38,896 nt of DNA from NCBI GenBank assembly GCA_003695915.1, contig RFGF01000016.1, positions 1-38,896 of the forward strand. Direction: 5' to 3'. The notes beneath the pieces were generated by a model. That model saw only the letters and a list, made by a program, of their open reading frames with translations, had not been told where the DNA came from and did no database searches. Origin of the DNA: Nitrospirota bacterium. Lineage in GTDB: Bacteria; Nitrospirota; Nitrospiria; Nitrospirales; UBA8639. Positions 1 to 38,896 of this stretch are shown piece after piece. Every line of letters begins with the position of its first letter. The first letter of the stretch is position 1. The position numbers and the translations under genes are program-made.

Positions 1-2015
1 ACCTCGAGGATGCCCGAGGCCATCGCGTCCTGGACGGCGTCGTGGATCTGCTTGGCCGTGACGCGCCCCGAGAGCGGCCCGACCGAGATGGCGATCTTCT
101 CGTCCTCGCTCTCGGCCACGGCGTGGACGAGCCCGCTAGCGCCCTGGATCGCGGCGTCCTTGCGGTAGAGGCGGCAGATGGTCTCGATGTAGTTCTCGAG
201 CTTCGCCGCCTCACCGGCGCCGGCCTCGCGGACGACGTAGCCCTTCCAGTCCTCGACCGAGTAGCGGCCGAGGGTCATCACCTCGAAGGGGCCGCAGACG
301 CGGATGGCGTCCTTGTCTTCAACCGGCCGGTCGACGAGTTCGATGTCTTGCCCCTCTTTGTCGCCAGTGAATGTCCCCATAGTCACACGCGTTATGGTTT
401 CATAGCGAAAGCCGGAGGATACGAGCCCGTCGTGAGTCACGTAGTGCGGAAACACTGCCGAAAGCAGGCGTGTTCTCGCGACGTTGACAGCGACACGAGA
501 GGTGTCGCACGTGACCCAGCGCCGCCCGAGTTTCTCGGCGCAGAAGGCGGTGGTTCCCGAGCCACAGGTCGGGTCGAAAACGAGATCGCCGGGTTCTGTC
601 GTCATGGCGATACAACGGCTGACGACCTTGGGGTTCGTCCAAACGACATAGTCTTTGCTTCCGGCAAAACCGGCCACCCCAGTGTCAAGCCAGAAGTTAC
701 TCAGCGGGTAGGCTGAGAAGTCGTCGAGGTATCGGACGTACCGCAGGGTGTTTCCAACGACGATCAGCCGCTTCGCGGCCCGCAGCCGTTCGATCCCCTC
801 CTTGTTTGTCTTCCACGTTGAAGACCCGGTGGGCCAGTATTCCTTCCCGTCGACCACGACCGGCCATTTCTCGTGCGCTCGGCCAGCTCTTGTGCTGCAC
901 ATGTTGTCTGGGGTGAACAGACGGCTCCCCTGTGGCACGAACTTCTCGCCGTCGCGCTCTTCAGCCGTTAGCCGTCGTCGCGTTCCATCCGGAAGCTCGA
1001 CCCAATCGTAGTGGCCGGCTCCCTCCCCGCCTTGCTGCTTGTCCAAGTAGAGCTGAAAGTACTTGGCGGTACCCTTGTCCTTGGCATACCACATCAGAAA
1101 GTCGCCAGTCGATGGAAGCAGTCCGCTCGACTGGCTTGCCGTCTTCGAAAAAGCGATGGGAGCGACGAAATTTGACGCGCCAAATACTTCGTCCATGAGC
1201 TGACGGACCAGGTGGAAGTTTGTGTCACTAATCTGGACGAAGATGCTTCCTCGATCCGCCAGCAGCTCCCGGCACAGGTAGAGCCGCTCCTCGAGGTACG
1301 ACAGGTACGAGTGGATCCCGAGCGCCCAGGTGTCGCGGAAGGCCTTGATCGTGAGCACGTCGTCGGCCGGGTCCTTGGGGTCGTTCTTGGTCGAGTCCAC
1401 CCGCTGTTGGAAGTTCGAGTCGTACTTGATGCCGTAGGGCGGGTCGATGTAGATCATCTGCACCTTGCCGCGCAGGCCCTCGTAGTGGAGCAGCGACTCC
1501 ATCACGTGCAGCGAGTCGCCGCAGATGAGCTTGTTCTTCCAGCCCTCGTCGTGGGTGTAGAACTCCACGCGCCGCTTGCGCTCGCCCTCGCGCAGCTCCT
1601 TCTCGAGGTCGGCGAAGAGGTGCCCCTGGCGCGGCGCGCCCGCCTCCTCCTCGGCCGCCCGGCGCGCCCGCTCGATGATCTGCGCGATGCGCGACTCGGA
1701 GACGATTTCGTTGCGCTGGAGCGGCAGCACCGGCACCTCGCGCCGGTTGCGCTTGCCTGCCCAGAAGAGCACCGGGTCCGCCGCCGGGTCCATGTCGACG
1801 ACCACTGGCCGGTCGTCGCCCTCGGGGAGCTTCCCCACCTCGATGGCCTTGCTCCAGCCATTGTCCATGGGGAGCGTGACGACCAGCTCGTCTTCGGGTA
1901 GCAAAGGCGTGTGCCCGGTCTCAGGGGTGCGCGGCTCCTTGATCTCGTCGTAGGTATAGCGAGTGACCTTCTTGTTCTTCGCTTTCGATTTTTGTGTCGT
2001 GTTTTTTCTGGCCAT
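1..2015 (-). CDS. Type III-like (Mod) site-specific DNA adenine methyltransferase, 3' end outside window
   Basis: The minus strand is open from an ATG at 2015 to the window edge, giving about 671 residues without a stop. The ATG is preceded by GGTGAGG at good spacing and lies 20 nt after the stop of the helicase gene, so it is the third gene of that operon. Motif IV, DPPYG, is at residues 191-195, and the SAM-binding motif FDPTCGSGTT begins at residue 480. Motif IV before motif I is the order of beta-class N6-adenine methyltransferases, including Mod subunits of type III restriction systems. The first 190 residues are charged and rich in Lys, Arg and Glu. Base composition is mosaic: roughly 1260-1960 and 1-380 are far more GC-rich than the middle. 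The cognate restriction subunit would be expected next, off the left edge. Family assignment is firm; specificity cannot be read. Confidence 0.9.
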   Translation of the reverse strand, partial: MARKNTTQKSKAKNKKVTRYTYDEIKEPRTPETGHTPLLPEDELVVTLPMDNGWSKAIEVGKLPEGDDRPVVVDMDPAADPVLFWAGKRNRREVPVLPLQRNEIVSESRIAQIIERARRAAEEEAGAPRQGHLFADLEKELREGERKRRVEFYTHDEGWKNKLICGDSLHVMESLLHYEGLRGKVQMIYIDPPYGIKYDSNFQQRVDSTKNDPKDPADDVLTIKAFRDTWALGIHSYLSYLEERLYLCRELLADRGSIFVQISDTNFHLVRQLMDEVFGASNFVAPIAFSKTASQSSGLLPSTGDFLMWYAKDKGTAKYFQLYLDKQQGGEGAGHYDWVELPDGTRRRLTAEERDGEKFVPQGSRLFTPDNMCSTRAGRAHEKWPVVVDGKEYWPTGSSTWKTNKEGIERLRAAKRLIVVGNTLRYVRYLDDFSAYPLSNFWLDTGVAGFAGSKDYVVWTNPKVVSRCIAMTTEPGDLVFDPTCGSGTTAFCAEKLGRRWVTCDTSRVAVNVARTRLLSAVFPHYVTHDGLVSSGFRYETITRVTMGTFTGDKEGQDIELVDRPVEDKDAIRVCGPFEVMTLGRYSVEDWKGYVVREAGAGEAAKLENYIETICRLYRKDAAIQGASGLVHAVAESEDEKIAISVGPLSGRVTAKQIHDAVQDAMASGILE

Positions 2016-2035
2016 GTTGTTTCCTCACCTTGTAC

Positions 2036-5000
2036 TCAATCCACTTCTTCGGCATAGCGGCACCGTGGATACTCGGAACAACCGAGAAACGATCCAAAAC
2101 GGCCTTTGCGTTGACACAGGATTCCTCGGCAGCCGGGCGCGGGACATGGTGAGCCCTGTAGCCCCACGCCAGAGGACGATTTCGTTTTCCGATTTTGGCG
2201 TATTTGGCCTTGCCGCTTGCGCCCTTTGTTTCTTCGCGCAGTATTCACCTTGCCGCCACAGTCCGGTTCTTCGCACTCGAACCAGATCCCATACCGCCCA
2301 GTTTTCCATATCGTGGCATTCCCACATTCCGGGCAGGGAGGATTTTCCTGATCGGCCAGAGGGCTTTCGAGTTGTTCCTGTTTTTTGGAGGTGGGGGTTG
2401 TCAGGAAGCGTCCAAGCTGTTGACAGGCTGCGGGGCTATCGAAACGTAACATGCTTTCCTGCGTATCCCGATGGGAAAGAATGTTCAGTGAGCCATGCCA
2501 GAGAATGCGTTCATCGATGATGGCGATTTTTTCGTGCATGTGCTCGCGGAGGTCGACTGTCATGCCCATGGACCGAAGTGCGCTGATGACCTCTTTGGCG
2601 TCTCCGCCACCGAAGGTCCCCGGAGGTCGCGTCAGGATACGTACACGCACGCCTCGAGCGAGAGCGGCCCGGAGGACATCCGCCCAGCGCGCAGTGCCTG
2701 TTTCCTTGGCAAAGGGAGAAAGTATGATAATCGATTGACGGGCGCGGAGGAGGTCCTGACTGAATGCAGGATAAAAGGATCCTTCATTGAATACGCCGGC
2801 CCCCTTTTCGGGCAAATCAAAATGGGGTGCCACTATTTTACGGAGCGCGTCGATCCATTCCCGTTCCCCGAGCGACAACAGCTCTTCAATGTCCAGGGCT
2901 TCGCCATGTTTCGCAAAATGCTCGATGAGCCGACGCACACACGCATCTTCCGCTCCCTTACCTCGCAAATAGTCAAAATTCGCGATCACGATGAGGTGAT
3001 GACGTGCGCGACTGGCCGCCACATTGAGCAGCCGTGCGCCATCCTCTTCGATGCGCCGCGCTTTGAGAAACCGACTCAGCGGCGATCCAAGCGAATCGGT
3101 GAGATCCAACAGCATGGCCCGCTTCTCGTTCCCCTGAAAGCGGTGCACCGTGGCGGCAATCCCTATGGCGCGGTCTCCTAAGCGTTCATCGAGCACCGCC
3201 TGAATCAGCCTCGCTTGAGCGGCATAGGGGGATACCACGCCGACAGCATCGTTTGGCTCGCCTGCCACAGGCAGAAACCCGATTTCTGCGAGGTGCAGTA
3301 CGATGTTCCGGATCAGCAGCGCATGGAAAAGGTTGTATCGGGAGAAGGTGCCCATGCGGAACGAAGCCCAGGGATTGAACGAAGAGGTATCGATATAGAA
3401 CAGCGGTGCTGACCCAAAAGGGAAGGCGAAGTCTTGGCTGTCCACGCTCGGATGGGACTTGAGCGGATGGTCGGCATAGAACAGTGTGTTGATAACGGCG
3501 CAGATGGGTTCTCGCATACGATATTGGGTATCGAGGACGACAAGGTAGGGAGGGACTTGCCCTTTGGAGATTTGGCTGGGAATATCGGCTTTTTCGAATA
3601 CATCGCATCTGAGCCATTCTTCCGCTAACGGTTCTTCCGAGACGACGATCGGCGGGAGTTGGCGAAAATCGCCGGCCACCGTGACAGCTTGCGTGGCGAG
3701 TCCTGCCGTATAAAAAACCAGCGGAGGCATGAGCATCGATGCTTCATCGACAACGACGGTGTCGAAAGATCGCAGAGGCGCTTTCCCGAGATAGGTGCGA
3801 TAGGCTGTGGTGGCCAGGATTCGGCAACGTGCCAGAACCTGCTGCTCGATCTCAGACAATTCTCGCTCGATATCGGATAGCCGCTGTCTGATAAGCGGCA
3901 ACCGGCGCGCTATTGCTTCCAGCCGGGATCGAATCGCCCTTTCTTGCGGATACCCTTGAATCGCTTTCGTCAACTTCGCCTCTTCACCTTCGAGCGAAAG
4001 AATCTTCTCTTCAATGGCCTGGAGATTTTGGAAAAGGGTTTCCGCAGTTTGTTGTGTACGCTGCGCGGCTTGTTCGGCGGAAGCGAGTTCCTGAGCAAGC
4101 TTTTTAGGGTTCAGGCCCGCAAAGAATCGCCGTATCCGTCCCATACTTTGGGCTCGCTGAAGATCTGCACGTGTTCGTTCCGCCTGAGCGCGATAGTGCT
4201 TGGCGTCAGCCCGACGAGCAAGCATATCGTTCATTGTCTTTTCGCGAATTTTCTTGTGCTGGTCGAGTTTGTCGCGGACAGAGGCGAGCCGTTCGAACGC
4301 CTGTAAGGGAGGCCTAAGCTCCTGCTCCTCTTTTTTGAGGGCATCTTGCTCGCGTTCGAGTTCCACTTTCTCTTGCTGAAGGCTTGCACTCAAACGTGCC
4401 ACGATCTCTTTTACAATGACCTGCGATCCGTAACGTTGGCGCAACTCTTCCTTCACCACGGGCCCATGCCGAAGAACCAGTCCTTTGTCAAAGTCAGGCT
4501 CGCGCTCCAATCGTTCAGCGACACGTTCGAGAGCAGTATCCACGGCAATGTTCGTATTTGAAACGAGAAGCACTGAACGTCCGGCGCGATAGTGTGCTTC
4601 GACGATGCGAGCCAAGGTGGTGGTTTTCCCGGTCCCCGGCGGTCCCCAGAGAAACGTTGTACTGCTCCCCAGAGAACGATGGAGCGCCCGGATTTGTGCT
4701 TCGTTCAGTGCGCCGTCGGTTATCACCGCTCGATGCGGCACGGCGTCTTTGGCGATGGGTGGCGAAAGGCCAATCACACGGTCGGCTGCTTGTCGGCAAA
4801 ATTGCGCTTCGCCATTTTTGACTTTTTCGAGCCGCTCCTTGAGCCGTTCGAGGAGAAAGGTATCATCAGCGATCAGGCGGGCTGAAGCAATGGTCGGCCC
4901 GAGATCTTTGTCGAGTGCGACAGTCAAAACTCCATCACGAAATGAAACGATGATCCCTGTGATGTTTTCTTTGTCAATGACGATGCGAATCGGCGTCTCA

Positions 5001-5170
5001 TCGTGGAGCGTCAGTTCATCTATAACCGGGAATCGATAAAGCCACGCTTCCGCAGCAGGGCCGATATATTCTCCGCGTTGGAGTTCGATTTGGGTCGATC
5101 CACCTTGTTTACGGACAGCCGCAATTTCCAGATCGAGCGCGTCGATCATGGAAGCAATGGGATCGCTCAT
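2036..5170 (-). CDS. SF1 (UPF1/DNA2-type) helicase fused to PLD nuclease and topoisomerase-type zinc fingers; Mokosh type II-like
   Basis: The protein is about 1044 residues. The ATG at 5170 overlaps the stop of the upstream gene as ATGA and follows GGAG-rich sequence, so I prefer it to the longer frame that opens at 5224. Walker A, GPPGTGKT, has its lysine at residue 182; Walker B reads VVVDEASML. A long Glu/Lys/Arg-rich segment between them (about residues 240-430) should be coiled coil. Later SF1 motifs are visible (GDFRQLPP, DTQYRMREP, TVHRFQGNE, NVAASRARHHL). The C-terminal third carries one HxKxxxxD phospholipase-D motif (HEKIAIID) followed by GS, then two four-cysteine fingers of the topoisomerase type (CPECG...CEEPDCGG and CPAPGCRG...CSEYPRC). 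A COG1112-type helicase joined to a PLD nuclease is the layout reported for Mokosh type II phage defence. Its role here is inferred from that and from the neighbouring methyltransferase. Confidence 0.87.
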   Translation of the reverse strand: MSDPIASMIDALDLEIAAVRKQGGSTQIELQRGEYIGPAAEAWLYRFPVIDELTLHDETPIRIVIDKENITGIIVSFRDGVLTVALDKDLGPTIASARLIADDTFLLERLKERLEKVKNGEAQFCRQAADRVIGLSPPIAKDAVPHRAVITDGALNEAQIRALHRSLGSSTTFLWGPPGTGKTTTLARIVEAHYRAGRSVLLVSNTNIAVDTALERVAERLEREPDFDKGLVLRHGPVVKEELRQRYGSQVIVKEIVARLSASLQQEKVELEREQDALKKEEQELRPPLQAFERLASVRDKLDQHKKIREKTMNDMLARRADAKHYRAQAERTRADLQRAQSMGRIRRFFAGLNPKKLAQELASAEQAAQRTQQTAETLFQNLQAIEEKILSLEGEEAKLTKAIQGYPQERAIRSRLEAIARRLPLIRQRLSDIERELSEIEQQVLARCRILATTAYRTYLGKAPLRSFDTVVVDEASMLMPPLVFYTAGLATQAVTVAGDFRQLPPIVVSEEPLAEEWLRCDVFEKADIPSQISKGQVPPYLVVLDTQYRMREPICAVINTLFYADHPLKSHPSVDSQDFAFPFGSAPLFYIDTSSFNPWASFRMGTFSRYNLFHALLIRNIVLHLAEIGFLPVAGEPNDAVGVVSPYAAQARLIQAVLDERLGDRAIGIAATVHRFQGNEKRAMLLDLTDSLGSPLSRFLKARRIEEDGARLLNVAASRARHHLIVIANFDYLRGKGAEDACVRRLIEHFAKHGEALDIEELLSLGEREWIDALRKIVAPHFDLPEKGAGVFNEGSFYPAFSQDLLRARQSIIILSPFAKETGTARWADVLRAALARGVRVRILTRPPGTFGGGDAKEVISALRSMGMTVDLREHMHEKIAIIDERILWHGSLNILSHRDTQESMLRFDSPAACQQLGRFLTTPTSKKQEQLESPLADQENPPCPECGNATIWKTGRYGIWFECEEPDCGGKVNTARRNKGRKRQGQIRQNRKTKSSSGVGLQGSPCPAPGCRGILCQRKGRFGSFLGCSEYPRCRYAEEVD

Positions 5171-7920
5171 GCTTCCGCTCCTTCTCCTGCCGAACACAGC
5201 CCTCGATAATCGCACGTCTTGCACTTGCTCGGTGTCGGCATCGGTGGAAGCGATCCATGTTGCAGTGCGGTGGCTGCCTCTCGCACTTTGGTTTTCACCT
5301 CGTCGATGAAGTCGTCATCGACCGCTCTCGGTTTTCGTTTTCGCTCGTCGAGTTCGTAGATTTCGACGTAGTCGGCACGGTTTCCGGTGAGTTCCTCGTA
5401 CCCAAGCGCATAGATGTGTAGTTGGGTTTCGGTGACATTTTCGGCCTGTGCCCGCTCGCTCGATTTCAAATCCACAATCGTGGTTTCGTTCGTGTCCAGG
5501 CGGCGGACGAGGTCAATCCGGCCTTGAACGGTCACACCGTCGCCGAGATTGATCTCCACCTGCTTTTCCGCAAATTCTATTTTGTCGAACAGGTGTTCAT
5601 TGTCACGGATGTAATCATGTAACACGCGCCTTGCAGCCGCCTCGAGTTTTTCTTTGAGCGCGGGATAGGCATAGGGAATATGCAAGTGTGTATCCACGAG
5701 GTGTGGCACTTGGGCTTCGGTGGCTCTTTGGCCACGCATGGCTTCGACATGAACTTCGGCCAACGCGTTGTGAAGGGATCGACCGTATCCGAGCGCTTCG
5801 TGGATCGGTGCATTGAAGCCGTACAAGATGCGAAGTTTGAATTGATATGGGCATTCGAAGAAATATTTCAAATCCGAGAACGACAGGGCTACGTTCGTGA
5901 GACCCTTTCGCGGTGTCGGAGTGGCACGCTTGCGCGATGTGTAATCCGCACGACGTCGTTTGACGTACTTGGATACAAAGAGATCGTCGACAAATTCTGA
6001 CTTCTTTTGATACATCCGATTTCCTGAAACCGAAGCCCATGTGAGGTGTAGGAATTTCTGGCTGCGAGTCATGGCCACATAAAAAAGGCGGCGCTCGTCT
6101 TCTCGGGTGCCTTCGAAGCGTTGCTGCTCCTTTACGCTCTTTTTTGGCAGCAGATGCCAGACGGACCGCCCTCCCTGGCGTTTGGATGGGAAGCGGTTTT
6201 TGAGAAGGGAGGGAAGAAACACGACGGGCCATTGCATGCCCTTGGCTTGATGAACAGTCATGATTTTCACGGCATCCGGATTTGCATACTGGTTATCCTG
6301 CCATCCCTCCGGATACGCGCCTTCGGCTTGGTGACGAAGAAAATTGGCGAAGGATTGATATTTTTCTTTCGGCTTCGAATGGTAGTAAATGGTTTCGAAG
6401 TCGGAGATAAGTTGGCTGAATTTTCCGAGATTGTAAAAGACGATCTCTCCCCGACCGTGCGGTACGGCTTCTTCGCGAAGCTCCGCCAGTGTCAAAAACG
6501 TTTGAAAGACCCGTTGGATCGAATAGAAACTGAATCGTTCGGTCGGATTGTCCAACTGGGATTTGATTGTCTGCATGTGCTCGACCGCATTCTGAACGTT
6601 TTCTCGACGCAGTCCGAGACCGGCATCCAACCATGTTTGCCTCAGTGCCTCGGGCGAGATGTCCGCATCATCGGCCATGAAATAAAAGAGTTGGCGGGCG
6701 GCTTCGGCTTCGCGGGTGGCGAACAGCTCTTTCATGCCGACCACGATGTAGGGGATGCCGGCCTGGTCGAGTGCTCGGGTAATGGGAGTCGCGCTAGCCT
6801 TCACACTTCGAAGTAAGATGGCCATGTCCGACCATGACAAGCCTCGTTCACCGGTGCGATTGTCCGTTGTTGGGTCAGGGATGGCCACACCATAGAGTTC
6901 CCGGATGGTCTCGGCGATATAAGCCGCTTCTCGATCTGGATCCTCGAAGGAAAGCGCGACGATGTCCCCTGGTTCGTATGTTTGGTGCCCGGATGGCACC
7001 ATCTGTTTGGGCAAGCGTGTCGAATTCTGCTCGATGAAAGCTCGGGCTGTTTCGACGATACCGCGGCTGGAGCGGAAATTTTCATCGAGATGAATCTTCT
7101 TTACGGATGGGTATCGCGACGCGAAGCTCAGGATCTGTTGTACATCGCTTCCTCGCCACTGATAAATCGTCTGATCGTCGTCGCCGACGACACAGAGTGT
7201 GGCGCCGATATCGTGCAGCAGCCAGATGATGGCTTCTTGGATGGGATTCACGTCTTGGTATTCGTCCACGACGACATGGCGAATCCTTTCGGCCAACTGG
7301 TTCCGTAGTGCTTCGTTGTTGGTCAATTCCTCGACCGCCGCTTCCATGATCGCCGAGTAATCGAAATAACACGAACGCTCCAGGAGCTTGCGGTAGACCT
7401 CGAGGCCGTTCACGATCGAGCATGATTGGAGCACCTGCTCATCGGTGTCGGCCTCACGAAGGATCGTCAGTGCTTCGAGATAATAAGGCGTATCCTGATA
7501 GCGCTTGAGCGGTCGCCCCGAGAGGTCTGTGCATTGGGTCAATCCGCTTTCCCGACTATGACGATCGATAAAGAGCGATTGTTGGACTTCATTCAACACC
7601 TCAAATTTCAGATACCGCGGGATATGGGTTTTTAACAGCTCGAGGCAAAAGGCGTGAATGGTTCCCACAAACATTTCCGCCATTCCCTGCATGGAGCCCA
7701 ATTGTGTTTGGCAGCAAGCGATGATTCGATCTTTTAATTCGGCTGCCGCCTTTTCGGTGAACGTGAACGCGACGATATTCGCTGGACGGCAGCCGGCTTT
7801 CAGGAGTTCGACAATGCGTTGTGCGATAACCTGTGTTTTGCCAGAACCCGCGCAGGCAATGAGTTGAAGATTGGAATCTTTCGCCTGAATCGCTTGTCGT
7901 TGATTGGCTGTGAAATTCAT
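5167..7920 (-). CDS. UvrD/PcrA-family ATP-dependent DNA helicase with C-terminal RecB/Cas4-like nuclease
   Basis: The protein is about 917 residues, starting MNFTANQRQAIQ at an ATG at 7920 with GAGG six bases upstream. A TTG-initiated extension to 7950 is possible but adds nothing conserved. UvrD helicase motifs occur in order: CAGSGKT (lysine 28), VVDEYQDVNPIQ, GDDDQTIYQWRG, the motif V region around HQAKGMQWPVVFLP, and RRLFYVAMTRS. The last 250 residues form a PD-(D/E)XK nuclease of the RecB/AddB/Cas4 type: GRIDLV followed by IVDLKSS gives the acidic and lysine residues. A cysteine in ECPYQF plus CKTCDYRGLC near the end give the four cysteines expected for an Fe-S cluster. It is the first gene of a three-gene operon, overlapping the next by 4 nt. 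It probably unwinds and degrades foreign DNA, but a general repair role is not excluded. Confidence 0.9.
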   Translation of the reverse strand: MNFTANQRQAIQAKDSNLQLIACAGSGKTQVIAQRIVELLKAGCRPANIVAFTFTEKAAAELKDRIIACCQTQLGSMQGMAEMFVGTIHAFCLELLKTHIPRYLKFEVLNEVQQSLFIDRHSRESGLTQCTDLSGRPLKRYQDTPYYLEALTILREADTDEQVLQSCSIVNGLEVYRKLLERSCYFDYSAIMEAAVEELTNNEALRNQLAERIRHVVVDEYQDVNPIQEAIIWLLHDIGATLCVVGDDDQTIYQWRGSDVQQILSFASRYPSVKKIHLDENFRSSRGIVETARAFIEQNSTRLPKQMVPSGHQTYEPGDIVALSFEDPDREAAYIAETIRELYGVAIPDPTTDNRTGERGLSWSDMAILLRSVKASATPITRALDQAGIPYIVVGMKELFATREAEAARQLFYFMADDADISPEALRQTWLDAGLGLRRENVQNAVEHMQTIKSQLDNPTERFSFYSIQRVFQTFLTLAELREEAVPHGRGEIVFYNLGKFSQLISDFETIYYHSKPKEKYQSFANFLRHQAEGAYPEGWQDNQYANPDAVKIMTVHQAKGMQWPVVFLPSLLKNRFPSKRQGGRSVWHLLPKKSVKEQQRFEGTREDERRLFYVAMTRSQKFLHLTWASVSGNRMYQKKSEFVDDLFVSKYVKRRRADYTSRKRATPTPRKGLTNVALSFSDLKYFFECPYQFKLRILYGFNAPIHEALGYGRSLHNALAEVHVEAMRGQRATEAQVPHLVDTHLHIPYAYPALKEKLEAAARRVLHDYIRDNEHLFDKIEFAEKQVEINLGDGVTVQGRIDLVRRLDTNETTIVDLKSSERAQAENVTETQLHIYALGYEELTGNRADYVEIYELDERKRKPRAVDDDFIDEVKTKVREAATALQHGSLPPMPTPSKCKTCDYRGLCSAGEGAEA

Positions 7921-8175
7921 AAAAGGCCTCGTGAGGGTGGGGCGAACCAAATTGAACCTTCATGGCTCCCAGAAGGGGAAATAGCCATTTCAAAGAACCT
8001 GCTTCAATTGCGCACAGGCCCAGCGACGAGACCTGCGCAGCTAAAACCTCTATGAGGGCGGGAGGATAAGGCTAAGAATACTGCGCAACATCAATGCTGG
8101 CAATACGGTTGGCCGACGAAGGGATTGGCTAAGGTGAGTAGTACAATGCGAAGATAGAAAGGGATTGAATCTTCC

Positions 8176-8283
8176 TTATTTCAGCGGCGGCTTGACGCTG
8201 ATGGCACCCGCGAATTCGCCGAGTTTTCCTCCTTTTTTGAGATGACCGGCGATGTCGCGCTCGCCTTTCGGCCACCATGACAC
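8176..8283 (-). pseudogene. Duplicated 3' fragment of a DUF3365 haem-protein gene
   Basis: About 108 bases match the 3' end of the intact DUF3365 gene at 10199-10957, with roughly 90 percent identity and including the stop codon. Decoded, it gives GERDIAGHLKKGGKLGEF and ends in VKPPLK, where the intact gene has GERDITGHLKEGGKLGEF and ends in VKLSLK. Similarity starts at the CH of the CxxCH haem motif, and one base is missing just after it. There is no upstream part of the gene. The 255 bases between this fragment and the helicase gene show no recognisable gene. Confidence 0.8.
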
Positions 8284-8319
8284 GCTTGGGAGAAGCGAGA
8301 AAACACATTGACGGCCGGC

Positions 8320-8421
8320 CTATGTAACGCGCCGCGACCTCCCACCAGACAGAAGCTCATAGTGCTTATCCGGCTCCCGGTACGCGTCGCTGATAACGAC
8401 GCGATCGACAATATAGGCCAT
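8320..8421 (-). pseudogene. Probable N-terminal remnant of a type III restriction (Res) helicase-nuclease subunit
   Basis: A 33-codon minus-strand ORF begins at an ATG 20 nt after the DUF2283 stop and encodes MAYIVDRVVISDAYREPDKH followed by YELLSGGRSRRV, then a TAG. The pattern of a Ser-Asp/Asn-x-Tyr-x-Glu-Pro-x-x-His-Tyr segment followed by a Gly-Gly-Arg-Ser segment is what I recall from the first residues of large Res-type DEAD-box restriction subunits, which normally run on for about 900 residues. Here the frame stops and about 40 bases later the sequence becomes the DUF3365 fragment, so the rest was lost by rearrangement. The assignment rests on a short match and could be wrong. Confidence 0.5.
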
Positions 8422-8441
8422 ACTACTACCCGTATGACGGA

Positions 8442-8642
8442 TTACCGCGCTACGGCCAAGGGAGCCTGTTTGAGGGTACTGACCCTGAGCACCGAGAAGC
8501 CTAAGACATTGCCCTCCTCATCCACTTTTTCCATAACCTGATCAGTTTCCGTTTCTCGGAAATAGCCCGGTCGTTGCTCGAAGATTACTTCGAGATAATC
8601 CCCTTCAGCGTCGTACCAAATTTTTACATGCTTTTTGGCCAT
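8442..8642 (-). CDS. DUF2283 family small protein
   Basis: A 66-residue protein starting MAKKHVKIWYDAEGDYLEVI. The Tyr-Asp-x-Glu-x-Asp-x-Leu-x-Val pattern near the N terminus and the GNVLGFSVL segment are typical of DUF2283, whose members are usually 60-75 residues. DUF2283 genes often lie beside DUF4258 genes in arrangements that resemble toxin-antitoxin pairs. I looked for a DUF4258 partner on both sides and found none. The Shine-Dalgarno sequence is weak. It lies among fragments of restriction and insertion-sequence genes, so it is probably part of a decayed accessory patch. Its function is unknown. Confidence 0.8.
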   Translation of the reverse strand: MAKKHVKIWYDAEGDYLEVIFEQRPGYFRETETDQVMEKVDEEGNVLGFSVLRVSTLKQAPLAVAR

Positions 8643-9045
8643 GACGCTTCACTCATCAATCGCGGGCGAGACCCTTGGTAAATTCTGCTGCAGCAAGATT
8701 CTGCTTATTCAAGCCCTTGCCAGCTTGTGCCACCTCTCGTGAATTTTGTGGTTGTCTGAAGGGCGAGCTGCGGGAGGCTCGGCACCATCTCTTTCGAGCA
8801 CCCGATCCAGGGAACTCGAATGCGATCCTACACGCAACGAACCTGAAAGCCACGGTGTCAGATCTCTGCACCTTGCGCATTCGGCACACGCTGTCGGCTA
8901 TAGCGAAGGTCCTTGGGGGATATAAGGCCACGTTTTCCCCCGAGGTGCCAGCTCTCATAGGATTGCTCGCCGCCTAGGCCCATCCGCTCACGTCGGGTAC
9001 CGGAAAAGCATGTGCCGATCCTACGCGAATCGCCATGGAATGGCG
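8643..9045. other. Intergenic, no recognised gene
   Basis: About 400 bases between the DUF2283 gene and the IS30 remnant. Frames of about 100 codons are open on both strands (8675-8977 plus, 8656-8958 minus), but neither shows a family motif, a good ribosome site or sensible composition, and they overlap each other. I treat the stretch as decayed accessory DNA. Confidence 0.5.
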
Positions 9046-9297
9046 GCTGCCTTGTTCTTTGCCCATTCCTCTGCTTCTGAGGAGCGGTGGTTAAACGAAA
9101 ACATCAATGGGCTCGTGCGACAATATTTTTGGGCCTGTGTGACAATATTTTTCAAGCCCCACCGATTCACCATTATCACGAAACAAGAGGTCGAGCGGGA
9201 GATGCACACACTCGATCGTTGTTCTCGCAAGAGCCTGTTGATTCGAATATCCGCTGAAGACTTTGACAGTCACGCCGGGGTTACACCAGCGAGTTGA
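9046..9297 (+). pseudogene. IS30-family transposase C-terminal remnant
   Basis: The frame contains ERWLNENINGLVRQYF, then ITKQEVEREMHTLD, then SRKSLLIRISAEDF. These correspond to the conserved IS30 tail (NEN-NGL-RQYF, then ITKQEVE, then RPRK-GYRTPxEVF), with substitutions in the last block. Only the C-terminal quarter is left; the upstream catalytic region is missing and no terminal inverted repeats are visible. The spacer between RQYF and ITKQEVE is about six residues longer than usual because of a 22-bp tandem duplication. It is a dead insertion-sequence fragment. Confidence 0.8.
9115..9158. repeat. Imperfect 22-bp tandem duplication inside the IS30 remnant
   Basis: Two adjacent 22-base units, 9115-9136 and 9137-9158, share the core GACAATATTTTT and differ at a few positions near their ends. 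The duplication falls where IS30 transposases have a short conserved link between RQYF and ITKQEVE, and it explains the extra residues there. Confidence 0.75.
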
Positions 9298-9457
9298 AAT
9301 CCAAGATTGAAAAATATGATCGGGGAACCCTTTGATCATGATCCAGAAGCTTGAGTCGGCTCAGTCTATCCTGTAAAAGAGATCAGAGTAGATAAACAGC
9401 TAAACTATCATCGGCAGAAAAGCTGCCAAGACCTTTGTATAAAGGAGCGATCACACC

Positions 9458-9682
9458 ATGAACGAGCGGATAATCATTGATCCGGAACTCCAGCATGGTA
9501 AGCCCGTCATTCGAGGCACGCGCGTGCCGATCACCCGCATTCTCGGTGGATTAGCAGGCGGAATGACCTTTGAGGAGATTTGTCGCGAATACGATGTCAC
9601 AGTTGAGGATATTCGAGCCGCAATCAAATATGCCAAAGAACTGATCGAGCAGGAAACACACCATCCACTCCCGATAAGTTGA
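9458..9682 (+). CDS. DUF433 family antitoxin
   Basis: A 74-residue protein starting MNERIIIDPELQHGKPVIRG, with AAAGGAG upstream of the ATG. The family signature is clear: I-x-x-x-P-x-x-x-x-G-K-P-x-I-x-G-T-R-V-P followed by a short helical DNA-binding part (MTFEEICREYDVTVEDIRAAI). DUF433 proteins are small winged-helix-like antitoxins normally encoded just before a PIN-like DUF5615 toxin. That partner follows after 9 nt but is frameshifted. The antitoxin itself looks intact, including its stop, and should repress its own promoter if the family rule holds. Confidence 0.92.
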   Translation: MNERIIIDPELQHGKPVIRGTRVPITRILGGLAGGMTFEEICREYDVTVEDIRAAIKYAKELIEQETHHPLPIS

Positions 9683-9691
9683 ATCCCCTCC

Positions 9692-10054
9692 ATGCCTTTT
9701 CTCATCGATGCCAGACCTCCCTCGCTCAACGAAGCCTTTGTTGGAAAGATTCGGCCACGAAGCCCTAGACGTCCGGGATGTCGGTTTAAGGAGTGCCAAA
9801 GATTCAGCCATCGCGCAGTATGCTCAAGTCCACAGAACCTGTCTCTTGACTGGAGATTTCGGTTTCGCTGATATTCGAAATTATCCGCCGGAGAACTATT
9901 TTGCATTGTTGTACTCGTTCTGCCGCACGATGCTACTGCATCGTTTATTCTTCATCTGCTGGAGGAAGTCCTCCGCCAGGATGAAATGATTGCTCAATTT
10001 CCTCAAAGGTTGGCCATCGTCGAAGCAGGACGCATCCGACTACGACCAGCTTGA
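9692..10054 (+). pseudogene. PIN-like (DUF5615) toxin with two frameshifts
   Basis: Starting at the ATG at 9692, the sequence reads MPFLIDA; after one extra base near 9713 it continues DLPRSTKPLLERFGHEALDV and then LTGDFGFADIRNYPPENYF. After one missing base near 9903 it continues IVVLVLPHDATASFILHLLE and ends at a TGA at 10052-10054. Joined, the pieces give a roughly 120-residue DUF5615 protein with the usual acidic residues (the Asp near the N terminus, D in LTGDFGF). Two single-base shifts of opposite sign break it. They may be true mutations or sequencing errors; if errors, this is a working toxin for the DUF433 antitoxin. Confidence 0.8.
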
Positions 10055-10198
10055 GATTGCTGTCGGGAAGAAAAGGATGAAAAGTTAAGACTTGCGCAAA
10101 TACGTGCCGGCGCTCATTGTATCAGGGTAGGAAACTGATGCTAGGTTGCCAGCGGAAATAAAAGCTTAGAGCGCGCAGATATCGGCCTGGCTGCACAA

Positions 10199-10957
10199 TT
10201 ATTTCAGCGACAGCTTGACGCTGATAGCGCCGGCGAATTCGCCGAGTTTTCCTCCTTCTTTGAGATGACCGGTGATGTCGCGCTCGCCTTTGGGCCCGCC
10301 GTGACAGCCGATGCACTCCTGCCCGTAATACAGGGGCAGCATGATCCGCACCGATCGCCCCTGCTTATCGATCTCGCTCAGGATGGCCGCCTTGTCCCGC
10401 GGATAAGAAGGATCGGCGAGTTTTTCCATCATAGCCAGTTCGAACGCATCGGCTTTATTGCGGGGATTGCGCAGAAACCGATCAGGGGCCGTTTGCTTGA
10501 GATAGACGCGGGACCAGTTTTGAAAGCGGAAGGAGGTTTCCGTGCCGAACGTCGCCGGGATCAATCCCTTGTATTTGACGCCTTTGATGTTGATGACGGG
10601 CTGGTAGGTGGCGACGGTCTTTTTGCTTTCTTCCAGCAGACGGGCCAGCAAGGGTTTGGCCATTTCGGGAATGGGCTGGGTGTCCAGATCGTTGAGATCG
10701 ATGCCGGTGCGGGCTTTGAATTCGGCAATCACCTGCTGGGCGAACACTTCGGGCGTAAAGCCCTTGTCGCCTTTGGCGGGATCGTTGATGAGCGCCTGGT
10801 TTTTCCCGATCGTCACGCGTCCGGCATCCAAGAGCAGGGCCAGAAGACGGCCCGTTTCGATAGCCTCTTGGGGACTGCCTGCCGATGAGGTCAGCACGCC
10901 GGAGCTCCCCATGCTGATGACCACAACCAGAACGAACGGCACGAACCTCTTCATCAT
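10199..10957 (-). CDS. Periplasmic DUF3365 (Tll0287-like) c-type haem protein
   Basis: The protein is 252 residues. The ATG at 10957 is preceded by AAGGAGG at ideal spacing; a second ATG follows directly. The N terminus MMKRFVPFVLVVVISMGSSG is a signal peptide, so the product is exported. A single CxxCH haem site, ECIGCHGG, lies near the C terminus, and the segment from about residue 30 to 220 fits the DUF3365 sensor fold, in which the haem packs against a PAS-like domain. Such proteins are thought to sense or carry electrons in the periplasm. It stands alone, downstream of a SulP gene with a gap of about 300 nt. A partial copy of its 3' end lies 2 kb away at 8176-8283. Confidence 0.85.
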   Translation of the reverse strand: MMKRFVPFVLVVVISMGSSGVLTSSAGSPQEAIETGRLLALLLDAGRVTIGKNQALINDPAKGDKGFTPEVFAQQVIAEFKARTGIDLNDLDTQPIPEMAKPLLARLLEESKKTVATYQPVINIKGVKYKGLIPATFGTETSFRFQNWSRVYLKQTAPDRFLRNPRNKADAFELAMMEKLADPSYPRDKAAILSEIDKQGRSVRIMLPLYYGQECIGCHGGPKGERDITGHLKEGGKLGEFAGAISVKLSLK

Positions 10958-11264
10958 TCACCATCCTCCTTGCCTCTACATCGCACATCCAATCCACAGA
11001 CCGTCCGATACCGAGGCGATTGACACGTCACTAGCGTTCATCGATGACGAAGGGCGATGAGATCGCTGCCTGAAAGGAAATCGAGGATACAAAATTTACA
11101 GGGTGAGAGCAATTCTCTCGCGACGAATCCGTTCTGGGTGATTTCGTCTCCAGATTCCGATTGTGTCCAGCGACACGTTCAACAAAGACGAGAACGTTTG
11201 AAGCAAGAACGAGCGCGTCGCGCTCCACAAAACCAAATTCACTCGACTCGGAGTGAGGTCTCTC
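10958..11264. other. Intergenic, no recognised gene
   Basis: About 307 bases between the SulP gene and the DUF3365 gene, holding the AAGGAGG ribosome site of the latter next to 10957. I see no clear terminator hairpin with a T-run after the SulP stop and no gene in either strand. Confidence 0.5.
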
Positions 11265-12947
11265 TTAGGGGTTGGTCGGTTTGGGCGATAGGTCGGTGGC
11301 TCGTGCCGAAGGCGACGAGCGGCAAATTTCCTCGGCATGCCGGAGGGCATCGATCCGCCTGGCATAAATATGGCCCGGTCGGACCTTTCGCAAGACATCG
11401 AATCCTTTCAGCACCTCCGCCACCGTCGGATTCATTCCGACAAAGAAGAGATGCTGTTTGTGACTTTGAATCATCGTCAGCATGTCTTCGATCGCCAAAG
11501 CGGCTGTCCCGTCGATCGTCGGCACATCGGTCAGATCCAAAATGACGCTGGAAAATTTCTCGATACCCGGCGTTGTTTCCAGCCTCCGCACCATATTTTT
11601 AGCCGATCCGAAACTCATCGGACCGTCCACATGGATCATGACAATCCGTCCCACATTCCGCTCGAGGATTTCCCGTTCTTCCCGTGTCAACGGCATTTCG
11701 GGACGAGGTTTGGAAATCACTTGAAGGTTGGCCAATTCCAAATCTGCCATCCGTTTGACGAACAGCAAACTGGCCAACACCACTCCCACGCCGACGGCCG
11801 TAATCAGATCGACCAACACCGTGACCGCGAGCACAACAAACATAATGAACACATCGGTACGCGGCGCCTGGAGGATGTGCTTGAGGAACCGCCAGTCGAT
11901 AATATCCACCCCGACTTTGATCAAGATCCCGGCCAGAACGGCTAACGGAATTTTTTCAGCCAGCGGACCCAATCCCAGCAACGTGCCCAACAGGACGACA
12001 GCCATCAGCATGCCGGACAACGGTGTTCGGCCTCCTGTTCGAATATTGGCGACTGATCGCATCGTCGCTCCAGCCCCAGGCAAGCCTCCGAACAGCCCCG
12101 ACACCATGTTCCCGATCCCTTGACCGATCAGCTCCCGATTGGAATCATGTTGTGTTCGGGTCATATTGTCGCAGACAAGCGACGTCAACAGACTGTCGAT
12201 GCTACCCAACAGGGCCAGCACCACCGCCGATTCCAACATGAGCATCAACGCATCGAACTTGATCACCGGGACGATGGGGGTAGGGAAGCCTTCGGGCACC
12301 TCGCCGATCACAGGCACTCCCGGCAAGTAGAATTCTACGAGCACGGTGCCGATGATCAAGGCGAGCAAAGAAGGCGGCATCAGTTTTCCGATCTTGGAAG
12401 GGGTCAGATACACGATACCGAGCGTCAAAAGCCCCGCGAAGGCTGCTTCCGGGGAAGGATGCGAAAAAAATTCCGGAAGCGCCGCCAGATTCGCGAGCAC
12501 GCCTCCTTGGGCAGCATGACCCACTAGCGGTCCGAGTTGCAAAATAATAATGATGCATCCGATGCCGCTCATGAACCCCGAGATCACCGGATACGGCACG
12601 AGCATGATGTACTTCCCCATGCCCACCAAGCCGAACACGATTTGGAACAGTCCGCCGATGATCACGACGGTGAAGGCCACCGCCGGCTCGTCGTGGAATT
12701 GGGCGAGAATCCCGGCCATGACCACCGTCATGGGGCCTGTCGGTCCCGAACATTGCGCAGGCGTTCCCCCGAACAACGCGGCAAAGAAGCCGACAAAGAT
12801 CGCGCCGTACAGCCCGGCAATTGCTCCCGCCCCTGAGGCCTCTCCGAACGCCAACGCCAAGGGTAGCGCGACAATGGCGGCCACGATGCCGCCGTAAAAA
12901 TCACCGCGCAGATTGTTGAAATGCAATCCGTAGATCCAGTTCGTCAT
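11265..12947 (-). CDS. SulP family anion transporter with STAS domain (bicarbonate or sulfate)
   Basis: The protein is about 560 residues from the ATG at 12947 (MTNWIYGLHFNNLRGDFYGG). An upstream ATG at 13007 adds 20 residues without family features. The first 400 residues carry the many hydrophobic segments of SulP permeases, including LPLALAFGEASGAGA, CSGPTGPMTVV and GLPGAGATMRSVANIRTGG. A STAS domain follows from about residue 430 (IVMIHVDGPMSFGSAKN, then VILDLTDVPTIDGTAALAIE). SulP proteins carry sulfate or, as in BicA, Na+-dependent bicarbonate. Being beside CBS, PII-like and DabA genes favours bicarbonate here, as inference. Its 5' neighbour is the PAS-GAF gene on the same strand, about 117 nt away, so they may share a transcript. 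Confidence 0.88.
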   Translation of the reverse strand: MTNWIYGLHFNNLRGDFYGGIVAAIVALPLALAFGEASGAGAIAGLYGAIFVGFFAALFGGTPAQCSGPTGPMTVVMAGILAQFHDEPAVAFTVVIIGGLFQIVFGLVGMGKYIMLVPYPVISGFMSGIGCIIIILQLGPLVGHAAQGGVLANLAALPEFFSHPSPEAAFAGLLTLGIVYLTPSKIGKLMPPSLLALIIGTVLVEFYLPGVPVIGEVPEGFPTPIVPVIKFDALMLMLESAVVLALLGSIDSLLTSLVCDNMTRTQHDSNRELIGQGIGNMVSGLFGGLPGAGATMRSVANIRTGGRTPLSGMLMAVVLLGTLLGLGPLAEKIPLAVLAGILIKVGVDIIDWRFLKHILQAPRTDVFIMFVVLAVTVLVDLITAVGVGVVLASLLFVKRMADLELANLQVISKPRPEMPLTREEREILERNVGRIVMIHVDGPMSFGSAKNMVRRLETTPGIEKFSSVILDLTDVPTIDGTAALAIEDMLTMIQSHKQHLFFVGMNPTVAEVLKGFDVLRKVRPGHIYARRIDALRHAEEICRSSPSARATDLSPKPTNP

Positions 12948-13064
12948 CGCCCTATTTTCGAACGAGCGTTGCCTTTGCTCGGCATGAGTCGATAATGCCC
13001 AGGCCATCGCCTCGAAAACCGATGACTATGGCCACAAGGCCTCTTCCTCCCCTCACTAGATAGT

Positions 13065-14303
13065 CTAAATCGATTCACCGGTTTTCTGCGATTTGGTCAA
13101 CCCTGTGTAATGGAGAAACTGTCCGATTTGGATGCCGATCGTTCCAAACATCTGAAGGAGTTCTTCGTCGGGTTCTTCTGGGTCACGGCTGAAAAATTCC
13201 ATGACCGCGACGACCTCGCCCTTGACCTTGATAGGGAATCCAAAGCCGGCGTGCAGGCCTTCTTTTTCGGCGATCGGCGCGCGCGGGAAATTGGGGTCTT
13301 TCACCACATCGGGAATCCAGAGGGGTTCTCCGCTTTCCCACACGCGGCCGGGCAGTCCGATCCCTTGGGCAAAGGTCGTCTCTTTGGTTAACGCTTCGAA
13401 CGCCTCCAAGTGCGCGGAAGGCTCGTGCCAGACATCGAGGCACCGGAGCACCGCGCGCTCACGATCCACGATCCAGAGCGCGCCGATGGACCACATCAGG
13501 CTTTCACAAATAGCTTGCAAAATTCGAGGGGCCGCCTCGGTCAGCGATTGCGATTGCGCCAACACGAGCGCAACGGCATGATGAGCGGCCAAGCGCCGTT
13601 CGGCTTTTTTGCGATCCGTGATATCGAGGCCGAATCCCACGAACGGATAGCCTTCTAACGTGCTCGGACTGACGCAATTCAAAAACCACCACGGCTGCCC
13701 ATCATGAATCCCGTGGCTTTCGTAAAAGATGGGTTCGCTGGATTCTGCATGTTTCAACCGGGCCTGAATGTCAGGAGGAGGCTCGAGCGGATTGCGCCCC
13801 AACACGGTCATCTCCGTAAATCCGATCCGTAGCAAGCCCTTCCCCATACATTCCTGCATATAACCGTTCTCGTCGAGCTTGAAGACCACAGCCGGCATAT
13901 TGGTGAGAATGCCTGCCAGGATCCCGCTCTGAACCCGCATCGCCGCATCAGCCTGTTTGACCTGGAGAGCCAACAAGGCTGTGGCCCAAATCGCGAACAA
14001 GGCCAAGCACCGATTGATCAGGGCCATCCAAACGGCAGCGCCCTTCGGCGATTCGAAAAAGCCGATGACGGTCAGCACGCTGCAGGCAATCGATGCGATG
14101 AGCGTGTCGCGTGGTTCCGGAGATCGCAGAGCAATCAGGACCACGGCCACGTAGGGTACCGCCTCGGCAATTCCCAGCGGCACGAAAAAATCGAGCGCGA
14201 AGATGGCCGCCGCCACCAATGATGCCATTCCCAGCACCTGACCGCGAGTATGGGAACGTGGTGCCAATGCCTGTGAAGTGAACAAGCGATGCTCCATACT
14301 CAT
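13065..14303 (-). CDS. Membrane-anchored PAS-GAF sensory protein without output domain
   Basis: The protein is 412 residues; its ATG overlaps the stop of the CBS gene as ATGA, so the two are translationally coupled. Residues about 25-115 form several hydrophobic segments (MASLVAAAIFALDFFVPLG; AVPYVAVVLIAL; CLALFAIWATALLAL). A PAS domain follows (about 130-235, ILTNMPAVVFKLDENGYMQE through VGFGLDITDRKKAE, with the usual PAC ending), then a GAF domain (about 245-400, with GIGLPGRVWESGEPLWIPDV and FGFPIKVKGEVVAVMEFFS). There is no histidine kinase, GGDEF, EAL or HTH part after the GAF domain, so it must act through a partner. The ligand cannot be told from sequence. Confidence 0.85.
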   Translation of the reverse strand: MSMEHRLFTSQALAPRSHTRGQVLGMASLVAAAIFALDFFVPLGIAEAVPYVAVVLIALRSPEPRDTLIASIACSVLTVIGFFESPKGAAVWMALINRCLALFAIWATALLALQVKQADAAMRVQSGILAGILTNMPAVVFKLDENGYMQECMGKGLLRIGFTEMTVLGRNPLEPPPDIQARLKHAESSEPIFYESHGIHDGQPWWFLNCVSPSTLEGYPFVGFGLDITDRKKAERRLAAHHAVALVLAQSQSLTEAAPRILQAICESLMWSIGALWIVDRERAVLRCLDVWHEPSAHLEAFEALTKETTFAQGIGLPGRVWESGEPLWIPDVVKDPNFPRAPIAEKEGLHAGFGFPIKVKGEVVAVMEFFSRDPEEPDEELLQMFGTIGIQIGQFLHYTGLTKSQKTGESI

Positions 14304-14788
14304 TCACGGGGCGCTGCTGTTCGGACATTCATCGGCAGCGTCTCCATTCCATATTCGAAAAACAGTCCTCGATTGATATCTCCGATACTCACCATGCCCA
14401 CCAGTTTGCCGTGTTCGGCAACAGGAATGCGCCGAAAATTTTTGAGCCCCATATAGGAGGCGGCCTCGAGAATCGGCATCTCCGGAGGAACCGTCAGAGG
14501 ATGCCGGCTCATAATCTCTTCGACCGGTTTTTTGAGGACATCCGGATAGCTTTCTTCCATTTCCACAAAATCCCGGCTGTGCACATTGTCGTGAATATAA
14601 TCGCCGTAATTCGGGTAGAGCGGAATCATGACATCGCGCACGGCGACGAGCCCGACAAGGGTCCGATCGTCTTCGACCACAGGGACCGCGCCGCAGTGCC
14701 GGCAGATCATCTTGATGACGACGGAGCGCACGAGGTCGGAGGGTTTGGCTGTGACCACTCCGGTGGACATGACATCCTTGACCAGCAT
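14300..14788 (-). CDS. CBS-domain pair protein
   Basis: The protein is 162 residues, with AAGGAGG upstream of the ATG at 14788. Two CBS domains are visible: residues about 1-58 (MLVKDVMSTGVVTAKPSDLV, ending TLVGLVAVRDVMIPLYP) and about 88-150 (VEEIMSRHPLTVPPEMPILE, ending GKLVGMVSIGDINRGLF). They are separated by a 30-residue charged insert. CBS pairs bind adenine nucleotides and sense energy state. With no attached enzyme it probably regulates a neighbour, the SulP or PAS-GAF protein, whose gene overlaps it by 4 nt. A short palindrome lies just before the ribosome site. Confidence 0.88.
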   Translation of the reverse strand: MLVKDVMSTGVVTAKPSDLVRSVVIKMICRHCGAVPVVEDDRTLVGLVAVRDVMIPLYPNYGDYIHDNVHSRDFVEMEESYPDVLKKPVEEIMSRHPLTVPPEMPILEAASYMGLKNFRRIPVAEHGKLVGMVSIGDINRGLFFEYGMETLPMNVRTAAPRE

Positions 14789-14808
14789 AGGACACCTCCT
14801 TGGCTATA

Positions 14809-14824
14809 ACACGTTACGACGTGT
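14809..14824 (-). promoter_or_regulatory. Palindrome upstream of the CBS gene, possible operator
   Basis: ACACGTtacgACGTGT in plus-strand order forms a perfect 6-bp inverted repeat around a 4-base centre. It sits about 20 bases upstream of the CBS start codon, next to a -10-like TTATAG on the minus strand. It could be a repressor site or a small hairpin in the leader; no protein can be named. Confidence 0.35.
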
Positions 14825-14968
14825 CTGGACGGACATGCACCCGAGAACGCTGGATACTCTTCAGAGCCATCCAATTCATAGCATGATGTCTGGAGAGCCT
14901 GTTACGTATTACATGGCTCGTCCTGACACAAGGGTGTACCGGTGGTTCTTCCCCATCCGGCCAAACCC

Positions 14969-15280
14969 CTATGGTTTCTCTGATTTAAAATAATCACGTC
15001 GCACCACGGTCACCTCCGAGACGAAGACGACGCCGGAATGATGTTCTAATAAGGGCACGACCCCTGCCAAGACCGCCTCGACCTTTTCTTTGGGCACGAC
15101 TGTGATGATCATCACCATGCTGTGGATGTCGTTGAACATGAGATGTCCTTCGTGCAAGCCATGATGACCTTTGCCGGAGATATTGGGAATGATGGTGTAT
15201 CCCGAGACTCGCACCCGATCCAAGACACGTTCGACCTCTTTTTGAAACTGACCGCGGACGATTATTTCCAACTTTCGCAT
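14969..15280 (-). CDS. PII-like signalling protein of the carbon-uptake operon
   Basis: The protein is 103 residues. The frame is open upstream into the NuoM-like gene, but the ATG at 15280 has GTGAGG just before it and gives the classic PII start MRKLEIIVRGQFQKEVERVL. The segments SGYTIIPNISGKGHHGL and HSMVMIITVVPKEKVEAVLA match the PII ferredoxin-like fold, with a short loop instead of a canonical T-loop; the usual uridylylated tyrosine is not evident. PII-like proteins of this kind, such as SbtB with SbtA, accompany inorganic-carbon transporters and gate them in response to nucleotides or bicarbonate. It is the last gene of the DabA-Mrp operon, 50 nt after the NuoM-like gene, so it probably regulates that complex. 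Confidence 0.85.
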   Translation of the reverse strand: MRKLEIIVRGQFQKEVERVLDRVRVSGYTIIPNISGKGHHGLHEGHLMFNDIHSMVMIITVVPKEKVEAVLAGVVPLLEHHSGVVFVSEVTVVRRDYFKSEKP

Positions 15281-15330
15281 GGCCTCACCTATCCTAAACA
15301 CGTCGCTCGCTTCATCCCACGTCTCGAGGA

Positions 15331-16833
15331 TCACGGCCATAAAGCGGCCAACGTTGAGCGAACTTCCTGCATGTGTTCCACTAAATGCATCACACGAGAA
15401 TCCATAATATCGAAGAGCGGACTCGGATAGAGTCCGATCACGAACACCGCAATGGCCAAGGGTACCAGGGTCGCCATTTCTCTCCGATTGAGATCCGACA
15501 GGCTCATCACCATTTTCGACGTCGTGGGACCAAAGGCGACTCGCTGCAACATCCACAACATGTATCCCGCCGCCAAAACGATACCGCCCATCGCGAGCAG
15601 CACCATCAAGTAGCTTTCATACGATGTGCCGACCAGAACCAGAAATTCCCCGATAAAATTGCAGGTTCCAGGGAGACCGAACGAGGCGACGGAAAAAATA
15701 CTCAGCATCATGACCAATCGTGGCATCGTTTTCTGCAAGCCGCCGTAATCCCGAATCTGCCGGCTATGCGTCCGATCGTACAGTTGGCCAACAGTTAAGA
15801 ACAGCGCACTTGTCGTAATCCCATGGTTGAACATTTGCAAAATCGCCCCTTGAATGCCCGGGCTATTGAATACAAAGATTCCCAACGTCACAAAGCCCAT
15901 ATGGGAAATCGATGAATAGGCGATCAATTTTTTCAAGTCCGTTTGCGCCAAGGCATTATAGCCCCCATAAATGATCGCAATAATGGACAGCCACAAAATC
16001 AGCGGCGCAAAATTCGCCGACGCTTCGGGAAACATCGGCAAGCAAAAACGCAAAAACCCGTAGCCGCCCATTTTCAAGAGCACGCCCGCAAGGATAACGC
16101 TCCCAGCCGTGGGCGCTTCGGAATGGGCATCCGGAAGCCACGAATGAAACGGAAACATCGGCAGCTTGATCGCGAAGGCCAAAAAGAACGAAAGAAAGAT
16201 CCAAAATTGCGCCTCGGCAGCATAGGACTGCTGAGAGAGCAGCATCCAATCGAAAGTCCGTCCACCTTCGAGGTACAGCCCCAAGATCCCCACAAGCAGC
16301 AAGAGACTGCCTGCCAAGCTGTACAGGACAAATTTGATCCCTGCAGCAATCCGATTCGGGCCACCCCACACGAGAATCATAAAGTACATCGGGATCATGG
16401 TGACTTCCCACAGCATGAAGAACAAAAAGAGATCGAGCGCGGTGAACACCACGATCATCGCCGCCTCAACGAGTAAAATCAGCGAGAGAAACACCTTGAT
16501 CCGGTGGTGGATGGACCCCCAGGTACTGAGCACACATAGCGGTGTCAGGAGAGTGGTCAAGAGCACCAGTAGCAGACTGATGCCATCGACGCCAACGGCA
16601 TATTGGATATTGAATGTCGGCATCCAGGCCATGCGCTCGACAAACTGGAAATCCGGATTGCGAGGATCGAATCCTGCCCAAAGACCGAAGCCGAGACCTA
16701 GCTCCAGCAGCGTGGCGCCCAAGGCGATACGCTTCGCCCATTCATCGTCGCGCATGACCGCAAGCAGCCCCATCCCTAGCACGGGCACGAGGACCAAACA
16801 CGTAATGAGATGATTCGAGAACCAATCGGTCAT
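15331..16833 (-). CDS. NuoM-like proton-translocating antiporter subunit
   Basis: The protein is 500 residues, start MTDWFSNHLITCLVLVPVLG with AAAGGA upstream. About 14 membrane segments are visible. Key residues of the NuoM/MrpD/ND4 family are present: a glutamate in FFMLWEVTMIPMYFM, a lysine in FAIKLPMFPFHSWLPDAHSE, a second lysine in LAGVLLKMGGYGF, and the late segment QMFNHGITTSALFL. Length and motifs fit NuoM closely, yet no NuoA-K or NuoBCDEFGHI gene lies nearby. It therefore serves as an extra ion-translocating subunit of the DabA-Mrp complex rather than respiratory complex I. It lies 128 nt after the NuoL-like gene and 50 nt before the PII-like gene, all co-directional. Confidence 0.92.
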   Translation of the reverse strand: MTDWFSNHLITCLVLVPVLGMGLLAVMRDDEWAKRIALGATLLELGLGFGLWAGFDPRNPDFQFVERMAWMPTFNIQYAVGVDGISLLLVLLTTLLTPLCVLSTWGSIHHRIKVFLSLILLVEAAMIVVFTALDLFLFFMLWEVTMIPMYFMILVWGGPNRIAAGIKFVLYSLAGSLLLLVGILGLYLEGGRTFDWMLLSQQSYAAEAQFWIFLSFFLAFAIKLPMFPFHSWLPDAHSEAPTAGSVILAGVLLKMGGYGFLRFCLPMFPEASANFAPLILWLSIIAIIYGGYNALAQTDLKKLIAYSSISHMGFVTLGIFVFNSPGIQGAILQMFNHGITTSALFLTVGQLYDRTHSRQIRDYGGLQKTMPRLVMMLSIFSVASFGLPGTCNFIGEFLVLVGTSYESYLMVLLAMGGIVLAAGYMLWMLQRVAFGPTTSKMVMSLSDLNRREMATLVPLAIAVFVIGLYPSPLFDIMDSRVMHLVEHMQEVRSTLAALWP

Positions 16834-16875
16834 AATCGATTCCTTTGGTACTTCGTTGTCTTTTTACATATATCT

Positions 16876-16893
16876 TGGTGGCTCCGGCCACCA
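16876..16893 (-). other. Small intergenic hairpin between the NuoL-like and NuoM-like genes
   Basis: TGGTGGC tccg GCCACCA in plus-strand order gives a perfect 7-bp stem with a 4-base loop inside the gap of 128 bases. No T-run follows on the minus strand, so it is not a good terminator. It could stabilise or separate the transcript segments for the two subunits. Confidence 0.35.
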
Positions 16894-16961
16894 ATCTATG
16901 GACCGGTTCGGGGGTGTGAGCCCCAAACAGTCCTCTCGATCCATGAAAAGCGCGTGCGCGA

Positions 16962-19124
16962 TTAAAAAATCAGCCAAAACACAATCGCCAAGACCAAGAC
17001 CATCCAGAAAATCAATACCAGTAGATGGTGTTGGAGCATGCGTGGTTCGAGCTCCTCTAACGTTTCCCCGGCTTCTTGCGCGCCCATGCCGACTCGTTCG
17101 AGACCACGATCCATCCCACGCGTATCCACACGCTGCCACAGCCATTTTCCGAGGCCTTGCGATTTCGTGCCCACTTCCGTGACCGTACGATCAATGCCAC
17201 CAAGATCGACCACTCGCCAAAGCCAACGCGCAAGCAGAATCGAGGCTTGTCCGAACCGTTTGAGGCTGCGATCGATTCCTTGGATATCGACGACGTGCCA
17301 GAGCCATCGGGCTGTCCCTAGGGAAATGGCTCCTATGCCCGTCACCGCCTGATCGATGCCGCCGACATCGACGACTTTCCATAGCCATCTGGCAAATGCC
17401 ATCGTCGGCTTGACCACTCCCACGTGATACAGGTCATCGACATAGCCACGATTCAAAAAAAAGACATAGGCGACCTGTTTGGCATGGGAGGCCATTGGAA
17501 ACCGCACCACGCCGACCTGCACGGCATACGCCAGTCCCCATCCAGCGAGCGCGACAAGAAAAGGGACTACCATCCCTAGAGATCCATCCCACAAGCCGCG
17601 TTCGAACAACCTCGTCCTTCCTTGCTGAGCAAAGACCGGCGATAGGAACGCTTGAAACCAACTCCATATCCCTATGAGCACACCCAGCGTGATCAAGCCA
17701 CCCACTCCCAACACCATAAGAACTGCTGGCGCCAACCATGACTGCCCCTCACCATCTTGATGTTCGGAAAACACCAAGGACCATGTGCCGATCAATCTGG
17801 CCATCCCGCGAAAGATGTACCAGGAAGTCAAGAACACCGTGGCAAGGCCAATGCCCCAGTATGCCCATTGCGCAGCGGGAGACGAGGCTGTTTCCCAGAG
17901 CTGCGCGTACGGACTCGAAAAAATGACGAGCGGCGGGATCATGGCTAACAGCAGCGCCCCAATGGGAATCGTGCCCAAGCGTGCAGGCGCATACGCCCAT
18001 CGTTCCGCTCCGACACGAGGCCGTGCAGCCAGTTGCGAGACCGTATTGCCCGTCGACAGAAATAAATACGCTTTGAACACCCCATGCATACAGAGATGGT
18101 AAATCGCAAGGACATAGGCCCCGAGCCCACACGCAAACATCATATACCCAATCTGGCTCATGGTCGAATAAGCCAACACCCGTTTGATGTCGCTGTGGAC
18201 CAGCGCCAAACATCCGCCAAGCAAGGCCGTCAGCGCTCCCACGACCGTAACCATTATCATCGCCGCCGAACTTTCCAGAAACAGCGGGCTCAGGCGAGCT
18301 ACAAGATAGACACCAGCATTAACCACCATGGTGGCGGTCAAGGTGGTGCCTGGGGTAGGCGACTCCATGGCCAGTGGCAACCAGACATGAAAGGGAAATT
18401 GTGAAGATTTGCCGACGGCCCCCATGAAGAGCAACACGGCAATGAGCGTAGAGGCTTGCATCGACCATTCCAACCCCGCCCAACCCAAGATATCGATCGT
18501 CTGGCCAGCTGCCGTGGACACCTGCGAGAGGAGAGACGGAATGTCCAGAGTGCCGAATGTCGCAAAGGCCAAAATGACACCCAACCCCATCCCAACGCTG
18601 GCCACGGCATTGACCAGAAATGTCGTGGTTGCGGCGCGACAAGCGGGAAGCCGTTCTGAATAATGGGAAATCACCAGATACGAACAGAGTCCCAAAATTT
18701 CCCAAAAGGCATAGAGCAGAAGCAGATTGGCGCTCATGACCACCATGATCATCGAAAAAGTGTAGAGCGCGATGACGGCGAAAAACCGTCGATACCTGAC
18801 ATCGCCGTGCATATAGCGTGGAGCGTAGAGGTGCACGACGCTACTGATGGTGGTCACCAGCACCAACAAGGCCGCGGTCAGTTGATCGACATAGAGTGAA
18901 AGGGCGACATCGAGCTCTCCCACATGGATGAATCGATACCCGGAAAGGGAAAAGGGGCCACGCACGGCGACTTCCCAGGCCGCCAGCAGGGAAAGCGCCC
19001 ACGCTCCGATCACACAAGGAACGCCAATACGCTGGGCACGAGCATTCATGCCCGCCCCCCCAAAGGCGATCATCAGAAACGCCGATAAGGGCAAGAGCGG
19101 TATCAACGCATACAGGTCGGTCAT
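16962..19124 (-). CDS. NuoL/ND5-like antiporter subunit (MrpA N-terminal or DabB role) with repeated C-terminal helix
   Basis: The protein is 720 residues, start MTDLYALIPLLPLSAFLMIA. About 15 membrane helices carry the NuoL/ND5 core: a glutamate in LYAFWEILGLCSYL, a lysine in GAVGKSSQFPFHVWLPLAM, and a lysine in MHGVFKAYLFLSTG. The usual histidine motif of helix 8 (SALIHAATMV in NuoL) is replaced by GTTLTATMV, which sets it apart from respiratory NuoL. Residues 578-685 are four copies of a 27-residue amphipathic unit, followed by a final membrane helix (LLVLIFWMVLVLAIVFWLIF). In complex I the NuoL tail forms a lateral helix along the membrane arm; the repeats may extend such a helix. In the operon it lies 70 nt after mrpD and before the NuoM-like gene. 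It is probably the ion channel partner of DabA, equivalent to DabB or to MrpA without its C-terminal part. Confidence 0.9.
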   Translation of the reverse strand: MTDLYALIPLLPLSAFLMIAFGGAGMNARAQRIGVPCVIGAWALSLLAAWEVAVRGPFSLSGYRFIHVGELDVALSLYVDQLTAALLVLVTTISSVVHLYAPRYMHGDVRYRRFFAVIALYTFSMIMVVMSANLLLLYAFWEILGLCSYLVISHYSERLPACRAATTTFLVNAVASVGMGLGVILAFATFGTLDIPSLLSQVSTAAGQTIDILGWAGLEWSMQASTLIAVLLFMGAVGKSSQFPFHVWLPLAMESPTPGTTLTATMVVNAGVYLVARLSPLFLESSAAMIMVTVVGALTALLGGCLALVHSDIKRVLAYSTMSQIGYMMFACGLGAYVLAIYHLCMHGVFKAYLFLSTGNTVSQLAARPRVGAERWAYAPARLGTIPIGALLLAMIPPLVIFSSPYAQLWETASSPAAQWAYWGIGLATVFLTSWYIFRGMARLIGTWSLVFSEHQDGEGQSWLAPAVLMVLGVGGLITLGVLIGIWSWFQAFLSPVFAQQGRTRLFERGLWDGSLGMVVPFLVALAGWGLAYAVQVGVVRFPMASHAKQVAYVFFLNRGYVDDLYHVGVVKPTMAFARWLWKVVDVGGIDQAVTGIGAISLGTARWLWHVVDIQGIDRSLKRFGQASILLARWLWRVVDLGGIDRTVTEVGTKSQGLGKWLWQRVDTRGMDRGLERVGMGAQEAGETLEELEPRMLQHHLLVLIFWMVLVLAIVFWLIF
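17070..17393 (-). repeat. Four 27-residue (81-bp) tandem repeats in the NuoL-like protein
   Basis: Residues 578-604, 605-631, 632-658 and 659-685 each start with (A/G)(R/K)WLW, then a basic or aromatic position, VVD or RVD, two variable residues, G(I/M)D, and a variable half rich in Gly, Thr and Ser. All units are exactly 27 residues with no gaps. The first three begin ARWLW and the last GKWLW. The DNA units have diverged at many positions, so the array is old rather than a recent slippage product. Confidence 0.9.
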
Positions 19125-19194
19125 GACGTCATGCTTCCTTCATTCCCGAGGTCCAGCAACGATCTCGATCCTCCCTGTTCGTCTTCCGGCTCGC

Positions 19195-20652
19195 TCAACC
19201 AGGAAACGCATGGTCGAGAATTAACCGAATCATGGGGTCGCTCATCAGGCCAAGGACCAAACTCGCTGCGGCGAGCATTCCCATGGTTGCCCGCATCGAT
19301 AAAGGACTTTCTGCCAGAACCGCCGGACCTGACGAGACCGAATCGACAAAAATGCGTTCAAAGATTGTGACGAAATACCCCAAGGTCAATAACGTGGCGC
19401 CGACGACACCGCCCACCACGATATAATTCCCGGCCTCTAAAGCTCCCAGAATGATGTACCATTTCCCAAAAAATCCTCCGCTCGGGGGAATACCGATCAT
19501 GGAAATGGCGATGACGATCAGGACACCAATGACCCAGGGCATCTGACCGCGGAGGCGACCCAAATCCGCAAGGGTTCGGATGCCCAAGCTATAAAAAGCC
19601 GTGCCCGCAATATAAAAGAGCGCCGCCTGCATCACCGCATCCGTCAGCAAATAAAAAATTCCGCCTGCAAACCCCGTCGGATTGCCGAGACAGACTCCCA
19701 TCACAATGATGCCGACATGAGAAATGCCGGCATAGGCAAACATACGCTTGAGTTCTTGTTGTGAGAGCGCCAAAAATGCTCCGACAAGGGCCGCAACGGC
19801 CCCCAACCAGCTCGAAAGCGTCAAAATCGGAAGCGTCTCGCCGACTTCTTCTCCACCCACCACCCAATACATCACACGGACAACGGCATATAACGCGACC
19901 TTCGTGACGAGTGGGGCCAAGAGGGGACTCACCGAATCAGGAGCATCGACATACGCATCTGGCAGCCAGCCGTGTAACGGCACGAGCGCCATCTTGATGC
20001 CTAATCCGATCAACATAAAGATGAAGCCTGCCATCACCGCCTTGGAAGCCAGCAGATCCGGAAGGCGATCAGCCAGATCCGTCATATTCAACGTCCCCGT
20101 TACCGCATAAAAATAGCCTACGCCTAATAGATACAATGACGCCCCCAGCGTGCCGAGGATCAAATACCGGAAGGCTGAAACGAGGGCGCGTCCTCCCGCC
20201 GATCCAACCAGGGCATAACTTGACAGCGCCGACACCTCCAAAAAGACAAAGATGTTGAACAAATCTCCAGCCATCACCATGCCAGATAATCCGGACACGA
20301 GCAGGAGCGTGAGAAGATGAAAATGGATGCTGCCCTTGCCTTCCGTGACCAGAGGCCCTGCATACCAGACCCCCATCAAGGCCAAACTTCCCAGCAGGGG
20401 GAGCAGCAACCCGCTCAATCCATCAACGATCCACTCGATGCCCAAGGGCGGCATCCACCCAGATAGGGCATACCGAATCGGTCCTTGCGCAATCACATGG
20501 CTATAGAGCATGACCGACAATCCCGTCATGGCAGCCAGCGCCAGCATGGTCAGTCCTCGGCACCATTTCGGCCTGACCAGACTGATCAGTGGCATACAGA
20601 TGGCCATCCCAAAGGGGAGGAGAAACACGAAGACGGGCAAGTGGTGTCTCAT
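19195..20652 (-). CDS. mrpD: MrpD-type (NuoN-like) Na+/H+ antiporter subunit
   Basis: The protein is 485 residues, start MRHHLPVFVFLLPFGMAICM, overlapping mrpC by 4 nt (ATGA). About 14 membrane helices are visible, with the family markers: a glutamate in FLEVSALSSYAL, a lysine in GLGIKMALVPLHGWLPDAY, then PDSVSPLLAPLVTKVALYAV, and LSQQELKRMFAYAGISHVG. These fit MrpD better than NuoM or NuoN, and the mrpB-mrpC-mrpD gene order agrees. MrpD forms one of the ion paths in Mrp antiporters. Here it is the first of three antiporter-like subunits in the operon, followed after 70 nt by the NuoL-like gene. Confidence 0.92.
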   Translation of the reverse strand: MRHHLPVFVFLLPFGMAICMPLISLVRPKWCRGLTMLALAAMTGLSVMLYSHVIAQGPIRYALSGWMPPLGIEWIVDGLSGLLLPLLGSLALMGVWYAGPLVTEGKGSIHFHLLTLLLVSGLSGMVMAGDLFNIFVFLEVSALSSYALVGSAGGRALVSAFRYLILGTLGASLYLLGVGYFYAVTGTLNMTDLADRLPDLLASKAVMAGFIFMLIGLGIKMALVPLHGWLPDAYVDAPDSVSPLLAPLVTKVALYAVVRVMYWVVGGEEVGETLPILTLSSWLGAVAALVGAFLALSQQELKRMFAYAGISHVGIIVMGVCLGNPTGFAGGIFYLLTDAVMQAALFYIAGTAFYSLGIRTLADLGRLRGQMPWVIGVLIVIAISMIGIPPSGGFFGKWYIILGALEAGNYIVVGGVVGATLLTLGYFVTIFERIFVDSVSSGPAVLAESPLSMRATMGMLAAASLVLGLMSDPMIRLILDHAFPG

Positions 20653-21038
20653 TCGCCAAGCTGCTTCAAAATGACTTCCTCATCCAGACTACCGTACTGT
20701 CGGTAGATGGCCACTACCAGAGCCAATGACACTCCAAGAGTTGCCACCCCGACCACAATGGCGGTGAGCATCAAAACATGAGGAAGTGGATTCGCATAGA
20801 GCGCCGGATCTACAGATTCCCCGTTGAGCAAAATGGGGACCGTCGCTCCGGCTTTTGCGCTGACCGTAATAAAAAAGAAAATGACGCTCGTTTGGACGAG
20901 ATACATCCCGATGAGCTTTTTTATTAGATTGTGATGGGCGATCATGATATAGAGCCCCCATAAAAACAGGATAATGAAGGCGATAAAGTTCGGCCGCTGC
21001 AACCAGATCGTCAGAATGTCAAATAGCGAAGCATTCAT
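20649..21038 (-). CDS. mrpC: MrpC (NuoK-like) antiporter subunit
   Basis: The protein is 129 residues with three membrane helices. It shows the MrpC/NuoK pattern: GLYIMIAHHNLIKKLIGMYL in the first third and PLPHVLMLTAIVVGVATLGV, the counterpart of the PLPQALVLTAIVIG motif of MrpC, in the last third. It overlaps mrpD by 4 nt downstream and mrpB by 4 nt upstream. MrpC interlocks with MrpA and MrpD in the membrane arm. The charged tail after the last helix (SLDEEVILKQLGE) is slightly longer than in many members. Confidence 0.92.
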   Translation of the reverse strand: MNASLFDILTIWLQRPNFIAFIILFLWGLYIMIAHHNLIKKLIGMYLVQTSVIFFFITVSAKAGATVPILLNGESVDPALYANPLPHVLMLTAIVVGVATLGVSLALVVAIYRQYGSLDEEVILKQLGE

Positions 21039-21484
21039 GACGAAGCCCCATACCCTCTAGAAGAATCCGCGAGATGCAACACAATGGACAGGGCCGTCAC
21101 CGCCACATCGATCGCCACGCCGAGCTGGGCCATGAATATCCCGACAAACCGGCGGGATGCGGCATCGAGTCCTGGAATCGGCAGTTCGGTGTAATTCAAA
21201 AATTCGCCTCCTGCCAGCAAACACAGCCCACCCACACCGGCAAAGACCAAGAGCCCGACTCCGTCACCTTGAATGACACGAAAAATGATCCGTTGCCAGG
21301 CACTGTCCAATCCGAAGACCAACATGCTGAACACCAGACTGGTGCCGACGATAACCCCGCCGACAAATCCACCGCCCGGTCCAAATTGTCCAAAACAGAG
21401 GACGTAAATTCCAAAGAGCTGGATCAACGGGATGAGCACACGGCCGATGATCTGCACAATGAGGCTATCGTGTGTGCGAATCAT
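21035..21484 (-). CDS. mrpB: MrpB antiporter subunit
   Basis: The protein is 149 residues, starting MIRTHDSLIVQIIGRVLIPL. The family motif LFGIYVLCFGQFGPGGGFVGG corresponds to the MnhB/MrpB consensus (FLHGHNAPGGGFIGG in many members), followed by four membrane helices ending SVDxA-like in GVAIDVAVTALSIVLHL. It overlaps the DUF4040 gene by 20 nt and mrpC by 4 nt, so the set is translated as a unit. It is a small structural subunit of the Mrp complex. Confidence 0.92.
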   Translation of the reverse strand: MIRTHDSLIVQIIGRVLIPLIQLFGIYVLCFGQFGPGGGFVGGVIVGTSLVFSMLVFGLDSAWQRIIFRVIQGDGVGLLVFAGVGGLCLLAGGEFLNYTELPIPGLDAASRRFVGIFMAQLGVAIDVAVTALSIVLHLADSSRGYGASS

Positions 21485-22010
21485 GTCTGGAAGTCCTCAA
21501 AAGGCACGCGGTCGCAATGCCCGCCGTAAAAATCACCGCTGTTTCGATCAGCGTATCGAGGGAACGAAAGTCCATGAGCACCGATGTCACCACATTCGGG
21601 GTCTTGGTTGCCGGAAGGCTGTGCATTAAATAGTCCGGAGCGAGATGGGTATTCGACGGCGAGAGGGGATCGCCAAATTTGGGCAAGTCCTCGGCAATAT
21701 AGAGCAACAAGATCCCCAAGAGCGGCAGGCCGACGAAGGCCGGCCATTGCCCTCGCGGCAATTGTCCTTTTTGTTCGAGCGGGACGGTCAAAAACAAGGC
21801 CAGCAAAAACAACACCGTCGCCAGACCGGCCCCGACGACGGCTTCCGTAAAGGCGACATCGACCGCGCCCAACCAGGCCCACAGCAAAGCCAGAAAGAAA
21901 CTGTACGATCCCAGCACCAGCACTGCGCCGATCAAATCCTTAATGAGAATGGCCCCGGCTGCTGTCAAAATGAGCAGCAACACTAATGACAGATTGGCAT
22001 AGACATTCAT
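21465..22010 (-). CDS. DUF4040 / MbhD-MbhE-like subunit (equivalent of the MrpA C-terminal part)
   Basis: The protein is 181 residues. The ATG at 22010 overlaps the mrpG stop as ATGA and starts MNVYANLSLVLLLILTAAGA; the longer open frame upstream is spurious. Residues 1-75 match DUF4040 (MbhD), with GAVLVLGSYSFFLALLWAWL and DVAFTEAVVGAGLATVLF. Residues about 90-175 resemble MbhE or the end of MrpA, with a soluble loop and a last helix (ETAVIFTAGIATACLL). In standard Mrp operons this is fused behind the NuoL-like part in MrpA. Here it is a separate gene between mrpG and mrpB, while the NuoL-like part is encoded farther down the operon, an arrangement closer to the Mbh/Mbs modules. Confidence 0.85.
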   Translation of the reverse strand: MNVYANLSLVLLLILTAAGAILIKDLIGAVLVLGSYSFFLALLWAWLGAVDVAFTEAVVGAGLATVLFLLALFLTVPLEQKGQLPRGQWPAFVGLPLLGILLLYIAEDLPKFGDPLSPSNTHLAPDYLMHSLPATKTPNVVTSVLMDFRSLDTLIETAVIFTAGIATACLLRTSRHDSHTR

Positions 22011-22309
22011 GATGGCTCCTTCATCCAAGGTCGAAGCCCGGACCTGTGCGCGGCGCGAATCGTGGCATGTGCGATCACCGGGTTGATGACATACAGCAAC
22101 AGCAAGACGATGAGGATCCGAAGAGTATGGGCAGACCATCCTTCATACAGCGCCAACCCGGTCAACAGGCAAAATGCGCCCAACGTGTCTGTCAGTCCGA
22201 CGGCATGGGCCCGAGCGAATACATCGGGCAAACGGATCATTCCGATCGCCGCCACGGACATGAAAAAGAGTCCACTCACCATCAAAACACTGACGACCAT
22301 CTCCACCAT
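22007..22309 (-). CDS. mrpG: MrpG antiporter subunit
   Basis: The protein is 100 residues with three membrane helices. MrpG/MnhG markers are visible: GLFFMSVAAIGMIRLPDVFA followed by RAHAVGLTDTLG, and LLLLYVINPVIAHATIRAAH near the end. The length is typical. It starts 3 nt after the mrpF stop and overlaps the DUF4040 gene by 4 nt. It belongs to the small-subunit end of the Mrp complex and has no known catalytic residues. Confidence 0.92.
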   Translation of the reverse strand: MVEMVVSVLMVSGLFFMSVAAIGMIRLPDVFARAHAVGLTDTLGAFCLLTGLALYEGWSAHTLRILIVLLLLYVINPVIAHATIRAAHRSGLRPWMKEPS

Positions 22310-22312
22310 CGG

Positions 22313-22579
22313 TTAGGCTCCTCGTTTTTGTTCGAGATATTTGGCAATGGCCAAAGACCCGACTAAGTTCAGCAGGGCATAGCCTGTCGAGATATCCACA
22401 AACATTTCCACCCGTTCATAAATCGTCCCAATCAGCACCAGCAGAATAATGGCCTTACTCGAAATACCGTTTAAGCCGAGCACGCGATCGAACACCGTTG
22501 GTCCTTGAATGACGCGATAGAGATACACCACGATCAACAGGGCCAACGCGATCAACATGCCTATGAAAAACGCGTTCAT
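22313..22579 (-). CDS. mrpF: MrpF antiporter subunit
   Basis: The protein is 88 residues with three membrane helices. The MrpF signature is clear: YRVIQGPTVFDRVLGLNGIS, with the conserved Gly-Pro-x-x-x-Asp-Arg-x-x-x-x-Asn/Asp, then IYERVEMFVDISTGYALLNL and a final short helix. It overlaps mrpE by 4 nt, so it is translationally coupled, and lies 3 nt before mrpG. In Mrp complexes MrpF has been proposed to lie on the Na+ path together with MrpG. Confidence 0.92.
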   Translation of the reverse strand: MNAFFIGMLIALALLIVVYLYRVIQGPTVFDRVLGLNGISSKAIILLVLIGTIYERVEMFVDISTGYALLNLVGSLAIAKYLEQKRGA

Positions 22580-23079
22580 GGTCGAGGACCGTTTGCTGTC
22601 ACAATTGGTGGCGAACTAAACAATGGTGCAATCTTTTGCTCGAGACGACCGCTCATCAGATCGTCAGCGGATTCTTCATCTATCGCATGAACCAGGAGTT
22701 CGTGTTCATCGGCATGGATCGTGACCGTCCCGGGCGTCAGGGTAACGGAATTGGCCATAAACACAATTGCCCAGGCATTGCGACAGGTTGGGGTGTACCG
22801 AACGACCTGTGGATTGATAGGCAACCGCGGATCGAGAACAAGACGGGCCATATGGATACTGCTGGCCACCATGCGCCCAAAAAGCCACGGTATATACACC
22901 AACGCCCGAACTAGCGTTCGCCAGGACAGGGGAGCAGCCACCGCCGGCATGGGATTGATCCAAACCACCCCAGCGGCCACCACTGCACCCACCACCATAT
23001 TCGCGAACGTGTAGGAACCTGACAAAGCGAGCCAGATCACCCACAGCGTTCCTGTTTTTCCGAAAAATGACGCGGCCAT
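22576..23079 (-). CDS. mrpE: MrpE antiporter subunit
   Basis: The protein is 167 residues, start MAASFFGKTGTLWVIWLALS, 9 nt after the dabA stop. Two N-terminal hydrophobic segments are followed by the MrpE core: an amphipathic stretch with FGRMVASSIHMARLVLDPRL, then NAWAIVFMANSVTLTPGTVT and IHADEHELLVHAI, the counterpart of the NSITLTPGTxT motif in MnhE. The C-terminal tail from about residue 130 is longer than usual and has no recognised motif. MrpE is a peripheral subunit needed for assembly. Its placement next to dabA makes it the join between the CO2-hydrating and ion-translocating halves of the operon. Confidence 0.9.
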   Translation of the reverse strand: MAASFFGKTGTLWVIWLALSGSYTFANMVVGAVVAAGVVWINPMPAVAAPLSWRTLVRALVYIPWLFGRMVASSIHMARLVLDPRLPINPQVVRYTPTCRNAWAIVFMANSVTLTPGTVTIHADEHELLVHAIDEESADDLMSGRLEQKIAPLFSSPPIVTANGPRP

Positions 23080-23088
23080 GAACGAGCG

Positions 23089-26000
23089 TTATCCTGATAT
23101 CGGGTGCGGCTTTGACCCGCTCACCTGTCGAAGGGCACGCCACTCTCCGTTGGGCAAATACTCCCACCAGTCGTGAGTGTCAGGATCATTGGCCAAGAGC
23201 AGCAGCCATCCATGATGAAAGAAATGCTGAAGGATCGTATGTTGTTGAATAATGCTCGCAATCGCCTGTGGTGGAGCCTGGATCACGACTAATAACCGCA
23301 GGGGTTCATGATAGAGACGCATGCCATCTCGGACCGCCTGAAGGGGCAGACCCTGTTGAAAATCAGCATGCGCTCCAAGCATGACTCCGATACCGCCCAC
23401 CACGTTATGCAGCACTTTGCTTCCCGCTCCATAGACCCAAGGATCGACCGTGGAAAAGAAATATTGCAGATTGATCCATTCCGCCACGACCAACGGTGCG
23501 GTCATGATCGTCTCCAGTACTTTCCCTGCACGATCGTGTGAAGCATCGTAGTTATGCAAAAAGGTCCGCCCTTGTAAATCGAGATGCCGGGTGAGGTCTC
23601 GCGATCCGATAATGAAGGCCGCATTTCGCGACAATCCCCATTCCGGGCGGATCTGCGCCCAATCCACGCTTCGTCGGAACGTATGCCGCAATGCCATGAG
23701 GCCATCGCGCGGGCGAGGGGCATCCGGTAGGCGCTGACAGCGCTCTTGCGCCAACGCCAGACTGGCTCTGAACAACGCCTCCTCGAGCCTGGCCACGTCA
23801 GCCCGATGCGAGAGCGGCACATCCTCGAGATCGAAGAACACGACGCGATCGGTCGTGGTGTTATGTTCGCCAGCGAGAAACCACGTGTCGTCTGGAATCA
23901 CAATGCCGCGATCACGCAATTGGTGACGCACATCTGGGTTATTGGCCATAGCGGCCAACACGCGCGCATTGGGGCCACCATGATTACCACCGCAGGCTCC
24001 ACAATCATAAGCCGCCGCATACGGATTATTAGCTGTGGTACTGCCATGTCCACACCACAGTACCAGTCGGGCAAACGTCTGCGTCAGTCCCGTCAACTGC
24101 AATGCCCGTTCGACCATAAAGGTCTGTTCGGCCAGGGTAAACCCTTTTGCCGACAAGCGATCGAGCTGTGCTTCCCGATTTTCCATCGTGATGCCGCATT
24201 GAAACCAAAGGGCTTCTATCAACTCGGTCCACTCAACAGTTGAAAGATTCAACGAGCGAAGAGTCTCTTCATCGGGAACTGGCAGCTCGACTTGACGACC
24301 CCCTTTTCGGGCACGCACGTTCAAGGCCTGCCGATGCAAGAGCGCAAGATGATCGGCCTGAAGACGAGCGTGAAGCGATTGCCAGCGCGACGAACGATCT
24401 AGGAACGCTCGAATTCGTTGTTGCTCCATGTGATCCAAGATGCGCTCGGCTTCCTCCTTGGATAATTTATTCACCGGAATCGTCGTGGACACCGAAGGCT
24501 GTACCTGATCTTTTATCCAAGTCAACGCCCGGTGAAAGGCGGCCGGGAATAGCGTCCGCCCTACCATGGCCACACTTGACATCCAGCCCATCATGTCAAT
24601 CAGCACAAAGGACGCGAGTGGGTGCCGGTGCAATTGGTGCCAGAGCTCTTGACCGAACTGCGACCAACGGAGGCCTTGAGCAAACCGCCGAGCAGGCTGC
24701 TCTTGGCCGGTTCTCGGCACTTCGTGAACGATATTTTTGGGTTTGATCAGAACCGGACACAGCGCCGCTTCGTCTTCCGTCCCCAATCCCCTATAGCAAA
24801 GAGGCACACCAAAAAATCCCGCAAAGCCGATGGTTTCAATGTTGCCTTGCGATTCAAGATGGCGGCGCAGGGGTTCCGAGCGCACATCGATACAAAAGAT
24901 AGCCTGCGCATCGGGACGAGCGACCGGAGGTCCTATAGAATGCGCATCGGCTCCCTGCTGGTTCAGCGCGTGTTGCGCAGGCGGCATCAATCCATTCAAA
25001 AGGGTTCGACGATAGGAGGCCTCGTAGGCTTCCTGCCACAGTAGGCCGTGTCGATCCGTCGGGATGCGATCAAGCCAGCTCAATACGGTCTCAATGTCTT
25101 GAGAAGATAAGGCCTGCACGTCCTTGGCCGTCCAGCCCAAAAATTGCGCCAATTGGAAGAGCCGCCACGCTTCATGACTGGCCCGATCGACGTCCCTCCG
25201 ATGCCGATTGTGACGGGTCCCCACTGCGGCCCCGTGTATTCGACAATAGGCTTCGACAGCCGGCAAGGTCCCGGCGATCCCCCAGTACTCCCTACAGGCT
25301 CGTTCCACCAAGGCCGCTTCATACCATAACCGCACGGCTAGATACTCCGCACAATCCACCGGCGCCTGCTGCTGTTGAAGAGAATCGGGATTTTGTTGGC
25401 GCCAACGAATGTAGCCTACCCATCCTGGCAACTCGACCAGATGACGCCGGAAATATTCTTCCCATTGCTCTTCGGGAATCTCCATTCGTCGCAAACTCGC
25501 CACAATGGCGTCAGCGGGATCATCAGGCCAACGGGCAAGCTCTCGTTTCATTCGGCCCATCCCGTTCAGATTCAACGAATAGTCATGCTGTACCAGCCGT
25601 TTCCACGCCCGGTACAAGCCGTGAGCCCGGTGAGGCATTGCCCAATCCGCGAGTCCTTCGTCGAGAAATGTACTGCACCATCGCACCATGACCTCATTGA
25701 GCTGATTGACGAGATCCTCGCCTGACAACTCACCGACCCAGTCCGATAATGGCTTGACCAATGACAGGGAGAGCATGGTGGGTGAGGATTTTTCCCGTTG
25801 GGTGCGTCGGCGGAAACCAGGCATCCAGGCACGCAAGGCATCAGGCAATAGCGGATCATCGACGCCGAGCGCATCGATCACACTCAACCACAGGTTTTTG
25901 AGATACCAGGTCTCCGCATGCTCAGGCTTACTGAGCCATGCAGCAAATTTCTCTAGCTTGGTCTGTGCGCCGCAGCCATAGCTCAGAAGCGCGTCAAGGA

Positions 26001-26886
26001 GCTGCGCCTCGCCGAGCATCCACCATTCTGCAAACTCCTCAAAAGACCGAGAAGATAGAATCCCCTCGCTCCTGACGCGTTCATAATAGCGACGAAGCTG
26101 TGTTCGATAGATTGCCGGCTCGGGAAAGATCTTGAGCAGGGCAGAAGGCATGCCGTTTCCAGCCCTTCGATGGAGCGCCGTCGACAGAAGATGGTGCTGG
26201 CTTTGCGGGCGAGCAGACGAAGACTCGTTATGCGACGAAGCGGCTTCATGCACGCGAACTATAGATTCAATGATCCATTGGGGGACGTCGAGCCCGGTAA
26301 GTTCTGCCAACCAATCGGCGAGCGGTCGATCGCCTTGCCATAAACCGACAGCACGAAGATGAGCAGAAATCTGTTCACGAATGCGTGCTTTGGTCTCTTC
26401 GGGGACATCGGCTCTGAGTGTGTCGAGGCTTTTCCCTTGCTGCATGGTCCATTCATACAAATTGGGATGCAATTCATTGATCCCGAACACGACATGAATC
26501 AAGAGAATGTCGAGCGGCGCCAGGTTTGAACTCCCGATGGGTTCAGCCTGGGAGGCCGATGGCCAATGTTTTTGAATGGCAGCACGCACATCTTCCTGGA
26601 GTATCCGGCCCTCGCGATAACAAGCTCGATACTCTTCCAAGGAGAGGAGGCCTCGTCCTCCCAATAGGCCCTCTGCTCGGCGAATGGCCATGTCGAACGT
26701 CATGGATTCGAATCCGCTGAGCGGATTGCGCGAAATAAACGTCCGAATGGGCCAATTGGGGGCGACAGTCTCTGCAGCATAGGAGACTTGCGCATGGAGG
26801 TGTTCACGTTGAGCCGCCGTGAGCCCCACTTCCAGTGCAGCAGGCCTTTGAACCTCAGGGGTGGATGGCATCACCGATTGAGACAT
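23089..26886 (-). CDS. dabA: DabA, DUF2309 inorganic-carbon transporter subunit (carbonic-anhydrase-like)
   Basis: The protein is 1265 residues, with AGGAGAGG upstream of the ATG at 26886. DUF2309/DabA features run through it: an N-terminal ISRNPLSGFE segment, AIFCIDVRSEPLRRHLE in the middle and LWCGHGSTTANNPYAAAYDC later. The zinc ligands and dyad of the beta-carbonic-anhydrase-like site can be placed at C665, D667, R669, H947 and C962. The +2 (C to D) and +15 (H to C) spacings equal those I know for the characterised Halothiobacillus DabA (C351, D353, H524, C539). It is a long form; the characterised one has about 830 residues. DabA hydrates CO2 on the cytoplasmic side, driven by an ion gradient through its NuoL-like partner. 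It leads an 11-gene operon, has its own promoter and structured leader, and is divergent from mpsC. Confidence 0.95.
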   Translation of the reverse strand: MSQSVMPSTPEVQRPAALEVGLTAAQREHLHAQVSYAAETVAPNWPIRTFISRNPLSGFESMTFDMAIRRAEGLLGGRGLLSLEEYRACYREGRILQEDVRAAIQKHWPSASQAEPIGSSNLAPLDILLIHVVFGINELHPNLYEWTMQQGKSLDTLRADVPEETKARIREQISAHLRAVGLWQGDRPLADWLAELTGLDVPQWIIESIVRVHEAASSHNESSSARPQSQHHLLSTALHRRAGNGMPSALLKIFPEPAIYRTQLRRYYERVRSEGILSSRSFEEFAEWWMLGEAQLLDALLSYGCGAQTKLEKFAAWLSKPEHAETWYLKNLWLSVIDALGVDDPLLPDALRAWMPGFRRRTQREKSSPTMLSLSLVKPLSDWVGELSGEDLVNQLNEVMVRWCSTFLDEGLADWAMPHRAHGLYRAWKRLVQHDYSLNLNGMGRMKRELARWPDDPADAIVASLRRMEIPEEQWEEYFRRHLVELPGWVGYIRWRQQNPDSLQQQQAPVDCAEYLAVRLWYEAALVERACREYWGIAGTLPAVEAYCRIHGAAVGTRHNRHRRDVDRASHEAWRLFQLAQFLGWTAKDVQALSSQDIETVLSWLDRIPTDRHGLLWQEAYEASYRRTLLNGLMPPAQHALNQQGADAHSIGPPVARPDAQAIFCIDVRSEPLRRHLESQGNIETIGFAGFFGVPLCYRGLGTEDEAALCPVLIKPKNIVHEVPRTGQEQPARRFAQGLRWSQFGQELWHQLHRHPLASFVLIDMMGWMSSVAMVGRTLFPAAFHRALTWIKDQVQPSVSTTIPVNKLSKEEAERILDHMEQQRIRAFLDRSSRWQSLHARLQADHLALLHRQALNVRARKGGRQVELPVPDEETLRSLNLSTVEWTELIEALWFQCGITMENREAQLDRLSAKGFTLAEQTFMVERALQLTGLTQTFARLVLWCGHGSTTANNPYAAAYDCGACGGNHGGPNARVLAAMANNPDVRHQLRDRGIVIPDDTWFLAGEHNTTTDRVVFFDLEDVPLSHRADVARLEEALFRASLALAQERCQRLPDAPRPRDGLMALRHTFRRSVDWAQIRPEWGLSRNAAFIIGSRDLTRHLDLQGRTFLHNYDASHDRAGKVLETIMTAPLVVAEWINLQYFFSTVDPWVYGAGSKVLHNVVGGIGVMLGAHADFQQGLPLQAVRDGMRLYHEPLRLLVVIQAPPQAIASIIQQHTILQHFFHHGWLLLLANDPDTHDWWEYLPNGEWRALRQVSGSKPHPISG

Positions 26887-26958
26887 CCTCTGCTTCCTCT
26901 CCTCTTTATTCTGGGACCGAGCCGATAGCGTGCGGTCGCTTTTTCCTATGTAAAGACA

Positions 26959-27013
26959 ATAAAAAAGCCAACCTGATCTGCCGAGCTACGCTCTCAACAG
27001 ACCTCGGTTGGCT
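26959..27013 (-). terminator. Intrinsic terminator in the dabA leader (attenuator)
   Basis: On the minus strand AGCCAACC pairs with GGTTGGCT (27013-26966). Inside, GGTCTG pairs with CAGATC (one G-U) and GAGC with GCTC around a GTA loop. The hairpin is followed at once by TTTTTATT. This is a strong Rho-independent terminator in the direction of dabA, ending about 70 bases before its start codon. No minus-strand gene ends just upstream (the next gene upstream, mpsC, is on the plus strand), so its natural role is control of read-through into dabA. Confidence 0.85.
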
Positions 27014-27020
27014 CTGTACT

Positions 27021-27120
27021 GTGACCGACCGGCCCGCGTTTCGCTCAACAGTCAGCCACCCTACCGCCGTGATCAGGTCGATACGTGTCGAGAAACTCGT
27101 CTCTGAACGTTTCCTCGACC
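27021..27120 (-). ncRNA. Structured 5' leader RNA of the dabA operon, possible riboswitch
   Basis: Two hairpins precede the terminator in the minus-strand transcript. One (27120-27076) is closed by GGUCGA/UCGACC and has an alternative inner pairing of UCGAG-AAAC with GUUU-CUCGA. The second (27059-27021) has an 11-bp stem, GUGGCUGACUG with CGGUCGGUCAC, including three G-U pairs. The 5' arm of this second stem can instead pair with CAGAGCCAACC (27016-27006), the 5' arm of the terminator plus three bases, giving about 10 pairs with two small bulges. That is the usual logic of a transcriptional riboswitch or attenuator. It matches no riboswitch class that I recognise; the ligand is unknown. Confidence 0.6.
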
Positions 27121-27130
27121 CTGTCCGGTA

Positions 27131-27160
27131 GTTATACTATGTTTTCGGAGCGTTATTCAA
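27131..27160 (-). promoter_or_regulatory. Sigma-70-like promoter of the dabA operon
   Basis: On the minus strand TTGAAT (27160-27155) and TATAAC (27136-27131) are separated by 18 bases. Transcription would start near 27124, just before the first leader hairpin, giving a leader of about 238 bases. The position fits the structured RNA and terminator well; no experiment supports it here. Confidence 0.6.
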
Positions 27161-27320
27161 TCTGCTTTTGGCCCTAGAGCGCACGATGGGGCTTTCGGGA
27201 CTTTTCAGGGAAGGGAATCCGACGAATGAGAGCCGTTTAGAGAGCCAAGCAGACCAGAGAGGCTATCCTCAAACCCCAGGATCGCGATGGGAGAGAAAAA
27301 CTGAACAAGGAGCCCGGCGC

Positions 27321-27749
27321 ATGTCAAAGAAAACCAAGCTTGAGGCGATTACCACGCAAACGACCCAGGCTGAAATGGAAAACGCACTCCGGCAAGCCAT
27401 GATCAAGTTCGAGTACGACTTTATGGGGCGCGGGCCTACCGAAGTTCGAGCCTTCATCGTCCGGGACATGATCATCGTTCGACTCAAGGGCGTGCTCACC
27501 CCCGCAGAACGGCAGCTTGCCAAAACAGAAGAAGGAATCGGGATGGTGAAACAGATGCGACAGAACCTGCTCATGCAGGGCCGCGGTCAATTGATCAAGC
27601 AGGTCGAGAACATTACCGGAGCCACGCCCACCGCCTTGTTTACCGACATCGATGTCCGAGCTGGCGAGCGGATGATCGTCCTCACCCTCGACAGAGATGT
27701 CAGCAAGTCGCTTTCCCGTCGCCGCATTTCGCTGGCTTCCAATGATTGA
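27321..27749 (+). CDS. mpsC: MpsC-like DUF2294 protein
   Basis: The protein is 142 residues. AAGGAG lies 8 nt before the ATG at 27321 (MSKKTKLEAITTQTTQAEME); the longer open frame from 27168 has no conserved content. The PF10057 (DUF2294) pattern is visible: GRGPTEVRAFIVRDMIIVRL, LTPAERQLAKTEEGIGMVKQ and a C-terminal stretch FTDIDVRAGERMIVLTLD. In Staphylococcus the MpsABC bicarbonate and cation system pairs a DUF2294 protein (MpsC) with a DUF2309 protein (MpsB, that is DabA) and a NuoL-like protein (MpsA). Here the gene is divergent from dabA, with a promoter region of about 430 bases between the starts. It has no membrane segment and no signal peptide. A regulatory or assembly role is inferred. 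Confidence 0.85.
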   Translation: MSKKTKLEAITTQTTQAEMENALRQAMIKFEYDFMGRGPTEVRAFIVRDMIIVRLKGVLTPAERQLAKTEEGIGMVKQMRQNLLMQGRGQLIKQVENITGATPTALFTDIDVRAGERMIVLTLDRDVSKSLSRRRISLASND

Positions 27750-27792
27750 CGATCGTGGAAGGGCGTTACTTGCCCAGTGACCTCGGTCGTCA
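27747..27792. terminator. Inverted repeat between convergent mpsC and carbonic-anhydrase-like genes
   Basis: TGACGA (27747-27752) and TCGTCA (27787-27792) form the outer arms, and GGGC/GCCC (27761-27764, 27772-27775) an inner stem. The arms include both stop codons of the convergent genes. No T-run follows, so it may act as a barrier only weakly or through RNA stability. Confidence 0.35.
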
Positions 27793-28926
27793 GGACAACT
27801 GTTTTTCGGCCTCCGTCATCGCGGCGATCGATTGTTCCAAGTGCAGCTCGTCGGGGTTGGTCTCGGCCTGTTCTTGCAGCCGAGCCACAATCTGGGGCTG
27901 GTCCAGCACGAACCCCGAACCTTTGCGATCTTGCACGAACGCTGCCCACGGCACGAACTGGGTGACGGGAAACGCCTGGTATGCCGATGGAGAGAGATCG
28001 ATGTGAAGGCCGGACACGAACAACAGGCGCTTGCCTCGATAGGCGTCCGATGTAATCAGGCTACGGTAGGTTCGATCGAACTCCACTTGCACATTGGCTT
28101 GGGCGGCCGTCAGCAACGGCGAAGGCGACGCCACGATCCATGGCATCGCCGGCAAGAGATTGGCTTCCAACCTGTCTTCGGGCACTGCCTGGCCCGCGAG
28201 CGATCGCTGAAAATGAAACCACTGAGGCTGGAGATCCGACCCGATCGCCTGATGACCTGTCTCCGGCCACGCGGTATCGCCGAGCGTGGCTCGCAATTCT
28301 TGTGAGGCCACATACGATTTCGCCGTGCTCGATGAATAGCGGTAGCGGACTCGGCCTTTCCCATCTCCAGCGATGAGGCGATCGAGATGGAGCACCAATC
28401 CTTCGCGCGAATTTTCGAGCAGCGCGTTGTCGATGGTCACCAACAGTTCTCCTTCGTGCCGATGCAATCGGATGTTTTCCTGTGCAAACGCATAATGCTG
28501 CTGGTACCAGGCCAACACGTGCTCGATCTTTCCGCATGCTGATGTGGCTTCCATGTGCTCTGTATGCACCCGGCAATACACGCCGTACCGTCCCGTGTGC
28601 GGATCGAAGCCCACGTGCGACGCATGTACGATGACGAGATCCTGCCCGTGATGGGCATGGGGACCATGCCGGTCGATCGCCACGATGCCTCCGACCCGCC
28701 CATGATTGAAGGGAAACGCACCAAAATGCTTGGTTAGGAGAATGATGGGATAGCCCTGATTTTCATCGGAGCAAAAGGCTCGCGAGGGCAAGATTTTTCC
28801 TGGCTCGAATCCCAAGGAACGACAGTAATTGTACAGGCGCGCGGCAAAGCCGCTGTAGGGGAAGGACATTCCCTGAAGCTGGAATCCTTGAAGCTCCTTT
28901 CCAATGTCGGTACAGGCGAAATACAT
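27790..28926 (-). CDS. LCIB-type (theta) carbonic-anhydrase-like protein
   Basis: The protein is about 378 residues from the ATG at 28926 (MYFACTDIGKELQGFQLQGM; GAGG five bases upstream); a GTG at 28941 is an alternative. Residues 45-140 match the LCIB family: FCSDENQG gives a Cys-x-Asp pair (C52, D54), then KHFGAFPFNHGRVGGIVAID, VIVHASHVGFDPHTGRYG with H104, and ATSACGKIEHV with C131. In LCIB-type enzymes the zinc ligands are Cys, His and Cys, with Asp two residues after the first Cys, which fits. The last 200 residues form a second domain I do not recognise. The gene lies between mpsC and nhaD in the carbon-uptake island. A role in CO2/bicarbonate conversion is inferred, not shown. Confidence 0.65.
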   Translation of the reverse strand: MYFACTDIGKELQGFQLQGMSFPYSGFAARLYNYCRSLGFEPGKILPSRAFCSDENQGYPIILLTKHFGAFPFNHGRVGGIVAIDRHGPHAHHGQDLVIVHASHVGFDPHTGRYGVYCRVHTEHMEATSACGKIEHVLAWYQQHYAFAQENIRLHRHEGELLVTIDNALLENSREGLVLHLDRLIAGDGKGRVRYRYSSSTAKSYVASQELRATLGDTAWPETGHQAIGSDLQPQWFHFQRSLAGQAVPEDRLEANLLPAMPWIVASPSPLLTAAQANVQVEFDRTYRSLITSDAYRGKRLLFVSGLHIDLSPSAYQAFPVTQFVPWAAFVQDRKGSGFVLDQPQIVARLQEQAETNPDELHLEQSIAAMTEAEKQLS

Positions 28927-28996
28927 GATCCCCTCACACACGCTGATTCATGATGTCGACTCTGCAATCCCCGCGCGTTCCATTAGGCAGACGACT

Positions 28997-30445
28997 TCAA
29001 AACGTCCGGGCGTTGATCATCATATGCACGAAGATGCTGGCGGCATAGCCCAGCGCAATGGCCGGCGTCCAGCGCAGATGACTGAAAAAGGTGTACTTGC
29101 CTTTCGCTTGGCCCATTAAGGCCACGCCGGCTGCCGACCCGATCGACAAGAGGCTTCCCCCTACCCCAGCAGTCAACGTAACCAAGAGCCATTGCCCTGT
29201 CGACATATCGGGATTCATGGTCAAGACGGCAAACATAATGGGAATATTGTCGACAATGGCCGAGAGAATGCCGACCATCGTATTGGCGAACGTCGGGCCC
29301 CATTGCGCATACAGCACCTCCGATACCCGGGCGAGATAACCGAGAAAGCCCAATCCACCCACGCAGAGGACCACACCGTAAAAAAACAACAAGGTATCCC
29401 ATTCCGCCCTGGCGATTTTGCGAAACACATCGAACGCCAACACGTCGCCGACTTCTTCGCTGTTGATCGCCGAGCGAGCCGCGGTGCGATGCCCTACATG
29501 CCTCAGGTAGTAGCCGAAAAACTGAAGATAGGCGAGCCCGGTCATCATGCCGACCATTGGTGGCAGATGAAGAAAGTTATGGAAGCTGACAGCCGTGCAA
29601 ATGGTGAGGAAAAACAATCCCATGATGCGCTTGGCGCCGACTTTCATCGTCACGACCTCCAAAGAGGGCTTCGGAGCGATCCGCGGCACGGCCGGGTGCA
29701 TGAACGCGGCCGGGACAATAAAGTTGACTACCGAAGGAATAAAGAGCAAAAAGAAGGTGAAAAAATCGACGATCCCTTTTTGCCAGACCATCAAGGTAGT
29801 GATATCTCCGAACGGGCTGAAAGCGCCACCCGCATTGGCGGCTACGACGATGTTGATGCAGGCCAACGCCACAAATTTCGCGTTGTCCGCTCCGACCGCC
29901 AAGACTACGGCACACATGAGCAACGCGGTCGTGAGATTATCGGCTACGGGAGAAATACAGAACGCCAACGTGCCCGTGATCCAAAACAGTTGTCGATAGG
30001 TAAACCCTTTGCGCACCAGCCAGGCCCGAAGCGCCTCGAACACCCGCCGTTCGTCCATGGCGTTAATGTAGGTCATCGCCACCAACAAAAAGAGCATCAA
30101 CTCTGCATACTCCAGAATGTTGTGGCGCAGCGCTTCTTCGACGACTTCGGCACGATCGTGGGGATAAGCCAAGGCGATCAGTACCCAGATCAACCCGGCA
30201 GCGAGAATGACCGGCTTGGATTTCCGCAAATGCGTGAACTCCTCGGTCATGACCAACGCATACGCCAGGATGAATAGGCCCAGGGCGAAATAGCCCACGG
30301 GGGAAGTCGTCAGATCCAAGGAGGATGGTTCGCCGGAAGAGGCTCCTGCGGCCGGAGGGATGAACAGGAAGGCCACAAGCATCACCAGGAGCGACCGGAC
30401 ACCGAAACGGTGCTGTCCCGGCCGCTCACATCGGTCGCTGGTCAT
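28997..30445 (-). CDS. nhaD: NhaD-family Na+/H+ antiporter
   Basis: The protein is about 482 residues from an ATG at 30445 (MTSDRCERPGQHRFGVRSLL); the frame is open to a GTG at 30550, and the true start is uncertain because no clear ribosome site is seen. An N-terminal signal-like helix ends at PPAAGASSG, and about 12 further helices follow. Signatures of NhaD in the ion-transporter superfamily are visible: FCISPVADNLTTALLMCAVV in one half and ILSAIVDNIPIMFAVLTMNP in the other (two Asp-Asn sites), plus NAGGAFSPFGDITTLMVWQK. NhaD exports Na+ or Li+ in exchange for protons. It lies between the LCIB-like and SulP genes, where it could restore the Na+ gradient used by bicarbonate uptake. Confidence 0.9.
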   Translation of the reverse strand: MTSDRCERPGQHRFGVRSLLVMLVAFLFIPPAAGASSGEPSSLDLTTSPVGYFALGLFILAYALVMTEEFTHLRKSKPVILAAGLIWVLIALAYPHDRAEVVEEALRHNILEYAELMLFLLVAMTYINAMDERRVFEALRAWLVRKGFTYRQLFWITGTLAFCISPVADNLTTALLMCAVVLAVGADNAKFVALACINIVVAANAGGAFSPFGDITTLMVWQKGIVDFFTFFLLFIPSVVNFIVPAAFMHPAVPRIAPKPSLEVVTMKVGAKRIMGLFFLTICTAVSFHNFLHLPPMVGMMTGLAYLQFFGYYLRHVGHRTAARSAINSEEVGDVLAFDVFRKIARAEWDTLLFFYGVVLCVGGLGFLGYLARVSEVLYAQWGPTFANTMVGILSAIVDNIPIMFAVLTMNPDMSTGQWLLVTLTAGVGGSLLSIGSAAGVALMGQAKGKYTFFSHLRWTPAIALGYAASIFVHMMINARTF

Positions 30446-30564
30446 GGGTTTTGCACGGCAGGACAGGTCCATGGCAGGCATAGAACATGCTCGCTTCTGG
30501 CACACGGTTGCCGTGCTCACGGGAAGCCGGCCTGTGGATGTGTGGAGCACATACGGTCCTCGGA

Positions 30565-32319
30565 TTACGTGGCCTGAGGAGACGGAGACAGGGGCGTGCT
30601 GCCCGTTCCGGTTTTGTAGCCGAGGAACTGATCGGCAAGATGATCCACGGCCATGTTGAGGGCCTGGTCGAAATTCTCCACGATGTTTTCCTCGCCGATG
30701 TGCTTGATCACGCTGAGTTCGGTCAGAGTGCGTCGAACCGCTGGATTCATGCCTTTGACGATGACTTTCGTTCCGCGTTTTTTCGCCAAATCCACCATAT
30801 CTTCCAGCGCAAACGCCCCGGACAGATCGACGACCGGCACATTTCTCAGCGAAATAATGAGCACCTTGAAATGAACGAGCCGATCGACCTGGCGATAAAT
30901 CGTATCCGCCACACCAAAGAACAACGAGCCCTCGGGTTCAAGAACGGCGATTTGATCCCGAAGGTGTGCCGGGACGCGCTCCTTACTCGGCCGTTGCGTT
31001 TCCGCCAATCCCACCACTTCCGGTTTCCACATCTCGCTCATGTCCCGGACAAACAAGAAAAAGGCAATGGCCAGGCCCACGCCCACGGCTACGAGCAAAT
31101 CTTCCCACACTGTCAACAGGAAAACCGTCCAAAAGGTGATCTTCGAGGCGCGCGGTATGCGATGGAGGACCGGAAAGACCCGAAAATCCAAGATGTCATA
31201 GCCGACTTTGAAGAGGATGCCGGCCAAAGCGGCCATGGGAATATATGAAGCCAGCGGCGCCAATCCCAAGACCAACGCCAACAGCACGAGGCCATGCACG
31301 ACCGTAGCCAGAATGGTCTTGGCTCCGCATTGAATATTGGCGACGCTTCGCATCGTGGCCGTGGCCGTGGTCAATCCGCCGATCAACCCGGCAGCCATAT
31401 TGGCCATGCCCTGTCCCCAGATTTCTTGATCGCTGTTGTGCCGGTCCTCGGTCATCTGATCGATCACCACGCACGTCAGCAACGAATCGTAAATGGCCAA
31501 GCCGGCCAAGGCCGCGGCCGGCGCCAGCATTTCATCGAATTGGGACAAAGGAGGAAGATAGATATCCGGAAGTCCGGTCGGCACCTCGGGAATATACTCG
31601 ATGTCGAAGCCGAAAATATTGGCTACCGCCGTCCCGACAACCAAACCGACCAACGGACCGGGAAGCCAAAGCGCCTTCGTGATATACGGCCAGACGATGA
31701 TCGTGCCCAGGGTGAGCGAGGAAATCAGCAGGGCATCCCAATGCACGTTCATGGCCGATTCCGGAATAGCGAGCAAGGCTTCGCGAACGGAGGACATCGT
31801 GGGGAGCCCGACGAAGGGGTTGAACTCGATGATCATCACGATGGCGCCGATCCCGCACATAAAACCGGATATCACCGAATAGGGCGTGAGATAAATAAAC
31901 TTCCCCACCCGCATAATGGCCAGGGCCAGCATGATAACACCGCTGAGAAACACGCAGCCGAACGCGAACGAGAGATCGGGCTGCCCGTTCGGGAGCATAT
32001 GGTCGTGCATGACCATCGCAAGCTGAACGGTCTTGGGACCGGTCGGCCCGCTGACCCCGACGTTCGATCCGCCGAAGATCCCACCGACGATCCCCCCGGC
32101 GATGGCTCCCCACATGCCGGTGATGGCTCCCAGCCCCGAGGCGACACCGAAACCCAAGGCCAGCGGCAAGGCGATGAACGCCACGGTAATGCCGGCCATC
32201 GTATCCTGAGCGATGTTGGTGCCCATGATACGGATGCGCGGCCAGGGATTGAAGTCTCTCAAATACTGGAAGATCGCCGATGCGCCTGATGATGATTCCT
32301 TAGCGATCTCCTTTGCCAT
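30565..32319 (-). CDS. SulP family transporter with STAS domain (second copy)
   Basis: The protein is 584 residues from the ATG at 32319 with AGGAG in front (MAKEIAKESSSGASAIFQYL). SulP motifs appear as VAFIALPLALGFGVASGLGA, VGVSGPTGPKTVQLAM and LIGGLTTATATMRSVANIQC. A STAS domain spans about residues 455-560 (LIISLRNVPVVDLSGAFALE). The protein differs clearly from the SulP encoded at 11265-12947, so the two may have different affinities or substrates. Placed between nhaD and a CBS-pair gene, it is most likely a bicarbonate transporter of the BicA kind; sulfate cannot be excluded. The gap to nhaD is about 120 bases. Confidence 0.88.
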   Translation of the reverse strand: MAKEIAKESSSGASAIFQYLRDFNPWPRIRIMGTNIAQDTMAGITVAFIALPLALGFGVASGLGAITGMWGAIAGGIVGGIFGGSNVGVSGPTGPKTVQLAMVMHDHMLPNGQPDLSFAFGCVFLSGVIMLALAIMRVGKFIYLTPYSVISGFMCGIGAIVMIIEFNPFVGLPTMSSVREALLAIPESAMNVHWDALLISSLTLGTIIVWPYITKALWLPGPLVGLVVGTAVANIFGFDIEYIPEVPTGLPDIYLPPLSQFDEMLAPAAALAGLAIYDSLLTCVVIDQMTEDRHNSDQEIWGQGMANMAAGLIGGLTTATATMRSVANIQCGAKTILATVVHGLVLLALVLGLAPLASYIPMAALAGILFKVGYDILDFRVFPVLHRIPRASKITFWTVFLLTVWEDLLVAVGVGLAIAFFLFVRDMSEMWKPEVVGLAETQRPSKERVPAHLRDQIAVLEPEGSLFFGVADTIYRQVDRLVHFKVLIISLRNVPVVDLSGAFALEDMVDLAKKRGTKVIVKGMNPAVRRTLTELSVIKHIGEENIVENFDQALNMAVDHLADQFLGYKTGTGSTPLSPSPQAT

Positions 32320-32707
32320 TGCATCTCCTCGCAACGGAAAATCTCCACATTGGCATACGCTTCGTTTCCTTCCTTACCATTCTCAAGCAATTTGGATTCC
32401 TCGCTCGGCTGGCGCAAAGAAGAAATCCTCGGACGGATCAAGGACGAGATTTTTCCCCGATTTTACGAGGATAAGCGAGCAAGAGAGGAAAATGGCGAGC
32501 GTTCACGAACACAAAACCAGTGCGAAACCGCACAGGCTGAACAGTGCGCAATCGCTCGGAAAGCACGATGGCAGGGGAGATTAAACGATGGAATTAGGCT
32601 GAAAAGGCATCGAGACCATGTCTGAGATCGTGCGCAGCTCATCGCGATAATCTTCCCAAAGAAAGGCGGGGTGCAACAGCCAGCCTCGAATGCCTTCATA
32701 AGGGGAA
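32320..32707. other. Intergenic, no recognised gene
   Basis: About 388 bases between the CBS gene and the SulP gene. The AGGAG site of the SulP gene lies at its left edge. A 91-codon plus-strand frame is open here but shows no family features and no ribosome site; I see no terminator hairpin with a clear T-run. Confidence 0.5.
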
Positions 32708-33118
32708 TCACTGGTGGAAGAAATCGGTGTAATAGCGGATAAGATCGCTGATGGAGACGATACCCACGATCTTGCCCTGCTCGGTCACCACCAAATGCCG
32801 CACTCCTTTTTCTTTCATCATGGCCTGGGCCTCCCTGACCGGCCGATCGCTTTCGATCGTCAGCAACTGTGATCGCATGATGGACCGGACAGTGGTCGTT
32901 TCGGGGTTCAAGCCTTTGGCAATGCCTTCGCGGGCTAATCGTTTGTCCGAGACAATTCCGACATAGCGATCGCCTTCGGTGACGAGCAGAGCACTGACGC
33001 CCTCTCGGGCCAATGCCTGACCGACCTCGTGCAGCGTGGCATCCGCTGGAATGGTTTTGAGATCCCGCCGCATGTAGTCGCGAACCCGCGGCTCTGTGGC
33101 TTGTGTGCGCTCTCCCAT
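32708..33118 (-). CDS. CBS-domain pair protein (second copy)
   Basis: The protein is 136 residues, start MGERTQATEPRVRDYMRRDL with AAGGAGG seven to eight bases upstream. Two standard CBS domains fill it: residues about 12-70 (VSALLVTEGDRYVGIVSDKR) and 76-132 (GVRHLVVTEQGKIVGIVSIS). No other domain is attached. Like the CBS gene at 14300-14788 it lies beside a SulP gene, which suggests a nucleotide-sensing partner for anion transport. The two CBS proteins share only the general fold. Confidence 0.88.
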   Translation of the reverse strand: MGERTQATEPRVRDYMRRDLKTIPADATLHEVGQALAREGVSALLVTEGDRYVGIVSDKRLAREGIAKGLNPETTTVRSIMRSQLLTIESDRPVREAQAMMKEKGVRHLVVTEQGKIVGIVSISDLIRYYTDFFHQ

Positions 33119-33217
33119 GATTATCCTCCTTCAAAAGTGTTCACGACTGTTCAATGAAAAAACTGTGCCATGGGATTCCCGCACGGTCCTCCTCGATACT
33201 CGAGACATCCTTTGGCT

Positions 33218-34795
33218 TTAATGTCCCTCACCAGGGAGAGCTATTTGATGCGAGGCAACGAGACCCTGTGCAGACAAATAGGCCGTCAGCGGTTCGAGCA
33301 GATAATAAACACAGAGATAGCCGAGCCCCGTCATGACGATCGTATAGGGTAAAGCCATCCACACCATCCGTCCGTACGACAACCGAATCAGCGGAGCGAT
33401 ACTGGAGGTGAGCAGAAACAAAAAGGCGGCTTGCCCATTGGGCGTGGCCACACTGGGGATATTGGTGCCGGTATTGATCGCGACTGCCAAGAGATCGAAT
33501 CGCTCGCGATCGATGATGCCGGCTTGCAGCGCTCGCAGCACTTCATTGATGTACACCGTGGCCACGAACACATTGTCGCTGATCATTGAGAGGACACCGT
33601 TCATGAGATAAAACATCCCGATTTGATGGCCACCTTCCAGACTCAAACCGAATCGAATGATGTCTGAGAACAAGGCTTGCTCTTGGATCACGGCCACAAT
33701 GGCAAAAAAGACTACGAGCAGCGCAGTAAAAGGGAGCGCTTCCTTGAAGGCTTCTCCCAATTGATGCTCTTCGATGATACCGTTCAGGGCGGTCGTGAAC
33801 ACAATGACCGATAAGCCAATGATACCCACTTCTGCGAGATGAAACGCGAGAGCAATAATCAACCAGACCGCCGCCACGGCCTGGACAACCAGGCGCGCAT
33901 GGTCGCGCGGCGTGCGTTTCTTTGCTTGCTGCCGATCAAATTCGACCAAGACTTCTCGAATCGCTGGAGGGAGGCGATAACCATAATCAAACCATCGCAG
34001 CCGCTCCAACAGGAGGCACGTCAGAAGCCCGCCTGCAAAAACAGGGATCGTTACCGGCGACATTCGAAAAAAAAACTCCATAAAATGCCACGAGGCTTTA
34101 TCCCCGATGAGCAGATTTTGGGGTTCTCCCACCAGCGTACACACCCCTCCAAGCGCCGTCCCCACAGCACCATGCATGAGCAAATTTCGCAAAAATCCCC
34201 GAAATTCCTCCAACTGCGCTCGGTGCCCGGGCTGAACATCCTGATCGCTCGTCGGGTCGTGGACGGCCTGCAGCCCTTTGCCCGAGGCCACGCGATGATA
34301 AATGCCATAGAAGCCCACTGACACCGCGATCATGACGGCTGTGACCGTCAGGGCATCAAGAAAAGCAGACAAGAACGCCCCCATCAGGCAAAACATAAAC
34401 GCCAAGAAGATCTTGGATCGTACGCCGAGCAACAGCTTCGTGAAAATGAACAGTAACAATTCTTTCAGAAAATAAATGCCCGCGACCATGAAGATGAGCA
34501 ACAGAATCACCTGAAAATTGTTCAAGGCCTCATGATAGACCGTTTCCGGACTGGCCATTCCGATGGCCACGGCCTCGATCGCCAACAGCCCGCCAGGTTG
34601 GAGCGGATAACTTTTCAATGCCATCGCCAGCGTAAAAATAAATTCCAGAATCAAGATCCATCCCGTGACGAACGGTCCCACCGTGACCAACAGCACGGGA
34701 TTTCCGATCAAACAGGCCAACACCATGAGTTTGTACCAACCCGGAGCATGGTCCAAAAAATTTTCACTCAACGCATGGGTAAGTCGTGTAGCCAT
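33218..34795 (-). CDS. nhaB: NhaB-family Na+/H+ antiporter
   Basis: The protein is 525 residues, start [20 protein letters not shown] with AAAGG upstream. The first residues match NhaB closely (FLGxxPxWYK-like opening, then [20 protein letters not shown]). Further NhaB marks are [20 protein letters not shown], the segment [38 protein letters not shown] and [20 protein letters not shown]. About 12 helices are visible and the length is typical. NhaB exchanges Na+ for H+ at the inner membrane. With NhaD and the Mrp set, this gives three kinds of Na+/H+ exchanger in one island. A regulator gene is divergent upstream. Confidence 0.93.
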
Positions 34796-34979
34796 CCATA
34801 ATCCTTTCTTCGGTTACGAACGTTCTTCGTCGGCATCAGCACGGCCTCGGCGCTCATCGATCTTGCCTTGCCAATAGCCCTTCAATGGCTCCCTCTGTGC
34901 TCTCCGAAACAGAAGATGATACAATGGTTGGCGACCTTGAACAATCGACAATCACTGCATTTTCTGGACATGAAGGCCG

Positions 34980-36371
34980 ATGCGAGCGACGATTTTTGTC
35001 ACCGACGACGATGAGGCGATTCGTTCCTCGATCGCCCGCCGTCTCACCCGCCGCCAACATACGGTTCGTACCTTCGAGTCCGGCGAAGCCTTGCTGGATG
35101 CGCTGGATCACGAAACGCCGGACATTATTCTGTTGGACCTCAAAATGCCCGGCCTCAACGGTCTCGAGACGTTGAAGGGGATCCGGCCGAAGGCTCCCCA
35201 TACGCTGGTGATCCTTCTGACCGCCTATGGCACCGTCGAAGACGCCGTCGAAGCGATGAAGCTAGGAGCGTACGACTTTTTGATCAAAAGCGTGGACCTC
35301 GCTGCCGTCGATCCTGTCGTCAATCGAGCGCTGGAGTATCTTAAATTGCAGCGCCGTGTCGCCTTTGAAATGGAGGGGACTGCAGGACGCTATGCTCTTC
35401 ATAATTTGATTGCGGAAAGCCCCCGGATGCGCACGCTTGTCGCCCAGATCCAGGAACTGGCTCAGAATCCCAAAACGACGGTTCTCCTTGAAGGAGAAAC
35501 CGGAACCGGCAAGGAATTCATCGCTCGGGTCATTCATCACAACGGCCCGCGGGGGAGCGGACCGTTTGTCGGTGTCAATTGCACGGCAATTCCGCACGAA
35601 TTGTTCGAAAGCGAATTTTTCGGATATGAACGAGGTGCATTCACCGGCGCCTTTCAAAGAAAGCCTGGATTTTGCGAACAAGCCGAGGGAGGAACGCTGT
35701 TTCTGGATGAAATCGGGGATCTCGACCTTCCCATGCAGGCTAAATTGCTTCGTGTCCTGCAAGAACGATCCATCAAGCGGCTGGGAGGCCGAGAGGACAT
35801 CGAGGTCGATTTCCGTTTAATCGCGGCGACGAATCGCGAGTTGCGGAAAGAAGTGCAACAAGGGCGCTTTCGGGAGGATCTCTTTTTTCGGCTCAATGTG
35901 GTCTCGCTTCAGCTTCCTCCGCTCCGCCAACGAACAGAAGACATCATTCCCTTGTGCTTGCGTGCACTCCTCAATCACAGCCGCGAATTCGGAAAAACCA
36001 TTACCGATATCGATGCCGAGGCCCGCACACTGCTCCAACGATATCCCTATCCCGGCAATATCCGCGAATTGGAAAACATCATCGAACGGGCGGTGATCTT
36101 TTGTAAGGGGAACACCGTGATGGCCGGCGATCTGCCCCAAGAAATCCGCGAGGCTCCGATCACCCCGGTCACCACTCTCCGAAAAGACCTGGAGCCGATT
36201 ATTCGGATCGAGATGGCCTTAGGCCAGCACACTCTCGAAGAGATCGAACACGCGGTGATCGAAGAGGCGCTGCGAATCGCTCACTACAACAAGAGTCAAG
36301 CCGCCAAATTGCTGGGAATGACCCGATTTGCGCTGGATCGACGACTGAAAAAAGGGACAGAGATCATCTAA
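34980..36371 (+). CDS. NtrC-type sigma-54-dependent response regulator
   Basis: The protein is 463 residues, with AAGG shortly before the ATG. A receiver domain covers residues 1-120: acidic DDDEAIR, the phosphorylated aspartate in IILLDLKMPG, a threonine in LLTAYG, and a lysine in DFLIKSVD (where most receivers have Lys-Pro). An AAA+ domain follows (about 145-370) with Walker A GETGTGKE, the sigma-54 contact GAFTGA and Walker B LFLDEIGD. A Fis-type helix-turn-helix ends the protein (NKSQAAKLLGMTRFALDRRL). All parts for activating sigma-54 promoters are present. No kinase lies beside it; a CHASE3 sensor begins 1.7 kb downstream. It is divergent from nhaB with 184 bases between, so it might control the island; this is a guess. 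Confidence 0.93.
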   Translation: MRATIFVTDDDEAIRSSIARRLTRRQHTVRTFESGEALLDALDHETPDIILLDLKMPGLNGLETLKGIRPKAPHTLVILLTAYGTVEDAVEAMKLGAYDFLIKSVDLAAVDPVVNRALEYLKLQRRVAFEMEGTAGRYALHNLIAESPRMRTLVAQIQELAQNPKTTVLLEGETGTGKEFIARVIHHNGPRGSGPFVGVNCTAIPHELFESEFFGYERGAFTGAFQRKPGFCEQAEGGTLFLDEIGDLDLPMQAKLLRVLQERSIKRLGGREDIEVDFRLIAATNRELRKEVQQGRFREDLFFRLNVVSLQLPPLRQRTEDIIPLCLRALLNHSREFGKTITDIDAEARTLLQRYPYPGNIRELENIIERAVIFCKGNTVMAGDLPQEIREAPITPVTTLRKDLEPIIRIEMALGQHTLEEIEHAVIEEALRIAHYNKSQAAKLLGMTRFALDRRLKKGTEII

Positions 36372-36543
36372 GAATGCCAGCCCTCGCATGTGCGGGACAA
36401 CGGGCCTCGCCATGCAGAGGTTTCTTCAATGACAGCAGCTCAAGCGGGTTTACTGGAAAGGCTCTGAGGGAAGGCCATGTCCATCGCAGGAGATGAAGGC
36501 AGGTAGCTGATGGACGATGTTCTCCAAGATGCAATGCACGTGT

Positions 36544-37140
36544 TCATGAAAGGCCGGTAGGATCGTCCACTGGAATCTGAATGACCAATCCCCCCATCAC
36601 ATCGTTTAATTTGAAATCCCGTTTTTTGCTTCTGGGATGAGCATTATGGCAGGCTACACAGGCTCGGCTCACCGCTCGATCTGGATAGATCGCTTTGAAA
36701 TACCGCTGCCCTTGCTGGTTCACGACCTCGGTTTCCACCACTTCTCCATATTTCATGACGTGTTCCAACGCTTGTCGTTCTTGATCCGATTCGGGCGAAT
36801 TCTCCGGATTGAGAGGCCAGAGACTGATTAACCGATATCGAAACGGCGCTCCCCGGACATGCAGGTTTCGCGAGGCTTCGCGCAGAAACTGCGCTGGAAG
36901 CGGAAGCGAACGATCTTCACGCCAATGTTCCGAAGCGGTCACGATCAGCATCGCTTCCATGCGATCGACCACATGCTGCGTGTAGAATGTTCGGTCCGCC
37001 TCGATAACCGCGTGCAAATAGTCGGCAACAATTCTGGGAGGGATCCCCGAACGACCACCGCTATGACGGCCGATGTTCCAGCCAAGAAGCCAGGCAAGCG
37101 TGACAAGCCCCACCATCATCACGAAAAATTTGGCGTTCAT
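36544..37140 (-). CDS. DUF3365 (Tll0287-like) haem protein, second copy
   Basis: The protein is 198 residues, start MNAKFFVMMVGLVTLAWLLG with AAGGG upstream. The hydrophobic N terminus is a signal anchor, so the bulk is periplasmic. The DUF3365 core spans about residues 35-190, with EVVNQQGQRYFKAIYPDRAV just before a single CVACHN haem site and a final beta segment (GGLVIQIPVDD). It shares fold and haem position with the gene at 10199-10957 but little sequence. It is convergent with the response regulator and probably senses redox or gas; the partner is not evident. Confidence 0.85.
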   Translation of the reverse strand: MNAKFFVMMVGLVTLAWLLGWNIGRHSGGRSGIPPRIVADYLHAVIEADRTFYTQHVVDRMEAMLIVTASEHWREDRSLPLPAQFLREASRNLHVRGAPFRYRLISLWPLNPENSPESDQERQALEHVMKYGEVVETEVVNQQGQRYFKAIYPDRAVSRACVACHNAHPRSKKRDFKLNDVMGGLVIQIPVDDPTGLS

Positions 37141-37473
37141 CTCAGTCCCTTCTTTGTGATGCAGGGAAAATGCGCTGCATGTTTCAGCCCTTCGGCTTTA
37201 CCTGGATCATAGCAACCCCCATCCCCGCATACCAGGGACCAGGACTCTCATGGCATAACGGTTGACGTGCCCGTGCAGTAGCTCGTTTCCATGGCTTTTT
37301 CTTCAAAGTGACGAAACCAGCTGGCTCAGGGCACATGAAGAACACTATGCGTGCACAAAGCTAGCGGGCAGTCGATTGTCTAACGTTTGGACGAGCGGAA
37401 AGCGCGATAAATTGGAAGAGAGGCGCGAAGTTGAAATTTCAAATAATTTCAAATAGAGGGAAGGAAGCCTTGG
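37141..37473. other. Intergenic, no recognised gene
   Basis: About 333 bases between the DUF3365 gene and the first tiny ORF. It starts with the ribosome site of the DUF3365 gene and becomes AT-rich near 37430-37460. I see no gene with a family motif and no clear terminator. Confidence 0.45.
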
Positions 37474-37551
37474 CTATCTCAATAAATTCAATTTGGAAAG
37501 GCCACCCAGCACCACAAGGCTCATGACGACGATAATAAGAACATGCTCCAT
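37474..37551 (-). CDS. Tiny membrane protein, 25 residues
   Basis: MEHVLIIVVMSLVVLGGLSK followed by LNLLR and a TAG. AAGGA lies 8 nt before the ATG at 37551; an ATG at 37560 adds three residues. It is one hydrophobic helix with a basic end, like small single-helix subunits of membrane complexes (KdpF, CydX, CcoQ type). Its first residues resemble those of the other tiny ORF at 37684-37743. Function unknown; a chance ORF is possible, but the good ribosome site and the twin support it. Confidence 0.45.
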   Translation of the reverse strand: MEHVLIIVVMSLVVLGGLSKLNLLR

Positions 37552-37660
37552 GTCATTCATCCTTCATGCTCGATCGAATTGCTCGGAACACAATCTAGAT
37601 GCGACAAATCGTGATGAAGGAACGAAACAGAGCGGAATTGCTCCTTTATGCCGGTGAGAT

Positions 37661-37676
37661 TTCACGAACTCGTGAA
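37661..37676. promoter_or_regulatory. Palindrome TTCACGA-AC-TCGTGAA, possible operator
   Basis: A perfect 7-bp inverted repeat with a 2-base centre lies between the two tiny ORFs, about 110 bases upstream of the 25-residue ORF start on the minus strand. The layout fits a dimeric repressor or activator site. No matching protein can be named. Confidence 0.4.
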
Positions 37677-37683
37677 GACTCGT

Positions 37684-37743
37684 TCATCCCAAGCGAAATG
37701 CAAGCATCCAGGCTGCAAACACGAGGAGAACAAAATGTTCCAT
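37684..37743 (-). CDS. Tiny membrane protein, 19 residues
   Basis: MEHFVLLVFAAWMLAFRLG followed by TGA, with AAAGGA 9 nt before the ATG at 37743. It is a single hydrophobic helix with an arginine near the end. It shares the MEH start, the following aliphatic run and a similar ribosome site (AAGGATG) with the ORF at 37474-37551 on the same strand. It is too short to assign; support comes only from the pairing of the two. Confidence 0.4.
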   Translation of the reverse strand: MEHFVLLVFAAWMLAFRLG

Positions 37744-38061
37744 CTGATGCCATCCTTTGTTAGGGGTTATTGTATCCTGATGATTTCTATTTGCTGTAAT
37801 AGAAGCAATCCGCATTCCATCATATATGATTCCCACGACAAACATTGAATTATCAGCAACTTAGAAAGTATCGAGCCGCTCGGGACCCGCTGACTGTCGG
37901 CTAGATCGAGCGATATCGCACAGCTCGCAATGCGCGAAACTGCTCACAGCGGCATCGTTTCATGACAGACTCCGAATATAGACAGATATAGACAGATCGA
38001 AACCATTTCCCGTACTCTCAAAAAGTAGAGGTTCTGCCTCCTATCTGATCTCAGACTTTTG
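37744..38061. other. Intergenic with a 10-bp tandem repeat
   Basis: About 318 AT-rich bases between the second tiny ORF and the sensor gene. It holds a perfect tandem repeat of ATATAGACAG (37976-37985 and 37986-37995) about 67 bases before the sensor start codon. A TACAAT box on the minus strand near 37777 could serve the tiny ORFs. No gene is recognised. Confidence 0.4.
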
Positions 38062-38896
38062 ATGGCCGGAATGCGCCAACTCTGTGCTCCTTCAAAGCTC
38101 TTTTTGGACTTGCCCATCGAGCGGAAATTGCTGCTCGTTTCGGCCGTTCCGGTTCTCGCCCTTCTGATCTTGAGCTTTCTGACTTACAAAAGCGTCACCA
38201 TGTTTTCTCATGATGAAGATCGGTTGAACCATGTCTATCATGTGCAAAGCGCTTCCGCTGAATACATGAGACTCGTGGTCGATTTGGAAACCGGGTTCCG
38301 CGGGTTTGTGCTGACTCAACAGCTGCAATTTCTCCAGCCCTATCAAGCCGCCAAAGCTCGGGTGTTGTCCGTCGGTCGGTCGCTCAAACAGATGGTGGCC
38401 AACAATCAGGACCAATCTCGCTTGATCGATACAACCCAGGAACTGGTTCGCCAATTGATGGCCGATAAAGATTATCTGATTGAGCGGGTGAAATCTGGAC
38501 ATACGGAAGAGGCTCTCGACTACATTATGAGGGAGAAAGGGCGTGCCTTAATGTTGGGCATTCGCGAAAATATGGCTCGGTTTGACAGGCGAGAGGTGGA
38601 ATTGTTGCGGGAAGCCTTAGCCAGCAGCTCTCAAGATCGTTCGATTCTCTTGAGCATCGTCGTGGGAGGAGGCGCGTTGGCATTGGTCCTTACCATCTTA
38701 CCGCTGCACCTCATCGCCCGATCCATTACCGGGCCTTTGGCCGCGCTTGCGAAATCCGTGGGGAGTGCATCAGGTGGGACCGTGCCCCAGGTTCCCATAC
38801 TGGACCAACGAGACGAAATCGGGGATCTCACTCGGGTCATGCATGCGATGAGCGCGCAAATCCAGCAGCACATCGATCAAATCCGCTGTTCTGAAC
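38062..38896 (+). CDS. CHASE3-HAMP membrane sensor (probable histidine kinase), 3' end outside window
   Basis: The plus strand is open from an ATG at 38062 (MAGMRQLCAPSKLFLDLPIE) to the window edge, about 278 residues; an ATG at 38071 is an alternative, and no strong ribosome site marks either. A first membrane helix (LLLVSAVPVLALLILSFLTY) is followed by a helical periplasmic CHASE3 domain with the typical VVDLETGFRGFVLTQQLQFL segment. A second helix (ILLSIVVGGGALALVLTILP) comes next, then a HAMP domain (ARSITGPLAALAKSV to DEIGDLTRVMHAMS). The catalytic part, expected to be a histidine kinase, lies beyond the edge. It might be the kinase for the response regulator at 34980-36371, with the same orientation, but this is only suggested by proximity. 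Confidence 0.85.
   Translation, partial: MAGMRQLCAPSKLFLDLPIERKLLLVSAVPVLALLILSFLTYKSVTMFSHDEDRLNHVYHVQSASAEYMRLVVDLETGFRGFVLTQQLQFLQPYQAAKARVLSVGRSLKQMVANNQDQSRLIDTTQELVRQLMADKDYLIERVKSGHTEEALDYIMREKGRALMLGIRENMARFDRREVELLREALASSSQDRSILLSIVVGGGALALVLTILPLHLIARSITGPLAALAKSVGSASGGTVPQVPILDQRDEIGDLTRVMHAMSAQIQQHIDQIRCSE

Follow-up and report, generated by a model that had tools for sequence, protein, structure and literature searches.

The leader that precedes dabA in the window (the whole stretch of 38,896 nucleotides analyzed herein) is a member of a previously uncatalogued RNA family distributed across one bacterial order. The family itself, its structure, the strand shared between two of its helices, and its association with particular genes are all supported by sequence comparison. 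This RNA probably decides between an early stop and continued transcription. With good confidence, we interpret it as a cis-acting transcription attenuator that belongs to the order-wide family and controls inorganic-carbon uptake operons, and in which a bound factor holding the basal helix P1 would switch the operon on.

The first-pass annotation of this DNA described a promoter (TTGAAT-18-TATAAC), two hairpins, and a strong terminator in front of dabA, and all of them are present on the minus strand. The -35 element TTGAAT (27155..27160) and the -10 element TATAAC (27131..27136) are separated by a spacer of 18 nt (27131-27160). Both were assigned from the sequence, and the closest relative, locus L003, carries the corresponding TTGA(A/G)T-18-TATAAC with GTATAACTAC unchanged. 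Hairpin 1, formed by UCGAGGAAAC..GAGUUUCUCGA at 27088..27118 on the minus strand, lies outside the family core and is kept only in the closest relative. Hairpin 2 is formed on the same strand around GUAGGGUGGC..GGUCACAGUAC. The intrinsic terminator, GAGCCAACC..GGUUGGCUUUUUU, occupies 26961..27014 on the minus strand with the 3' end GGUUGGC-UUUUUU; its folding energy is -31.9 kcal/mol (z -6.1), and its arms covary in relatives. The fold of the whole leader was better than all 200 of 200 dinucleotide shuffles (z -4.75). The distance from the terminator to the dabA start codon (ATG at 26886) is about 74-75 nt. No minus-strand gene lies just upstream, as had been stated, because the neighboring mpsC (27321-27749) reads on the plus strand. 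The terminator is thus not explained by an upstream gene and belongs to the leader itself.

The first gene after the leader is dabA (PF10070; 23089..26886, minus strand). It is followed on the same strand, at 11265..23079, by mnhE, mnhG, an MbhD/E-like gene, mnhB, mnhC, mnhD, NuoL-like, NuoM-like, P-II-like, CBS, and SulP genes. The orientation and spacing suggest that dabA through the SulP gene form one operon. The P-II-like protein (PF00543; 14969-15556, minus strand) is encoded near the end of the dabA-mrp cluster, followed by the CBS-domain protein, another gene, and SulP, and is a possible carbon or nucleotide sensor. On the other side of the leader, mpsC (PF10057; 27321..27749, plus strand) is the divergent neighbor and the candidate trans-acting factor. 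Beside mpsC and convergent with it is an LCIB_C_CA-like gene (beta-carbonic anhydrase-like, PF18599, 26.4 bits; 27790-28941, minus strand), which supports the assignment as a carbon-uptake locus. Genes for NhaD, SulP, a CBS protein, and NhaB follow in a row at 28997-34795 on the minus strand. As far as passages of the report on Ca. Nitrospira alkalitolerans describe it, this row resembles the Na+/bicarbonate locus of that organism (PMC7784846). Those passages present a locus in haloalkalitolerant Nitrospira that encodes Mrp, NhaB, and a protein resembling BicA, read it as Na+-driven bicarbonate uptake, and contain no mention of an RNA element there.

Relatives of the leader were collected by covariance models. 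A contig scan with the window DabA alone gave no match, and a scan with a two-protein DabA alignment gave the first relative again as its sole match. This first relative (genome G005, locus L003) has a DabA 61% identical to that of the window, and its leader contains TTGAGT-18-TATAAC, hairpin 1 with one compensatory pair, hairpin 2 as GUAGGGUGGC..GCCACAGUAC, and the terminator as GAGCCAACC..GGUUGGCUUUUUUAUUGUC. Model R1, built from the window and L003 sequences, matched further genomes of the same order, with many copies directly 5' of dabA. Model R2, built from 22 copies, gave matches in 113 of the 396 genomes sampled from the phylum. Every matched genome belongs to the window's order, with 23 genera represented, and R2 gave no match in the other orders sampled among the 396. 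One named relative and the gene content suggest that this order is the Nitrospirales. When 29 genomes were searched more finely, G254, G281, and G294, which were negative in the first sample, gave matches and brought the total to 116 genomes; copies were also found in G012, G029, and G033, with G012 already matched by R1. A single genome holds up to several copies. Nothing was found in the viral contigs and plasmids scanned.

The surroundings were obtained for nearly all matches, and 138 sense matches were read, including 122 with a readable core. Twelve sense matches were removed by hand, since their core was absent, broken, or truncated. Among these, L061, L170-L172, and L175 showed the terminator only; L168 and L176-L178 were chance matches or terminators; and L173, L174, and L155 completed the group. 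Four others, the truncated L106 and the diverged L158, L165, and L169, escaped the core pattern and stand outside the 122. Antisense matches were attributed to the palindromic terminator, and a pattern match with one mismatch in G004 (L034) sits in an unrelated, apparently coding region. In L170-L172, L175, and L061, which precede dabA, the core is absent and a terminator resembling that of the family (AAGCCAACCG..CGGUUGGCUUUUUUAUUG) follows GAUCGCUUGC..GCGAUAGAAU, perhaps as a diverged version of the element. In L168 (401-504, G006:C81; 40.7 bits), the terminator contains a GCCAGCCGA arm, and the hairpin 5' of it is a different one. This match lies 385 nt before a gene resembling CDP-alcohol phosphatidyltransferase and is not a clear member.

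The family core reads GGC-n(0-2)-GUAGGG(U/C)-P2-(A/G)CAGU(A/G)C-AA-GCC-terminator. In the window, the core domain P1-PM-P2, whose covariance-model matches are found in 116 genomes, spans 27010..27068 on the minus strand as GGC-G-GUA-GG-GU..(P2 hairpin)..AC-AG-UAC-AGA-GCC, with the variable and covarying P2 stem-loop at 27021..27059. In the 22-row alignment, 94.1% of the cells pair. Changes on both sides of P2 and terminator pairs numbered 38 in this alignment, compared with 13.0 +- 3.0 after shuffling and at most 11 after sliding; of the two controls, sliding is the more conservative, since shuffles lose relatedness. Similarly, among 92 distinct copies, P2 showed 98 both-side changes versus 32.2 +- 6.5 after shuffling, with a maximum of 50 in 500 shuffles. 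Within the GG/AG internal loop, G.G is kept in 87 of the 92 distinct copies and G.A in all 92. Conservation and covariation of the stems in relatives had been proposed as a check on the leader. Of these, P2 and the terminator are conserved and covary. Core variants also occur: the dabA leaders L054 (1501-1729) and L057 (1501-1631) have GUGUGGU in place of GUAGGGU, and L144, L151, L158, L165, and L169 have further variants, such as GUACGGU with CAAUAC. These variants are useful for mapping the recognition site.

The first gene after the 138 sense matches was NuoL-like in 84 cases, dabA in 18, mnhE in 17, and a SulP-family transporter gene in 14; the other five were a contig end (L046), L168, and L176-L178. 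For the 122 core copies, the first gene was dabB/NuoL-like in 82, mnhE (mrpE) in 16, dabA in 12, and SulP in 11, with a contig end in one. All 121 copies that head a readable gene are located before a gene of inorganic-carbon uptake or Mrp. In NuoL-first operons of seven genomes (G044, G047, G052, G054, G056, G057, and G058), dabA follows in the same orientation at a distance of about 3-6 kb, and the NuoL-like first gene thus most likely encodes the DabB partner. The SulP proteins are members of PF00916, with the NCBIfam BicA model among their sub-threshold matches; their substrate may be bicarbonate. To judge from these comparisons, the family is associated with carbon-uptake operons, and the link of the leader to inorganic-carbon and Na+ transport genes, suggested earlier for the window, holds across an order.

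The architecture of a switch is visible at the base of the core domain. P1 is a basal GGC:GCC helix just outside hairpin 2. Its 5' strand, the antiterminator GGC (27066..27068, minus strand), lies immediately before GUA, and the GCC at 27010..27012 is common to the 3' strand of P1 and the 5' arm of the terminator. Of the 122 copies, 114 are able to form P1, compared with 19.6 +- 4.1 after shuffling of the upstream bases. When the domain was folded without the terminator 3' arm, P1 was present in the minimum-energy fold of 102 of 122 copies, including the window's own transcript. In L163, 5' of a SulP gene, GGC/GCC/GGC is replaced by GGU/ACC/GGU, so that all three strands are changed. This indicates that the middle strand must be able to pair with both partners. 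With 3-5 pairs, P1 is short, and it varies so little that its own covariation consists of the single L163 event plus G-U changes. The leader combines the two marks of an attenuator, an intrinsic terminator between promoter and gene and a conserved alternative helix that shares a terminator strand. The terminator is more stable than the P1 state by about 29 kcal/mol (median), which argues for termination by default; read-through would need a strong stabilizer of P1 or kinetic control.

The candidate for such a stabilizer is MpsC. For 84 of the 123 copies listed, an mpsC gene lies upstream at a distance of no more than 1 kb, in every case head-to-head with the element. Across the order, among genomes with readable status and with counts set by hand, 110 genomes have both the RNA and mpsC, 5 the RNA only, 7 mpsC only, and 16 neither (Fisher p ~1e-11, phylogeny ignored). 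Among dabA-holding genomes, the corresponding numbers are 30, 3, 1, and 6 (p = 1.4e-4, phylogeny ignored). The RNA is damaged in two genomes without detected mpsC, with a broken core in G004 (L155) and no P1 strand in G015 (L137). Against MpsC, the core is intact in G002, where mpsC was not detected; other orders carry mpsC without the RNA; and the charge of the protein is near neutral in most relatives. No solved relative of MpsC was found by sequence. Its AlphaFold model is good (pLDDT 84.7); the model gave no significant Foldseek match, its best VIA-align Z of 7.2 was to unrelated folds, and no clear RNA-binding fold was seen, which leaves the fold uninformative as to function. In S. aureus, deletion of mpsC had no growth phenotype, mpsC was dispensable for MpsAB function, and mpsA was down-regulated at 5% CO2 (PMC6689103). 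These findings leave room for a regulatory role of MpsC.

The pairing partner of the terminator is where our interpretation departs from the first-pass annotation. A conserved pair of terminator and mutually exclusive antiterminator does exist, as had been claimed, and the leader has the logic of an attenuator throughout the order; the switching helix, however, is P1 and not the 5' arm of hairpin 2. The latter arm, GGGUGGCU, was proposed to pair with the terminator 5' arm, AGCCAACC. Both the window and L003 allow this pairing, at about -12.6 to -13 kcal/mol, but 473 (window) and 567 (L003) of 2000 shuffled segments did equally well. Up to 15 of 22 relatives disrupt its pairs, which show no covariation, and P2 together with P1 explains the conservation better. 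We consider the GGGUGGCU:AGCCAACC antiterminator very improbable. A leader-peptide attenuator of the trp/his type, which would likewise have a pair of mutually exclusive hairpins ahead of an operon, is hardly credible. In the 122 leaders examined, no conserved translated leader peptide was found; a short frame with a Shine-Dalgarno-like site is present in only 19 of them, and no codon pattern is shared. With its own promoter and strong terminator, the leader could also be read as an independent, trans-acting small RNA of about 110-170 nt whose 3' end is at the terminator. Its position argues otherwise, since the element is always sense and just 5' of a carbon-uptake gene (dabA, dabB/NuoL, mrpE, or sulP), with several copies in some genomes, and the overlap of P1 and terminator would be without purpose in such an RNA. 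We regard the small RNA as unlikely.

The strongest competitor retains the same switch and lets a small ligand bind the internal-loop core directly, with no protein. Such a metabolite or ion riboswitch has a substantial chance of being correct, if a minority one. The strict conservation of the core in the order-wide sample, the ion and bicarbonate transporter targets, and a terminator platform typical of riboswitches are consistent with it, and Na+, a proton or pH effect, a nucleotide, or a carbon-shortage metabolite are candidate ligands. On the other hand, only about four unpaired bases of the core are invariant and its apical loop is free, which is small for an aptamer, and the linkage to mpsC suggests a protein partner. 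With the closed P1 as the ON state, bicarbonate itself would give the wrong sign, as an ample carbon supply would turn transcription on. Both a ligand riboswitch and a protein-bound antiterminator are compatible with the small core and the head-to-head mpsC. The head-to-head position of mpsC, together with its co-occurrence with the RNA, makes the protein-bound antiterminator at least as likely. We slightly prefer a BglG/RAT-style hairpin that acts as antiterminator when bound by a protein, for which MpsC is the prime candidate.

In the attenuator that we favor, RNA polymerase would start at the conserved promoter and make the hairpin domain P2-PM-P1. With P1 unheld, the terminator, which is far more stable, would capture the GCC strand, and transcription would stop about 75 nt before dabA, giving a default OFF state. 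A trans-acting factor would bind the internal-loop core (GUA-GG-GU / AC-AG-UAC) and keep P1 closed. The closed P1 would sequester the terminator 5' arm, and the dabA-mrp operon would be transcribed. The factor would act in the ON direction and would presumably signal carbon shortage, and MpsC may be this factor. In its widest form, the proposal would be a new order-wide class of RNA switch for inorganic-carbon acquisition (DAB, Mrp, SulP) in nitrifiers, with MpsC as a carbon- or ion-responsive RNA-binding antiterminator. We offer this wider form tentatively and consider it rather unlikely in full; if true, the antiterminator role would be the first function for the orphan MpsC.

We know of no established answer to how inorganic-carbon supply is sensed in autotrophs such as Nitrospira. 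The element is a defined RNA of about 110 nt that can be used for direct tests of the signal and the effector, and it points to a possible role for MpsC, which is conserved beside carbon-uptake genes. No earlier report of an RNA element controlling DAB, Mrp, or SulP carbon-uptake genes was found in Rfam 15 and the literature searched. The lack of a known class, noted from the sequence at the outset, was borne out: the window, L003, and 18 other loci gave no Rfam 15 match at gathering, and permissive E-values gave only chance-level matches to unrelated families. Li+ riboswitches (PMC9646797) are likewise leader RNAs, in their case of cation antiporter genes; in target genes and Rfam matching, the two points compared, the element is set apart from them by other target genes and the lack of a match. 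The Na+-I riboswitch (DUF1646 motif; PMC9337991) is similarly found in the leaders of genes that transport Na+ and related cations. Both of its stems are extended, and conserved clusters lie at the base of P1 and within the loop of P2 (PMC9337991). In contrast, the element consists of a single stem whose internal loop is conserved and whose apical loop is free, and it has no Rfam match to this class. In logic, it is closest to the RAT hairpins, and this likeness is one of logic only, with no membership claimed. RAT hairpins of the BglG/SacY/LicT family are small, have conserved internal loops, and overlap the terminator 5' arm with their 3' part. They are off by default, are stabilized by a bound protein, and regulate sugar genes. 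The element differs from them in sequence, no BglG-type protein is seen at the locus, its binder is a candidate only, and its targets are carbon-uptake genes.
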